Of a DNA stretch of 64,000 nucleotides, positions 1-64,000 are shown one piece after another. The first letter of the stretch is position 1. Every line of letters starts with the position of its first letter. This DNA comes from Leptolyngbya sp. PCC 7375 (lineage in GTDB: Bacteria; Cyanobacteriota; Cyanobacteriia; Phormidesmidales; Phormidesmidaceae). The DNA is taken from contig NZ_JH993793.1 of the NCBI RefSeq assembly GCF_000316115.1, forward strand, positions 333,517 to 397,516. The letters are read 5' to 3'. Below the pieces are notes generated by a model, which worked only from the letters and a program-made list of their open reading frames with translations, had not been told where the DNA came from and made no database searches. A program made the position numbers and the translations under genes.

Positions 1-1891
1 CCCCCCGCCAGCCAATCATCGGGTTTTCTTCGGTCGGTTCAAACGCCGCACCACCCAACAGATTGGCATATTCATTACTCTTGAGATCTGAGAGCCGAAT
101 CACCACAGACTTGGGATAAAACGCGGCGGCAATCATCCCTAACCCATGGGCCAACTGTTCCACAAAGTAATCTGGCTTATGGGCATAGAGCGCGGTCAGT
201 TGCGCAATCTCATGCTTGATGGGGCCAACGGCTAACTGGTCAAAGTTGAGTAAGGCCAGGGGATGCACTTTAATGTGGTTGGCAATGATAAACTCCATGC
301 GCGCCAGCCCCACCCCATCACACGGAATTTTCGCAAAATGAAAGGCTTCTTCTGGATTGCCCACATTCATGAGAATTTGGGTCCGCGTCCGGGGGAGTTC
401 ATCAATTGCGGTTTCTTCGACCGTAAAGGGCAGGTGCCCCGCATAGACTTTACCGACTTCGCCAGCGGCGCAGGTCACGGTCACGCTCACTCCGGTGGCT
501 AGACGCTCGGTCGCGTTGCCACACCCCACAATCGCGGGGATGCCCAACTCTCGGGCAATAATGGCGGCATGGCAGGTGCGGCCCCCTTGATCGGTGACAA
601 TCGCACTCGCCCGTTTCATAATGGGTTCCCAATCCGGGTCCGTTCGCTGGGTAATCAGCACATCCCCCGGTTGAAACTCAGCCATGTTTTGCACCGATTG
701 GATCACCCGCGCGGACCCCTGACCAATCATTTCACCCACCGCTTGGCCCGTCACTAAGGGCGTCAGCGCGGTGGCATCGGCCTGGAGAACATAATTACGC
801 AGAATCGAGGCTGACGTTTGAGATTGCACCGTTTCGGGGCGCGCCTGCACGATAAACAGCTCTCCCGTGAGTCCGTCTTTCGCCCACTCAATATCCATGG
901 GCGTGTAGGTGCCCCGCACGTGGGAATAGTGGTCTTCTATGATGCACGCCCACCGCACTAAGGTTAAAAGCTCATCATCGCTAATGGCATAGCGCTGACG
1001 CTCCACATCCGACACGGGGACGTTCTTCGTCAGCTTGCTACCGCCCACGTCGTACACCATTTTGATTTCTTTACTGCCCAGGCGCTTTTTCAAAATGGGA
1101 CGATACCCGTCCCGAAGGGTGGGCTTAAACACTAAATATTCATCGGGGTTCACGGCCCCCTGCACCACATTCTCACCCAACCCATAGGCGGCGGTGACGA
1201 GCGCCGCGTTCTTAAAGCCGGTTTCGGTGTCGATGGAGAACATCACACCGGAGGTGGCCAAGTCCGAGCGCACCATCCGCTGCACACCCACCGACAGGGC
1301 CACCGTAAAGTGATCAAAGCCCTTGATGGTGCGATAGGAGATCGCCCGATCCGTAAAGAGCGAGGCAAAACATTTGTGGCACGCCTCCAGCACGCCCTTC
1401 ACCCCATGCACATTCAGGTAGGTTTCCTGTTGTCCCGCAAAACTCGCATCGGGCAGGTCTTCAGCGGTGGCACTGGAGCGGACCGCCACATCCAGCGCTG
1501 GATTCCCACTGGCCGCACAGAGGGTCAAGTAGGCCTGCGCAATGGCGGCTTCGAGCTCCGGGGGAAAGGGCGTGTCGAGAATTAACGAACGGACGGTTCG
1601 ACCACAGTGGCGCAGGGCCGTGACATCGTCGATATCCAGCTCGGTGAGGTGCGCTCTCAACGCCTCTTCCAGACCGGCCTGCTCAATAAAATAGCGATAG
1701 GCATCGGCGGTGGTGGCAAACCCCGTGGGCACCTGCACCCCCTGGGGCGTCAGCTGTTGAATCATCTCGCCCAGGGATGCATTTTTACCCCCCACATCGG
1801 GTACATCATGAATCGTAATCCGCTCAAATTCAAGGATAAAGTCGGCTTGAGTCGGGCGCGGGGCCAAATTTGCAGGGGTCGTTTGCACCAT
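1..1891 (-). CDS. ppsA: Phosphoenolpyruvate synthase, 5' part (runs off the window start)
   Basis: Converts pyruvate, ATP and water to PEP, AMP and phosphate, a gluconeogenic entry step in the cytosol. The frame is open without a stop for 630 codons from ATG 1891 to the window edge; the family is about 800 residues, so the C-terminal PEP-binding part is missing. The N-terminus carries the ATP-binding start VGGKNASLGEM. The phosphorylated His lies in GGRTCHAAIIAREL (His codon 569-571, residue about 441). Further on are DGVGLARMEFI and, at the edge, EENPMIGW. A GGAG about 8 nt upstream supports the start. No partner gene is adjacent. Identification is firm from these motifs. Confidence 0.95.
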   Translation of the reverse strand, partial: MVQTTPANLAPRPTQADFILEFERITIHDVPDVGGKNASLGEMIQQLTPQGVQVPTGFATTADAYRYFIEQAGLEEALRAHLTELDIDDVTALRHCGRTVRSLILDTPFPPELEAAIAQAYLTLCAASGNPALDVAVRSSATAEDLPDASFAGQQETYLNVHGVKGVLEACHKCFASLFTDRAISYRTIKGFDHFTVALSVGVQRMVRSDLATSGVMFSIDTETGFKNAALVTAAYGLGENVVQGAVNPDEYLVFKPTLRDGYRPILKKRLGSKEIKMVYDVGGSKLTKNVPVSDVERQRYAISDDELLTLVRWACIIEDHYSHVRGTYTPMDIEWAKDGLTGELFIVQARPETVQSQTSASILRNYVLQADATALTPLVTGQAVGEMIGQGSARVIQSVQNMAEFQPGDVLITQRTDPDWEPIMKRASAIVTDQGGRTCHAAIIARELGIPAIVGCGNATERLATGVSVTVTCAAGEVGKVYAGHLPFTVEETAIDELPRTRTQILMNVGNPEEAFHFAKIPCDGVGLARMEFIIANHIKVHPLALLNFDQLAVGPIKHEIAQLTALYAHKPDYFVEQLAHGLGMIAAAFYPKSVVIRLSDLKSNEYANLLGGAAFEPTEENPMIGWRG

Positions 1892-2067
1892 AAAAACAGC
1901 TCCAAAATAACAATGGCTAGAAACGGGGGTGAACGTTTCCAATTTGGGTATAAATCAAGACTTTGAGGAATGTATGAGGATGGCCGACCACGTATCGTTT
2001 CATTAAATCCAGACCGGGGTCAGCCCCTTTTTCGCCATCCATGCAACAATTAAAGCAGGGTAGATGA
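1892..2067. other. Leader region upstream of ppsA
   Basis: Non-coding stretch between the ppsA start and a pentapeptide-gene remnant. I see no clear promoter hexamers and no gene. A 69-codon minus-strand frame (1917-2126) crosses it but has no recognisable content. Confidence 0.4.
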
Positions 2068-2274
2068 GAGTCGTCGTCTGCTGCCAACTTGACGGGGGCC
2101 TTTTTGACCAATGCCAGTCTCGTCAACGCCGACTTAGACCATGTTAATTTCGCCCAGGCTCAGCTCTACTATGTTGATGTGACGGGGGCCTCCATGGAGA
2201 ACCTCTGGTTTGTGCCTACACTACCCAACCCTGACATCTTGGATGTCTCCCCACAAATTATCCCTCATACCTGA
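2068..2274 (+). pseudogene. Pentapeptide-repeat gene remnant
   Basis: The frame opens just after a TGA at 2065-2067 and reads pentapeptide-like units (ANLTG, AFLTN, ASLVN, ADLDH, VNFAQ, AQLYY) followed by a short tail ending at TGA 2272-2274. There is no start codon before the repeats, so this is the 3' end of a pentapeptide-repeat gene that has lost its front. It converges on atpG and overlaps its stop by 17 nt. It probably marks a recombination edge beside the N-ATPase operon. Confidence 0.6.
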
Positions 2275-3184
2275 GTTCGGGACTTTGAGCTAACGCCTCA
2301 AACCCAGCAATAATATCCAGAAGCTCTTCTGTGATGGCATCTTGCCGCTGTTGCTGATGGGCTATTTTTAGGGTTTGCAAACGCTCATCTATATTCTTTT
2401 CAGCCACTTGCATTGCTGTTAGACGACTAGCATTTTCACTGGACAAAGATTCAGCACAAGCCCGATATAGACCGATAAAAAAGTGCTGCTGAAAAATAGC
2501 TGTGAATAGACGATTGTAGTCCATCTTCACTTGTGGCCGACAACGAGAAGGCCAAGGCTGCTGCTCTAACTGCTTTAAATAGAGATAGCTTATGGGAAAC
2601 AATTGTAATAGTGTCGGGGACGATGTCATGCCCCTGGTAGGTCGATTGTGAAATACCCAGATATGGTCCACCTGAGATTTTTGTCGCCAGTTCTCTAGCT
2701 GTAGTACAATTTGCTGTACTAAGGGGGTAATACCTCCAAGGGAGCAGGGTACAGACAGACATTGTTCTACCGGATATCCAGCGGTCATTAGACTATCGAC
2801 AACACGCGAACCAACAGCTAAGAATTTGGGATCAGACACCTCTCCCACAGCCTTATGTTGGAATCGATGTAATCGCTCTAGACGACGGCCAACAAATTCA
2901 ACCAGCTGCGGATTAAAGTGCCCACACATACCCTGATCGCTACCAAAAATCACAATGCCTAAACGTTTCGGTGCTGTTGGTTTTTGAGTACTCAACGCCT
3001 CTGGTAGATTGATCATTAACACTTGTAGTGCCATGGCTAGAACCTGGCTATGGTCGGCTAAAGAAACCACCGCATTCTCATACTGATGAATACTGACTGC
3101 TGCCAGGGATTTCATGGTTTTAACAACAGATTGCAGATCATCTGTTGTTTTAATTTTTCTCTGGAGAGACTCTAATGTTGTCAT
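2258..3184 (-). CDS. atpG: N-ATPase F1 subunit gamma
   Basis: Central stalk of the F1 motor, 308 residues. The N-terminal helix starts [30 protein letters not shown] and the C-terminal helix has the family pattern of conserved Ala/Met/Asn near [13 protein letters not shown]. Sequence is divergent from ordinary F-type gamma, as in other N-ATPases. It is the last gene of the operon and its ATG overlaps the atpA stop by 4 nt, so translation is probably coupled. No convincing terminator follows; only a small 6-bp-arm dyad at 2235-2249. Confidence 0.9.
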
Positions 3185-4752
3185 GATTTTCCTTCCATTG
3201 GCCCTGGATGCAAAAGTTGTCTGGCTATCTGTAGTAGCAGCTCACAGTCGTTATCTTTCAGCTTTTTGCCCAGCGAAATTCGCTGACACACATCGGGTAG
3301 CTGTTGTTCTACCGCATCACAAAGCAACGCCTCGGCCTGGGGAATATCGGAAATCGATACATTATCCAGTAATCCCGCATTTGCTGCTAGCAGCAGGATA
3401 ATTTGTTGGCTAACCGTCAGTGGATGATATTGATCTTGTCGAAGTACGGCCCTAATGCGACGACCACGAGTTAGGGTTTGCTGTGTCGATTCGTCTAACC
3501 GGGTACCAAAACGGGCAAAGGATTCCAGCTCTTGGAACTGAGAGTACATCAACCGCAGATCTCCTGCCACAGCTCGATAGACGGGTAGTTGAGCCTTCCC
3601 ACCCACACGAGAAACCGAGCGTCCCACATCGACAGCGGGTAGCAAACCTTTTTGAAACAGCGTGGGAGTAAGGTAAATTTGCCCGTCCGTAATCGACACC
3701 AGATTTGTCGGGATATAAGCTGAGAGATTACCGGCCTCGGTTTCGACAATGGGTAACGCCGTTAAGGAGCCCCCACCCAGGTCTGGCCGTAGACAGGTAG
3801 CTCGCTCCAGTAGGCGAGAATGGAGATAAAAAATATCGCCGGGAAACGCTTCTCGTCCCGGCGGGCGACGCAGCAGCAGGGATAGCTCCCGATAGGCTCG
3901 CGCATGGTGGATCAGATCGTCGTAAACAATCAATACATCACGCCCCTGTTCCATAAAGTATTCCGCCATGGCGGTGGCGGCGTAGGGGGTAATGTATTGC
4001 AGAGCAGGAGTGTCTTCACCACTGGCAACCACGACAAGGCAATAGTCCATGGCCCCTTGATGATGCAGGGTGGCAATTAACTGGGCAACGGCATCACTCC
4101 GCTGCCCAATGGCGCAGTAAATACAGATCACGTCCTGATGTTTTTGGTTGAGCATGGTGTCCAAGGCAATAGATGTTTTGCCCGTTTGGCGATCGCCTAA
4201 AATTAGCTGTCGCTGCCCACGCCCAATGGGCACCAGAGCATCCACCACCTTGATGCCTGTCTGTAGAGGCACGCTCACCGGGGAACGCTCCATAATAGTG
4301 GGAGCGGGTCGTTCAATCGGTCGACGCTCTAGTACGGGTAGCGGCCCTCCTTGATCCAAGGGGGTACCCAGCGCAGTTACGACTCTCCCGAGCAAACCTT
4401 CTCCGACAGGCGTATCCAGCACTCGCCCAGTTCGCTGTACCTGGCTGCCCGCCTTGATGGTGGTGTAGTTGTTCAGTAGCACCACGCCCACTTCATCGGG
4501 ATCGAGGTTAAAGGCCAGACCCATGGAGCCATCGGCAAATCTGACTTGCTCTTGCGATCGCACATTCGGCAACCCCGCCACCCGAGCAATGCTATTACCT
4601 AAAAAGGTCACCGTGCCTACTTCCTGGCAGTTCAGCTCTAGGCTAGTCTGTTCCCTGGCCTGGACAAAGGATGCCAACGTTTGAGTAAACGCATTCATCA
4701 GTGGGGCTGACGTCCTCAACTCTTCCATAGCTCTATCCTGCCTGCTGCTCAA
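3181..4752 (-). CDS. atpA: N-ATPase F1 subunit alpha
   Basis: Non-catalytic nucleotide-binding subunit of F1, 523 residues. The P-loop [12 protein letters not shown] lies near residue 190, and the AIGQRSD and SRVGGKAQ motifs follow. The start ATG lies inside the end of atpF (20-nt overlap) and the stop overlaps atpG. Its place after atpF, with no atpH between, is the N-ATPase order. Present alongside, not instead of, the ordinary cyanobacterial F-ATPase, which should be elsewhere in the genome (inference). Confidence 0.95.
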
Positions 4753-5515
4753 TGGGTTGGTCTAAAACGTGAGCTAGATTTTGCTCTAGGGTCTCTATAT
4801 ACTTGACCAAGTTCCAGGCGAGACAATAACCCGGCACATTGAGTTCTAACCCACAGATCAGGGCAGGATTTAATTCATAATCGAAGTTTGAGAAGGCTCC
4901 GATATCTCGCAGTGCTTCTGTGATGTCTTGTTGAGTGGCTGCCGGTAGGGGAAAACTGCTGCTCAGCTGCACCGATGTCCCATCGTTCAAACCATCGTTC
5001 AAAGCGATCTGTAGCCGGGTTCGTTCCTGCTCTGGGAGCTGAGTTAACCGAGTGAGAAATTGCTGGGTGATTTGTTGTTCTAAGGACGCGTCAGCCAGCT
5101 CCGTTAACACCTGACGTAGGGTTTGGGTGAGTTGGTAGTTGGCCTGCTGCTGAAACGAGCGCAGCACCGTTGCTTTTTCTTGGGCGATGCCACGATACCA
5201 GCGATCTTTGGCCGCGTCTACTTCGTCTTTAGCCTGCTCTAGTCGCGTCAGGCGTTCGTCTTCTAGCTGCGATCGCAGTTCTACCAGGCGCTGCTCACGG
5301 TGGGCAGCAAAGTCCTGCTGCATCTGCTGCAGCCGCTGGGCCTCTGCCTGTGCTATCGCCTCTCGCTGCTCGGCCTGTTCCAGCTGATGCGCAATCGTCT
5401 GTTTACGCGCCTCCATAGCGCGGGTAATCGGCCCGTAGAGAAAGCGTTTTAGCAACACCACTAAAATCAAAAAGTTAATGATTTGCGCCAGCACCGTGAA
5501 ATTGTCAATTAGCAT
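4733..5515 (-). CDS. atpF: N-ATPase subunit b with delta-like C-terminus
   Basis: Peripheral stalk subunit, 260 residues, longer than an ordinary b subunit (about 160). One N-terminal membrane helix ([25 protein letters not shown]) is followed by a long charged coiled coil rich in Gln, Glu and Arg (about 30-120). The last 60 residues ([12 protein letters not shown] ... [14 protein letters not shown] ... IETLEQNL) resemble the end of F-ATPase delta, where a 'P-x-L-I-G-G' turn precedes the final helix. No separate atpH is present, so the b and delta roles may be combined here; that part is inference. Confidence 0.88.
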
Positions 5516-5518
5516 AGC

Positions 5519-5797
5519 CTAGCCCCCCACTTGAGTGGTCACATAGACCCAAAACGGATTAGCAAAAATCAAGATCAGGGTAATCACAAAACAATAAATC
5601 GCCGTGGACTCTACCAGAGCCATGCCCACAAATAGGGTACGGGTGATGGTATTCGCTTCATCAGGTTGTTGAGCTAAGGCATTGAGAGCCTGGGCTAAGG
5701 CTCGGCCTTCTCCTAAGGCGGGAGCAATGGACCCAATCGCAATGGTAAGCCCAGCGATCACAATAGACGCCATACCAATCAGGGCAATATTATCCAT
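5519..5797 (-). CDS. atpE: N-ATPase subunit c (Na+-type rotor ring)
   Basis: 92-residue hairpin with two membrane helices that forms the ion-carrying rotor ring. Helix 1 carries Glu30 in ALGEGRA, where the Ilyobacter Na+ ring has Gln32. Helix 2 carries the ion-binding set Glu63-Ser64-Thr65 and Tyr68 in ALVESTAIY, matching the E-S-T-x-x-Y Na+ signature. Two carboxylates per hairpin are known for N-ATPases. The start overlaps atpB by 8 nt; a 3-nt gap separates its stop from atpF. Confidence 0.95.
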   Translation of the reverse strand: MDNIALIGMASIVIAGLTIAIGSIAPALGEGRALAQALNALAQQPDEANTITRTLFVGMALVESTAIYCFVITLILIFANPFWVYVTTQVGG

Positions 5798-6512
5798 GGG
5801 AAATCTCTCCTAAAGAATCAGCATCTGGGGATATCGTCTCATTGTCAGGGGCCTGAACTTCAGTCGCAGCGGCAATAAACACCATGGCCAATACCGCGAA
5901 GATATAGGCCTGAATCAGCCCCGTCAGCAGGCCAAACATCTGCATGACCACGGGAAAAAATAGGGGGGCAACGGACAGTAAAATAGCCACGATCATGGTG
6001 CCACTCATCACATTGCCAAATAACCGGACGGCTAATGAAATAATTCGTGAGACATCACCAATCAGATTAAATGGCAACATCATGGGAGTGGGTTCTAGAT
6101 ATTGTTTGAGATAAGCACGCCAGCCACGCTGACGAATCCCAAACAGCGGTATGGCCACAAACACACAGAGCGCTAACGCGGCTGTCGTTGATAACGAACC
6201 GGTCGGAGGCTGGTATCCTGGCAAAATACTTAACAGGTTGGACGCCGCAATAAATATAAACAGCGTGCCTACAAAGGGCAAATAGGTCTGCGGCGGTTGG
6301 TCGCTGACATCACGAATTTGATTATTTAAACCGAGCACTAGCACCTCCAACAAATTTTGACCCGGTGAAATCTGCGTTGACGCCGACAGTTTACGGGTAA
6401 TCCACCAAGATCCTAGAACCAGCAGGCCCATAATAAACCAGGTAAATACCAAGGTGGCATTTAGAACAACGGGTCCAAAATGAATCGGGATTTGATCAGG
6501 GGTAAGGTTCAT
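5790..6512 (-). CDS. atpB: N-ATPase subunit a
   Basis: Membrane stator with the ion half-channels, 240 residues, five to six hydrophobic helices. The essential Arg is in helix AVRLFGNVMSG, and the last helix region is TGLIQAYIFAVLAMVFIAAA, typical of subunit a. It lies between atpR (12-nt gap) and atpE (8-nt overlap). Confidence 0.94.
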   Translation of the reverse strand: MNLTPDQIPIHFGPVVLNATLVFTWFIMGLLVLGSWWITRKLSASTQISPGQNLLEVLVLGLNNQIRDVSDQPPQTYLPFVGTLFIFIAASNLLSILPGYQPPTGSLSTTAALALCVFVAIPLFGIRQRGWRAYLKQYLEPTPMMLPFNLIGDVSRIISLAVRLFGNVMSGTMIVAILLSVAPLFFPVVMQMFGLLTGLIQAYIFAVLAMVFIAAATEVQAPDNETISPDADSLGEISHG

Positions 6513-6524
6513 GGAGACAACTCC

Positions 6525-6851
6525 TTAAGTATGAGAACGGCGAGCAACTACCCCAGAGCGCTCTACAACGCTGAGCAAACGAGCAATCAACAATGTGCGC
6601 CCCATCCAAACACCTATACTCACCAACAAAATCACCAGTAACGGTGAAACAACAGTCTGGTTTAGTAACCACGCTCCACCTCCTAACAAGACAACTAAAC
6701 GTCCAAGCCAGCTCACCGCCAGCCACAAGTATGGTTTTTGCCAGCAATGCAGACGACGCAGGGTAAACCAAAGGCCGCCAAAATAAATAATGCCTAAGCT
6801 GAGTCCCGCCAATAAGAAACCCAGCCCCTTCATGATTAGAGAAATAGTCAT
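6525..6851 (-). CDS. atpR: N-ATPase accessory membrane subunit AtpR
   Basis: About 108 residues with three hydrophobic helices (GLGFLLAGLSLGIIYFGGLWFTL; WLAVSWLGRLVVLLGGGAWLL; SPLLVILLVSIGVWMGRTLLIARLL), matching the AtpR family found only in N-ATPase operons. I chose ATG 6851 because the family pattern begins there and the ATG overlaps the preceding 41-codon ORF's stop as ATGA. An upstream in-frame start at 6920 would add 23 residues that lie inside that ORF. Proposed to help assemble the ring or hold Na+; not proven. Confidence 0.85.
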   Translation of the reverse strand: MTISLIMKGLGFLLAGLSLGIIYFGGLWFTLRRLHCWQKPYLWLAVSWLGRLVVLLGGGAWLLNQTVVSPLLVILLVSIGVWMGRTLLIARLLSVVERSGVVARRSHT

Positions 6852-6973
6852 ACCAGCAATTTTCTCCGCATTTTCCAACGAGAAATCAAAGGTCGCAAAC
6901 ACAGGGGCGCGAGCGCGCAAGCAACAACAATCCCCACCAACAGGGCTAATATAATCAGCTCTGTCTCAGTCAT
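6848..6973 (-). CDS. 41-residue single-helix membrane protein inside the N-ATPase operon
   Basis: ATG 6973 to TGA 6848-6850. The protein begins MTETELIILALLVGIVVACA, has one hydrophobic helix (about 6-26), and ends in a basic tail (RPLISRWKMRRKLLV). The start overlaps the atpQ stop by 8 nt and the stop overlaps atpR as ATGA, so it is tightly locked into the operon. This suggests a real, co-translated gene. I do not recognise a family; the commonly described N-ATPase order (DCQRBEFAG) has no gene here. Confidence 0.65.
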   Translation of the reverse strand: MTETELIILALLVGIVVACALAPLCLRPLISRWKMRRKLLV

Positions 6974-7265
6974 GCTGACTCTCCTTGGTCACCCAGTACC
7001 AGGCATTCCAACAGCCCAGGCCCAGACCCAAGACCAACAGCATCAGGGTCCAAGAATACTGTCCTGGATCACGCCGGTCGATCCAGATTCCCAGGGCCAG
7101 ACCCATCAGGGTGGGCAACGTCACAGCCCATCCCACCATGCCAAACATTCCTAACGCAAACCATATCGACTTACGACTCCGACGAGCCTTGAGCTTACGA
7201 CGAGCTTTTTCGCCAATGTCTTTTAGAAAAGAATGATGGTTTTTGGGTGGGCGCGACGGAGACAT
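6966..7265 (-). CDS. atpQ: N-ATPase accessory membrane protein AtpQ (gene-1/AtpI-like)
   Basis: 99 residues: a basic, soluble N-terminus (KARRKLKARRSRKS) followed by two membrane helices (FALGMFGMVGWAVTLPTLMGLALGIWI and WTLMLLVLGLGLGCWNAWYWV). This is the size and shape of the AtpI-like 'gene 1' protein of N-ATPase operons, thought to help c-ring assembly or cation handling. It lies 9 nt after atpC and overlaps the 41-residue ORF. Confidence 0.85.
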   Translation of the reverse strand: MSPSRPPKNHHSFLKDIGEKARRKLKARRSRKSIWFALGMFGMVGWAVTLPTLMGLALGIWIDRRDPGQYSWTLMLLVLGLGLGCWNAWYWVTKESQHD

Positions 7266-7274
7266 CAGATCCTG

Positions 7275-7658
7275 CTACTCCACAGATAATGCCGTAAACT
7301 GACGGGCCAAACTCGCTTCCATGCGAGCAATAGCTGTGCGGGCCTGACGCTCCTGCTCATCAATGGTGTAGAACTGCTGCGCCACCTCCTGTTTTAAGAC
7401 TTCTAAACTATCGCCACAAAACGCATTGCGAGTAGACACTAGCACCTCTGATCCGCATTTGATTAAAATGCCACCCTCAACGGCTAAGAATGTTTCATCT
7501 CCATCGGCCTGAAATGTCAGAATCCCAGGCGCTAAGGCCGTTAACATATCAATGTGACGCGGTAATAGACAAAAATTTCCATTGACGGCCTCGGCAACAA
7601 TTTTTGTTACATATTGGTCTATTAAAACCTTGTTGGGGAGAAGAATTTTGAGATGCAT
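7275..7658 (-). CDS. atpC: N-ATPase F1 subunit epsilon
   Basis: Small central-stalk subunit of about 127 residues. The N-terminal beta-sandwich begins MHLKILLPNKVLIDQYVTKIVAEAVNG and contains LPRHIDMLTALAPGIL; the end is a helical region. ATG 7658 is preferred to an upstream codon at 7691 because the family starts there, an AAGG lies just ahead, and the upstream start would run into atpD. Confidence 0.92.
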   Translation of the reverse strand: MHLKILLPNKVLIDQYVTKIVAEAVNGNFCLLPRHIDMLTALAPGILTFQADGDETFLAVEGGILIKCGSEVLVSTRNAFCGDSLEVLKQEVAQQFYTIDEQERQARTAIARMEASLARQFTALSVE

Positions 7659-7665
7659 AGGAACC

Positions 7666-9045
<1,380 letters not shown>

Positions 9046-9193
9046 TTAGTCTCTGAGATATCCCCATCAAAGGGTTGTACCCCTGTCTTAGGATCACCAT
9101 CTTTAATGTACGAAGAAAGTTTGGGGATATTATGAGGAAATGAGCCATCTGTTAGATGACAAGGAATTACCTTTATATATCCTTAGCTCGATG

Positions 9194-9370
9194 TTATTCA
9201 CTACCCAAGTGGGCTCGGACTTCTTCGCAGGTGACTTCGACCTGCCAACGTAAGCGAAACCAATTGAGAATTTGGCATGGGTTTGCCGTTAGGTCGATAC
9301 AGAGGGGCGAAGTCCAAAGGGTGGAGGGGCTGATATACTTGGCGAAATTGTTATTACGCCAGTGGGTTTG
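9194..9370 (-). pseudogene. Transposase C-terminal remnant (DDE, IS701/DDE_5-like)
   Basis: The minus strand reads QTHWRNNNFAKYISPSTLW ... LNWFRLRWQVEVTCEEVRAHLGSE and then TAA at 9194-9196. The block FRLRWQVEVTCEEVRAHLG matches the C-terminal glutamate region of DDE_5 transposases (usual form RW..EVTF.EVRAHLG). Everything upstream is missing. It lies between atpD and the FkbM gene and is antisense to a false N-terminal extension of the latter. Confidence 0.65.
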
Positions 9371-9374
9371 CCTA

Positions 9375-10607
9375 ATGAAACCGATTAGAAAAGCTATCGT
9401 AGCCTACCAGCACTATGGCTTAAAGTCGCTAGTGCGTCTAATATTCCGTTTCCTATCGGCACGCTTACTATTAAGTGCTGGTCAATTTTTGCCAGGCATT
9501 CGCACACCGGCTGCCCTTAAAATTTTTAGCTATCAAGCGGGAGACCGCGACTCCATGGCTGTTCTTACAGCCTATCTCTCAGTGCTAAACACGAGCAAAG
9601 CATCCAATGGTCAGATAACAACATTAGTTCCCAACTATCTATTGCCAATCTTCAATAAGATCGGGGTGTTACTACCCAAAAAAGTTTCATTTGAGCAATA
9701 TTCAGATACTGTTTCTACCCATAACTATGACATCCTTTTAATTCATCGCAGTATGGCCATTGCGATCGCACCACTCTTAAAACAGCAGCGCACCAACCTC
9801 AAACTTGTTTTTGAAAATGATAGTTTCCTGTTAGCCACAACTTCACAGCAGTTATCTGGAGAAGCAAATACAAATGCTTTAACAGCCTTTATCGACGCTC
9901 TACCGGCTGCGGCTACAGGTCAATCAAACGAGACCATTGTCACAAAGCATGACTTTCGTTTCCATGTACGGCCTCATACCATGGACACAGGTATTATTGA
10001 GGAGGTTTATCAGGAGTATATCCAGTGGTTAATGCAACAAGAGAACCACTTTAGAACTATCATTGATATTGGAGCCCATGTTGGCACATTTGCAGTTCAA
10101 GCGACCCAACTGTTAACGCCTGATGGCCACGTGTTAACATTTGAGCCAGAACCCAGTAATTATCAATTGCTCATCCGCAATCTTGAACTAAATGGGTTGA
10201 CCCAGGTATCTCCCTATAATCAAGCTGTTGGTAATAAGCCGGGAACAGCCACCCTATTTATCAGTCCAGACAATACCGGGGGACATCGCTTGAATTTACC
10301 CGATCCCTCAGCTCGCAGCAGTGTAGACGTTGAAGTAACAACACTGCAGTTAATATTGGCAAAGACAGGTTCTGTTGATGTGCTCAAGGTAGACGTTGAG
10401 GGCTCAGAACACAGCATTTTAATGCCCTTTGGCGACTTACTAAAATCATCGGTTAAATATTTAATTGTTGAAGCTGGCGGTTCTCCCCGAGGAGATGGTA
10501 TGACCCTGCTAAAATTTCTGAAAAATCTGGGTTTTTCCTGCGATTTTCAGGGTGACTCTTCGCTAATGCTAATTCGAGCTAAAAACAAACACTTACTGAG
10601 CCATTAA
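9375..10607 (+). CDS. FkbM-family SAM-dependent methyltransferase
   Basis: About 410 residues. The C-terminal half holds the Rossmann methyltransferase fold: TIIDIGAHVGTFAVQA (SAM loop), GHVLTFEPEPSNYQLLIRNLELNG, and VDVLKVDVEGSEHSIL, the FkbM pattern. Such enzymes usually methylate sugar or polyketide hydroxyls. The N-terminal half (about 1-210) is not recognised. I start at ATG 9375 because the 73 codons upstream are antisense to the transposase remnant. The substrate is unknown; no glycan cluster is adjacent. Confidence 0.85.
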   Translation: MKPIRKAIVAYQHYGLKSLVRLIFRFLSARLLLSAGQFLPGIRTPAALKIFSYQAGDRDSMAVLTAYLSVLNTSKASNGQITTLVPNYLLPIFNKIGVLLPKKVSFEQYSDTVSTHNYDILLIHRSMAIAIAPLLKQQRTNLKLVFENDSFLLATTSQQLSGEANTNALTAFIDALPAAATGQSNETIVTKHDFRFHVRPHTMDTGIIEEVYQEYIQWLMQQENHFRTIIDIGAHVGTFAVQATQLLTPDGHVLTFEPEPSNYQLLIRNLELNGLTQVSPYNQAVGNKPGTATLFISPDNTGGHRLNLPDPSARSSVDVEVTTLQLILAKTGSVDVLKVDVEGSEHSILMPFGDLLKSSVKYLIVEAGGSPRGDGMTLLKFLKNLGFSCDFQGDSSLMLIRAKNKHLLSH

Positions 10608-10810
10608 TACCCACCCCATTTTAGAGCGATCTCCGATCTTATCGGGTGCGATCTTCACTGTACTCCTACATACCCTATCAATAGATTCTTAAGAACACAC
10701 CATGCTCATAAATTCCTTGCCGTAAGCGATCACAATGGGAAATGGTATGACAAAGTTTATGATAGTGCGAATTACTATTTGTCTAAACCATCTACCCATA
10801 CAGGCCCGTT

Positions 10811-11512
10811 ATGACCATAGAAGCCTCGTCCTCTTCTAATAGCACGATTAAACTTGAAGCCAGCTGGAAAGCGGTTTTAGAAGATGTGTTTGCCACTCCT
10901 TACATGCAGGAGCTGAAAAAATTCTTAAAGGCGGAAAAGGCCGCTGGCAAGATTATTTACCCCCGTGGCTCACTGATGTTCAATGCAATGGATAGCACAC
11001 CGTTTGACCAAGTCAAAGTTGTGATTCTTGGACAGGACCCGTATCATGGCCCCGGTCAGGCCCACGGCTTGAGCTTTTCCGTCCCGGAGGGCATTGCTCC
11101 GCCGCCTTCTCTGGTTAATATATTTAAAGAAATTGAGCAAGACCTGGGCATTAAACCTCCTCACCACGGCTGCCTGCAAAGCTGGGCAACGCAAGGCGTG
11201 TTACTGCTTAACAGCGTTCTCACAGTGGAACAACATAAAGCCGCCTCCCATCGGGGAAAAGGCTGGGAGCAATTTACAGATGCCATGATCACTAACCTAA
11301 ATCAGCAACGCGAAAATCTCGTTTTTCTGCTGTGGGGTAGCTATGCACAACAGAAAGGAAAATTTATTGATCGTGAACGGCATTTAGTGCTGACCTCACC
11401 TCACCCTTCGCCGCTCTCGGCGCACCGTGGTTTCTTTGGCAATCGGCACTTTTCAAAAGCCAATGAATATTTGCAAAAAAATAGCATTGCACCTATTTCA
11501 TGGTCGCTATAG
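10811..11512 (+). CDS. ung: Uracil-DNA glycosylase, family 1
   Basis: Removes uracil from DNA in base-excision repair. 233 residues. It has the catalytic water-activating motif [18 protein letters not shown] (about 75-92), [11 protein letters not shown], and the DNA-intercalating loop [21 protein letters not shown]. Length and motifs are standard. It converges on cbiG-cobJ with an 18-nt gap. Confidence 0.97.
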
Positions 11513-11530
11513 TCATTTGTTTACCGATTT

Positions 11531-13450
11531 CTAGACTTTGTAACCCCTGGGGGTAATCATGCGACCCTGATGCAAAAACGTGCGGGAATTGCCGATTAAC
11601 ACCACGGTGAGCATATCGATGGTGGTCACATCCACCTCCTTCAGGGTAAGACAGCGGACTGATTCTCCTGAACGGTAGAGAGAACGTGCGATCGCAACCG
11701 GTGTATCAACCGGACGATGTCGCCGCAAAATCTCTAACGCAATTTTAATCCCTTTGGTGCGGGTCTTCGAACGCGGATTGTACAACGCCACCACAAAGTC
11801 CCCCTGGGCAGCTGCCTCCAACCGCTTTTCGATCACGTCCCACGGCACCAGTAAATCCGAAAGCGAAATGGCACAAAAATCATGCATCAGGGGAGCCCCC
11901 ACCCGAGCCGCCACTGCCTGGAGTGCCGTAATTCCTGGAAAGGCTGAAACACCGGGTGTGTTGCCATCCCAATCTCGCTGCACCAGGCATTCCATCACCA
12001 GGCCCCCCATGCCATAAATGCCGCAGTCGCCGGAGGACACCATACCAACGGTTAATCCTTGCTGGGCCAGGGCAACGGCTCGCTCTGCCCGCTGCACTTC
12101 CTGGGTGATTTTGCTAGTCTCAATCATCTGGTTAGGATGGAATAGGGGCCGCAACAGGTCTAAATAAAGGCCATAGCCAATTACCACATCACAGTCCAAC
12201 AGAGCGGTACGGGCCGCTGCGGTGAGCTGGGCTAAAGAGCCAGGACCTGAGCCAATCAGATACAGGTGACCCGGTCGGGGATTGTATGCTTGGTCAGCGC
12301 GGGCCACGGCAATGGTGCAGGCCCCCTGCTGTTCACCTTTAAAGACTTGTTTCGTAACCACCAGTTCCTGACTATGGGCGGCCAGTAGGGCAGCGGCTTC
12401 AGCGACTGACGGTGTCCCCACCGCCTGGGTGACGATGTCTGAGGGATTGGGAACCGCTGGTTCTTGTAGTTGAGCAGCGCTGAACAAGTGCAGGGGCCAC
12501 TGATGCTGTTCTGTCAGGGTTTGGAAAGCGACTTCGTCTTGCTTGAGGTCAATGGAGGCGATGCCGGCGATGGATTGCCAGGCCAGGTTGCGATCGCGCA
12601 ACACCTGCCTAATACTCGCCTCAATTAACTCTGTCGAGGTCCCTCGCTCACAGCCCAGCCCCAGCCATAATGTGCGAGGATGCCAGCACACTTGAAGAGA
12701 TTTCGCTGGGTTTTGCCCTTCTAAATCCTGACTAGGGGGTAGCTGATCCGAAATCCACAGTTGCGGAGAGGCGGGTGATTTAGTATTTGAGGCCGCAGTC
12801 TCTTGATCTGCAAAATAAAAAGAAGAATCGTCAGGCAACAGCTGTCGCCATAGAGTCTCACCACAGGTTTGATGCACTGCGATCGCCTCGCGTTGTGCCA
12901 GCGCCGACGCCACCCCGGTCCAATCTCCCTCTCCACGCTGCCAACCATAGGGCTTACCCAACAGATCTACAGCCGGTAACTGTTGTCCTTCAGAGGCTGA
13001 CGTAATTACCGGTTCCGCTCCCAGTAGGGCAGCGCATTGTCGTGTTAGCGCATCAGCTCCCCCCTGGTGTCCCCCGCTAACGCTAACCACAAACGTACCA
13101 CTGTCATCAATGGCTACCACACCCGGATCTTGATGTTTATTGTTGAGCAGCGGGGCAATTAGCCGTACTACTGCCCCCACTGGCAGGAAAAATATTAGCT
13201 GTGTGGCGCGACCCCAGCAGTCTGCAACCACGGGAGCCAGGGAACCGCTGTAGTCGTGAATAACAAAACTAGCAGAAGACGACTCCACAGTAATTAGGGT
13301 ATCTTCCCTGGTCCAAAGTTCCAGGGGCTGCAGACCATCCCACAGCTGCAGAGCTTGCTGGCAACCTGCCTCCGTGGGAGCAATCATCACGATCTTGGAT
13401 TCGAGCTGTCTAGATTCAGACTTTGGAGAAGACTTAGAAGCGATAGTCAT
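11531..13450 (-). CDS. cobJ: CbiG / precorrin-3B C17-methyltransferase fusion (CbiG-CobJ)
   Basis: About 639 residues. The N-terminal half is CbiG (cobalt-precorrin-5A hydrolase): a start like VMIAPTEAGCQQALQL, VSGGHQGGADALTRQ in the middle, and LWLGLGCERGTSTELI with GIASIDLKQDE at its end. From about residue 400 it is the SAM methyltransferase CobJ/CbiH: LYLIGSGPGSLAQLT, VIGYGLYLDLL, VSSGDCGIYGMGGLV. Fusions of this kind are common in cyanobacteria. I start at ATG 13450; a TTG at 13462 is also in frame. The start lies inside the cobI end, so the three genes form one operon. Confidence 0.93.
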   Translation of the reverse strand: MTIASKSSPKSESRQLESKIVMIAPTEAGCQQALQLWDGLQPLELWTREDTLITVESSSASFVIHDYSGSLAPVVADCWGRATQLIFFLPVGAVVRLIAPLLNNKHQDPGVVAIDDSGTFVVSVSGGHQGGADALTRQCAALLGAEPVITSASEGQQLPAVDLLGKPYGWQRGEGDWTGVASALAQREAIAVHQTCGETLWRQLLPDDSSFYFADQETAASNTKSPASPQLWISDQLPPSQDLEGQNPAKSLQVCWHPRTLWLGLGCERGTSTELIEASIRQVLRDRNLAWQSIAGIASIDLKQDEVAFQTLTEQHQWPLHLFSAAQLQEPAVPNPSDIVTQAVGTPSVAEAAALLAAHSQELVVTKQVFKGEQQGACTIAVARADQAYNPRPGHLYLIGSGPGSLAQLTAAARTALLDCDVVIGYGLYLDLLRPLFHPNQMIETSKITQEVQRAERAVALAQQGLTVGMVSSGDCGIYGMGGLVMECLVQRDWDGNTPGVSAFPGITALQAVAARVGAPLMHDFCAISLSDLLVPWDVIEKRLEAAAQGDFVVALYNPRSKTRTKGIKIALEILRRHRPVDTPVAIARSLYRSGESVRCLTLKEVDVTTIDMLTVVLIGNSRTFLHQGRMITPRGYKV

Positions 13451-14183
13451 GGCGGCGCACAATCAAAATGGAAAAATAGGGTGGTTTATGGTCAGCCAGG
13501 TTCACCAGGCTAGGATATCGTTTCTCTTCTGGTGAACCCACCCGTTCCACCAGACTGGAGTGGTCTAGAAGGTCTGCTGCTTGCAGGATTTTCCATACCT
13601 GACCAAACACCGATGCCACTTTCATCAACACCACAACTTCAGCCCACTCCAGGGCATGGGTCAGTTCGCACACGTCATACAGGGCAGGCAGAATAGCAAT
13701 TTTCTCCGCGCCCAAAGACAGGGGCATATTGAGGGCGGCCATGGCGGCTAGGGGAGAACACACCCCCGGTACAGTGGTAATCTCTACGTCAGGGGCCAAA
13801 CGATGTACCGACTGGGCCACATAGCTAAAGGTGCTATATAGGCTGGCATCTCCCTCGGTAATAAACACCACATCCTGGCCTTGGGCTAACAAGGGTACTA
13901 GTTTCTCTCCTGCTGTAGTCCAGGCCTGTTGTAGCTGCACCGGATCGCGCACAAAGGGCAGATCTAGGGGCAAAATCGTTTGCTCGGGCCGCAGGTGAGA
14001 TTTGACAATGTTGTAGGCCATGCCGGGCTCTCCAGACCGGTTCTGGGGACAGGCCACCACATCCACGGCCTGTAAAATTCGCAGTCCTTTCAGGGTGAGC
14101 CATTCGTCATTCCCTGGACCAACGCTCACTCCCCACAACTTGCCCCAGGCAGAAGATTTTGTCAGTAAATCATTAGATATCAT
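13434..14183 (-). CDS. cobI: Precorrin-2 C20-methyltransferase
   Basis: Adds the C20 methyl group to precorrin-2 (or its cobalt form) using SAM. About 249 residues. It shows WGVSVGPGNDEWLTLKGLRILQ (SAM loop), VFITEGDASLYSTFSYV and ITTVPGVCSPLAAMAALNMPLS, all family signatures. ATG 14183 is chosen because AAGGAGAAGG lies just ahead; it overlaps the end of cobL by 11 nt. Confidence 0.94.
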   Translation of the reverse strand: MISNDLLTKSSAWGKLWGVSVGPGNDEWLTLKGLRILQAVDVVACPQNRSGEPGMAYNIVKSHLRPEQTILPLDLPFVRDPVQLQQAWTTAGEKLVPLLAQGQDVVFITEGDASLYSTFSYVAQSVHRLAPDVEITTVPGVCSPLAAMAALNMPLSLGAEKIAILPALYDVCELTHALEWAEVVVLMKVASVFGQVWKILQAADLLDHSSLVERVGSPEEKRYPSLVNLADHKPPYFSILIVRRHDYRF

Positions 14184-15468
14184 TGCCTTCTCCTTGATCT
14201 GAGCCTGCATCGGGTTGAGGGAATGGTCGAGAGGCTTGCAACAAAATCACAGGGTTTAAAGGAACAAAACGGGTGGCGGTGGCCAGGGTAGCTGAGCGGG
14301 CAATGTTGACTTGCAATAGCTGTACAATCCAGCCCTTATCTTGTAGTTGTTGCTTGGCTAGCATACAGGTTTCGAGGGTGGCAAAGTTGGCGACAATGAC
14401 ACCGTTCGGGCGGATGCGATCGCAACACACTTCCAAAATTTCCGATATCGCCTTCCCCCCACCGCCAATCATGATCCGATCCGGGGCTGGCAAAGAGTCC
14501 AGCGCCGCTGGCGCAATACCTCGGATAGGAGAAATGTGAGGCGTACCAAAGCGACGACAGTTTTTTTCGATTAAGGTCAGCCCAGCAGCCGTTTTCTCAA
14601 TGGCATAGATGTGGGCATCGGGCACCAGACGCGCAATCTCAATGGAGATGGAGCCGGTACCGGCTCCTATATCCCACACTGTGATATCTGGCTGTAATCG
14701 TAGTAGGGATAGGGACAGGGCACGGACTTCCTGTTTTGTAATCAACCCAGGCTGATCAGGAAAGGTGTGAAAGTCTTTATCGGCAATGCCAAAGAGGGGC
14801 TGGGGCAGTGCTGGTGTTAGGGGCTGTGCTTCTAGGACAACAACATTAGGACTTGGGAACGAACTGTCTATTGCTGCTTCTATAGAAATTGATTGGATAG
14901 TCTCCTCAGTAGCTCCGAGCTGGCTACATACGGTCATGTGATACTGCACAGGGGGATGTATATCTTGAATAAGCCAGGCAATTTCTCCTGGCGTATGGAC
15001 AAAATCGGTCAGAACTGCGAGGGGAGATTTTCCTTGTTTGAGGGCTTGCTCCAGGTGATCGGGCTGACGACCGTGGACACTGACGATGGTGGCCGACTGC
15101 CAGGGAATCCCTAGACGGTTAAAGGCTAATTGGATAGAGCTTACCTGGGGATAGAATCGGAGACATTGCCGGTCGAATTGTTGTGTTAGGAGGCGGCCTA
15201 GACCGTAGAAAAGTGGATCGCCGCTGGCTAGAACTACAACGGATTGTTGTTGAAGCATGTCGGCTATTTGGTCGATCCAGGCGACAATATTGCTACCTAA
15301 GGGCAGTTTACGAGCTGGATAATTAGCCACAGTTTGCAGATGGGCTTTGCTGCCTGCAATCACCTCAGCTTTTTTTAGACAGGCCAGGGCATCAGGGTTG
15401 AGGCTCTGGAGTCCATTTAGTCCTAAGCCGACGATATGCAGTAAGTTTTGAGGACAAGATTGCTTCAC
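14173..15468 (-). CDS. cobL: Precorrin-6Y C5,15-methyltransferase (CbiE-CbiT fusion)
   Basis: Bifunctional enzyme methylating C5 and C15 with decarboxylation. 431 residues. CbiE part: HIVGLGLNGLQSLNPDALACLKKAEVI, VVLASGDPLFYGLGRLL. CbiT part from about residue 240: DITVWDIGAGTGSISIEIARL (SAM-binding), PDRIMIGGGGKAISEIL. First gene of the cobL-cobI-cbiG/cobJ operon. Confidence 0.95.
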   Translation of the reverse strand: MKQSCPQNLLHIVGLGLNGLQSLNPDALACLKKAEVIAGSKAHLQTVANYPARKLPLGSNIVAWIDQIADMLQQQSVVVLASGDPLFYGLGRLLTQQFDRQCLRFYPQVSSIQLAFNRLGIPWQSATIVSVHGRQPDHLEQALKQGKSPLAVLTDFVHTPGEIAWLIQDIHPPVQYHMTVCSQLGATEETIQSISIEAAIDSSFPSPNVVVLEAQPLTPALPQPLFGIADKDFHTFPDQPGLITKQEVRALSLSLLRLQPDITVWDIGAGTGSISIEIARLVPDAHIYAIEKTAAGLTLIEKNCRRFGTPHISPIRGIAPAALDSLPAPDRIMIGGGGKAISEILEVCCDRIRPNGVIVANFATLETCMLAKQQLQDKGWIVQLLQVNIARSATLATATRFVPLNPVILLQASRPFPQPDAGSDQGEGNDI

Positions 15469-15867
15469 ACTTATGAGCTGTTAAACAAAAGAGAATTGCA
15501 TGGCTTGGGATAACCTGAACAATCGACCCCACCGTAACCTCAAACTTAGTGCGATTAGGAATATCCTAGTATGAGGGTTGTAGGGCGGCATCCCGCCATG
15601 CCCAGGGGGTGTGGGGAACTCGGAGGGACCCCACGCAGTTGGTTTTGCCGTTAGCCAACCACTCAGGATATCTCGGTTGATAAAGTTGACTAATTGCAAG
15701 AAGTGCTGCTCAGGGCTTTCCTCCCTGAAACCCTCCTATTCGTGGGGGCCTAAACTCCCACACCCCCCCCGACAGGGTAATCGCTAACAGCAATAATGCA
15801 GGTGTGGGTTGGGTTACGGCGGGGGCGATTGTATTTATCCTGCCCTAGTACCCGCAAGAAACTTAGA
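15469..15867. other. Intergenic region upstream of cobL with short GC palindromes
   Basis: About 400 bp without a supportable gene. It holds several GC-rich short palindromes (for example GGCGGCATCCCGCC near 15577 and a GTGGGG/CCCCAC hairpin near 15613-15636) and C-runs near 15768. I looked for a cobalamin riboswitch upstream of cobL and found no B12 box. A 72-codon minus frame here looks accidental. Confidence 0.5.
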
Positions 15868-15903
15868 GCATAAAAACCAATATTATGAACTTGGTTTTTA
15901 TGC
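15868..15903 (-). terminator. Stem-loop after cbiX
   Basis: Perfect 13-bp inverted repeat: GCATAAAAACCAA (15868-15880), 10-nt loop, TTGGTTTTTATGC (15891-15903). It starts 5 nt after the cbiX stop. On the minus strand the second arm carries a run of five T. This looks like a terminator or 3'-end stabiliser. Confidence 0.6.
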
Positions 15904-15907
15904 CCTT

Positions 15908-16888
15908 TTAGGGTACCTGCCAGGCCCGTTCATGGTAATCATCCACTTCGGGATAGAGGTCGGGAATGCCGTGGTATAGGGCTTGTCCTTCGGGGTGGTC
16001 GTGGCTATGGCCATGGGCGTGGTCATGACTGTGGTTATGACTGTGGCCGTGATCATGATGGTGATGATGACCGTGTCCCTGGGCGCTGATTGCTTGTCGA
16101 AACTTGCAGGTGTAGCAGTTCATGGAGACCTGGCCAGCCTGGGCTTCTTGCTCGCGATCGCGAATGAGCTCAAACAAAATCGGATCGGCACCAATCACGG
16201 ATAGGCTCTGCACGGCTATTTCAGGGTGAGTCGCCTGCTCTTGCTCAACAATGGTCTGAATCCGTTTTGCCAGTACCCCATCAAACAATAGGTGGGGGAT
16301 CACAATAATTCGTTTAGGATTCCAGGCTCGGGCGCGCTCAAAGCCTCGTTCCATACGAGGATGGGTAATGCCGGTAAAACAAACTTCCAGGTCATGGTAG
16401 CCGCTGCCTTCCCACAGCATCCGAGCCAGCTTATACACATCGCCATTGGCATCAGGGTCCGACGCGCCGCGACCGACAAACAGCAGTACGGTTTGTTCAC
16501 GGGGTACGGTGCTTTCTTTATCTGCCTGTTCTAGCCGTTTTTGCCACAGGTCTAACCAGCGTAGGGATACGCCAAAATGGCGACCATAGTTGAGCTTCAG
16601 TTGAGGGTGACGCTGGATAGCCCGATCCAGTTCATTGGTTACGTCAAACTTGCTGTGGCGGGCGGCAAATAGTAGCACCGGCAGTACGGTTAGCTCGTGA
16701 TAGCCCTGCTCAACACAGCTATCAATGCCTGCCTGGATCAGGGGATCCGTTAGCTCCAGAAAACAGGGAACCACGGGACGGCTAGGGTCATAGGTTTGAA
16801 ACGTATGGGCAAAATCAAGAAATGCCTGACGCCCATTAGCATCACGAGTGCCATGGCCCAAAAGTAAAAGAGGGTTAGATTGACTCAT
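15908..16888 (-). CDS. cbiX: Sirohydrochlorin cobaltochelatase with His-rich tail
   Basis: Inserts Co2+ into sirohydrochlorin, the early cobalt route of B12 synthesis. About 326 residues. Two CbiX/SirB repeats are visible: first [19 protein letters not shown] with a metal-binding His, and [16 protein letters not shown]; second [17 protein letters not shown] and [13 protein letters not shown]. Near the C-terminus are MNCYTCKFR and then a tract dominated by His-Asp, His-Gly and His-Ser (about 280-310), likely a metal store. ATG 16888 begins the family pattern; 49 further codons upstream are open but look non-coding. Confidence 0.93.
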
Positions 16889-17132
16889 GTGGTTATCATG
16901 GCCTCTGGGCAATCCAGAGAGATAGAGGTCAGGGATTAACGTTAACATTTGTCGGCAGCCGAAGAAACATGGAATTCCCCCATGCCGATTTGCCTTATGC
17001 ACACTTTGATTTTTCGGAAAACTATAAACTCTCACCGTCTTCCAGGATCAAATGCTCCATAGGGAAGTGGCATGTTACGAGAAATGTTATGTAACTAAAG
17101 GTCCTTTAGCGTTTCAACATAGTTTTTACAGA

Positions 17133-18602
17133 ATGCCGATCCCCACCCTTGTTATTGCTGGAACCCACAGTGGTGTGGGTAAGACGTCTATCGCCATTGG
17201 TCTCATGCGGGCGTTTACCAATCAGGGTCTGCAGGTACAGCCTTTTAAGGTGGGACCCGATTTTATTGACCCCAGCCACCATCAGCGGGCGACGGGGCGG
17301 GTGTCCCATAATCTGGATGGCTGGATGCTAAATCAGGCTCAGAATCGTCAGATCTTTGATCAGGCTTGCCAGGGAGCTGATCTGGCCATTGTTGAAGGGG
17401 TGATGGGGCTGTTTGACGGCTACGGCGCGGAGTCTGAATCGGGGAGTACGGCGGAAATGGCTAAGTGGCTGGGGGCACCGGTGATTCTTGTGATCAACGC
17501 CCGCTCTTTGGCCCGCAGTGCAGCAGCCCTGATTTCAGGCTATAGCAACTTTGATCCAGACCTGACGGTGGCGGGGGTGATTTGTAACCAAATTGGCAGT
17601 GCGTCCCACCTGGATCGCATTTGTTCGGCGGTCAGCCAGACTGTGCAGGTGCCTATTCTGGGGGGGATTCCTCGCACTGAGCCCGTAAGGATTCCTGAAC
17701 GCCATCTAGGACTATGGCGGGCGACAGAGGGTGAGTTAGCTGAGACTGACTATCTGGATACTCTGGCAAAGCTGGTAACCGACAATCTGGATTTGGCAGA
17801 GTTAGTCAATATTGCCAACTCTCGCTCAGACCAACTCGTAGTACCCAGTCATCTAGAGATGAAAACCGATGCTCAACAATGCTTGACCCACTCTCCTAAG
17901 GTCCGCATTGGGATTGCCCAGGACCAGGCGTTTTGTTTTTACTATGCGGTCAACCTAAGTCTGCTGGAACAGGCAGGGGCAGAATTGATTCCTTTTTCTC
18001 CTCTAAAGGATTCTTTGCCTGAGAATTTGGATGGTCTTTATATTGGTGGGGGGTATCCTGAGCTGCATTCTAAACAACTGTCTGAGAATACGGGTATGCG
18101 GGATGCGATCGCAAACTTTTGCCGGTCAGGACGTCTGGTCTATGCAGAATGCGGTGGCCTGATGTATCTTTCCCAGGGATTGTTGGACGCTGAAAAACAA
18201 CGCTATCCCTTTGTCGGCATGCTTCCGTTTTGGACAACAATGGGACAACGGGTGAAGCTGGGCTATCGCCAGGTAAACATGGTGGGACCCTACGGTGGCT
18301 TCCCTAAACAGGGCACCATTCGCGGTCATCGGTTTCACTATTCAGACATTGTGGATGCTCAGGGTAATCTGCTGGAAATCACCCCAACGTCCCCTTCGAC
18401 TTCGCTCAGGGGACAATTTTCGCTCAGGGGACAATTTTCGCTCAGGGGACAATTAGAGTTTAATTACAAACTGCAAGGATGGAAGAACCATCAAACCTGG
18501 GAAGGTTATCAGGTCTATAATGTCCTGGCTAGTTACGTTCATTTACACTTCGGCAGTAATCCCACCTTTGCTCAACAGTTTGTTAAATGTTGTCGGCCAT
18601 AG
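17133..18602 (+). CDS. cobB: Cobyrinic acid a,c-diamide synthase
   Basis: Glutamine-dependent amidation of the a and c side chains of (cob)yrinate, called CobB or CbiA. About 489 residues. The N-terminal ATP site is AGTHSGVGKTSIAIGLMRAF; EGVMGLFDGYGAESESGSTAE follows. The C-terminal glutaminase domain has the nucleophile Cys in VYAECGGLMYL, and the ligand loop YIGGGYPELH. ATG 17133 gives the normal start. Residues about 424-441 are a perfect threefold SLRGQ(F/L) repeat, an expansion described separately. Divergent from cbiX. Confidence 0.93.
   Translation: MPIPTLVIAGTHSGVGKTSIAIGLMRAFTNQGLQVQPFKVGPDFIDPSHHQRATGRVSHNLDGWMLNQAQNRQIFDQACQGADLAIVEGVMGLFDGYGAESESGSTAEMAKWLGAPVILVINARSLARSAAALISGYSNFDPDLTVAGVICNQIGSASHLDRICSAVSQTVQVPILGGIPRTEPVRIPERHLGLWRATEGELAETDYLDTLAKLVTDNLDLAELVNIANSRSDQLVVPSHLEMKTDAQQCLTHSPKVRIGIAQDQAFCFYYAVNLSLLEQAGAELIPFSPLKDSLPENLDGLYIGGGYPELHSKQLSENTGMRDAIANFCRSGRLVYAECGGLMYLSQGLLDAEKQRYPFVGMLPFWTTMGQRVKLGYRQVNMVGPYGGFPKQGTIRGHRFHYSDIVDAQGNLLEITPTSPSTSLRGQFSLRGQFSLRGQLEFNYKLQGWKNHQTWEGYQVYNVLASYVHLHFGSNPTFAQQFVKCCRP
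18401..18454 (+). repeat. Three perfect 18-bp tandem repeats inside cobB/cbiA
   Basis: Unit TTCGCTCAGGGGACAATT repeated at 18401-18418, 18419-18436 and 18437-18454. It is fused to a palindrome (GTCCCC at 18389-18394 pairs with GGGGAC at 18409-18414). Multiples of three keep the frame, adding six residues per copy. Confidence 0.95.
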
Positions 18603-18733
18603 TCTTCAGAACTATCCTCGACAACATTAATGTCAGCTAACGTCTTTGAGCCTAGCGATGCGGTAAGAGCTTTCGAGTAAACGGTCATTTGATGATCTTC
18701 GTAACCCTAGAACCATCATGGTTGTACTTGTCT

Positions 18734-19507
18734 CTAATGCTGAGCCAAACGCCAAATCTGCTCTAACGCCACCGCTGCCCCTAGGGCAATCCGATACTCC
18801 ACCACAGACGACAACATCGTTTCACCCGGATTAATTTCTACCGTGGGAATACCATTTAACTGAGCTTGAACCAGGGGGGCAGCAATATACGGAAAAAGCC
18901 CCGACGTTCCTACCGCAAAGACAAGATCCCAGGCCGTGTCCTGAAACTGGTAAAGCGCTTGGATACCCCGTTCGGGTAACGCTTCACCAAAAAGGACAAC
19001 GGCAGGACGAATAATACCCTGGCAGGCTGGACAGATGGGAGGCAGAGGCACCTCTTGGCCATAGTCCGCCAGGAAGTCCTGGGCGGTGGTGACATAATCA
19101 CACTTGATGCAATAAAGCTCTGAAGCACGACCGTGAATTTCCACCAGGTTTTGACTGCCTGCTGAGCGATGAAACCCATCAATATTTTGGGTTAAGACCC
19201 AAGTGTTAGGCTTATGGCGCTCAATTTCCGCAATCACCTCATGCCCACGATTGTGGCAAGTATTGTGCAATGCCGCACCAATTTGCCAGAGGTATTTCCA
19301 GGTAATGTCGGGCTGCACCTGAAACATGGAGCCACTCAGGGCTTCTTCGATCGGAAAACCTTCTGCCGTCGTTTGCCCTTCGTATAGCCCACCGACTCCC
19401 CGGTAGGTGGGCAAACCCGAGTCAGCAGAGAGGCCTGCCCCCGTAATAAACAGAATCTGTTCGGCTTGGCTCAGACGCTCGGCAACGTCCTCAAGAATAG
19501 TATTCAT
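18734..19507 (-). CDS. NAD-dependent protein deacylase (sirtuin)
   Basis: Removes acyl groups from protein lysines using NAD+. About 257 residues. It shows ILFITGAGLSADSGLPTYRG (NAD site), VLTQNIDGFHRSAGS with the catalytic His region (VEIHG), and two zinc Cys pairs (CIKC and CPAC). ATG 19507 is the natural start; 24 extra codons upstream are open. In Salmonella the sirtuin is named CobB because it affects B12 metabolism; a link to the nearby cobalamin genes here is only positional. Confidence 0.92.
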   Translation of the reverse strand: MNTILEDVAERLSQAEQILFITGAGLSADSGLPTYRGVGGLYEGQTTAEGFPIEEALSGSMFQVQPDITWKYLWQIGAALHNTCHNRGHEVIAEIERHKPNTWVLTQNIDGFHRSAGSQNLVEIHGRASELYCIKCDYVTTAQDFLADYGQEVPLPPICPACQGIIRPAVVLFGEALPERGIQALYQFQDTAWDLVFAVGTSGLFPYIAAPLVQAQLNGIPTVEINPGETMLSSVVEYRIALGAAVALEQIWRLAQH

Positions 19508-19579
19508 AGTCTGGGTGTAGCATACAGGTAAGGTGTTGGGAACATCCAGGTTAGGGGCAATAACCCACGCCGGGTTCAA

Positions 19580-19768
19580 AACCCAGCGATAATCAAGGGC
19601 TGTCTGCTAAAGCGACAACTTGGCTGTGAAGCTCTGGATATAGAGCTTTTACCGATCACTCAACCCCTTTAGTGGGTCTTGATGCGATTAGCCGTGCGAC
19701 ATTGAGTCCACGGTGGACTAACGCTGCCTCGCCAGGTGCAAGATCTAAGGTCAACCTACTTAGTTTGG
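19580..19768. other. Short intergenic stretch
   Basis: Between the sirtuin and a pentapeptide gene. It contains a hairpin-like TCCACGGTGGA at about 19706-19716 and nothing else I can support. Confidence 0.3.
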
Positions 19769-20665
19769 TTAGTCCCATTGGTGTTGTCGAGCTTCATCGA
19801 CTATCCCTTGGGCCTCTTCGAGAGAAATATCATAGCGAGCGCTCAAAAGTTGGGGCATGCGATCGCAGGCGCGATTGGGATTCACATCTGGTTGCTTGGA
19901 ATAAGAAGGCAATGCAACATTACATAAAAACGGCGAAGGTTTCACCTCTAATTGAAGCGGTTCAAGATTTAGAACTTCTCGTAAATTTATAAAAAATAGC
20001 AAGGTCCCACTGAGGTTAGCCTCGCTGAGGTTGGCATCGCTGAGTAGGGTACAGTTGAGGTCGGCTCCGCTGAGGTTGACATATCTGAGGTCGGCCCCGC
20101 TGAGGTCAGAATATCTAAGGTCGGCCCCGCTGAGGTTAGCATACCTGAGGTCAGCATCACGGAGGTTGACCCCGCTGAGGTCGGCATTTATAAGGTCGGC
20201 CCCACTGAGGTTGGCCCCGTTAAGGTTGGCCCCGCTGAGGTCGGTACCACTGAGATTGGCCCCGCTGAGGTCAGCATCACGGAGGTTGGCCCCGCTGAGG
20301 TTGGCCCCGCTAAGGTTGGCACTTATAAAGTCGGCACCTATAAAGTCAGCCCCCCTAAGGTCAGCCCCCCTAAGGTCGGCTGCCTCTGCATTTCTATTAG
20401 TAATGCGGAAACGGAGCAGCAGGAAGACTCCACCGGCAACCGTCGCCATCGCCCCAATACCGCTGATGAGGGTTTTACGATGTGGGTGAGCAAGGGTGAC
20501 TCTTTCGTTGTGGGTTCGTCGACCGTCATCTGGCTGAGGTCGACGAACGGGGAGTAACCAAAGCCACCACACCATCCAGAGAAAGACTGGAGTGGCGATC
20601 GCTCCCATCACCCACCCCTGGTTGATGCTTATTTTTGGCGGCCACTGCTTGAATCGCCCTCGCAT
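19769..20665 (-). CDS. Membrane-anchored pentapeptide-repeat protein
   Basis: 298 residues. Two N-terminal hydrophobic helices (VMGAIATPVFLWMVWWLWLL and LISGIGAMATVAGGVFLLLRF) are followed by about 24 A(D/N)LxG-type pentapeptides (about 95-215) that should form a right-handed quadrilateral beta-helix. The end is a short helical tail (ARYDISLEEAQGIVDEARQHQWD). The repeat arrays have no known ligand; the role is unknown. It is unrelated in function, as far as can be seen, to the flanking cobalamin genes. Confidence 0.88.
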   Translation of the reverse strand: MRGRFKQWPPKISINQGWVMGAIATPVFLWMVWWLWLLPVRRPQPDDGRRTHNERVTLAHPHRKTLISGIGAMATVAGGVFLLLRFRITNRNAEAADLRGADLRGADFIGADFISANLSGANLSGANLRDADLSGANLSGTDLSGANLNGANLSGADLINADLSGVNLRDADLRYANLSGADLRYSDLSGADLRYVNLSGADLNCTLLSDANLSEANLSGTLLFFINLREVLNLEPLQLEVKPSPFLCNVALPSYSKQPDVNPNRACDRMPQLLSARYDISLEEAQGIVDEARQHQWD

Positions 20666-20859
20666 GCTTGAGACTCCCTCAATGTTGAGCCCATTATCGC
20701 TCCCCTCATTCGGGAACGCCCTAAATATTTATGCGCGCTTAACCACCCGATTCACTCCAAGGCGTATTCTGCCTTTTTTGTGCTTTTGAAACCAACGCGG
20801 GTTTAAGCCTCACAATCGACTGAGTGCAAGAGTTGATGGACCATAGCTCACCATCAGAC

Positions 20860-21900
20860 CTATGCAGTTCCTGCCATGGCTTGAGTAACGGTCGCTTTAT
20901 CCAGCTCAGAGCCAATGACCACTAGCCGAGTCTGACGAGATTCATCCGCTTGCCAGGGGCGATCATAAAAGTGATCAAACCGCTGGCCTACACCTTGCAA
21001 AACTAGTCGCATCGCTTTGTTTGGGACAGAGACAAAGCCTTTAATGCGATAAATCTCTTGCTGCTGCACCAACGATTGCAAACGTTGCACCAAAACAGCA
21101 GGCTCAAACGCCTTATCTAGCTCAACATAAACGGACTCCAGATGATCGTCATGCTCATGCTCTTCTTCATGATCATGATGGCTGTGACGACTATCCAAGT
21201 CATCTTCAACAGCGGCATTAAAGCCCAGCAAAATCTCTGGGCTAATCTCACCCTGCTGACAAGGAACAACCTTCACACCCGTGGGTGCCTTCTGTTGGAG
21301 CCATTGCTGTACCTTAAGACGGTTATCCTCCGACATCACATCGCTCTTAGTCAGTAACACCATATCAGCACAGGCTAGCTGATCCTCAAACAGTTCCTCA
21401 ATTGGCGTCTCATGGTCTAATGAGTCATCCGCCTGCCGTTGAGCTTCTAAGGCCTCTAGATCGCCAACAATTTGACCATTGGCAAGGGCATTGCCATCCA
21501 CCACCGTTACCACACCATCCACGGTTGCGCCAGTTCGAATTTCAGGCCAACGAAACGCCTGCACTAAAGGCTTCGGCAGCGCTAAGCCTGAGGTTTCAAT
21601 GACAATACAGTCAATGTCTTCTCGCCGCTTTAGAAGAGTTTGCATAGTAGGCAAAAACTCTTCTTGCACAGTGCAGCACAGACAACCATTAGCAAGCTCT
21701 AGAATGTTAGTATCAGGGGTCTCATCTTCATCACAGACCTGGCAGGATTTTAGAATTTCTCCATCAATGCCAACCTCTCCAAATTCATTGACTAATACAG
21801 CGATGCGTCGTCCCTGGTTGTTTTGCAATAGATGACGCACCAGGGTGGTTTTACCGGACCCTAGAAAGCCGGTGACTACGGTAACAGGAATTTTATGCAT
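20860..21900 (-). CDS. cobW: CobW-family metal-chaperone GTPase
   Basis: G3E GTPase that hands metal to target proteins. 346 residues. P-loop TGFLGSGKTTLVRHLLQ at the N-terminus, the metal-binding CxCC in NGCLCCTVQEE, TKSD for guanine, and a His/Asp/Glu-rich loop (HSHHDHEEEHEHDDH, about 240-255). It lies 50 nt after hupE, so it is likely in the same B12-riboswitch unit and may handle cobalt rather than zinc; this is inference from context. Confidence 0.9.
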   Translation of the reverse strand: MHKIPVTVVTGFLGSGKTTLVRHLLQNNQGRRIAVLVNEFGEVGIDGEILKSCQVCDEDETPDTNILELANGCLCCTVQEEFLPTMQTLLKRREDIDCIVIETSGLALPKPLVQAFRWPEIRTGATVDGVVTVVDGNALANGQIVGDLEALEAQRQADDSLDHETPIEELFEDQLACADMVLLTKSDVMSEDNRLKVQQWLQQKAPTGVKVVPCQQGEISPEILLGFNAAVEDDLDSRHSHHDHEEEHEHDDHLESVYVELDKAFEPAVLVQRLQSLVQQQEIYRIKGFVSVPNKAMRLVLQGVGQRFDHFYDRPWQADESRQTRLVVIGSELDKATVTQAMAGTA

Positions 21901-21950
21901 TGATTTTTCCTAGTATCCATATAAGAGGGTTTACAGTAGCTCAGCGTAGG

Positions 21951-22634
21951 TTAAACGGGAAAAACAGAATCCATAATCAATGTGGATAGAAACGTACCGC
22001 CTACACCACAAATAATAAAACCGGCAAATCGCAGTGTTGAACTGTCGGGTGACTGTTGGAATAGGCGACTACCCAGCCAATAAGCAGCTGTTGCGATCGC
22101 AAGCTGAATGAATGCAAATCCTAGCAAATAAGCCACCAAAGGACCCATTTCAGAACCAAAGATGGATTCTCCGTAAGCAAATCCATGGAACAATCCAGAA
22201 ATGGCCGCTAAGCCAGTGATAACCGTGCCATTTGGCCGCTCTTTTAGGGCTAGTAGTACACCAAAGACGAGAACTGAGGCAGAAATTACCAGCTCAGGAA
22301 GCGGCAGATCAATGCTCATCAAATGAATTCCTGTACCCAAAAGAGAGGCTAAAACAAAGGCAACAGGAATCATTAAGTTGCGACCAATGGCCGCTGCTAA
22401 CAACCCTGAGGCAATGACAAACACTAGATGATCTAGTCCAATGACCGGATGACCAATACCCGACGAAAAACCTTCAATGAAATTACTGGGTGTCTTGCCA
22501 CCCAACGGATGGTGAGCTAGGGCAGGCAATGCATTGAGGAGAAATGCTGCGATCGCAACAAGCGCAATCTCACCTGAACGACAAAGATTCTTAACCTTGA
22601 AACCCTTCAAGGCGACTAAAGCATATAAACCCAT
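21951..22634 (-). CDS. hupE: HupE/UreJ-family transporter, probable cobalt importer
   Basis: About 227 residues. It begins with a signal-like helix (ALVAIAAFLLNALPALAHHP), then a His-rich HHPLGGKTP segment and about six helices including the HPVIGLDHLVFVIASGLLAA motif (H-P-x-x-G-x-D-H) and GLFHGFAYGE. HupE proteins move Ni2+ or Co2+. The riboswitch upstream argues for cobalt. ATG 22634 is chosen because GAGGT lies 6 nt ahead; 35 more codons are open upstream but they read straight through the riboswitch and are not protein. Confidence 0.9.
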   Translation of the reverse strand: MGLYALVALKGFKVKNLCRSGEIALVAIAAFLLNALPALAHHPLGGKTPSNFIEGFSSGIGHPVIGLDHLVFVIASGLLAAAIGRNLMIPVAFVLASLLGTGIHLMSIDLPLPELVISASVLVFGVLLALKERPNGTVITGLAAISGLFHGFAYGESIFGSEMGPLVAYLLGFAFIQLAIATAAYWLGSRLFQQSPDSSTLRFAGFIICGVGGTFLSTLIMDSVFPV

Positions 22635-22660
22635 CTGTACCTCGCAGATCAATAAAACGG

Positions 22661-22815
22661 TAGGTTGACCATCGGCGGGCATTCTGACTGGGAGGTATAA
22701 AACTTCCTTCACAGCTGCGGGACAGTGGCAGATTTTCACTGCGCTTTCCCCTTTTCCTCTAGCGGCTGTTCCCCACTAGAACCGATGCTAAGCAGATTAA
22801 ATCTACCACCTTCAC
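22661..22815 (-). ncRNA. Cobalamin riboswitch upstream of hupE-cobW
   Basis: The minus strand carries the conserved core in order: GGGGAAAGCGCAGTGAAAAT, then CTGCCACTGTCCCGCAGCTG, TGTGAAGGAAG, and the B12 box CCAGTCAGAATGCCCGCC. This matches the AdoCbl riboswitch layout. It ends about 27 nt before the hupE start, so it could hide the GAGGT site. Binding of adenosylcobalamin would turn off cobalt uptake. Edges are approximate. Confidence 0.92.
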
Positions 22816-22913
22816 CTTCGCTTTGGATATCAAAATTGTATAGGATTAACTAGTTAGGATGGGCATAAAACGTTGTTTCTTATTGCTGCTAGAACCAGAC
22901 CCATACCCCGTTG

Positions 22914-23942
22914 CTATGCCATTTGCCACATCATCTCTTCCCCTGCCCGTAACGGTACAAGTGCAGACTCAGCCAGAGGCACGTGATCAGGGATGCGCCA
23001 CGTTGTTTTGACCAAGGTAATTTGCTGCGTATTGCGGGGTAGTTGGTAAAAGTCTGGTCCATGGAAGCTGGCAAACGCTTCTAGTTTATCGAGGGCGTCA
23101 ACGCTCTCAAACGCTTCTGCATACAACTCCATAGCATGCAAGGCCGAATAGCAACCGGCACAGCCACAGGATGTTTCCTTACTGTTGCGAGCATGGGGGG
23201 CACTATCGGTACCCAGAAAAAACTTAGGATTACCCGAAGTGGCCGCTTGCAAAATTGCCCGACGATGCTGCTCATGTTTCAAAATTGGCAGGCAATAAAA
23301 ATGGGGGCGAATTCCCCCTTGGAAGAGTGCATTACGGTTAAACAATAAATGCTGCGGTGTGATGGTTGCAGCCACATGGTTATGGGCCAGAACAAACTGC
23401 ACAGCATCTGAGGTGGTAATGTGCTCAAGCACGATACGCAGGTTGGGAAATCGTTGCTTAAGTGGGAGCAAATGTTGCTCGATAAATATCTTCTCACGAT
23501 CAAAAACATCGACCCCTTTATCGGTCACTTCCCCGTGTAACAATAGGGGCATGTCCACCTGCTGCATGGCGGCAAAGACGCGATCGCACTTACGAATATC
23601 CGTCACACCAAAGTCTGAATTAGTTGTTGCACCGGCTGGATAGTATTTAACCGCTTTAACAAACTGGGAGGCTTTGGCCGCAATGATTTCTTCGGGGTCT
23701 GTATTGTCAGTCAGGTAGAGGGTCATTAGCGGCTCAAACTGCTGGCCAGCTGGAATGGCTGCAATAATGCGATCGCGATAGGCTGCCGCATCCGCTACCG
23801 AGCGCACGGGGGGCTTCAAATTCGGCATAATGATGGCGCGGGAAAACTGACGCACCGTATGGGGCAAAACCGCTTTCAACATCACACCGTCCCGCACATG
23901 CAGATGCCAGTCGTCGGGTCGGGTTATGGTAAGCTTTTGCAT
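22914..23942 (-). CDS. pyrC: Dihydroorotase
   Basis: Cyclises carbamoyl-aspartate in pyrimidine synthesis. About 342 residues. The metal motif DWHLHVRDG is at the N-terminus; further sites are YPAGATTNS (carboxylated Lys just before), LLLHGEV, LEHITT and [12 protein letters not shown] 23942 gives the class II E. coli-like start; 24 more open codons lie upstream. It lies 62 nt after cobO, perhaps by chance. Confidence 0.95.
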
Positions 23943-24003
23943 CTTTATAATCATCAAACAGGTAGCAAGGTGATTATAGTGTCCATTCACTCTTGAAAGC
24001 CAT

Positions 24004-24642
24004 CTAATACTCAATCCCTATCTGGGCTGGAATCCCTGCACTGATGGGGTGCTTAATGCGGTTCATTTCTGTCACCAAATCAGCAACATCAATTAATTCC
24101 TGGGGAGCATAGCGTCCGGTACTGGCCACATGACAATGGTTAGGACGAGCCTGAATGCCTGCCATTACAGGTGTCAGATCTAGCCGAGCTTTTTTGAGCG
24201 CAATGTGTAATTCATCCAGAACAACCAGGGAAATATCGGGGTCCGCAATTAGCTTGGTTGCCGTTTGCCAGGCCTGTTCCGCCATCCGCTGGTCTTGATC
24301 CGGGTCCTGGGTTTCCCAGGTGAAGCCGCCACCCAGGGTATCGATACTGATCGGAAAACCCTGTTCCTTGAGCTTTTCTAACATGATGCGATCGCCATCG
24401 GGAAACGCACTGTCGTTTTTAATAAACTGCACCACAGCCACCCTCATATCATGGGCCAAATGGCGATAAACCAGGTTCATGGCACTACTGGTTTTACCTT
24501 TACCTAAGCCGGTAAACAAAAGATACAGTCCTTTTTCATTCCCTTTGCGGTTGGCACGGGACTGATCTTTAGCGGCTTTTATCTTTTGCAGACGGGCTTG
24601 CTCTTCTGAAGTATTTTGTGGGGTGTTCTGTGGATTGGTCAT
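24004..24642 (-). CDS. cobO: Cob(I)alamin adenosyltransferase (CobO/BtuR)
   Basis: Transfers adenosyl from ATP to the cobalt of corrinoids, late in B12 synthesis. 212 residues. The unusual P-loop [16 protein letters not shown] is near residue 45, with [17 protein letters not shown] and [12 protein letters not shown] following, as in BtuR. The ATG overlaps the cobN stop (ATGA), so both are translated together. Confidence 0.95.
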
Positions 24643-27600
24643 AGTGTTTCCTCAATGTGAGCTTCGGCATCTAATACAGTTGCCCTCAGCTGTTCTAGCA
24701 TTTCGGGTGAAACCTGTTGCCATAATCCTCGCTGGTGGGCTTCTAACAACCGTTCTGACATATCCCGTAACGCCCAGGGATTATGGGTCTGGATAAAGCG
24801 TTGAACGTTGTCGTCTAGAATGTACGTCTCGGCAACGCCAGCATACATAAAATCAGCCACCGCGTGGGTTGTTGCATCATAGGCAAAGAGATAATCCACC
24901 GTGGCAGCCATCTCAAAAGCGCCTTTATAGCCATGGCGCATTACCCCGGCAATCCATTTAGGATTGACAACGCGGGAACGGTAAACTCGGCTGATCTCCT
25001 CGGGCAAAGAGCGAATTCGCGGCTGTTGGGGGCGGGAGTGATCACCCAAATAGGCTGTGGGATTTTTGCCCTGGGTGGTGCGCACGGCAGCGACTAGGCC
25101 CCCCTGAAACTGGTAATAATCGTCAGAGTCCAACAGATCGTGTTCTCGATTATCTTGATTGTGCAACACAATTTGCAGCTGCCCTAGCCGTTGTTGAAAG
25201 ACATCGGGAACGGAGGTGGAGCGCAATTTTCCGTTACCCGGCTGTTGTTGCTCCGAAGACTCTCCTGTGCTGGATCGCCCATAGGCATAGCAGCTCCAGT
25301 TGATGTAGGCCTGGGCCAGGTCGCGATCGCTACTCCAGTTTTGTGCCTCAATCAGTCCCTGAAGTCCGGCACCATAGGCCCCTGGCTTAGACCCAAATAC
25401 CCGGTACTGGGCACGAATATCGGCATCCTCAGCACTAAACCCAAGGGATTGCCAATGGTCCGATTCTTGCTTTACCTGGGTAGCCAGGGGATTCATGTCA
25501 GACGGTTCATCCAGCGCTGCCACCGCTGCCACCGCTGAGTTAAACAAATCAATCAGGTTAGGAAACGCATCCCGAAAGAATCCCGAAATGCGTAGGGTAA
25601 CGTCCACGCGAGGGCGTTGTAGCACCGACAGGGGCAGAATTTCAAAATCCACCACCCGACGACCCACCCCATCCCATACGGGACGTACTCCTAAAAGGGC
25701 CAGGGCTTCAGCCATATCGTCTCCCCCCGTGCGCATGGTGGCAGTGCCCCACATGGAGAGTCCCAGGGTTTTGGGATATTCTCCCTGCTCTTGGGTGTAG
25801 CGCTCCACCAGGGTTTCCGCCGCTCGACGACCCACATCCCAAGCACTTTCCGTCGGCAGCCCCCGAATATCAACGCTGTAAAAATTCCGCCCGGTGGGCA
25901 GCACATCCGCCCGTCCCCGCGTCGGTGCACCGGAGGAACCGCTGGGCACATAACCACCGTTTAAGCCATGTAACAGATGGGTGATTTCCTCAGAAGTTTG
26001 GGTGAGTCTGGGCCAGAGCCACTGGCGGATCCAGATAAGTTCTGCAGTTGTTTTAGGACCGGAGATCAGCTTATCGTCCTTGGCCAGTAATTGTTCCACT
26101 AAGCAAGCCGCCTGGTGTTCTAGCACCTCGACGGCATCACCCATGGTGTAGAGAGTTTGTTTGGCTAACTGCTCAGGCTGCAACAGAGTGTCTGGTATCT
26201 CCAGATCTTTGATGACAGTGCCTAAATCTGCGGTGAGGGGGTCAAAGTGCAGATCCCAGCCCCAGTCGTCTGCGATCGCACGGGTTAACCCCTGACGACC
26301 GGGACCGGGCTGCCGGGCAATGGCCACCATCAAATCCCGTAGCTGCCTGCCATCGGGGCATAGACCTAAAATGTGCAACCCATCACGGATTTGAGCTTCC
26401 TTGAGATCACACAGGTAACCATCTGTTTGGGTAATAAATTCGCTAAAGGCGTTTGAATTTAACGATTGATCATTGCGCCGCGATCCAGGTTGCTGATCTT
26501 GGGAGAGTTGCAGCTGCGGCAAGATGGGAGCCAGACCTGGCAACAAACTGAGATCCTGTTGTAGATTTGCTTGGGTGACCAGGGAGCAGATGCGATCGCG
26601 AATCACAGGTAGTCTTTTGGGATCTAACGACTCCGCATCATAATACTCATCAATCAGCGCCTCCAATCGATGCAGCGAGCCATAAAGTTCAGCCCGAGTC
26701 AAAGGTGGCGTCAGGTGATCCAAAATCACCGCCTGCGCCCGACGTTTTGCCTGGGTGCCTTCCCCCGGATCGTTAACAATAAACGGATATAAATGGGGCA
26801 TCGGCCCCAGGGCCACTTCCGGATAACAATTTTCAGACAGGGCCAAACTCTTGCCCGGCAGCCATTCCAAATTGCCATGTTTTCCCACATGGACAACCGC
26901 CTGGGCTCCCCACTGGTGACGCAACCAGGCATAAAATGCAAGATACCGATGGGTGGGTTCTAAATCTGGCGCATGGTAGTTCAACGACGGATCATCGTCA
27001 TAGCCCCGAGAGGGTTGAATCCCGATAAAAATGTTACCCAGTTGAATCCCGGCAATGGGAATATCCGCGTCAGGGTCCACCTCTCCCCAGCGGTCAATGA
27101 CACCCTGTTGCCCAGGCCCAGGCAGTGTTTGAAAATACTCTTGATAATCTTTTGCCGAGAGAGTTTGATGCACAGGGCGCATGCCTTGCCCTTCAGGATC
27201 ATTGGTAATGCCCTGGGTGAGCCAGTCGATCAGATCTGCACTGGTGGCTGACAAAATCTCTTCTGGGGGAATAGTGCCGGGGGTAAAGGTATAGCCTGCT
27301 GACGTTAGCGATCGCAAAACCTCCAAACAGCTAGCGGGAGTATCCAGCCCCACCCCATTGGCCAAACGACCATCTTTGTTGGGGTAGTTAGCCAGAATTA
27401 GTGCCACCTTACGCTGCTGGGGTGCCGTGCGCCGCAGCTTTACCCAATTAGCTGCTAGGTCGGCAACAAACTCAATCCGGTCAGACTTCGGCCCATAGGC
27501 CATCACCGTTGTTTCCATCTGGGGGTGGTCAGTCTGCACCGCCTTAAACGACACCGCCCGACTAATGATGCGGCCATCCACCTCCGGCAACGCCACATTC

Positions 27601-28634
27601 ATAGCAATATCTCGGGGTGACAATCCTCGCCACTGTTGTTGCCACTGGTCTTCACTGCCACCGCTGAGCATCACCTGAATCACCGGTACATCTAACTTTT
27701 GCCAAAAGTCCACCTGGGGAGACTCAGCATTTAACTTAGCAAGAGAGAATCCAGTAGTATTCAAAATCAAATCAATACTACGATTCTCAGTGAGTTCAGT
27801 TAGCAGCTGAGCCTGAATATCTGGATTGCGGAGAGAGGGCAGAAAAAGCGGCAGCGGATTTAACCCACGGCATTGCAAGGCTTCGCAAAGAGCATCAATG
27901 ACGCGGGTATTGCCAGACAGATAATGAGCCCGATAGAAAAAAATCGCCACCGTCGGCTGGGGCTTAAGGTATTTTCTCGAAGAAACTATATCGGGTGAAG
28001 GCTCCCCTAGCCCCCCCAGAATTGGGGGGCTAACGACATTTTTGTCTGCTTCTTCACTCTCCCACTCTCCCACTCTCCTACTCTTCCATTCATATTCCCC
28101 CCACTGCGGCACGGACTTCGGTGCAGGTGGCTCATAGGGATATTCCAAACAGGTTCGAGCCAGATACTGTAGCCCGTAAGTCAGATTTTCCGCCCCCCCT
28201 TCCACAAAGTAGTGCCAGAGTGTATCCGCTACGATTAGGGGCACCGTACCCAAACTGCTCAGGGCCGGATCGGGGCGATCGTCACCGGGTAATACCACCA
28301 GGCTAATGCCCTGGAACTCTGCAACTTCCCGCAGGCGTTCTAGCCCATAGCTCCAGTAGCTGCGTCCCCCCAAAAGCCGCACTACAATTACCTGGGCTTT
28401 ACTCAATACATCATCTACATAAGTATCAATGCTCAGTTCTTGTTGTAGCTGCAGCAGGCTAGCGACTCGAAATTCAGGAAAGTCTTTAGGAAGTCGCGGT
28501 AGGCTAGCAGCCAGGGTTTGGATTTCTGTATCGGCAGCAGTGAGGATTACGATGGGGGCTGGGGTTTGTTCCAGAATGATGACTCCGTCTGTATCTGGGC
28601 TCCATCCTCCCGGTGTTGCGGCAATGCGATGCAT
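24639..28634 (-). CDS. cobN: Cobaltochelatase large subunit CobN
   Basis: Inserts Co2+ into hydrogenobyrinate a,c-diamide in the aerobic route, with ATPase partners (CobS/T, or ChlI/D in cyanobacteria) that are not in this window. 1331 residues, typical size. It has the CobN/BchH motifs VVHVGKHGNLEWLPGK, GPMPHLYPFIVNDPGEG, TGRNFYSVD and LGLSMWGTATMRTGGDD. Residues about 190-225 are a low-complexity linker created by a palindrome and short repeats in the DNA. First gene of cobN-cobO; divergent from pstB. Confidence 0.95.
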   Translation of the reverse strand: MHRIAATPGGWSPDTDGVIILEQTPAPIVILTAADTEIQTLAASLPRLPKDFPEFRVASLLQLQQELSIDTYVDDVLSKAQVIVVRLLGGRSYWSYGLERLREVAEFQGISLVVLPGDDRPDPALSSLGTVPLIVADTLWHYFVEGGAENLTYGLQYLARTCLEYPYEPPAPKSVPQWGEYEWKSRRVGEWESEEADKNVVSPPILGGLGEPSPDIVSSRKYLKPQPTVAIFFYRAHYLSGNTRVIDALCEALQCRGLNPLPLFLPSLRNPDIQAQLLTELTENRSIDLILNTTGFSLAKLNAESPQVDFWQKLDVPVIQVMLSGGSEDQWQQQWRGLSPRDIAMNVALPEVDGRIISRAVSFKAVQTDHPQMETTVMAYGPKSDRIEFVADLAANWVKLRRTAPQQRKVALILANYPNKDGRLANGVGLDTPASCLEVLRSLTSAGYTFTPGTIPPEEILSATSADLIDWLTQGITNDPEGQGMRPVHQTLSAKDYQEYFQTLPGPGQQGVIDRWGEVDPDADIPIAGIQLGNIFIGIQPSRGYDDDPSLNYHAPDLEPTHRYLAFYAWLRHQWGAQAVVHVGKHGNLEWLPGKSLALSENCYPEVALGPMPHLYPFIVNDPGEGTQAKRRAQAVILDHLTPPLTRAELYGSLHRLEALIDEYYDAESLDPKRLPVIRDRICSLVTQANLQQDLSLLPGLAPILPQLQLSQDQQPGSRRNDQSLNSNAFSEFITQTDGYLCDLKEAQIRDGLHILGLCPDGRQLRDLMVAIARQPGPGRQGLTRAIADDWGWDLHFDPLTADLGTVIKDLEIPDTLLQPEQLAKQTLYTMGDAVEVLEHQAACLVEQLLAKDDKLISGPKTTAELIWIRQWLWPRLTQTSEEITHLLHGLNGGYVPSGSSGAPTRGRADVLPTGRNFYSVDIRGLPTESAWDVGRRAAETLVERYTQEQGEYPKTLGLSMWGTATMRTGGDDMAEALALLGVRPVWDGVGRRVVDFEILPLSVLQRPRVDVTLRISGFFRDAFPNLIDLFNSAVAAVAALDEPSDMNPLATQVKQESDHWQSLGFSAEDADIRAQYRVFGSKPGAYGAGLQGLIEAQNWSSDRDLAQAYINWSCYAYGRSSTGESSEQQQPGNGKLRSTSVPDVFQQRLGQLQIVLHNQDNREHDLLDSDDYYQFQGGLVAAVRTTQGKNPTAYLGDHSRPQQPRIRSLPEEISRVYRSRVVNPKWIAGVMRHGYKGAFEMAATVDYLFAYDATTHAVADFMYAGVAETYILDDNVQRFIQTHNPWALRDMSERLLEAHQRGLWQQVSPEMLEQLRATVLDAEAHIEETL
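28008..28087. repeat. Palindrome and short tandem repeat inside cobN
   Basis: TAGCCCCCC (28008-28016) and GGGGGGCTA (28024-28032) form a perfect inverted repeat around CAGAATT. About 20 bp further lie imperfect repeats of CTCCCA (28056-28087). Both sit in frame and encode a flexible linker. Confidence 0.85.
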
Positions 28635-28812
28635 TCGGTCATAGGTGAGTATCGGCTATGGATTTTAGCACTTCCCATCACCATCCTGATCCCGTCCATT
28701 GTGCAGACAGCCTTCACGCATATGCTCAACCGATTACCAATCCTCCCAAGTTCCTCAAAATTTTTACCTATATTGCGGGGGTAAGGAAAAGAACTCTACG
28801 AGGTGCTTACAA

Positions 28813-29619
28813 ATGCTATCTCAAATAGAAATGGTAGCGCCACCCAGGACCGTACTTAGTATACGTAATACTACCGTACGTTATGGCTCTGCCTTGGGTG
28901 TTTACGACGTTTCTTTCGATATTCCAGAACATCAGATTACGGCTTTGATTGGTCCATCCGGGTGTGGGAAGAGTACCTTAATTCGTTGTTTGAATCGCCT
29001 CAATGATTTGATTCCAGGAGCACGTACCCAGGGAGATATCTTCTTTTATGGTCAAAATATTTATAATTCGATGATGGAGGTAGATATCCTGCGTCGAAAT
29101 GTTGGCATGGTGTTTCAAAAGCCCAATCCATTTGATCATTCTATCTATGAGAATATTGCCTTTGGTGCACGCATCAATGGTTATACCGGTGATCTAAATG
29201 AGCTAGTTGAGCTCTCTCTGATGCGGGTGGGGCTTTGGGATGAGGTAAAAGATAGGCTGTATTGTAGCGGTTATGATCTTTCAGGAGGACAACAGCAGCG
29301 GCTTTGTATAGCCCGCTCCATTGCGGTTGAGCCTAAGGTGTTATTGATGGATGAGCCTTGTTCTGCTCTAGATCCGCTGGCAACTCACCTGATTGAAGAT
29401 CTAATGCAAGAGTTGCGGGAACATTACACCATTGTGATTGTCACCCATAACATGCAGCAGGCATCTCGGGTGTCTGACATGGCGGCATTTTTTAATACGA
29501 AGACCGATCAGCAAGGTCTTCGCTATGGTTATCTGGTGGAATATAATACTACCGAAACAATTTTTCAACAACCCCATGAGACAGTGACCCGAGACTATGT
29601 GAGTGGTCGCTTTGGCTAG
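28813..29619 (+). CDS. pstB: Phosphate ABC transporter ATP-binding protein
   Basis: Energises phosphate import. About 268 residues. Walker [22 protein letters not shown]-loop [22 protein letters not shown], signature [19 protein letters not shown], Walker [13 protein letters not shown]; these are typical PstB residues. I start at ATG 28813 with GAGGT upstream; an earlier in-frame start at 28699 adds 38 unlikely residues. No pstS, pstC or pstA is adjacent, so it is an orphan copy or relies on permeases elsewhere. Confidence 0.92.
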
Positions 29620-29722
29620 GTGAAGCGAAGGACGATAAACCATAGCGAACATTAAACTAGCGACGGGGAGATGGGGGGCAATGGCTGCCAAGTTTCTACC
29701 ATCGGATACTAGAGGCCTGTAA

Positions 29723-31489
29723 TTACTGCTTTTTGCGCGAATATTCTTCAATCTTTTCTAACGCAGTGTGATGGGCTTTGGTGTGGGTGGGCACCTGATG
29801 TAAATAGTTCAAGGCTTGCTCAAAGTTTTTAATAGCAGCTTGCTGATAGGCTGCGCGCAACAGGGTTTGGGCCATGATTTCTTGCTTCTCGCTGTATTCA
29901 GCTTGAGACGGGCTAAAGCTGGGGCGAACATCAAATTCGCCGGGAGCCTCTGGCACAGGACTGGGGACTGAGTCACGGTTAGTTTGAGCAACTCTTGTAT
30001 CATCAGTAATAAACTTGGATGAAGTATCTGGTGCTGTGGTGACGTCTTGATTGAGATAGTTCCAATTTTGGTAGAGAATAACGCCACCCACTGATGTGGT
30101 CATTGCCAAGACAGCTGGTGTCCACTTAAAATGAGATATTTTTGAACCAGGTGACTCTTTAGGCAGCTCAGGAGCCAGCAGCAGTGTTCCGTTTGAGCCT
30201 TCAATAGCAGTAGGGTTGGAATAGGCTATGGTCGCCTCAACCATAGTCGGGTGGGATAAATCTTCTATAGAGACTGTCTCTAGCGACATAGAGGCTAGGA
30301 CTAAGGTCTCTGTGTTCACCAGTTCTGGATGAACAAACGTTGAGTCACGAGATAGTACGTTTAACTCTGACTCGATGGAAAGTAAGGCTACCTGCGATTT
30401 GACAATTGGCAACGTGTCGGGACTGGATTTAGACTGGAGTAAAGCATTGGCTGATGGTTCTTTACTTGGCAGAGAGGCCGGGAGTGATCGCTGATCTAAC
30501 GTCTCATCATATTCTAGGAGCCTACGCTCCATTTGCCTGAGTTGATGATGGTTTGGCTGTCGCTGCCAGGAATCTCCTAAGGTCAAGGGGGCTTGTGGAA
30601 GTTTGTTTTCTTGCTCTCTTGGTTGTTGTTCTATGGGTGCTGATCGTTGTTGCTGGTCGTCTAATTGAACGTTATCTAGAGCAAACAGTGCGATCTGAGC
30701 ATTCATATAGCGCTGGTCTGGAATGCTATTAACCATGCGCTTAAGGATAGTTACCAACGGCTGATAAGGTAGATTGCTAAGCAGTTGATGGAGCTGCGTT
30801 TCAGACGTCCAAGACTGGCGACCAAGAAGAAACTGTAACCCTAACATGCCTAGCGCATAGATATCGCTGCTGGGTTGATGACAGCCTTGCCATTGTTCGG
30901 GAGCGGCGTAGGCAGGATGTTCTAATAGTCCTAAAATGTTACTTCTGAGGCCCACCTTATGCCGTCTCAGAGTTTGGTGATAGCGTCCTTGGGTACCGGT
31001 AAAATCTGTCAATATCAGCTGTCCATCAGGTCGACGGATCACATTATTGGGGTGAAGATTACCATGAACGGCACCTTCTTGATGACATTGGACCAGCGTT
31101 TTCAAAATTGACCGCAGCAGGTTAATGACCTGATTGCCATTCCAGCCTATTCGATTGGGAATTTCCCAAGTCAGCGGTTGTCCAGGAATATATTGACGAA
31201 TGAGATAGCTGTAACTGTCTACTTGAAACCCACCTAGCAGTTGAGCCGCAGCTGAGATGGTGGGGGTTGGCTGAAACAATTCTAAAATCGGTTCGTCATT
31301 GTTATTTATCGGTAACACGCGTACAAGACAATAACACCCTTCAGGTTCGCGGTTGTCTCTGGCGACGTAGGTGACGACATCTTGGAACGTGCTGAGCTGC
31401 TCAATTAGAGCATAGCCTCGGAAGGTTAAATGTTGGAGAACATGTTCCTCACGAATGGATTCACATTTGAGGCAATTGTCCACGGTCAT
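29723..31489 (-). CDS. Protein-kinase-like membrane protein, probably a pseudokinase
   Basis: 588 residues. The first 270 follow the bacterial Ser/Thr kinase fold, but key residues are changed: the catalytic loop is HGNLHPNNVI (HGN in place of HRD, so no catalytic Asp), DFG is DFT, and there is no glycine-rich loop. AAPEQWQG (APE) and SSDIYALGML are kept. A Ser/Thr-rich linker of about 190 residues leads to one membrane helix (PAVLAMTTSVGGVILYQNW), then an external tail with a TPR-like helical pair (AAYQQAAIKNFEQALNYLHQVP). Probably a binding or scaffolding protein. The Cys pair CLKCESI at the N-terminus may bind metal. Confidence 0.75.
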   Translation of the reverse strand: MTVDNCLKCESIREEHVLQHLTFRGYALIEQLSTFQDVVTYVARDNREPEGCYCLVRVLPINNNDEPILELFQPTPTISAAAQLLGGFQVDSYSYLIRQYIPGQPLTWEIPNRIGWNGNQVINLLRSILKTLVQCHQEGAVHGNLHPNNVIRRPDGQLILTDFTGTQGRYHQTLRRHKVGLRSNILGLLEHPAYAAPEQWQGCHQPSSDIYALGMLGLQFLLGRQSWTSETQLHQLLSNLPYQPLVTILKRMVNSIPDQRYMNAQIALFALDNVQLDDQQQRSAPIEQQPREQENKLPQAPLTLGDSWQRQPNHHQLRQMERRLLEYDETLDQRSLPASLPSKEPSANALLQSKSSPDTLPIVKSQVALLSIESELNVLSRDSTFVHPELVNTETLVLASMSLETVSIEDLSHPTMVEATIAYSNPTAIEGSNGTLLLAPELPKESPGSKISHFKWTPAVLAMTTSVGGVILYQNWNYLNQDVTTAPDTSSKFITDDTRVAQTNRDSVPSPVPEAPGEFDVRPSFSPSQAEYSEKQEIMAQTLLRAAYQQAAIKNFEQALNYLHQVPTHTKAHHTALEKIEEYSRKKQ

Positions 31490-31553
31490 AGGACTACCAG
31501 TTGGGCTAAGAACGTTATATCGGTAGATTTGTGACCCTACCTACTTTCTATAG

Positions 31554-31734
31554 TTAGGAATTTAAATTAACAACAGGGATAATACCCATTGCTCGGAGAT
31601 GATCCTGGCTTTTCTGACGACTGAAAAGTTCAGTAATAGCTGCCTCCATTTCAGAGTTGTTTGGATACACCAATACCAGTTCATAGGCTAGTAGTTCTTC
31701 ATCTACTAGCTGGTAGATCAGGGTTATATCTGGT
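31554..31734 (-). pseudogene. 3' fragment of a substrate-binding-type protein
   Basis: Open frame of about 60 codons between two stops, no start codon, reading PDITLIYQLVDEELLAYELV, then PNNSEMEAAITELFSR and a tail ending PVVNLNS. The composition resembles the C-terminal helices of PstS-like binding proteins in cyanobacteria. It lies near the orphan pstB, so it may be what is left of a phosphate-binding protein gene. The family call is from memory of the pattern. Confidence 0.45.
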
Positions 31735-31960
31735 TAAATAAAATTCTGATGGTCAAATGCATGATTGACATTGGTAAAATGTCTTACTGTCTCCGGCTAT
31801 GGCCACTTGGAATTTGCGATCGCACCTCCCAAACACATCCAACACCAAGTCCTGAGACCGTGTTGAGCTGAGAAAAACCGTGCGTAGCCGAGAATTATCA
31901 AAATAATATCATCGGCCCGCAAAACCACCATGACTATCAGACTTTTGTATTATCAGAGGC
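31735..31960. other. Intergenic region
   Basis: Between the binding-protein fragment and the next gene. AT-rich, with one HIP1 site near 31818; no gene or structured RNA that I can support. Confidence 0.4.
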
Positions 31961-32470
31961 TTAGGCTAAGAGACGTCTAAGCATGGGATGTTCTATCAGC
32001 ACTGGCCCTTCCGGTAGAAAACGGGGAGGATAATTAGATTTTTTGCCTAACGCCTTCATCTTACCGATGGGCAAAGGGGGTTGAAGTTTTTCTAAGTCTT
32101 TGAGTAACCAAAAAATGGCCCAGGTGGGTCTGTCAGTGGCGGTTGTTTCTGGTCGATGTATCGCTTTACCAGGATAGCGACCCCGACGAGAATGGACCTG
32201 TTTAATGTAAGTTGCTCTCCAGGTTGCCTGGGGATTTAAAGTGGGATTATCTGCATGGGATGCATAAATATAAACGTCGGCCATGCGATCTTTACGCAAT
32301 GCATCTGCTTGCCCAAAAACTTCAAAGGCACTGCTGCCTAAGGCTACCATGGGTTGTGTCTCAATCGCATCATCGTCCAGCTGGCGAGTAATAGCATCAA
32401 TCCCCGAGACCAAATGATGTTCTGGCACAGGGGCCAAAATAGCAAATGTTTTAGTATTAGTTTTTTCCAT
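31961..32470 (-). CDS. Protein of unknown function
   Basis: 169 residues with good coding character and no family I recognise. It begins MEKTNTKTFAILAPVPEHHL, is soluble (no membrane helix or signal), and has a basic centre (VHSRRGRYPGKAIHRPE) and PPRFLPEGP near the end. It lies 335 nt downstream of the Suc/Fer-like gene on the same strand. 'ILAPVP.HH...G' with 'GSSAFEVFG' may mark a small cyanobacterial family. Confidence 0.6.
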   Translation of the reverse strand: MEKTNTKTFAILAPVPEHHLVSGIDAITRQLDDDAIETQPMVALGSSAFEVFGQADALRKDRMADVYIYASHADNPTLNPQATWRATYIKQVHSRRGRYPGKAIHRPETTATDRPTWAIFWLLKDLEKLQPPLPIGKMKALGKKSNYPPRFLPEGPVLIEHPMLRRLLA

Positions 32471-32805
32471 AGACTGTTTTTATTGAGGCCAGCTGTCTAA
32501 TGTAACAATTTCTGAGGTACTTAGGTTAGATCGTGGCATAGAAAATAAATTTGCCCTTCATACCTTGCTACCAATCACACCTACCCAATAGGCTTACAGC
32601 CGTTAGTAAATATCATCTACTGGCTTTATCACCCCAGCCACATCACTAGTGGGTCAACTTACGCCACACAGTATTAGTAGGCAATAAATAGCCGATGACC
32701 CCAAAATCACAGAAAATGGGCCATCAGGCTAAAGGTATTGAATTCATTGCACGATCAAACTTTGGGCGTGGGTATCACGTTTACACCATCGTTGCATCCA
32801 CAAGC
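32471..32805. other. Intergenic region
   Basis: 335 bp without a gene that I can support. A plus-strand frame starting at 32695 is mostly antisense to the Suc/Fer-like gene and is not counted. No terminator is obvious. Confidence 0.4.
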
Positions 32806-33903
32806 TCAGACAATTTTAACGGAGTGGACTACCTGGTATTGTCTGACGGGCTTCAGCTTTATAGTTTGATTGGCCTCGGTTGCAGAACTACCAGCACTGA
32901 TAATTTCATCTTTCTCTTTAACGGTAACCTTATAGGTGCCGGTGCCAGAGGAGGTCTCATAGCGGACGCTCATATTGACCCAGGTCGCACCTTTGGTCCA
33001 GCGGTCTAACCAGAGCTGCAATAATTTAATAGGAATAATTTTCAAGATCGGATAGGCAAGTTTTTTAATTCCCGTCAGTCCCTTACTGGTGGTTTTAACA
33101 GTTCTCGGGCAGTTAAACCAGTCCCATCCTTCTTGTTGCCAGACCGCTCGCTCAGCCATCTGCTCAAACTTGTTAACGCCTGCCCAGCCTCGATAGCATA
33201 ATGCAAGCTGGCGTTGATCGCCGCTACGCTGCATCAGCTGTGGTAGGAGACCCGATTCTAAGTGCCCCCAAAACTGCCCTGTGGGTAGGTCAATTAATGT
33301 GGGGGCAAACTGATGACCACCAAAGTGAGTACTTTGCCATACCCGAACATGGGACTGACCAAATTGTTTGCGCAACTGGCGATATATGGGAGTGCCAAAT
33401 CGGCCACAGGCCAGGTCAACCTGGGTGTGGGTGCATACCAGCATCTCTCGTATGTGTTGAGTCTCTTGTCGGTAGGTGGCAAAAGAATTGACCGGATTTT
33501 TCTTGCCCAATAGGCTATCTAAGAGACCTAGTACCAGCTCAATAGTGAGATTTTCAGGGACCAGGTATTCTTCTTTCAGGTACTTGGCAAACTGTTTGGC
33601 TGGACGCGAGTAGTACAGAACGCGGGTAAAGCCGGGGACAGAATAGTCGGGGTCGGGCGCGATCGCAAGCGGTCTCACCATGACCCCCCGTCTAAAAATC
33701 AGCTTTTTGATCAGCGGAAATATCTGACTGATGGCTGGATTGTCTGTAGCCATTGTGGTTGGCCAGGGCTGAGGAACTTCCACAATTAGCCAGTAATCTA
33801 TCTGGGGGGCTGAGCCAATGGGATCTTCGCCATTGGCCTTAGAGACCTGGGAGCAATAGCGACAGTCAGCAAGATTTTCCGGCAGATTATCTAGAATGTG
33901 CAT
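32806..33903 (-). CDS. Sucrase/ferredoxin-like thioredoxin-fold [2Fe-2S] protein
   Basis: 365 residues. The N-terminus has CRYCSQVSK, and the centre has CTHTQVDLACGRFGTPIYRQL with HVRVWQSTHFGGHQFAPTLIDLP, the Suc/Fer-like signature (thioredoxin-like ferredoxin fold). In cyanobacteria such proteins often lie beside siderophore loci and may reduce ferric-siderophore to release iron; that role is inference. AAAGGAGCT precedes the ATG, and an 8-3-8 dyad lies just upstream. It is on the same strand as the synthetase genes. Confidence 0.82.
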   Translation of the reverse strand: MHILDNLPENLADCRYCSQVSKANGEDPIGSAPQIDYWLIVEVPQPWPTTMATDNPAISQIFPLIKKLIFRRGVMVRPLAIAPDPDYSVPGFTRVLYYSRPAKQFAKYLKEEYLVPENLTIELVLGLLDSLLGKKNPVNSFATYRQETQHIREMLVCTHTQVDLACGRFGTPIYRQLRKQFGQSHVRVWQSTHFGGHQFAPTLIDLPTGQFWGHLESGLLPQLMQRSGDQRQLALCYRGWAGVNKFEQMAERAVWQQEGWDWFNCPRTVKTTSKGLTGIKKLAYPILKIIPIKLLQLWLDRWTKGATWVNMSVRYETSSGTGTYKVTVKEKDEIISAGSSATEANQTIKLKPVRQYQVVHSVKIV

Positions 33904-33916
33904 AGCTCCTTTATAG

Positions 33917-33935
33917 GATTTATTCCTAATAAATC
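33917..33935. promoter_or_regulatory. Candidate operator dyad before the Suc/Fer-like gene
   Basis: GATTTATT-CCT-AATAAATC is a perfect 8-bp inverted repeat with a 3-bp centre, 14 nt ahead of the ATG and next to the ribosome site. An AT-rich dyad in this place could bind an iron regulator, but it matches the classic Fur consensus poorly. Confidence 0.4.
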
Positions 33936-34148
33936 TAATCTATGCACATCTTAACGCCTGGCAGGATTTATTGAAATATTGTTCTCTTTTAGGCTATGCC
34001 TTATACCAATACTTTGCGCCCTATGGGCATCCGTACCATGGGCATCCACAGTCGTTTCCAGACCAGACTCTGACGTCATGGATAGCTGGGTAAAGAGAAT
34101 CATCAGGAGAGATTTAGAACATTAATAAAAATGGACAAACCCCTTTTT

Positions 34149-34333
34149 GTCTAAAACCCTACGGTGTACACATAAGTCCTGGATACTAGCGTTCGCGGTT
34201 GCCTTACCCCCTCTAACTCCCCCTTGGTAAGGGGGAGGACTGGAGTTTCCCCCCTTACCAAGGGGGAATAAGGGGGGTAAGGCAGGATTTTGAACCATCT
34301 TCCGAGATGTGTGTACACGGTAGGTCTAAAACC
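34149..34333. mobile_element. 165-bp MITE with 10-bp target duplication
   Basis: The element spans 34159-34323. Its ends are CTACGGTGTACAC and, inverted, CTACCGTGTACAC (one mismatch in 13). It is flanked on both sides by the direct repeat GTCTAAAACC (34149-34158 and 34324-34333). Inside is a long hairpin of CCTTGGTAAGGGGG type (about 34201-34283). It has no coding capacity, so it must be moved by an outside transposase. Confidence 0.85.
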
Positions 34334-34480
34334 AAATCCGATTTTAATAACCTTGATTAAACAAGATGATGACGTCGGGGCATTCCCAAGGGAGTACCCC
34401 GACAGGATTGTTTATTTGAAATCTTTCTTGGTCAGGGAAAGATGTTTATAACTGTCTTCTCTAACTGGAACTTTCTTGAT
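34334..34480. other. Intergenic stretch after the thioesterase gene
   Basis: Contains a GTCGGGG...CCCCGAC dyad (about 34374-34402) around a short loop, a possible terminator for the synthetase operon. Nothing else is visible. Confidence 0.4.
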
Positions 34481-35239
34481 TTATGCATATCTACCTAAGC
34501 TGATCCTTAAGTGATTGAGCAGAGAGGTCTGTTCTGTTTGAATAAAAAAGTGTTTACCTGGTAACACATGCCGGGTGAACTTGGCCTGGGTTTGTGACTT
34601 CCAAGCCCGTAGGCGGCCTCGCTGGGTGGTGGGATCTTGAGTGCCTCCAAAGGCGGTAATGGGGCAGGGCAGGGGCGGCTCTGGCACGTAGCTATAGGTC
34701 TCACATAGGGTAAAATCAGCCCGCAGCACCGGCAGCAGCATGGCCATAAACTCTTTGTTATTGAGCACCGCTGGTGGGGTGCCCTGCAGCCGGGTGAGTT
34801 TCTCGCGAAAGGCCTGTTCGGGCAGATTGTGCACTGGCTCTTCCGTGTCAGGCAGTTGCGGTGCCCGATGACCTGAGACATAGAGATGGCTGGGCATCGG
34901 CAGATTGTGGCGGCGGCAATAGCGGGCCAGCTCAAAGCTGATCAAGGCTCCCATGCTGTGGCCAAAAAACACAAAGGGGCGATCGCAAAGGGGCTGGATC
35001 ACCTGGCAGATAGTTTCTAACATCATGTCCCAATTCTGTATGGGCGGTTCGGTGAGTCGCATCCCATGGCCCGGCAGTTCGAGGGCACACACGTCAACAT
35101 TGTCGGGCAAGGACTGGTTCCACGGTTGGAAGATGCGGGCACTGCCACCGACATAGGGCAGACAAAAACAGCGTAGGGACGCATTGGGATTGGGGGTGCC
35201 TCGACGGAGCCAGCGGTTGGTGTCAGGGGTGGTGATCAT
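34481..35239 (-). CDS. Type II thioesterase
   Basis: 252 residues, alpha/beta-hydrolase that clears misprimed carrier domains or releases product in NRPS/PKS systems. It shows CLPYVGGSARIFQPW, ELPGHGMRL, the nucleophile Ser in FFGHSMGALISFELA, an Asp in GGTQDPTT, and the catalytic His in PGKHFFI. It lies 17 nt after the PKS gene. Because the PKS has no terminal thioesterase domain, this one may also offload the product. Confidence 0.93.
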   Translation of the reverse strand: MITTPDTNRWLRRGTPNPNASLRCFCLPYVGGSARIFQPWNQSLPDNVDVCALELPGHGMRLTEPPIQNWDMMLETICQVIQPLCDRPFVFFGHSMGALISFELARYCRRHNLPMPSHLYVSGHRAPQLPDTEEPVHNLPEQAFREKLTRLQGTPPAVLNNKEFMAMLLPVLRADFTLCETYSYVPEPPLPCPITAFGGTQDPTTQRGRLRAWKSQTQAKFTRHVLPGKHFFIQTEQTSLLNHLRISLGRYA

Positions 35240-35256
35240 AGGGGGAGGTGCAGAAA

Positions 35257-38200
35257 CTACGTTAGGTCTGGCAATTGGGCAAATTGGTGGAGCAGTTCAT
35301 CCACCTGGGATTCGGGCAGCTGATCGATCTGGTCCAGCCATTGCTGGATTTCTGAGCTTTCAAATCTGGGTAAAGGTGCGATCTCATCCACCACCGGCTG
35401 ATTCTCACTCTGGTACTCGACAATCGCCCGAGCAAGACCGGCCACCGTCGGTTGGTCAAACAAGCAGCGCAGGGGAATATCCACCTGAAACTGCTGACGC
35501 AGATGAACCATAATCTGGGTGGCCAGCAGGGAATGCCCCCCCAGTTCAAAAAAGCTATCGTCAATGCCAATGGGCCGAATGCCTAAAAATGACTCCCAAA
35601 TCTCCACCACCTCCTGTTCTAGGGGTGTGGTGGCAGCCTGATAGTCACCGGCTAGGGCCGGGCGATCGTACTGCGGTCGGTTGGCCTCGTCGGTTGCTGG
35701 CGCTGGCGCTGGCTGCCACTGCTGCTGGCGCGCCGTCAGGTCCCCCGTGGAAACAATCATTTGGGGCACGGTGGCATAGGCAAACAGCCGCTGCCAAACG
35801 GCGTTGCCCTCTGCCGGTGTCAGGGCAAAATCGGCCATGGTCTGCCCCAGCTCTGGATGCTCGTCCGGTTGAAAACGCCAGCCATCCCAGTTGATGCTCA
35901 TCCAGGGAAAGGAGGCCTGAGACCGCTGTTGAGCAAAGGTATCCATAAAGTAGTTGGCGGCACTGTAGGCGGCAAACCCCAGACCGCCTAAGACTGAGGC
36001 CAGCGAAGAGCAGAGCAGTCCGAAGTCTAGAGACTTGCCCTCTAGGGCCGCCGCCAGGTTTTGCAGACCAGTCACTTTGGCCTGAAACTGCTGTTCGAGT
36101 TCAGCGCTGCCCGTTTCTGCAATCATGCGAAAGGCTTGCTCACCAACGGCACCAGCGGCGTGAATCACACCGTTAATGGGGCCAAAGCGAGCTTCGGTTT
36201 TTGCGATCGCACCCCCCAGCTGGGCCGCATCAGCCACATCAGCGGCAAGGATCAGCACCTCCACCCCAGCGGTTTCCATGGTCTGAATCTGGCGAATTTT
36301 GTCACAGATCGGATCGGTGGGCGCATTGTCTAAATAAGCGGACCACTGCTCGCGATCGGGCAGGCTACGCCGACTCAGCAGGGCAACCTTGGCCTGCCAG
36401 GGGGCCAGGGATGCGGCCAGGGTCAGACCCACATTCCCCAGTCCGCCGGTAATGAAATAAACACCCTGTTGGCGCAGCAGTGCTGGCTCTGCCTCCGGTA
36501 GGGGCATGGGGGAAAAGCGCTGTACCCACCGCAACCCGTGGCGATAGGCCACCGTCGGTTCTACAGAAGGTTCTTCAGACCCAGCGGCCAGCTCTGCCAG
36601 CAGCACGTTTAGATCCGTGGGGCTATCGGCATTCACCGGCCAATCCACCAAGCGACTGGTGATTTGCCGATATTCCTGGGGAATCACGGTGCAGGGGCCA
36701 AGGATAGTGGCATGCCCCGGGGACAGGGGTTCGGTGCCGGTAACGTTCAAAATATTGGCGGCCAGCACCGTTAGCCGCAGGTCATGGTGCCAACCGCACT
36801 GGGTTAATGCCTGGGTTAAATACAGCAAGCTCTGGCAACCCTGGGCCTGAATCTCGTTAAAGTCAGTCGCTGAGGTCAGACTCCAACCGTGCAGAATTTC
36901 GGTGGGGCGGTGGTCTCCCAACCCATTGAGCAGGGCTCGATAGTCTTCAGGGCGGTGGGGATTCACCGTAAAGGTGTGCTGATCTAAGCGACTAAAGCTG
37001 TCTCCAGGGTGTACCGTGACGGCGACATGGGCCATGGATAACCGCTGGGCAATTGCCTGACTGTGGGCGGTGTCATCCACAAACAGCAGCCAGGCCGCCT
37101 CGGACGGGGTGACGGCTACCGCCGGTCTTAGGTGAGAACGCTGCCACTCCGGTAGATAAAACCAGTCAGCCAGATCGGGCTTTTTCTGTAGGACGGGCTG
37201 GGGGGCTGCGGCCAATGGCTGGGCCTCAACCCAGTAGCGCTGTCGCTCAAAAGGATAGGTGGGCAAAGGCACACGCCGTCGCTGCTCATGGGCATAAAAG
37301 CTCTGCCAATTAATGGCAACATTCGCTAGCCACAGCTGCCCCACCGCCGATAGCAAACAGGCGAGATCTGGCTGAGGATCGCGGGGGTGCCGCAGGGATG
37401 GAATGATCGATGGGGTTTTCAGAGCATGCTGGCGAGCCAGGGTGGTGAGGGTGTGTCCCGGTCCGACCTCTAGCAGCAGCGACCGTTCATTGTTTAGAGT
37501 ATCCAGACCAGCGCGAAACTGCACCGGCTGCCGCAGATGCTGCACCCAGTAGTCTGGATCGGTGGCTTGTTCGGGGGTAATCCAGGTGCCGGTCAGGTTG
37601 GAGACCCAGAGTCGTTTGGGGGGATGGAGCGCAATTTGGCTCAGCTGTTGACGAAACGGCTCTAAAACACCGCCCATTAGCGGTGAATGGAAGGCATGGG
37701 AGGTTTTGAGCAACCGGCAAGGAATGTCCTGGGCCTCTAGCTGTTGCTGGTAGCGGGCGATGGCTGGGATGGGACCGGCCACGACGCACAGTTCGGGGGC
37801 ATTGTCTGCTGCCAAAACTAGATCCGCAGGTAGCTGAGCCGCAATCTGTTGGGCGGGTTGGGCCACGCTTAGCATGGCTCCCTCTGGCTGCTGGGCCATT
37901 AGCCGCCCTCGCAACGCCACCAGGGGCAGCATGGTGGCTAAATCCGCCACCCCCGCCAGACAGGCGGCCACATATTCCCCGAGACTATGGCCGATGAAGG
38001 CCTTGGGGGTAACGCCCCACTCTTGCCACAGCTGGGCCAGGGCATATTCCACCAGAAATAAAGCGGGCTGGGCGATGTCGGTGCGACGAATCAGCTCTGT
38101 CGCTTGGGACAGCTGACTATCGTCTGGATAGAGGATCTGCCGCAGATCTAGACCCAGCTGAGGTTGCAGCAGCTCCGCACCGCGATCAATCACCTGGCGG

Positions 38201-39858
38201 AAACTAGGCTCCGTTTCATAAAGCTGTTGCCCCATGCCGACATGCTGGGCTCCCTGGCCCGGTAGCAGAAACACCACCTGGGGGACGGTGTCAGGGGCGG
38301 TGTGGGATTTTAAGCGCTGGGACATTGCACCATTGAGCACGGTGAGGGCATCGGTGCGATCGCAACACACCATCATGCTTCGCTGGGCAAAGGCCTGCCG
38401 CCCCACCTGCAGGGTATAGGCCGCATCGGCCAAATCCACGTCATCCTGCCCTAACGCCGTAGCCAAACTCTGCGTAGCTGCGTCCAGGGCCGTCTCGGTT
38501 TTAGCCGACCACAGCAATAGCTGCCAGGGCCGTGAAGCGCTAGTCGCCGCCACCGGAGGCGCTTCTTCTACAATCACATGGGCATTGGTGCCCCCCATGC
38601 CAAAGGAGCTCACACCCGCTCGCCTGGGGCTATCGGGCTGCTCGAGCCAGGGCTGCAGCTGATCATTCACATAAAACGGACTGTGGTCAAAGTCAATCTG
38701 CGGATTTGCCGACTCAAAATGCAAACTGGGGGGAATCTGCCGCTGCTTGAGCGCCAGCAAGGTTTTGATCAGCCCCGCTGCCCCAGCCGCTGCATCCAGG
38801 TGGCCAATATTGGTCTTCACCGACCCCAGGGCACAGTAGCCCCGCTGAGCTGTCTGAAACGCCTGGGTTAGGGCGGCCACCTCTATGGGGTCCCCCAAAA
38901 TTGTCCCCGTACCGTGGGCTTCAATATATTGAATGCTTTCAGGCTCCACCTCCGCCACCTGCTGGGCCGCCCGAATCACCGTCGCCTGCCCTTCAATGCG
39001 GGGAGCCGTGTAGCTCATTTTGGCTGAGCCGTCGTTGTTGATGGCGGACCCCTTAATCACGCCATGGATCGTATCGCGATCCGCCAGGGCATCCTCCAGA
39101 CGTTTGAGCACCAGCATCCCGGCCCCGCTGCCCCCCACAGTCCCCTTGGCACTGGCATCAAAGGCGCGGCAGTGACCGTCCGGGGAGGAAATTCCCCCTT
39201 CCTGATAGACATACCCCCCCTTCAGGGGCAGCCGAATCGAAACACCGCCCGCCAGCGCCAGATCACATTCGCCACTGAGCAGGGCCTGGTTTGCCAGATG
39301 AACTGCCACCAGAGCCGTAGAACAGGCCGTTTGCACATTGACACTCGGTCCCTGCAAATTCATCAGATAGGAGGTCCGCGTTGTCAGAAACTCCCGACCA
39401 TTGCCCAGCACCAGGGGAAACTGGCCCACGGTCTGCATCAGATGGGGGTTGCTGTAGAGATTAAATAGATAGCTGCTAAGGGTGGCACCGCCGTATATGC
39501 CGATGGCTCCCCCAAACCGTTGAGGGTCGTATCCAGCGGTTTCTAGAGCTGCCCAGGCCGTTTCTAAAAATACCCGCTGTTGGGGGTCAAGAATTTCGGC
39601 ATCGCGGGGGCTGAGGCCAAAGAACCCGGCATCAAACACATCGGCATTTTCGAGAATGGCGCGGGCTTTGACATAGTTGGGCTGCTGCACCGTGGCCGCT
39701 TCAATGCCGGCATCCAGCAGTTCCTCCTCCGAAAAGAAGGAGACCGATTCCACGCCGTTTTGTAGGTTGTGCCAAAAATCAGCCAGGGTGGGTGCACCGG
39801 GAAAGCGACCGGCCATGCCAATAACGGCGGTTTCTAGGCCCGTGTGGTGAGTCGTCAT
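35257..39858 (-). CDS. Type I polyketide synthase module (KS-AT-KR-ACP)
   Basis: 1533 residues. KS about 8-430 with active Cys in VQTACSTALVAVH (near 178) and the two His in EAHGTGT and NIGHL. AT about 525-820 with GHSLGEYVAACLAGV (near 624) and HAFHSPLM (near 719), the HAFH motif for malonyl-CoA. KR about 1130-1320 with FITGGLGNVG and the S-Y-N set in CSSLASVLGGLGFAAYSAAN. ACP with GGHSLLAT (near 1438). No DH, ER, MT or TE. It should extend the peptide by one malonate and reduce it to a beta-hydroxy acyl unit. A 50-residue acidic tail may dock the next protein. Confidence 0.93.
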   Translation of the reverse strand: MTTHHTGLETAVIGMAGRFPGAPTLADFWHNLQNGVESVSFFSEEELLDAGIEAATVQQPNYVKARAILENADVFDAGFFGLSPRDAEILDPQQRVFLETAWAALETAGYDPQRFGGAIGIYGGATLSSYLFNLYSNPHLMQTVGQFPLVLGNGREFLTTRTSYLMNLQGPSVNVQTACSTALVAVHLANQALLSGECDLALAGGVSIRLPLKGGYVYQEGGISSPDGHCRAFDASAKGTVGGSGAGMLVLKRLEDALADRDTIHGVIKGSAINNDGSAKMSYTAPRIEGQATVIRAAQQVAEVEPESIQYIEAHGTGTILGDPIEVAALTQAFQTAQRGYCALGSVKTNIGHLDAAAGAAGLIKTLLALKQRQIPPSLHFESANPQIDFDHSPFYVNDQLQPWLEQPDSPRRAGVSSFGMGGTNAHVIVEEAPPVAATSASRPWQLLLWSAKTETALDAATQSLATALGQDDVDLADAAYTLQVGRQAFAQRSMMVCCDRTDALTVLNGAMSQRLKSHTAPDTVPQVVFLLPGQGAQHVGMGQQLYETEPSFRQVIDRGAELLQPQLGLDLRQILYPDDSQLSQATELIRRTDIAQPALFLVEYALAQLWQEWGVTPKAFIGHSLGEYVAACLAGVADLATMLPLVALRGRLMAQQPEGAMLSVAQPAQQIAAQLPADLVLAADNAPELCVVAGPIPAIARYQQQLEAQDIPCRLLKTSHAFHSPLMGGVLEPFRQQLSQIALHPPKRLWVSNLTGTWITPEQATDPDYWVQHLRQPVQFRAGLDTLNNERSLLLEVGPGHTLTTLARQHALKTPSIIPSLRHPRDPQPDLACLLSAVGQLWLANVAINWQSFYAHEQRRRVPLPTYPFERQRYWVEAQPLAAAPQPVLQKKPDLADWFYLPEWQRSHLRPAVAVTPSEAAWLLFVDDTAHSQAIAQRLSMAHVAVTVHPGDSFSRLDQHTFTVNPHRPEDYRALLNGLGDHRPTEILHGWSLTSATDFNEIQAQGCQSLLYLTQALTQCGWHHDLRLTVLAANILNVTGTEPLSPGHATILGPCTVIPQEYRQITSRLVDWPVNADSPTDLNVLLAELAAGSEEPSVEPTVAYRHGLRWVQRFSPMPLPEAEPALLRQQGVYFITGGLGNVGLTLAASLAPWQAKVALLSRRSLPDREQWSAYLDNAPTDPICDKIRQIQTMETAGVEVLILAADVADAAQLGGAIAKTEARFGPINGVIHAAGAVGEQAFRMIAETGSAELEQQFQAKVTGLQNLAAALEGKSLDFGLLCSSLASVLGGLGFAAYSAANYFMDTFAQQRSQASFPWMSINWDGWRFQPDEHPELGQTMADFALTPAEGNAVWQRLFAYATVPQMIVSTGDLTARQQQWQPAPAPATDEANRPQYDRPALAGDYQAATTPLEQEVVEIWESFLGIRPIGIDDSFFELGGHSLLATQIMVHLRQQFQVDIPLRCLFDQPTVAGLARAIVEYQSENQPVVDEIAPLPRFESSEIQQWLDQIDQLPESQVDELLHQFAQLPDLT

Positions 39859-39904
39859 GGTGGGTCTGAAATAAGGGGTATCAACTTATGGTCAGGAAAT
39901 TTTG

Positions 39905-40013
39905 GCTAGGGCGGAGGGGGGAGGGCGGAGGGCGGAAGGGGGAAGTAAGAAGGGGGAGGGGGGAGGGGGAAAGGGAGAGCAGTCCGAATTCCGAATTCCG
40001 AATTCCTTAGGAA
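39905..40013. repeat. Purine-rich tract and CCGAATT repeats between PKS and NRPS
   Basis: A G/A-rich stretch built of GGAGG and GGGGGA units (about 39905-39980) is followed by tandem CCGAATT repeats near 39985-40010. No gene. It lies in the 196-nt gap between two synthetase genes that should be co-transcribed. Confidence 0.75.
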
Positions 40014-40054
40014 ACTGTCTCGCTTTGTGTTATTACCTGAAATAATCACTGGAA

Positions 40055-43000
40055 CTAGCGGGATGTGGAGGTTTGACGGCGTTGCCGCTGTTGCTGCAGA
40101 CGTGATTTTCCTTGCTGCCGCTGGGGGGCTGCTGCTGGCGTCGGCTCAGCTGGGGTCTGGGTGCTAAGGAATTCAGCAAAGTCATGCACCGTGGGATATC
40201 GGAACAGATCCATTAGCTCAAACGAAGTCTTTAGCTCTGTCTGCAGCCGGTGATGCAGCTGCATCAGTCCCAGGGAATCTCCACCCAGGTCAAAGAAGCT
40301 GTCATGGATGCCCACGGTGTCCAGCTGCAGCAGCTCCTGCCAGATGCGCACAATGGTTTGCTCCTGCTCCGATTGGGGACCGGCATAGGCAACGTGCAGA
40401 GACGGGCGTTCGCTACTGGGGGCGGGCAGCTGGCGACGGTCGAGTTTGCCGTTGGGGGTGAGGGGAAATGCGGGTAGGGTAACCGTGGCGGCGGGCACCA
40501 TGTAGTCCGGCAGTTTGCTTTTGAGCCACTGGCGCAGTTCATCGTCGCTGAGGGGCTGATCGTGATAGACCGTGTAGGCCACCAGTCGTGGCTGAGCTGG
40601 GGGGTCATGGCGCAACATGACCGTTGCTTCTCGCATTGCTGGATGCTGGTTGAGTGCCGCCTCAATTTCTCCTAGCTCAATGCGAAAACCGCGCAGCTTG
40701 ACCTGATTGTCCAAGCGGCCCAGGTAGTCGAGGTCGCCGTCGGACCGCCACCGCACCTGATCACCTGTTCGATACATCTTGCCTAAATGCGGGTCAAACG
40801 GATTTTCTAAAAAGCGCTCTGCCGTTAGCTCTGGACGGTTTAGATAGCCCAGGGACACTCCGGCACCGGCCACATAAAGCTCTCCTGGCACCCCCACCGG
40901 CACCAGCTGTCGGTGGGGGTCGAGCACATAGAGGGCTAAGTCAGGAATGGGACCGCCAATCATACTGGTGGAGGCGAGGGTATCCTCTTGCCGCAGGGGG
41001 CGGTAGGTGACATGCACCGTCGTTTCGGTAATGCCATACATGTTCACCAGCTGGGGGGTGCGATCGCCATGGCGCTCAAACCAGGGCCGGAGGCTGGGGA
41101 GATCCAGGGCTTCGCCACCAAAAATCACCCATTTGAGTGCTAGGGGGGCCTGGACCGCTTCGTCTATGGCCATGAGCTGCCGGAAGGCCGTTGATGTTTG
41201 GTTCAGCACCGTCACCCCGGTCTCCTGCAAATACTGGTAAAACGCCTGGGGTGAACGGCTGATCTCGTAGGGTACGATCACCAGCTGTCCACCATGGAGT
41301 AGGGCTCCCCACGTTTCCCACACCGCGAAGTCAAAGGCAAAGGAATGGAATAACGGCCAAACATCCTCATGGGAAAACTGAAACCACTGCTGCGTGGCTG
41401 TAAATAGGCGCACCACTTCGCCATGGCGCACCATCACCCCTTTGGGTTGCCCGGTGGAGCCGGAGGTATAGATCACGTAGGCCAGCTGCCCCGGCTGAGG
41501 GGTGGGCAGCGTTAGCTGGCTGGACTGCTGGTTAATTACCTCAGCATCGCGGTCCAGGCAAACACTGGCTTCAGGGGTTAACCCTAGCCGTTCGGTTTCT
41601 GTTGCTAGGGTCACGACCACCGTTGGCTCTGCGTTGGCCAAAACCCAGCGCAGCCGCTCGGTGGGATAGCTGGGGTCCAGTGGCACATAGGCCCCCCCCG
41701 CCTTGAGAATACCGAGGGCGGCCACGATTAAATCTAAACTGCGGGGCAGACATAGGGCCACTCGGGTCTCGGCGGTCACCCCCTGCTGGGAGAGATAGTG
41801 GGCCAGCTGGGTGGAGCGGCGATCGAGGTCTCGATAGGTGAGGGAGCGATCGCCGTCTAAGAGGGCCACGGCATCGGGGCGCTGCTCCACATGGGTGATA
41901 AAGCGCTCAACCAGCCCTGGCTGTTTTGGAAAACTCCCCTGGGCCTGTCCCCAGTTGAGCAACTGTAAGCGCTCAGCTGCCGTCATCCAAGGCAGCTCCC
42001 CGAGGGCTGCGGTGCCATGGTCAGGGATGGCCTTGAGCATGCAGGCCAGCTGCCCCAATAGCCGCTCGATACTATCGGCATCGAACTGCTGCGGGTCGTA
42101 CAGCCCCTGCAGCTCCAGTCCCCCCGGAGCCGCTGTCGGATCCGTCAGGGCAACGATGGTTAAGGGGTAGTGGGTGCGCTCAGTGGTGTAGATATCGCTG
42201 ATTTTAGCCTGGTGGTTGGGGGTCGCCTCCTGGGAAACCGCCTGCAGCTCTGGGTCCACCGGGTAGTTTTCAAACACCACAATACTGTCAAATAGGGCGT
42301 TGCCAGGGGGCACCTCGCTCCAGCGCTGCACCTGTGTCAGCGGGCTATATTCGTACTGCCGCAGGCTGGCCTGCTGCCCCTGAATCGACTGCAGCCAAGG
42401 CACTAAGGGCTGATCAATATCCACCGATATGCGGGCGGGCAGGGTGTTGATAAACAGCCCCACCATGGCCTCAGCCCCCGGTAAATCTGGGGGACGCCCG
42501 GCGGAGGTCACCCCAAAGACCACATCGGTTTCGCCGCTGTAGCGGCTGAGTAAAAGGCCCCAGGCCCCCTGTACCAGAGTATTTAAGGTGAGCTGATGTT
42601 GGCGGGCAAAGGTTTTGAGGGTCTGTGTGAGTTCGGGGCTAATCAGGTGGGTGGCATTGGCGATGTCTGGGCTGCCCGCCGACCGCTTGAGGGTGCGGGG
42701 AAGGCCGAGGGGTGTGGGGGCGATGAACCCCTGGAGATGCGATCGCCAAAAGCTTTCCGCCTGGGCTAAATCTTGCTGCTGGAGCCAGGCCACATAGTCG
42801 CGGTAGGGCGGTGCCGGTGTGAGGGTGGGGGCCTGGTGCTGTGCCTGGTTCTGTCGTAGGGCCTCGTATCGAGTCAGCACGGCCTTTAGGACTAAACTGG
42901 TGGACCAGCCATCCAGCAGCAGGTGATGCTTGCTCCAAATGCAATGATAGGTGGTGTCGGCCCAGCGGATCAGTGTCAGCCGCATTAGCGGTGCCTGGGA

Positions 43001-43357
43001 GAGGGTAAACCCCTGCTGTCGATCCTGCTGCAGCCAGGTCTCTAGATCCTGTTGTTGCTTTTCAGACGACTTGTCTCGCCAATCCAGCTGAGTAAACGGC
43101 AGTGTCACCTCTCGTCGAACAATCTGGATTGGCTTTTCCAAGCCTTCCCACACAAAGGCCGTGCGCAGAATGGAATGCTGCTTAAGGGTTTGTTCCCAGG
43201 CCTGAACAAAGGTGTCGATGGCCAGATCACCCTGGAGGGTAAAGCCAAACTGGGTGCAGTACATGCCCGCATTGGGGGCCATCAAACTGTGGAATAAAAT
43301 GCCCTGCTGGGTGGGCGTCAGTTCGTAGAGATCTTCGAGATTATCTATCTTTTGCAT
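40055..43357 (-). CDS. NRPS module C-A(Thr)-PCP
   Basis: 1100 residues. C domain (about 10-450) with intact HHLLLDGWS near 146. A domain (about 480-985) with YTSGSTGQPKG. Reading the ten-residue pocket by hand against GrsA gives D-F-W-N-I-G-M-V-H, the threonine code. PCP has GGDSLGLMQL near 1026, followed by a basic Gln/Arg-rich tail. It should condense Thr onto the Asp unit from the upstream protein; its ATG is 3 nt after that gene's stop. The pocket was aligned by eye. Confidence 0.92.
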   Translation of the reverse strand: MQKIDNLEDLYELTPTQQGILFHSLMAPNAGMYCTQFGFTLQGDLAIDTFVQAWEQTLKQHSILRTAFVWEGLEKPIQIVRREVTLPFTQLDWRDKSSEKQQQDLETWLQQDRQQGFTLSQAPLMRLTLIRWADTTYHCIWSKHHLLLDGWSTSLVLKAVLTRYEALRQNQAQHQAPTLTPAPPYRDYVAWLQQQDLAQAESFWRSHLQGFIAPTPLGLPRTLKRSAGSPDIANATHLISPELTQTLKTFARQHQLTLNTLVQGAWGLLLSRYSGETDVVFGVTSAGRPPDLPGAEAMVGLFINTLPARISVDIDQPLVPWLQSIQGQQASLRQYEYSPLTQVQRWSEVPPGNALFDSIVVFENYPVDPELQAVSQEATPNHQAKISDIYTTERTHYPLTIVALTDPTAAPGGLELQGLYDPQQFDADSIERLLGQLACMLKAIPDHGTAALGELPWMTAAERLQLLNWGQAQGSFPKQPGLVERFITHVEQRPDAVALLDGDRSLTYRDLDRRSTQLAHYLSQQGVTAETRVALCLPRSLDLIVAALGILKAGGAYVPLDPSYPTERLRWVLANAEPTVVVTLATETERLGLTPEASVCLDRDAEVINQQSSQLTLPTPQPGQLAYVIYTSGSTGQPKGVMVRHGEVVRLFTATQQWFQFSHEDVWPLFHSFAFDFAVWETWGALLHGGQLVIVPYEISRSPQAFYQYLQETGVTVLNQTSTAFRQLMAIDEAVQAPLALKWVIFGGEALDLPSLRPWFERHGDRTPQLVNMYGITETTVHVTYRPLRQEDTLASTSMIGGPIPDLALYVLDPHRQLVPVGVPGELYVAGAGVSLGYLNRPELTAERFLENPFDPHLGKMYRTGDQVRWRSDGDLDYLGRLDNQVKLRGFRIELGEIEAALNQHPAMREATVMLRHDPPAQPRLVAYTVYHDQPLSDDELRQWLKSKLPDYMVPAATVTLPAFPLTPNGKLDRRQLPAPSSERPSLHVAYAGPQSEQEQTIVRIWQELLQLDTVGIHDSFFDLGGDSLGLMQLHHRLQTELKTSFELMDLFRYPTVHDFAEFLSTQTPAEPTPAAAPQRQQGKSRLQQQRQRRQTSTSR

Positions 43358-43360
43358 GGT

Positions 43361-46300
43361 CTAACCCTCCTCACCGGTTTGCAGTTGAGCTAGCACTTGA
43401 TTGAGGGCCGTTTGACTCAGGTTGGCTTGGGGAAAATCGGAGGGGGTATAGCCTCCGGCCTCACTGGAGGTGCAGTGGGCAATCAGGGTTCTTAAGGCCG
43501 CCATGGTCTGTTCAGCCACCTGGGCAATGGTTTCTTGCCGATGGCACTGATCGCTGTAGGTCCAGGCCAGCTGTAGTTGGCCTGCCAATACTTGGCCATT
43601 AATCTCAAGTAGGTGTCGTCGCTGCGTATTCGGGTCGCGGCTGCGGCCCTGGGATTCTGAGGCCAGACCAAACAAACTGGTCTCCGGCAGGCTGCTGTCA
43701 AACTGGCCCAGGTAGTTGAAAATTAAGTCAGGCTCCCGGTGATTGGTATCTTCAGTGCTGAGATAGCGCCAAACACCGTAATCTAGGGGCCTGCCGGGGC
43801 GACGCAACTGTTCTTTGATGGCCATCAGGGCCGCTCCAGGATGGGGGTCCGCAGGCAGGGTGAGCTGCACTGGGAAGATGGCGGTAAACCAGCCCACGGT
43901 GCGGGAGAGATCCAGCTGGCCGTCAAAATCATCTCGGCCATGGTTCTCTAGCTCAATCATCAGGGCCGATCTCTCGGTCCATGGGGCCATCCCTTGCAAC
44001 AGTGCCGTTAGCAGCACGTCATTAATCTGGCTCTGGTAAGCCTTGGGCACCTCCCGCAACAGTGCCTGGGTTTCGGCAACATTTAGACTGAGGGCCAGGG
44101 TTGTTGCTGATGCCACTGTATTTTTGCCAGCTATATTGTTGCCAGCTGTATTGTTGCCAGCTGTATTGTTGCCAGCTGCATTATTGCCATCGCTAAAGTC
44201 CAGGGGCAAGGCTCCCGTCGCTGGATTCCAATCCTGGTTGTTGCGCCAGGGCTGTTGCAGTGCTGCTGACTGACTATAGGTGGTGAGGTGTTCGCCCCAC
44301 TGTTGGAAGGCGGTGGTTTTGGGGGGCAGTGCGATCGCATCTCCCTGCTGAAGCTGACGATAAACCGTCTGTAAATCCTCCAGGAGCACCCGCCAGGAAA
44401 CTCCATCAATCACCAGATGATGCACCACCACTAACAATCGGGCCGAACGGGCGGGGCCAAGATCAATCAAGGCAGCCCCCATCAACGGGCCATCGGTGAT
44501 ATCTAAGGACGTCTGCACATTCTCTGCATGGGCCATAATCCGGGCCTCTAGCTCAGCGTCAGCACAGCTCTGCTCGTCAATGTGCTGCAACGACAACGGC
44601 CTGTAGTCTCCATGCATCGCCTGCCAACGATGATCGTGACGCTGGAACCGTAGTCGCAACCCATCATGATGCTGCATCAGATGATTGATTGATTGCTCTA
44701 AGAAAACCGGATCTAGCGGTTCTCGCGCTTCCAACAGGAGTGCCTGGTTCCAGTGGTTTCGATTAGTAATTGCCTGCTCAAAGAAGCGATGTTGAATCGG
44801 GGTGAGGGGGGCCACACCGCCAATGGGGCCTTGCTCAGCCTTGGCCGCTGTGGCGGTGCCTGCAACGGCGGCCAAGGCCGCAATGGTTTGATGATCAAAG
44901 AGTTGGCGTGGCGTGAGCTGCAGACCCGCCTGGTTAGCCCTGGCAATGACTTGAATGCTCAGAATGGAGTCTCCTCCTAATTCAAAAAAGTTGTCGTGGA
45001 TGCCGATAGTCTCCACCCGCAACAGGTCTTGCCAAATGGCCACCAGTTGTTTCTCAGCATCGCTGCTGGGAGCCGTCTGTTCAACCGCCGAGCCACGATT
45101 GGGTGCGGGCAATGCCTGGCGGTCAATTTTACCGTTGGCGGTGAGGGGAAAACTCCGTAACGGCACCACCGCTGCTGGCACCATGTAGTCAGGCAGTTTT
45201 GTCGCTAGATATGTCCGCAGGTCCTCTGCAGACGTGGTCGGGGCAATCGCATAGGCCACCAGTTGGGGCGTCTCGGTCTCTTTGCGCAACAGAACGATCG
45301 CCTGTTGCACAGCCGGATGCTGTTGCAGTACGGCGGCTATTTCTCCCAGTTCAATGCGAAAGCCCCGTAGCTTAATTTGATCATCAATGCGACCCAAAAA
45401 TTCCAGATGACCACTGGGTAAGTGACGCGCCCGATCGCCGGTGCGATAGAGCCGTCCCGGTGCAAAGGGATTGGTGATAAATCGCTCTGTAGTCAGGTCG
45501 GGGCGATTGAGATAGCCTCGACTAACAGCCGCACCACCCACATAAATCTCACCGGGAATACCCACCGGCACTGGCTGATGGTGAGGGTCCAAGACATAAA
45601 CCTGGATGTTGGGCAGCGGCTGACCTAGGGGCAGGGTGGTGGCTGGCTCGAAGTGCTCGGGCACAGTATAGGTCAACACCCCAACGGTGGTTTCAGTGGG
45701 GCCATAGTGATTTAAGAGTTTAAGCTGGGGCCGATGACGGCGTATGTCTGCGACCAGGGATCCTGGGGCGGCTTCTCCACCCAGGACTAAACAGTGATGC
45801 GGCAGCCAGACGGCAGCAGATTCATCCCTGAGCAAGGCCCCGAGATGGGACGGCACAATCTTTAAACAATCGAGGGGATATTGACGACAGTAGTCGGCAA
45901 GGGCACTTGGCTGTAGGGCTCGATCATCATCAATCAGGTGTAAACAGCCGCCGGTACACAGGGCTGCAAATAACACGGTATTGCCTAAATCTGCGGCCAC
46001 ACTGGACAATAAACCGTAGTGGGCATTGGCCTCTAGACCCAACTGGGGCAGAATACCCTGCACATAGTTGAGGATGTGGCGATGCTCAACGGCCACCCCC
46101 TTAGGCTGTCCTGTTGAACCAGAGGTGTAGATCACGTAGGCCAGATGAGCGGGGTCCGTCTGGTGAAGCAAGTTCTCGGTATCTGTTTTGTCCCAGGGGG
46201 TATCTAGACAATGGGTGGGAACAGTCTCGGGAATGCGATCGCACCATTCCGACCGAGTCAACACCTGTACTACAGCCGCACCTTGGCAAATGGTTTGAAA

Positions 46301-47980
46301 TCGTTCGGTGGGCAGATGGGGGTCCAGGGGCAAATATGCGCCTCCAGCTTTGAGAATACCCAGGATGGCAACAACCCAGTCGAGACACCGGGGGAGGGCT
46401 ACCGCCACCACACTCTCCGACGTTACCCCCTGCTGCCGCAGCATTTTGGCCAACTGATTGGCCCGACTATTAAGCTGGCCATAGGTTAACCAATCTGCTT
46501 CAAACCGAACAGCCGGATGGTTAGGCGTTTGCGCTGCCTGGGCCTCAAACCACTGATGCAGACTGGTATAGCCGCAGGGCTGGCTGGTGGCTTGATTAAA
46601 GTCCACCAGTAAGGCTTGTTGCTCCGGTGCACTGAGTAACGGCAGCTGCGAAATTGTCATCGCCGGTGCGGCTATTGCTGCTGTCATCAGGGTTTGCCAG
46701 TGGTGCTGAATCTGTTGAATAGCCCGTAACTCTAGACGGCTAGCGTCGTAGAGCCAGTCTAGGGTAAGGGTGTTGGCTGCGAACCGACACACTAGCTTTA
46801 ACATGGAGGGTTCTAGCAGAGCGTTGGCTGCCATAACCTTCATAGGAGAGAGATTTCCTGGAGAGAAATCTTCTAGAGAGAAATCCTCTGGGAACGCTGA
46901 CTGCACACCAAAGCTAATGGGAAACCAGCCAGCGTCATCCTGCACGTTTTCCCAGGCAAAACAATCCTGCCAGGGCTTAATTTCTTCTAGTTTCTGATGA
47001 ACTTGAGCGACAAGCGTGGCAAAACTTTGGTTGGGTTGCAGGTCTACCTGTAGTGGCAGATCGCGGGTCAGTGGTCCACAGGCCGTTTGCAGCTCTTCAT
47101 AATGCTGACGGGCATCACAACTATAGCCCAAGGTTAATGTCGATTGTTCAGTGAGTCGCGCGATTAAAATCTGCCAGAGTGTCAGACACACCTCATCTAC
47201 TGTGATTCCCTGCTGAGCTGCCCAGCGATACAGGGTTTGGGTTTGCTCCACCGGCAACACGACAGAATGGACCTGGAGGTGAATGGTATCAGACGCGGTA
47301 GAGTCCGCTGACCGCTCCAAAGGTAGTCGCTGTATTACCTGTTCCAAGTTGCTTGAGCGTCGCCAGTAGCTACGCCCGGCGGCGGTATCCTCTCCTGCCA
47401 ACAGATCTGTCTGCCACTCGGCCAGATCAGCGTATTGCAGTGGGGTCTCCTGATTGATTTGCGGGGTTTCTCCAGGGGGGGCTCCATAGAACTGCTGAAA
47501 TTCGTTGGCCAACAGTGACAGGGTGGCACCATCGGCACACAGCGCTGGCAAACTAAATAGCAACTCATCGTAATCCCCTCGCTGCATCCAGTGCACTTGA
47601 AACAGGGGGCCTTTCACCCAGTTAAACGACTGCGCCAACAGGGTTTGCACCTGGGCTTCTACGGCCTCAGTCGACAGGGTTGCATGATTATGCTGCGTCA
47701 GTACTGACTGACTCGACAGGGTTTCTGCAATCACCTGTAGTGGCATCGTCATCCCCGGCAGGGTGGGAAATGTCGTACGCAGAATTTCATGCCGATCAAT
47801 CAGCTGTTGCAGGGCGGCAGAAAGTTTTGCGGCAGCATAGGGCTGGAGAGATCGCAACCGTAGCGAAGCGCGAAAAGACTGTTCAGGATAGCGTTGCTGT
47901 AGTTGCCACAGACGTTGCTGCTGGGGAGAAAGGCGATAACCTACGATGTCTGAAATGGGTGGGGGCTGGATGGTCTGCAT
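43361..47980 (-). CDS. NRPS module C*-A(Asp)-PCP-E with degenerate condensation domain
   Basis: 1539 residues. The N-terminal C-like domain has lost both catalytic His: the usual HHxxxDG is PALCADG (near 148). A domain (about 480-970) with YTSGSTGQPKG; the pocket reads D-L-T-K-V-G-H-V-G, an aspartate code. PCP with GGDSILSIQ near 1002. E domain with HHLVIDGVSWRVL near 1189 and NYLGQFD, so the Asp should become D. A 15-bp minisatellite lies in the E domain. With the neighbouring hydroxylase, D-beta-hydroxy-Asp is the likely building block. The degenerate domain may be a hydroxylase-docking ('interface') domain rather than a condensation catalyst. Confidence 0.92.
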   Translation of the reverse strand: MQTIQPPPISDIVGYRLSPQQQRLWQLQQRYPEQSFRASLRLRSLQPYAAAKLSAALQQLIDRHEILRTTFPTLPGMTMPLQVIAETLSSQSVLTQHNHATLSTEAVEAQVQTLLAQSFNWVKGPLFQVHWMQRGDYDELLFSLPALCADGATLSLLANEFQQFYGAPPGETPQINQETPLQYADLAEWQTDLLAGEDTAAGRSYWRRSSNLEQVIQRLPLERSADSTASDTIHLQVHSVVLPVEQTQTLYRWAAQQGITVDEVCLTLWQILIARLTEQSTLTLGYSCDARQHYEELQTACGPLTRDLPLQVDLQPNQSFATLVAQVHQKLEEIKPWQDCFAWENVQDDAGWFPISFGVQSAFPEDFSLEDFSPGNLSPMKVMAANALLEPSMLKLVCRFAANTLTLDWLYDASRLELRAIQQIQHHWQTLMTAAIAAPAMTISQLPLLSAPEQQALLVDFNQATSQPCGYTSLHQWFEAQAAQTPNHPAVRFEADWLTYGQLNSRANQLAKMLRQQGVTSESVVAVALPRCLDWVVAILGILKAGGAYLPLDPHLPTERFQTICQGAAVVQVLTRSEWCDRIPETVPTHCLDTPWDKTDTENLLHQTDPAHLAYVIYTSGSTGQPKGVAVEHRHILNYVQGILPQLGLEANAHYGLLSSVAADLGNTVLFAALCTGGCLHLIDDDRALQPSALADYCRQYPLDCLKIVPSHLGALLRDESAAVWLPHHCLVLGGEAAPGSLVADIRRHRPQLKLLNHYGPTETTVGVLTYTVPEHFEPATTLPLGQPLPNIQVYVLDPHHQPVPVGIPGEIYVGGAAVSRGYLNRPDLTTERFITNPFAPGRLYRTGDRARHLPSGHLEFLGRIDDQIKLRGFRIELGEIAAVLQQHPAVQQAIVLLRKETETPQLVAYAIAPTTSAEDLRTYLATKLPDYMVPAAVVPLRSFPLTANGKIDRQALPAPNRGSAVEQTAPSSDAEKQLVAIWQDLLRVETIGIHDNFFELGGDSILSIQVIARANQAGLQLTPRQLFDHQTIAALAAVAGTATAAKAEQGPIGGVAPLTPIQHRFFEQAITNRNHWNQALLLEAREPLDPVFLEQSINHLMQHHDGLRLRFQRHDHRWQAMHGDYRPLSLQHIDEQSCADAELEARIMAHAENVQTSLDITDGPLMGAALIDLGPARSARLLVVVHHLVIDGVSWRVLLEDLQTVYRQLQQGDAIALPPKTTAFQQWGEHLTTYSQSAALQQPWRNNQDWNPATGALPLDFSDGNNAAGNNTAGNNTAGNNIAGKNTVASATTLALSLNVAETQALLREVPKAYQSQINDVLLTALLQGMAPWTERSALMIELENHGRDDFDGQLDLSRTVGWFTAIFPVQLTLPADPHPGAALMAIKEQLRRPGRPLDYGVWRYLSTEDTNHREPDLIFNYLGQFDSSLPETSLFGLASESQGRSRDPNTQRRHLLEINGQVLAGQLQLAWTYSDQCHRQETIAQVAEQTMAALRTLIAHCTSSEAGGYTPSDFPQANLSQTALNQVLAQLQTGEEG
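44120..44188 (-). repeat. 15-bp minisatellite in the E domain
   Basis: About 4.6 copies of ATTGTTGCCAGCTGT (plus-strand phase 44120-44134, 44135-44149, 44150-44164, 44165-44179, partial to 44188), encoding repeated AGNNT. It stays in frame and lies in a surface loop between the HHxxxDG motif and the later E motifs. Confidence 0.92.
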
Positions 47981-48058
47981 AGGATCTATACTGATGGTTA
48001 GAACGGGTGATTAAAACTGATGGTTAGAGAACAATATGAGTAAACAAACAGGGAACAA

Positions 48059-49102
48059 TTATTCAGTCACCCCCACTAAGTTTTGGTGAGGTTGGGCCAT
48101 GCCCACCAAAACCTTGCGAGGACCGCTATAGGGGGTGCGTCCGTGGGCTGCCAACATGTTGTCGAGCAGCAGCACATCCCCTTGTTGCCAGGGAAACATC
48201 ACCGTATGGGCCTGGTAGGCCGCGCGAATAATGGCTAAATCGGCCTCATCCAGCGCCGAGCCATTGCCGTAGTACGCATTACGTGGCAAATCGGCTTCGG
48301 CGATATCTGCCAGCAAACCCTCACGTACCGCTGGCTCCAGGTTAGAAATATGAAATAAATGGGCCTGGTTAAACCAAACCCAGTCCCCAGTGTGGGGATG
48401 ACGGGCCACCGCCTGACAGATCTGCTGGGTGCGGAGACGATCGCCGTTGCCCCAAGTCCAGGTCATGCCGTTGGCCTGGCAAAACGCTTCCACCGCCGCC
48501 GGGTCATCCGTTTGAAATACGGTCTGCCAGGGCAAATCGAGGGAGCCACCATAGTTGCGCACATAGAGGATTTGTTGTTGTTGCCAGCGCGATCGCAAAT
48601 CTGTTGGCAATGCCTGATAGACCTGACGGCTGTCGGCAATGGGCGTCATCCCTCCCGAGACAGCAGGCTGGACACAGAGAAAGGCAATTTTGAGGGGCCA
48701 TTGACGGCTATAGGCCATTTCGTTGTGCAACGGAATAGTCTGGCTAGCTGGATATTCTGTTGAGGTGTACACCTTGCCACTCACCTGAGTACGTGGCGTA
48801 GAGCGGTAGGCGTAGTCCAACAGGTTGTCACTGAGCACGTTCAAAAACTGTTCTAACCCTGGGGTGTCTGCGCTGTCAAAACCACGAAATAACAGTCCAC
48901 CATGGTGATGGAGTTTAGTCTCAATCCAATCTCGCTGGGTCTCAGCCCAGACGGCCAAGTTGAGGGCACCGTGGGTGGGTTGCACCACCAGCGGTAGCCG
49001 CCGGTCGGCAGCCCAGGTCTGAGCTGTAATTAAAGATTCCGAAGAAACCTGAACCGAGCGGCGACGAATGCCATTCAACCGCTGACGAGAAGAAAAAGTC
49101 AT
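48059..49102 (-). CDS. TauD/SyrP-like Fe(II)/2-oxoglutarate beta-hydroxylase
   Basis: About 347 residues. It shows the metal motif in IPLHNEMAYSR (near 127) and the distal His in LAAHGRTPYSG (near 321) with a following Arg for 2-oxoglutarate. LLFRGF and NQAHLFHIS also match SyrP-type TauD proteins, which hydroxylate Asp on a carrier domain. It lies between the Asp NRPS and the free C domain, so beta-hydroxylation of Asp is the natural reading. I start at ATG 49102, 4 nt after the upstream gene; the frame is open further but overlaps that gene. Confidence 0.88.
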   Translation of the reverse strand: MTFSSRQRLNGIRRRSVQVSSESLITAQTWAADRRLPLVVQPTHGALNLAVWAETQRDWIETKLHHHGGLLFRGFDSADTPGLEQFLNVLSDNLLDYAYRSTPRTQVSGKVYTSTEYPASQTIPLHNEMAYSRQWPLKIAFLCVQPAVSGGMTPIADSRQVYQALPTDLRSRWQQQQILYVRNYGGSLDLPWQTVFQTDDPAAVEAFCQANGMTWTWGNGDRLRTQQICQAVARHPHTGDWVWFNQAHLFHISNLEPAVREGLLADIAEADLPRNAYYGNGSALDEADLAIIRAAYQAHTVMFPWQQGDVLLLDNMLAAHGRTPYSGPRKVLVGMAQPHQNLVGVTE

Positions 49103-49106
49103 AGGG

Positions 49107-50612
49107 CTAGGAGGTAAAGGATTGACGGCGAGTGCCTCTAAGCTTTTGCCGCTGGGTCGATAACAGCGCTCGTTTTTGCTCCAGCATTTGTTGCTGCTGT
49201 CGCTGTTGTAACTGTTGGACCAGGTTTGCAATTGACTGGTCGGGGTCGCGGGCAATGTCGGCCAGGAGATCTTCATAGCCACGGGCTAGCCGAGCCACTG
49301 TAGCTGATTCAAAGAGATCGGTGCTGTACTCCAAAGCCCCCTGTAATCCCTGGGGACTTTTCCACAGACCTAGTTTCAGGTCGTGTTTAGCGGTGCCCAG
49401 GTCAATCTCAATCGGTTCTAGGGTCAGCCCCGGAAACGACACCGTGGTGACTGGATCGTCCTGGAGATAAAACCAAACCTGATACAGCGGTGTTTGGCTG
49501 AGGTCCCGTTCGGGCTGGAGTTCATCCACCAGTTTTTCAAAGGGTAAATCCTGATGGGCGTAGGCATTGACCGCCTGGTCGCGCACCCGCTGTAGCCATT
49601 GGCGAAAGGTTAAATCTCCCTCAATGTCGGCACACAGCACCAGCGTATTGGTAAAAAAGCCAATCAGGTTAGCCACTTCCGGACGATCTCGGTTAGCAAT
49701 GGGGGTGCCCACTCGAATTGTGGCCTGCTGGGCATAGTCATATAGCAATACCTGAAAGGTGGCCAGGGTGGTCATAAACAGGGTGGCCTTTGTCTGTTGG
49801 CTCAGCGCCTGTAGCTGATCTGTGAGCTTTGGCGATATGCCTAGGGAATGTCGGTGGCCGCAGTGGCTGCGCACGGCAGGGCGGGGAAAGTCGGTGGGCA
49901 GGCTGGGTACCCCAGGCGGAGAGAGTTGAGCCCGCCAGTAGTTAAACTGTTTTTCTAAAATGTCTCCCTGCAAGAACTGTCGCTGCCAGACGGCAAAATC
50001 AGCATATTGAATGGGCATGGGGGAGAGCTGAGCCTGGTGTCCCCGTTGATGGGCATCGTACAGAATGGCTAACTCCCGAACTAACACTTCCATGGACCAG
50101 CCATCAGAAATAATGTGGTGCAGGGTGAGTAGTAGTACGTGGGTCTCGGTCTCTAATTGGATCAGATGAGAGCGCACCAAGCCATCTTGCTCTAAATCAA
50201 AGGGCTGTTGCACCAGCTCAAGCGCCTGGGATTGAATAGCCGCCGTTTGGTCCGCTGATGGTAAATCTTGCCAGTCTAACTGGGTCAACGAGACAGCCCC
50301 CGTGGGCTGCACCCGCTGATAGGGTTGACCATCCACCAGCACAAAACGCGTCCTTAGGGATTCATGACGCTGCACCAGGTCCTGCCAGGCGTACTTTAAC
50401 GCGGCTACATCCAGATCGCCCCGCAACCGCACCGCCGCCATCATTGTGTAGGCCGGATTACCCGGTTGCAGCTGGTCCAGAAACCACAGACGCTGCTGGG
50501 CAAAAGACAGCGGGAACATATTGGGATGCTGGAGGTGAGATCGCAGCAGGGCGGCTAACTGCGATCGCTTATCGGATAGCTGGGCAATGGCTGGCCGAAG
50601 TGTGGAAGTCAT
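49107..50612 (-). CDS. Free-standing NRPS condensation domain protein
   Basis: 501 residues containing one complete C domain and nothing else. Motifs: LSFAQQRLWFLDQL, intact HHIISDGWSMEVLV near 157, IGTPIANRDRPEV-type core, FFTNTLVL, and HQDLPFEKLVDEL. It is the first gene of the synthetase operon. It could supply the condensation missing from the degenerate Asp module or join a starter acyl group; the tail is a Gln/Arg-rich helix. AAAGGTT precedes the ATG. Confidence 0.88.
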   Translation of the reverse strand: MTSTLRPAIAQLSDKRSQLAALLRSHLQHPNMFPLSFAQQRLWFLDQLQPGNPAYTMMAAVRLRGDLDVAALKYAWQDLVQRHESLRTRFVLVDGQPYQRVQPTGAVSLTQLDWQDLPSADQTAAIQSQALELVQQPFDLEQDGLVRSHLIQLETETHVLLLTLHHIISDGWSMEVLVRELAILYDAHQRGHQAQLSPMPIQYADFAVWQRQFLQGDILEKQFNYWRAQLSPPGVPSLPTDFPRPAVRSHCGHRHSLGISPKLTDQLQALSQQTKATLFMTTLATFQVLLYDYAQQATIRVGTPIANRDRPEVANLIGFFTNTLVLCADIEGDLTFRQWLQRVRDQAVNAYAHQDLPFEKLVDELQPERDLSQTPLYQVWFYLQDDPVTTVSFPGLTLEPIEIDLGTAKHDLKLGLWKSPQGLQGALEYSTDLFESATVARLARGYEDLLADIARDPDQSIANLVQQLQQRQQQQMLEQKRALLSTQRQKLRGTRRQSFTS

Positions 50613-50917
50613 AACCTTTAAAAAGAATAATTCTCGATAACTTTGAGGCTAAAAATCCATAAATTCAGATGCGCGAGCAGAACTAACAAGCTCAATAACC
50701 CTCTAACCTGATTTCACTAAAAACTTTCAATGCTTTTTATAGAAAGAACTTTGTCGAATAGACACAGACGGATTTAAGATCTGAAACGTGGCAACATCAG
50801 GACATGCGACCTTCATCAACTCAAGTATTTCCACCAAACAAATGGAAAACCATGCAATAGCAGGCTAGTCTTAAACAAGAATCTTTGTCAATAGAATTAT
50901 CTTACACGCCATTTGCC
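50613..50917. promoter_or_regulatory. Divergent promoter region with a possible Fur box
   Basis: 305-bp control region between the synthetase operon (minus) and the exporter gene (plus). AAAGAATAATTCTCG at 50622-50636 is a dyad that matches the 7-1-7 Fur pattern TGATAATnATTATCA at 9 of 14 positions by eye. It lies just before the C-domain gene start. No second box or clear -10/-35 set was found with confidence. Confidence 0.4.
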
Positions 50918-52546
50918 ATGAATCTTCTTTCCCTGCTGTTGCGCACATCCCCTATGGCAATGGTCATAGCTATCGTGGCTGGGGGGCTCAGTGGTGGTGG
51001 CAGTGCCCGTCTAGTGGCCCTGGTCAACGAAGTTATAGCGGGTCGACAAGCAACAACGGCATCCTTTTTTTGGGGCTTTTTGGGGCTACTGGCCGTTGTT
51101 TTGGTAGCCGGCTATCTATCACAGCTACTCTTGATTCGCCTGGGTCAGGGGGCTCTGCTGCACCTGCGGCTGATGCTAGCCCGCCAGCTGCTAGACTGCC
51201 CGTTACGTCATCTGGAAGATCTAGGCAGCCATCGTCTATTTGCCTCGCTCACAGCAGATGTTGAAACCATTGCTTCGGCATTCACAGTGGTGCCTTTTCT
51301 TTGTATCGACTTAGCCATCGTGGGCGGTTCTCTGCTGTATTTGGGCTGGCTATCGGTGCCGTTGCTGTTAATTATGGTCGCATTTTTGCTCTTAGCAACC
51401 GTCACCTATCAGCTGATTGCCCGCCGCGCTCGACGCTTTTTGGTCACGGCCCGTAACGAACAAGACCGATTATTCAAACACCTGCGCGGCCTGATTCACG
51501 GCATGAAAGAACTCAAACTGCACCAGCAGCGACGACAGGTTTTTCTAACCGATGAATTGCAACAGACAGCCACCACCTATCGCCGTTTTACCGTCTGGGG
51601 CATGGGCATCTTTGCCGGAGCCGCTAGCTGGGGTCAGCTAATTTTCTTTGCCGTTATTAGCGTCTTTTTGTTTGTTATCCCCCAGTTCAGCGCCCTGGAT
51701 ATGACGCTGTTCTCTAGCTACGTGTTGACCGTTATTTATCTCAACGGTCCCCTCGAAAATTTAATGCGACGCCTGCCAATTCTTAGCCGAGCCAGTGTGG
51801 CCCTAGACAAAGTAGAGTCCTTTGGGTTTATGCTTAACCAGTTTCCAGAACTGCCTAGTATAGAGTCCCTATCCCCATCGTGGCAGCATCTGGAACTTAA
51901 AAACGTAGTCCATCACTATGACCGGGGAGCCGATACGACTCCCTTCACCGTAGGCCCCATAAACCTGGTATTCAAACGACCAGAAGTGGTGTTTCTCATT
52001 GGTGGCAATGGCAGTGGTAAATCCACACTGGCAAAGCTGATTACCGGTCTATATCCTCCGAGTTCAGGCCAGATTATCCTGGATGGCAACCGGATTACTG
52101 ATGACAATCGAGAAGCCTACCGACAACAGTTTTCCGCAATTTTCGCTGATTTTTATCTGTTTGACCGCCTCCTGGCCCTGGACAACCCTCAACAGATTGA
52201 ACAAGCCAACGCCTATTTGCAGGCCTTGCAGCTCGCTCACAAAGTTCATATCCAGGATGGCAAGCTGTCCGACATCGATCTCTCCCAGGGGCAACGCAAA
52301 CGCCTGGCACTCCTGACCACCTATCTAGAAGATCGGCCCGTGTACCTGTTTGATGAATGGGCCGCCGATCAGGACCCCCATTTTAAGACCGTGTTCTATA
52401 CCCAAATTTTACCTGAGCTCAAGCGCCAACAGAAGCTAGTCTTGGCCATTACCCACGATGACAAATATTTTCATCTAGCTGATCGTATACTCAAGTTAGA
52501 GAGCGGTCAATTAGCCGATAGTTCAATGGCAAAAGTCCTTTTATAA
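50918..52546 (+). CDS. PvdE/SyrD-family cyclic-peptide ABC exporter
   Basis: 542 residues, half-transporter with six membrane helices in the first 300 residues and a C-terminal ATPase. Walker A LIGGNGSGKSTLAKLI near 364, signature DLSQGQRKRLAL near 454, Walker B VYLFDEWAADQDP. This is the family that moves pyoverdine precursors or lipopeptides across the inner membrane. ATG 50918 is preferred to an upstream TTG at 50885. It should export the product of the synthetase operon to the periplasm. Confidence 0.93.
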   Translation: MNLLSLLLRTSPMAMVIAIVAGGLSGGGSARLVALVNEVIAGRQATTASFFWGFLGLLAVVLVAGYLSQLLLIRLGQGALLHLRLMLARQLLDCPLRHLEDLGSHRLFASLTADVETIASAFTVVPFLCIDLAIVGGSLLYLGWLSVPLLLIMVAFLLLATVTYQLIARRARRFLVTARNEQDRLFKHLRGLIHGMKELKLHQQRRQVFLTDELQQTATTYRRFTVWGMGIFAGAASWGQLIFFAVISVFLFVIPQFSALDMTLFSSYVLTVIYLNGPLENLMRRLPILSRASVALDKVESFGFMLNQFPELPSIESLSPSWQHLELKNVVHHYDRGADTTPFTVGPINLVFKRPEVVFLIGGNGSGKSTLAKLITGLYPPSSGQIILDGNRITDDNREAYRQQFSAIFADFYLFDRLLALDNPQQIEQANAYLQALQLAHKVHIQDGKLSDIDLSQGQRKRLALLTTYLEDRPVYLFDEWAADQDPHFKTVFYTQILPELKRQQKLVLAITHDDKYFHLADRILKLESGQLADSSMAKVLL

Positions 52547-52576
52547 AAGGGTTATGGTAAATTTATTCAGAAACAG

Positions 52577-52628
52577 AAGATAGTTTAATTATTGCAATGC
52601 TTTCTCATTTAAACTATCTTGATTTTTT
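52577..52628 (+). terminator. Rho-independent terminator after the exporter gene
   Basis: AAGATAGTTTAA (52577-52588) pairs perfectly with TTAAACTATCTT (52609-52620) over a 20-nt loop, then GATTTTTT. It separates the exporter from the FecB-like gene, which probably has its own promoter or is reached by read-through. Confidence 0.75.
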
Positions 52629-52665
52629 ATGGGTTTAGACCAATTTAGGAGCTAAAGCAAAACCA

Positions 52666-53712
52666 ATGTTGGAGGAGATGCGCTATATCAAAAGGCTGCT
52701 ACCAGCCATGATCGCGTTGGTGCTAGTTGTTGCCTGTGGTGGGTCATCCCCCACAACTCAGCTGGTCATCCCAGAGCAGGGACGCGCTGTCGAAACCGCC
52801 TTAGGTGAAGTGATTGTTCCCCAATCACCCCAGCGGGTGGTAGTGCTGTCTCAGAATGCCCTCGATAACAGCCTGGCCTTGGGGATTAAGCCCATTGCCT
52901 CTACCTATTCAGGGTTTCCCCAGCGCTCTAACTACGGCAATTTTGCCAGCTATTTGGCAGATGAAAGCGACGGCATTGTCAATATCGGCCATTCGTCTCA
53001 ACCCAATTTTGAAGCTATTCTGGAGCTAAAACCAGACCTGATTTTGAGTAATGTAGAGGACCACCGTACTTTCTATAATACGCTCTCCCAAATTGCCCCA
53101 ACGGTCCTGGTTGAGACCCGCGCCGATGCCATCACCACCTATGCTACGGCCTTGGGTAAACCAGAACAGGGGCAAGCACTGATTCAAGATTTTCAGGCTC
53201 GGGTTCAAGACTTTCGGCAACAGATGGGTGATCGTCTGGAAACCACTGAAGTTTCGGTGCTACGATTTCGCCCCGATCAGGTGCGCTTATATATGCGGAA
53301 TTCATTTTGTGGCTATATTTTAGAGCAGGTGGGGCTGCCTCGCCCACCGTCTCAGGCCAAAGCAAAATTTTACGAAACGGTTAGCCTCGAAGCCATTCCC
53401 GCTATGGATGGGGATGTTATTTTTTACTTTCAAGACAATCCTCAAAACTCCATGGCTCAAAAGGTCACTCGTCATCCCCTCTGGCAACAGCTTGGGGCAG
53501 TACAACAGGAGAAAGTATATCCAGTATCCTTTGATACTTGGTTTTTGGGAAATGGGATTTTGGCAGCTAACGCGTTGCTAGATGATTTGTTCAAATACTT
53601 AGTTGATAACCCAGTGTGGGGTATGACAACGATCCTGGACAGGACTGCCACATCTCCTGAAACCATTAACACCCAAGGCTCTGGAATCGCCATCAGGGTG
53701 ACCACTAATTGA
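52666..53712 (+). CDS. Siderophore-binding lipoprotein (FecB/FepB type), 3' end altered by insertion
   Basis: Periplasmic iron-siderophore binding protein. The lipobox is LVVACGG after a short signal (KRLLPAMIALVLVVA). Class III binding-protein patterns follow: RVVVLSQNALDNSLALGIKP, FEAILELKPDLILS, LAQIAPTVLVET-like segment. The present frame gives 348 residues, but the last 31 (from Trp at 53617) come from a mobile element. Joining the DNA across the element restores PV followed by TGA, a native length of 317 residues. The lost stop only adds a tail, so function may survive. Confidence 0.9.
   Translation: MLEEMRYIKRLLPAMIALVLVVACGGSSPTTQLVIPEQGRAVETALGEVIVPQSPQRVVVLSQNALDNSLALGIKPIASTYSGFPQRSNYGNFASYLADESDGIVNIGHSSQPNFEAILELKPDLILSNVEDHRTFYNTLSQIAPTVLVETRADAITTYATALGKPEQGQALIQDFQARVQDFRQQMGDRLETTEVSVLRFRPDQVRLYMRNSFCGYILEQVGLPRPPSQAKAKFYETVSLEAIPAMDGDVIFYFQDNPQNSMAQKVTRHPLWQQLGAVQQEKVYPVSFDTWFLGNGILAANALLDDLFKYLVDNPVWGMTTILDRTATSPETINTQGSGIAIRVTTN
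53618..53667 (+). repeat. Left 50-bp terminal inverted repeat
   Basis: Begins GGGGTATGACAACG and ends CTGAAACCATT; identical, inverted, to 61918-61967. It adds residues to the FecB-like protein because it is read in frame. Confidence 0.95.
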
Positions 53713-53936
53713 GCTATCACCGCATAATCCATCGTAAAGTGGCGGAAGAATCGTTGTTGACGCTTGTACTGGGACTCAGGCTTCGCTCGACTGGGAAATG
53801 CCAACGATAGCTCACTCAGGTTCACGGTCCTTGCCCGAAACAAGGCGATGATAAATGCTGCGATAAAGAGAACACGGGCTCCATGCCAACCCAAGTGAGG
53901 CTGCAACAGGGACCGTAACGCGCTAAGCTCTGACAT
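53668..53936 (-). pseudogene. IS4-type transposase, N-terminal fragment
   Basis: From ATG 53936 the frame reads a transposase N-terminus (LGWHGARVLFIAAFIIALFR, LSLAFPSRAKPESQYKRQQR, FFRHFTMDY, IPEPWVL) and then runs into the left 50-bp repeat, where homology stops. The catalytic core is gone. The cut lies exactly at the inner edge of the terminal repeat. The frame continues on into the repeat but only by chance. Confidence 0.8.
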
Positions 53937-54043
53937 AAGGGGTTTCTTGGAGTTGTGGTTAACTCATCAAACCCCTTTCCTGGTTATGGTTCAAGCTTTT
54001 GTCCTGTACTGAGTAACAAGCCACACAATCTATAATTAATCTC

Positions 54044-55082
54044 GGCTCAATAGCTGTTTTGGGGAGGTTGATAAACTCAATCTAAGCAGGGTAGTGTCAG
54101 GGAATCCTGTCCACGGTCATCTCGCCTATTATGCTAACGCTATCCAAGTTAATCGATGAGGATAAATGCTACGAGACAGTACGCACGATGCGTTGGCCCG
54201 AGGGCGTTTGCTGTATTGAGTGTGGGTCGAAAAACATTACCAAACGAGGGAAGCATGCAACCTATGCGGCTCGCCAACGGTATGTCTGTAGCGACTGTGG
54301 TCGCCACTTTGATGATTTGACCGAAACTCTCTTTGCGGGTCGTCATCAATCGTTACAAACCTGGATAGTGTGCTTGTATCTGATGGGGCTCAATGTCTCC
54401 AATCAACAAATTGCCGACGAGTTGAGTCTGCACAAAGATGACGTGCATCAGATGACGAGTGAATTACGCAAAGCGATAGCCGATAAGCGCCCAGAAGTGC
54501 AGTTATCGGGGACAGTGGAGTTTGATGAAGTCTATGTGACCGCAGGGCACAAAGGGCAACCCGAGGCGGTTAAAAAAAAGGGCGCAAGGGACGCAGACGT
54601 AAACTCAAAGGGCTTCGGGGGCGCGGTACGCTCGAAACGGAAAAACCGCCGATCTTCGGGATGATTCAACGGGGAGGGGAGGTGGTGATTAAAATGCTGG
54701 CAAATGTTCAACAACAAACCATTAAGCCGATTATTCAGTCGATGGTTAAGCCTGGAACCCTCATCTACACTGACGAGTATGATATCTATGCTCGCTTGGA
54801 GACCTGGGGATATTCTCATCAGAGTGTTTGCCACAGTGCCGGAGAATATGCCCGAGATGACGATGGAGATGGCTTCTGTGAAGTCCATGTCAATACGATG
54901 GAAGGTTTCTGGTCATTATTACGTTCATGGTTGAGACCTCATCGAGGGATCTCACAAGAAAAATTGCCAATCTATTTGGGATTCTTTGAATTTGTGCATA
55001 ATGCTAGAAAAAGAGGGAAAGCCTTGCTGGGTAGTCTATTAGGCACGTTGCTTGGCTAACTCCCTGAATCCCCTATTGAGCC
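54044..55082 (+). mobile_element. Complete IS1595-family insertion sequence
   Basis: 1039 bp. Ends share GGCTCAATAG (left 54044-54053; right, inverted, 55073-55082). The 8-bp direct repeat TTAATCTC flanks it at 54036-54043 and 55083-55090, the duplication length known for IS1595. It carries one transposase gene split by a -1 shift. Confidence 0.92.
54131..55059 (+). CDS. IS1595/ISXO2-like transposase with -1 frameshift
   Basis: A zinc ribbon (CIECGSKN ... CSDCGRHF) is followed by a DDE core: Asp in GTVEFDEVYVTAG, Asp in LIYTDEYDIYA, and HVNTMEGFWSLLRSWLR. The two halves are in different frames: frame one runs 54131-54664, frame two from the A8 run to 55059. The shift site is A_AAA_AAG (54574-54580), a canonical slippery heptamer, giving a 309-residue protein. 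With intact ends and TSD, programmed shifting is more likely than decay. Confidence 0.85.
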
Positions 55083-55353
55083 TTAATCTCTATGCTGAGA
55101 TAACCCTTATAAACCATGTATTTTTGCAACAGGGCGATATCAAATAGGTTGCAAGAGCGATAATTTAAGCATGAACTTACGTAGAAAATTTAAGGTTATT
55201 AACTTGGCTATTTCAGGCTATTAACTTGGCTATAATTGATCTTACATTTTTTAGTCAGAAAGCTTTGTAGATCGTAGGTTGTTATAGATACCTTATGCTG
55301 TCAAGTTAATAGAACTTTGTAACATTTGTAACAATCGTATGAGGTAACTCCAC
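55083..55353 (+). promoter_or_regulatory. Promoter region of the giant pentapeptide gene
   Basis: AT-rich 271 bp. Two 15-bp direct repeats TATTAACTTGGCTAT lie at 55197-55211 and 55219-55233, 22 bp apart (two helix turns). TATAAT at 55231-55236 overlaps the second and is a good -10. The repeats cover the -35 zone, so they may bind an activator. A TGAGGT lies about 12 nt before ATG 55354. Confidence 0.6.
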
Positions 55354-58300
55354 ATGGCAGCCTCTATTTGTACTATCTTCGATGAGCAGCAATCTTTCAT
55401 TGGAATTTGGGCCATTGACCCGAACTTCGCACCATCTATCGGAAGTTTGGCAGAATTATTGTGGCTGGCTGAACCAACTCTTGAAGCATTTACAACAAAT
55501 CCATACCGACGAGTTCCAAATAAGCATGTCGAAGTTGGTAACGGAGTGCATTTCGAAGATGGAGCTTTCTTCATGCTCGAGGACTACGCAGCGCCCAACG
55601 AGGCACTTAGTAATCCAAATTCTGATATAGCCTATGCTTTAATCAATTATCAAGGAGTTGAATGCCTTGTCCAGTGTACTCGATCAGATAAAAGGATTTC
55701 AACTCCCCCACCTACTGCTCAACGCGTTCAAACCTCCACAAAGACTGTTGATATGTGGTTTAAAGATGGTTTTATTCGCGGACTTCCTTATTCACTGAAA
55801 GACTTCAACTATCTTACTGAAATACCCCGTAACTCCTTAGAAGATTGGGTTCAAAAAGTCTCTACTAAGCCACGTCAACCACGATTTACACTTGTGCGTA
55901 TTGAAGATATCAGCAAGGTCACCCATAAGCTGGCCGATGAGCTTAAAGCAAATCATCAGGTTGATACATCTGAGGTTACCTCATTGTTTGATAAGTACCT
56001 TACTGCAGTTTGTCCACAGTGTTTCGGAGGGCTTACAGGCGATGGTGTACAGATGGCAGCGATGGCATTTTCTAATAAAAGAATGTTATTCCTTGGTGGA
56101 GACCAGCGGTTTCAGCGTGTTTTGAATGGGCAATGCACCTCTTGTGAATCAGAGGAGTATTACATCGCTTGGTGGGGTGATAAGAACTTTCAGCAACAGG
56201 CTTACTCCAAGCAGAAATCTGATAAAGAGCTTATCGAAGGATATGCTGTATATAATCCTAAGTACCTGTTGAATGAGCTGCTACAGGAATCAAAAACGTG
56301 GAATCCTGAAGGAGATGAAAATCCAGAAACTTTAGAGAAATCTGATAAAGAGCTTATCGAAGGACATGATGTATTTGAGTCTGAACACTTGAACCAGTTG
56401 ATGCAGGGTTCAGAAATCTGGAACAAATGGAGAGATGAAAATCCAGGAATTTGCCCTGATTTAAGTGGAGCTGATCTGCGCAGTGCTGACTTAACCGAAG
56501 CTGACTTAAGTAGAGCTAATTTAAGCGAAGCGAACCTATGCAGGGCGAAACTGTGTGCGGCAAACCTAGAGGGATCGAACCTAAGTAGGGCAAATCTAAG
56601 TGGGGCTGACATGCACCTGGCAAACCTAAACAGAACTGATCTAAGAGGAGCAGTACTCTGTGAGGCAAAACTTACGAGAGTCACCTTGGAGGAAGCTAAT
56701 CTGAGTGGGGCTAACCTCAGCGACGCTGCCGTCTTTGAAGCTAACCTGAGTAGGGCTAACCTGAGTGGGGCAAAGCTATATAAAACTTACTTAGTTGAGT
56801 CTAATCTAATAGGAGCGAATCTAAGCGAAACTGATCTGTTGAATGGGGCTAGTCTAAGTGAGTCAAAACTCACGAGAGATGACCTAACCAAGATGAACCT
56901 TAGGGAAACTAACCTTCATGGAATTAACCTCAGTGGAGCTGACTTGAGTAAAATGGACTTCACTGGGGTTAATCTTAGGGGAGCGAACTTACGTAAGACC
57001 AACCTCTGTGAAGCTAACCTAAACAGTGCTGAGCTGAACCAGGCTAACCTCAGTGAGGCTAACCTCAGAAAGGCTAATCTTTCTAAGGCTAAGCTACTGG
57101 GAACCAACCTCCAAGGCGCTGACCTGAGAGGAGTTACCCTTACAGAGATTAATCTTAGCGAGGTTAACCTGCATGGAGCCATCATTAGCGAGGCTGCTCT
57201 AAATAAGATCAACCTCGCTAAGACGAATTTATGTGGTATTAATCTTAGTGACGCTGACTTAAGTAAGATGAATCTCAGTGAGGCTAACCTCAGTGAGGCT
57301 AACCTCAGCAAAGCCAATCTTCGTGAAACAAACCTGCATAAAACTAACCTTAGCAAAGCCAATCTCAGTAAAACTGACTTTAGTGGTGCAAACCTTAGTG
57401 GTGCAAACCTTAGCGGGACAAACTTACGCAAAGCTGATCTAAGCAAGCTCAATCTAAAAGAGATTAATCTAACTGGGGCTAATCTCAACGGCGCTAACCT
57501 TAGTGAAGCTGACCTAAGTAGAACTAACCTCAGCAAAGCTAATCTAGGCAAGGCTAATCTAGGCGCAGCGAACCTAGAGGGCGCAAACCTAACTGGCTCA
57601 AACTTAAACAAAACTGACCTACATCAAGCAAATCTGAATGGAACTGATCTCACCGGAGCAAACCTGAATGAGGCAAATCTTGATGAGGTAAATCTTCACC
57701 AAGCTAAACTTACTAAGGCGAAACTCATTAAAGTAGACCTACGCAAGACTAAACTCAATAAGACCGACTTATGCGAGATTGATCTACGCGAATCCAACCT
57801 CAGCAAAATTAACCTTAGCAAGACTAACCTTAGTAGAACTCAACTAGCAGGAACAAACCTCAGCTTTGCTGATCTACGCGAATCCAACCTCAGCAAAGCT
57901 GACTTATACGGAGCAGACCTCAGCCAGGCTATGCTATGCGGAGCGAACTTGAAAGGAGCAGACCTTAGCGAGGCTAAGCTAAATGGCAGTGATCTAAACA
58001 AAACTATCTTCATAGAAGCAAAAGGTCTGTCTACTAGCCAGATAGCAGCCCTTAAAGAGAGAGGAGGTATTTTTTCTTCTTCTAGCGATACTCAAATAAT
58101 TGATCGTAAACCTAGACCAGGGAAACCTGTCAAGTCACAATTAGATATGAAGCCCAAGTACCTTATTACTGCAGCAGTAATCCTGTGTCTTGGAACAACA
58201 ATTTATCTTGGACCCAAAATACTGTCTTACGCATCTGACGAAAGAGCCTGGGGAGAAGCCATCAGTATAAACACAATACAACATTATAATTCTTATAAGC

Positions 58301-58902
58301 TAAACTTTCCTAAAGGTAGACACCTGGAGGATGCTGATAAAAATAGCTTTTCAGTAGCAAGTCAGGAAAACAATATAAAACTCTTCAATCAGTATCTTAG
58401 GAATTTTCCAAATGGAAATTATGTAAACGAGGCAAATAAATCGATAGTTGAAATAGCAAGCAAACCGTTTTTAATCACAGAAGGATTTCCCTATAAAAGA
58501 GAAGTGATCCTCGATATTCCAATAACAGTAGAAATCACAGGTACAACTAATAATACACTTACAGCAAATTCAAATGTTATCGTACCAGTTGAGGGACTAA
58601 CATTACCTTCTGGTTCAGATATACCTCCTGAACTTGCTGAACTCGCTGGGCAAAAAATTACATATGGAATACAAGGAGGTCCATTTCAGATAACTGCAAC
58701 TAATAGTGGACGAAAAACATCGAACGATTTTGATGCTGTAGGAGTCAAGCTTGTGTTCTTAACCGAAAAAGCTACCTTACATGCTTCCAGATATGTCCTC
58801 AATCAAATAACAAAAAATGCGACTATTGAATTTAAAGAAAACGGTGTTCAATTAACTGGCTTTGAAGTAATAGATTTGCAAGGAGGAGTTCTTGGGAACT
58901 GA
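55354..58902 (+). CDS. Giant membrane-anchored pentapeptide-repeat protein (1182 aa)
   Basis: Three parts. Residues 1-367: a soluble domain I do not recognise, with two CxxC pairs (CPQCFGG, CTSCESEE) that may bind zinc, ending in a tandem duplication (SDKELIEGYAVYNPKYLLNE then SDKELIEGHDVFESEHLNQL). Residues 368-889: about 104 unbroken A(N/D)LxxA-type pentapeptides, enough for about 26 turns of a right-handed quadrilateral beta-helix. The array ends with the usual ALKERGG cap; a membrane helix (YLITAAVILCLGTTIYLG) and a C-terminal region follow with two NFPKG/NFPNG helical repeats and a beta-rich end. Main cargo of the 8.35-kb element. Codon use is AT-rich compared with the siderophore genes. 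Function unknown. Confidence 0.88.
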   Translation: MAASICTIFDEQQSFIGIWAIDPNFAPSIGSLAELLWLAEPTLEAFTTNPYRRVPNKHVEVGNGVHFEDGAFFMLEDYAAPNEALSNPNSDIAYALINYQGVECLVQCTRSDKRISTPPPTAQRVQTSTKTVDMWFKDGFIRGLPYSLKDFNYLTEIPRNSLEDWVQKVSTKPRQPRFTLVRIEDISKVTHKLADELKANHQVDTSEVTSLFDKYLTAVCPQCFGGLTGDGVQMAAMAFSNKRMLFLGGDQRFQRVLNGQCTSCESEEYYIAWWGDKNFQQQAYSKQKSDKELIEGYAVYNPKYLLNELLQESKTWNPEGDENPETLEKSDKELIEGHDVFESEHLNQLMQGSEIWNKWRDENPGICPDLSGADLRSADLTEADLSRANLSEANLCRAKLCAANLEGSNLSRANLSGADMHLANLNRTDLRGAVLCEAKLTRVTLEEANLSGANLSDAAVFEANLSRANLSGAKLYKTYLVESNLIGANLSETDLLNGASLSESKLTRDDLTKMNLRETNLHGINLSGADLSKMDFTGVNLRGANLRKTNLCEANLNSAELNQANLSEANLRKANLSKAKLLGTNLQGADLRGVTLTEINLSEVNLHGAIISEAALNKINLAKTNLCGINLSDADLSKMNLSEANLSEANLSKANLRETNLHKTNLSKANLSKTDFSGANLSGANLSGTNLRKADLSKLNLKEINLTGANLNGANLSEADLSRTNLSKANLGKANLGAANLEGANLTGSNLNKTDLHQANLNGTDLTGANLNEANLDEVNLHQAKLTKAKLIKVDLRKTKLNKTDLCEIDLRESNLSKINLSKTNLSRTQLAGTNLSFADLRESNLSKADLYGADLSQAMLCGANLKGADLSEAKLNGSDLNKTIFIEAKGLSTSQIAALKERGGIFSSSSDTQIIDRKPRPGKPVKSQLDMKPKYLITAAVILCLGTTIYLGPKILSYASDERAWGEAISINTIQHYNSYKLNFPKGRHLEDADKNSFSVASQENNIKLFNQYLRNFPNGNYVNEANKSIVEIASKPFLITEGFPYKREVILDIPITVEITGTTNNTLTANSNVIVPVEGLTLPSGSDIPPELAELAGQKITYGIQGGPFQITATNSGRKTSNDFDAVGVKLVFLTEKATLHASRYVLNQITKNATIEFKENGVQLTGFEVIDLQGGVLGN

Positions 58903-59899
58903 GTACTTTGGAAATTAAATTTATTGCCATGTTATAGGTGGGTTCGATAGGCTGAATTCACGTCTCTGCCCCCTATCAATACGCCAATGAACAAGCGGCA
59001 TCTTGAGTTAACTCCCACTGACCGCAGCGACCTAGCAACCCTTTTGAGCAAAGGTCAACTGGGCGCACGACAATTCAAACGAGCAACCGGTCTGCTGGAG
59101 TTGGACCGTGGCAAGACAATTCAAGCCGTTTGCTCAACCTTGGGAGTGAACCGAGTCACGGTCAGAAAGTGGCGTGACCGCTATCAACAGGAGGGACTGG
59201 CCATGCTGACGGATAAACCTCGTCCTGGTCGTCCCATTGAAATTGATGGCGGTCAACGCGCTAAAGTCACTGCCCTAGCCTGTAGTGACGCCCCGACCGG
59301 TCATGCGCGCTGGACGTTACGCTTGTTAGCGAACAGAGCCGTTGACTTGAACTACTGTCAGCATCTTTCCCACACTCAAGTGCGTGAGATTCTTAAAAAA
59401 ATGCCTTAAAACCTCATCTCAAAAAGACGTGGTGCATTGGGTCGCTCACCAGTATCTTTATTGCGAACATGGAACATCTGTTGGCGCTGTATGCTCGTCC
59501 CTATGATCCACGCTATCCCGTGGTGTGTTTTGATGAACGCCCGTGCTTTTTAATTGGGGAGGTGATGAGGCCATTGCCCGTCAAAGCTGGGCAGGTTGCA
59601 AAAGAACATTATGCCTATGAAAAAAATGGCTCTTGTTCATTACTTGCGGCCATTGAGCCGCTCACGGGTGAGCGATTGGCTCAGGTCCATACGCGACGCA
59701 CCAAACGAGAATACACTTTGTTTTTTCAAGCTTTAGCTGCGCGCTATCCTCATGCTGCCAAAATCCAGGTTGTGCAGGATAATCTCAACACCCATAATGT
59801 CAGTTCTTTCTATGAATACCTGACGGCTGAGGAGGCCTTTGCCCTAGCCCAACGGTTTGAGTTTCACTACACCCCAAAGTCAGCCAGTTGGCTCAATAT

Positions 59900-61585
59900 C
59901 GGACATTCCGCAGGTTAGTCAGCAAATCAAATAATATTTCTGGCAGGGCGCGCCAAGAAATCTGAGGATATTCAGCCGTTCAGGTGAGAGGTTGGAAACC
60001 TGAGGTTGCTCATTGAGCCAAACCAGGTGAATCGCCTGAAACTTCTGAAAAATCCACCGTAAGGACGGCGTTTGAGTCGGTCGCTTGCGTTGGTCGAGAA
60101 GTGTTTCATTCGCCTGGTCCAAGGCGTATCTCACCTGCCGTTGAGCTAGAGTGTACACCATCAGGGACAATCCCATGATGGTCGCCAACGCTACAATGCG
60201 TTCAGGTGTTTTGAGAAAAACACTGGAGGTAAAAAACAAGGGATCCTTGAGAATACCGAAGCCGTGTTCAGAGACTGATTGTCCTTTGTAATCGGAGAGA
60301 ATTATCTCGTCAGTCAAGGTGTCATCATCGATGACATTGGTCGCCAAAATAAAGCGTCCTGCCTTTCGCTTTGCCTGATGAATAGCCACGTCATCGGCGA
60401 CGATTTGAGCGGTAATTCGATACGTGACTTGGGTGGGTGTCGCCCCTGTTTTCGGGCGTCCTGACTGGGCATAGTGGTGCTGTTCGACCACGTCTAACTG
60501 GCTCAAACAGTGATAGGGCCAGCGGGTCGCTAGGGCCTCGGCCTGGCGGCGAGCATCGGCGGCACAATTAAACTCAATGGTCTGTTGACGACGCAGTTGT
60601 TTTGTTGCCTTGATGAGTTGTTTGGCAACCTGTTTATCCACCTGTTGGCAATCCGTCTCGACCCGTGTCTGATTCTCGACCACGACCCACCCTTGTCGAA
60701 TTCCCCCATAGGTTGTGCACACACGAGCCAATCGATAGCCGTCCCGTTCACTTGCCACAAAGGCCTCTGGATCGATCTCAGTAACCACCGCTTGGGCCGC
60801 CGATAGCGTTAACGGGACACGGGTAATCCAACGCAGTGACCCCAAAATGGCTAAGTTATCGGCACTGTATAAGGCACTGTCAGCGACCAAGATGCCCTCG
60901 ACACTCCAGTGCTCTGCAAACGTCTTTAATCGGTCTGCAAACACCGCTTTGTCGGATTGATTGCCACTGGCGACCTCAAACGCTAAGGGGACTCCCCCAT
61001 CATTCGTACAGATCGTCTCCACTACAAACTGTTTTAAGTCAGGTCGGTGGTCTTTCGAATAGCCATGGGTGATTTCAATGCAACCAGGCTCTTTGTTCGC
61101 GCTTTCATACGCCCCATGCACACTCAGGCTACTACTATCAAGATGATAACGACGGCTATCTAAGCCAAAGGCTTGATAGGCTGCCATCGAGACGACACTG
61201 AACAATTTGCTGGGTCCATACGCCCACACTTTGTCGAGTAATCGACCCAAGTAATCATCATTCAGATGGGAGGGCGCAATCCCCTCGCCAAGCAGATGCT
61301 CCGTTGCTTTGCCCACAAAAAATTCTTCATACAGATACAACGGTGCACTCACAAAGCCTAATCCATTCAGAATCATGGCTTTGATGCCTTGTCCCGGACT
61401 CACCTTTTGCTGCACATGGGTCCCTAGACAATCATTCACCAGCGCTTCGAGTCCGATTTGGTCTACAATCCCTGCAATGATGCCTAAGTGATCAATATCT
61501 TCGACGCGCATCTTCTTTAAGCGGCTCTGCAAAAACGTTACCGCTTAAATTACCTGATTTTCAAACCTAACCTGCGGAATGCGCG
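59900..61585 (-). mobile_element. IS1634-family insertion sequence
   Basis: 1686 bp with imperfect inverted ends (CGGACATTCCGCAGGTTAG and inverse CGCGCATTCCGCAGGTTAG) and a 6-bp direct repeat CAATAT at 59894-59899 and 61586-61591. It interrupts the IS630 transposase gene. It is complete and probably recent. Confidence 0.9.
59919..61532 (-). CDS. IS1634-family transposase
   Basis: 537 residues, complete. N-terminal DUF4277-type region (VEDIDHLGIIAGIVDQIGLE ... ILNGLGFVSAPLYLYEEFF) and the DDE core with YHLDSSSLSVHGAYE and ILVADSALYSADNLAIL; HGFGILKDPLFF near the end holds the acidic third position region. No frameshift or stop inside. Confidence 0.92.
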   Translation of the reverse strand: MQSRLKKMRVEDIDHLGIIAGIVDQIGLEALVNDCLGTHVQQKVSPGQGIKAMILNGLGFVSAPLYLYEEFFVGKATEHLLGEGIAPSHLNDDYLGRLLDKVWAYGPSKLFSVVSMAAYQAFGLDSRRYHLDSSSLSVHGAYESANKEPGCIEITHGYSKDHRPDLKQFVVETICTNDGGVPLAFEVASGNQSDKAVFADRLKTFAEHWSVEGILVADSALYSADNLAILGSLRWITRVPLTLSAAQAVVTEIDPEAFVASERDGYRLARVCTTYGGIRQGWVVVENQTRVETDCQQVDKQVAKQLIKATKQLRRQQTIEFNCAADARRQAEALATRWPYHCLSQLDVVEQHHYAQSGRPKTGATPTQVTYRITAQIVADDVAIHQAKRKAGRFILATNVIDDDTLTDEIILSDYKGQSVSEHGFGILKDPLFFTSSVFLKTPERIVALATIMGLSLMVYTLAQRQVRYALDQANETLLDQRKRPTQTPSLRWIFQKFQAIHLVWLNEQPQVSNLSPERLNILRFLGAPCQKYYLIC

Positions 61586-61917
61586 CAATATGATTGAAAT
61601 CGAGTTTTCTGCACTGGCTAGAGGCTGTTTGCATCAGCGTATCCACACACAAGACCAATTAGAACAAGAGGTGCTCACCTTGGTGCAAGAACGGCATAAC
61701 CAGCGTATCCGCATCCATTGGCAATTTTCAGTTGAGGCTGCACGCGATAACTTTCAGAAGCAGTATGTCAAAATTCGAGAAAATAAGACTCTCTAAAATG
61801 GTAGAAAACTTAATTTCCAGTGTACTGAGTTTGCAATTTTGAGACAATGCTCCTATCTGCAAGTATGTATGGCTGATGAAAATCGGCCATTTTCGCCCTC
61901 TGAAAATATTGCACACC

Positions 61918-61967
61918 AATGGTTTCAGGAGATGTGGCAGTCCTGTCCAGGATCGTTGTCATACCCC
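61918..61967 (-). repeat. Right 50-bp terminal inverted repeat
   Basis: Exact inverse of 53618-53667. Followed by AGTGT, the second copy of the target duplication, then GA, which completes the FecB-like gene's original TGA. Confidence 0.95.
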
Positions 61968-62077
61968 AGTGTGATCTGAAATCTGCTTAGAAATAAACTA
62001 CCCGACGGATTACGGCTATTGCCTAACCCTTGATTCAAATAGGTAGGTAGATGAGTATAAGGTAACCAGTACAGTTA

Positions 62078-62120
62078 CCCATCCACCCATCCACCCATCC
62101 ACCCATCTACCCACCTACCC
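62078..62120. repeat. 8-bp tandem repeat
   Basis: About five copies of CCCATCCA (the last two diverged) between the element's right flank and the TonB receptor gene. Confidence 0.9.
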
Positions 62121-62221
62121 TCAACACTAGGAACCGATTCCTTTACGCCCCCTGACACCAGGAATAAACCAAACTTCCCGCGATCATTGGCCAAGATGGT
62201 AACACTTTTGAACGTCTCCCA

Positions 62222-64000
62222 TTACCATTCCATCAAATACATAAGACGTACAGTTCGGCCTCGACCGCCGACATAGTTACGATCGTCAAACCCCGATAAA
62301 AACTGGGCTGTAGCTGGATAGTATTGGATGTCAAAAATATTCTCAACCCCCAATTGCAACCTGCCTGAGCCAATATCCACACTACTGATAAAGTCAATTG
62401 TGGTATAGCTCTCAATCGACAAGGGCTCAATGCCTTCATCAGCGGCTCGACTACGACCGCCTACAATTAAGGCCTGTAGACGATTAGTCCAGCCAGGTAG
62501 GGTTTCATTTTCCACATAAGCGGTAAATTTAATCGGAGAAATTTCGCCACTATTCAATGGGTCAAAATCATCATCTCGATCCACATCATTTTCACCTTCA
62601 GACCAACCAACCGTACCGCCAATGCCCCAAGTGTCTGCTGGTTGCCAATCCACTGTGGCTTCTACACCATATATGCGCTGAGGGGCACGCTGAATAATCA
62701 GCAAACCATCTTCGTTGGGCACCAGACTTGAACCCAAGTCTGATGTGTTGTAAAAACCGCTGAGGCTCGTTTGAATCGATGGCCAATTACCACGAACACC
62801 AATTTCATATTCAGTAACTTTGATCGGTTGAGTGATATCCAAGTCGTCCTCAACACTGGTAAAGCCAGGGGGGGGCAAGCGTAAGACTCGACTAAACTCA
62901 GGCACACTGAAGCTCTGGGCAAAACTGGCGAAGAGTGAAACCTCGTCAACAGGCTGATAAACCGTACTGGCGTTAAAAACAACGTCATCAAAGTTGCGAT
63001 TGCCACCTTCAATATTGCGACTGCTAGTGACTGAAAAATAGTCATCCACGTCAAGGGTGATATTTTCATAACGCACCCCACCCCGCAGCAGCCACGATTC
63101 ACTTGGCTCCCAATCAAGCTGAGTGAAAAGACCCAGGCTATTCACCCGATAGGGGGGCGTAAAGTCAAATTCTTGGAGCGGGGTTAGTCGCTGCTCATTG
63201 TCAAATGTTGTTGCATCAAACTGGGCCGTAATCTGTTGATTTTTCTGATTTTCATAGTCTGCACCCCACAGTAGGTTAAGGGTTTCATTCCTGGTTAAAG
63301 GGGTCTCAACCTGTAGTCGCCCGCCCCAACGTTCGGCCTCAAGCCGTGATTGAAACAGAAAGGGAAAGAAATCAATGCCCAGACGACCATCAGCAAATTC
63401 ACCACGGGCGAGCGTATTTTGGTAATACAATTGTCCTCGCAATTCGCTACCCCATAGATCACCATGGGAATAGCTCAAGTTTGTGACCAGGCTCCGATCT
63501 GTTGGATTATCTTCTTTTTCAAGACCCGAGATTCTCAAGGCCCGAGCAGTTTGTCGACCGGGAATAAGGAGGGTTTCCGGACTAGCGATAAACTCCGTAT
63601 CTCGCTGGGAATTGAAGTAGTTAATTGTGAAATCAAATTGCTCTTGGTCGCTGGGCTCATAGTTGATTTTGCCCAGCAGGTTGTAGCTAGTGGTATCGCT
63701 CAGACTCGACTCTGAAACGTTACGATTGCCGTCAGCATCGAAAAAACTACCGGTTTCGTCACGGGACAGGATCAATCTATAGGCGGATCGTTCAAATCCT
63801 TCTGAAATATTGATAGCAAAATTAGTGCCAAAGCCGTCGTCCTCTAGGTCACCTAATGATGCGCTACCGCCAACCCGAGTTTCTAGAATCGCTTGACCGT
63901 CTTCGGGACGACGGGTGATGATATTAATGACGCCACCGGTACTCTGGCCACCAAAAATGGCGCTGGGGCCACGAATCACCTCGACTCGCTCGATGGCAGA
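62222..64000 (-). CDS. TonB-dependent siderophore receptor, C-terminal part (runs off the window end)
   Basis: Outer-membrane ferric-siderophore channel. The frame is open to the window edge, so the signal peptide, TonB box and plug start are missing. Seen parts: plug end AIERVEVIRGPSAIFGGQST and GGVINIITRRP, then a barrel of about 560 residues with alternating strands, many W/Y/F residues, and the closing LGVENIFDIQYYPATAQF and a final aromatic residue (LMEW). It faces the FecB-like gene; the two formed one uptake set before the 8.35-kb insertion. Confidence 0.93.
   Translation of the reverse strand, partial: SAIERVEVIRGPSAIFGGQSTGGVINIITRRPEDGQAILETRVGGSASLGDLEDDGFGTNFAINISEGFERSAYRLILSRDETGSFFDADGNRNVSESSLSDTTSYNLLGKINYEPSDQEQFDFTINYFNSQRDTEFIASPETLLIPGRQTARALRISGLEKEDNPTDRSLVTNLSYSHGDLWGSELRGQLYYQNTLARGEFADGRLGIDFFPFLFQSRLEAERWGGRLQVETPLTRNETLNLLWGADYENQKNQQITAQFDATTFDNEQRLTPLQEFDFTPPYRVNSLGLFTQLDWEPSESWLLRGGVRYENITLDVDDYFSVTSSRNIEGGNRNFDDVVFNASTVYQPVDEVSLFASFAQSFSVPEFSRVLRLPPPGFTSVEDDLDITQPIKVTEYEIGVRGNWPSIQTSLSGFYNTSDLGSSLVPNEDGLLIIQRAPQRIYGVEATVDWQPADTWGIGGTVGWSEGENDVDRDDDFDPLNSGEISPIKFTAYVENETLPGWTNRLQALIVGGRSRAADEGIEPLSIESYTTIDFISSVDIGSGRLQLGVENIFDIQYYPATAQFLSGFDDRNYVGGRGRTVRLMYLMEW

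Follow-up and report, generated by a model that had tools for sequence, protein, structure and literature searches.

MIC231 is a derivative of IS231. In this element of Bacillus cereus (cited in PMC6542083) the concept is the same as in the element described here, a passenger gene enclosed by transposon ends with no transposase alongside, but its ends are of the IS4 family and not of the Tn3 family. Tn3 mobile insertion cassettes (MICs) without transposition genes, related to TnXax1, have been described in Xanthomonas, and several of their passengers encode large peptide-repeat-array proteins (PMC6304161, PMC7157771). TIMEs and TIME-COMPs have been described in Pseudomonas and Enterobacteriaceae (PMC4133298, PMC13367494). 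In the literature examined, Tn3 cassettes were mainly carriers of virulence and resistance genes.

The element of Leptolyngbya sp. PCC 7375 was compared with these systems. Like the Xanthomonas cassettes, it carries a passenger between Tn3-type ends and has no transposition genes, and as in several of them the passenger has a large repeat-protein product. It differs from them in its cyanobacterial host, its pentapeptide-repeat cargo and its ends (50 bp vs the long TnXax1-type ends), and in being present as a single copy, heavily interrupted by insertion sequences (ISs), in a genome where a cognate TnpA was not found. With TIMEs and TIME-COMPs it shares Tn3-type ends, 5-bp duplications, the lack of a transposase and a presumed need for TnpA in trans; unlike them, it is not miniature, has no miniature pair around a segment and was not seen in multiple copies. 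Because Tn3 cassettes with large repeat-protein genes are already known from Xanthomonas (PMC7157771, PMC6304161), the first-pass annotation went too far in treating such a large cassette with a giant pentapeptide protein as main cargo as undescribed: the kind is not new, while the host and cargo are. A limited full-text search (weak evidence of absence) returned no paper joining cyanobacteria, the Tn3 family, transposase and pentapeptide repeat. Provided that the element travelled as a unit lacking its own transposase, the range of Tn3 insertion cassettes would widen to include an environmental cyanobacterium and a cargo with a head domain for which no relatives were found.

Ends and target site of the element

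Coordinates are given for a 64-kb window, the whole stretch of DNA that was analysed (G000:C1:333517-397516), in a host genome (G000) whose 5 contigs total 9.42 Mb and whose completeness was rated 100%. The element measured 8350 bp between the outer edges of its inverted repeats (IRs). By repeat comparison and alignment with Tn3 ends, a left Tn3-type terminal IR of 50 bp (GGGGTATGACAACG...) was placed at 53618-53667 (+) and the same 50 bp at 61918-61967 (-). The two arms were 100% complementary over 50 bp, or 51 bp counting the T/A from the duplication, which is far beyond what chance would give. AGTGT was read directly outside both arms, at 53613-53617 (also recovered by empty-site comparison) and at 61968-61972, where the following GAT restores the natural stop of the interrupted gene. 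Coordinates and sequence of these identical inverted ends and flanking AGTGT copies agreed with the first-pass annotation. The direct repeat can also be read as 9 bp (CCCAGTGTG); the 5-bp reading was preferred because only with it do symmetric GGGG/CCCC ends remain. Tn3-family terminal IRs are ~38-50 bp and usually start with GGGG.

The interrupted gene encodes a FecB-like periplasmic binding protein (Pfam Peripla_BP_2; 52666-53712, +; assigned by ORF, domain and relatives). The insertion point lies in its last codons and the TGA stop is split by the element; with the stop removed, the ORF runs 31 codons into the element and now comprises 348 aa vs 317 originally. The predicted 31-residue C-terminal extension is encoded by the transposon end and an adjoining IS4 fragment.

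A close relative, G019 (96.5% identity to this genome over 3 kb), has a FecB-like protein 99% identical to the one here, with the gene 98% identical at the DNA level. The G019 gene ends ...GATACCCCAGTGTGATG, and the corresponding window sequence, once one AGTGT copy is taken out, is ...GATAACCCAGTGTGATCTG. The match of G019 to the collapsed site spans the join, with the stop codon restored, and continues through AGTGTGAT (also CCAGTGTGAT) before the sequences diverge. Homology of the right flank to G019 ceases beyond AGTGTGAT, leaving 8 bases as the only right-side anchor of the empty site. The odds of these 8 bases matching by chance are about 1 in 65,000, and because such a match is unlikely, the site is best read as a simple insertion that duplicated 5 bp. 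The empty-site comparison proposed beforehand thus yielded the single AGTGT and restored stop that support a 5-bp target duplication, but on the right for 8 bases only. With both flanks of this genome joined, the expected uninterrupted site is ...GATAACCCAGTGTGATCTGAAATC....

Past the join synteny breaks, G019 and G015 continuing into another gene and the present genome into a TonB receptor region; this rearrangement beside the right flank is an event separate from the insertion. The insertion was absent from the relatives G019, G015 and G013 and is therefore young, dating from after the divergence from G019.

Several further features were observed around the target site. Gene order at about 42870-53616 of the window, a part with large ORFs, genes for an ABC exporter and the gene for the FecB-like protein, was collinear with that in G013 and G015. 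Of these genes, those for the exporter and the FecB-like protein lie on a 697-kb contig here vs a 7.7-Mb contig in G019, which suggests relocation of the segment between replicons. A short tandem ACCCATCC array is found near the right flank (62077-62113), and arrays of this kind occur dispersed through G000, G015 and G019. A cobalamin riboswitch (Rfam RF00174, 61 bits) was detected at 22657-22801 (-).

Relatives of the ends and searches for a transposase

BLAST of the whole element against the order returned two relatives, both of the right end and both from the same GTDB family as the host. One was a lone end in the MAG of Leptolyngbya sp. SIOISBB (G003; 84% over 116 bp); the other belonged to a 3.55-kb Tn3 transposon (G052:C465, locus L070) with both ends (36/38 bases identical) and a full TnpA. 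This TnpA matched the Pfam Tn3 DDE domain (E = 1e-149) and Tn4430 TnpA (E = 2e-62) and was about 45% identical to TnXax1 TnpA. The BLAST match of the right end to G052 (E = 4e-8) continues past the inner edge of the IR for about 45 bp, on the side of the tnpA 3' end. Right sub-terminal DNA was delimited by BLAST and end alignment at 61825-61917, with all of tnpA absent; 61856-61917 is homologous to the lone G003 end, and the part nearest the IR also to the tnpA 3'-side end of the G052 transposon. The ends aligned to those of G052 with scores of 23-25, vs about -4.8 +/- 3.2 (maximum 10) for shuffles.

The element and the G052 transposon have in common the outer 8 bases of the IR (GGGGTATG), CGAT, the inner IR block (GCCACATCTCCTGAAA) and the tnpA-side sub-terminal block; the G052 transposon differs in that tnpA is present, there is no passenger and the middle of the IR is dissimilar, with a 1-base indel. 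Because the block beside the tnpA stop in G052 and G034 (CAGAGG..AAA..GGCC.ATT) is recognisable inside the right IR, the right end corresponds to the tnpA side of a Tn3 transposon.

A different origin, with ends belonging to some other IS family or with an inverted repeat that arose through recombination, would accord with the IR middle being unlike G052 and with the failure to find an autonomous element with exactly these ends in the searched genomes. It is largely refuted by the GGGG start, the 5-bp duplication and the homology of both end and sub-terminal DNA to a transposon with a Tn3 TnpA, and was considered very improbable. The earlier assignment to the Tn3 family is thus borne out by homology to the ends and sub-terminal DNA of a real Tn3 transposon, and the element, with IRs homologous to such ends and a 5-bp target duplication, is a Tn3-family derivative. 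It is no autonomous member, since a tnpA with the Tn3 DDE transposase is missing.

No trace of TnpA was detected in the element by tblastn with four TnpA queries (best E about 0.8), and no resolvase ORF or domain was found inside it by ORF listing and domain search, in agreement with the first reading of the locus. Resolvase is also missing from some tnpA-only Tn3-family members. A passenger gene between transposon ends without that transposon's transposase, as in a MIC, is what was found.

Lone ends of the same type exist (G003) and TIME-COMPs are documented (PMC4133298, PMC13367494), so a similar composite was weighed, in which two separately inserted solo Tn3 ends or miniature elements would flank and move a chromosomal segment. 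Against this, neither side is a complete two-IR miniature element, whereas a TIME-COMP is bounded by two of them: on the left, only the outer 50 bp are present, with an IS4 fragment attached, and the right consists of one IR plus tnpA-side DNA. A composite was accordingly rated improbable.

Other copies were sought as proposed in the first-pass annotation, with the lone G003 end and the full G052 transposon as the relatives obtained and no other copies of the cassette. A second copy was absent from the host genome (100% complete), and no copy or autonomous element with closely similar ends was found in 64 same-order genomes or about 385 sampled cyanobacteria (DNA and gapped pattern searches). 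Exact and gapped end-pattern scans of genome contigs, viral contigs and sampled cyanobacteria returned this genome, the G003 end and two further matches, in one Planctomycete and one alphaproteobacterium, presumed to be chance. The right end had no match in the plasmid collection.

The host genome holds Tn3 transposases. Intact resident TnpAs on C1 were rejected as the source, as their ends (GGGGTTAAATGAG...) differ. Also set aside was the TnpA of contig C3, whose ends start GGCC and are weakly similar (score 5.5-7.5); it is an intact 1009-aa TnpA in a resident Tn3 transposon (G000:C3 about 155200-160100; L013 7224-12077) with ends of about 120 bp (88%) that seem to open with GGCC and not GGGG. 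The TnpA remnant beside the lone G003 end was discounted as the cognate enzyme, being of another Tn3 subfamily, whose GACCCC ends measure roughly 36-42 bp and terminate short of the end shared with the element; the lone end lies about 230 bp behind this remnant in a relic cluster (G003 L069 8900-9563). On the replicon that carries the cassette, TnpA fragments that share up to 83% identity with the G052 Tn3 transposase were observed (G000:C1 175280-177453). No matching ends were found around them, and they are a possible remnant of a past partner.

Nested insertion sequences and origin of the element

Sequence and domain searches placed an IS4-family element fragment (5' part of the transposase plus IS end) at 53668-54013 (-); it is 346 bp long, and on its broken side it directly adjoins the left IR. 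It is followed by an IS1595-family IS (54044-55082, +) with 23-bp end repeats, a transposase in two overlapping frames and an 8-bp target duplication (TTAATCTC, 54036-54043 and 55083-55090). The cargo gene, identified by ORF and domain searches (55354-58902, +), encodes a 1182-aa pentapeptide-repeat protein. Directly after its stop lies an IS630-family IS (58906-61822, +; TA duplication at 58904-58905 and 61823-61824), in which an IS1634-family IS is nested (59900-61585, -; 6-bp duplication CAATAT at 59894-59899 and 61586-61591). The IS1595 and IS630 transposases (54131-55059 and 58987-59918) were each split near an A-run, which may reflect programmed frameshifting or decay.

The later insertions (IS1595; IS630 with nested IS1634), each with its own target duplication, make up 3966 of the 8350 bp. 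Stripped of them, the unit is 4384 bp long and consists of an IR, the IS4 fragment, a short stretch, the pentapeptide gene, a tnpA-side tail of about 90 bp and an IR, with 96 bp from the cargo stop to the IR. The 8.35-kb length originally reported therefore holds for the interrupted element, but it is largely due to unrelated IS insertions, the unit itself being 4.38 kb. IS nesting can thus inflate such cassettes and also hide them, because annotation pipelines show transposase fragments and a hypothetical gene only.

The ends, duplication and cargo agree with a Tn3-type mobile insertion cassette, and the element is probably one, derived from a Tn3-family transposon and moved with TnpA in trans. 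The progenitor would have been a Tn3-family transposon with tnpA beside its right end. Deletion or gene capture would have eliminated tnpA, so that the right 50-bp end remained together with about 60 bp of DNA from the tnpA side and the pentapeptide gene. A Tn3-type TnpA from another element would then have bound both identical ends, presumably after tnpA had already been lost, and joined them to the target at the last FecB-like codons, with replication duplicating the 5 bp AGTGT in what would be a paste-and-copy mode. The single copy in a complete genome and the lack of a resident TnpA with cognate ends among those readable count against movement as a cassette.

The absence of a second copy also fits decay of an autonomous Tn3 transposon that never moved non-autonomously, having inserted with tnpA and a pentapeptide passenger, lost tnpA by one deletion and gained the ISs in place. 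Such decay was judged possible but unlikely. The right end keeps tnpA-side sub-terminal DNA, one deletion from the cargo stop to the tnpA 3' end would suffice, and three ISs sit inside the element. Against such decay, neither tnpA nor resolvase left a trace in the element, the time since the G019 split must accommodate every loss and every IS gain, and the deletions halted precisely where the left IR begins on its inner side and left both ends whole, a pattern that selection for mobility following the deletion would produce. In view of the recent insertion, judged by G019, and of the two undamaged ends, prior loss of tnpA was taken to be about twice as probable as later loss. Arrival of a cassette as a transposase-less mosaic needs fewer recent events, the insertion being young, than in-place tnpA loss, IS4 truncation and three IS gains. 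The first-pass statement that the element must be moved in trans was nevertheless too strong, as no second copy was found and tnpA may have been lost after insertion.

The pentapeptide-repeat cargo

The pentapeptide gene, with its 1182-aa ORF, was confirmed as the main cargo. About 110 pentapeptides occupy aa ~370-925. For the N-terminal ~300 aa, searches of the order, of 389 genomes in the class and of plasmids, phages and viral contigs gave no relatives, and the N-terminal part had no Pfam match; PADLOC also returned no match. An apparent hydrophobic stretch was read by eye in the C-terminal part. NCBIfam matches on the cargo (HetL-like, Qnr and others) reflect the repeat and are no evidence of function. 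Structure prediction without an alignment gave a pLDDT of 31-33, too low for use. Pentapeptide-repeat proteins form a right-handed beta-helix, and by analogy it might be guessed that this helix binds a protein or DNA enzyme, possibly while anchored in the membrane. Tentatively, the cargo could represent a new class of giant proteins (a relative-less N-terminal domain, ~110 pentapeptides and a hydrophobic C-terminus) on a cyanobacterial Tn3-type cassette, spread in trans by an as yet unrecognized lineage of the Tn3 family and retained because it has its own function. The G+C content of the cargo was 36-45% vs 51% for the window, which suggests a foreign origin.
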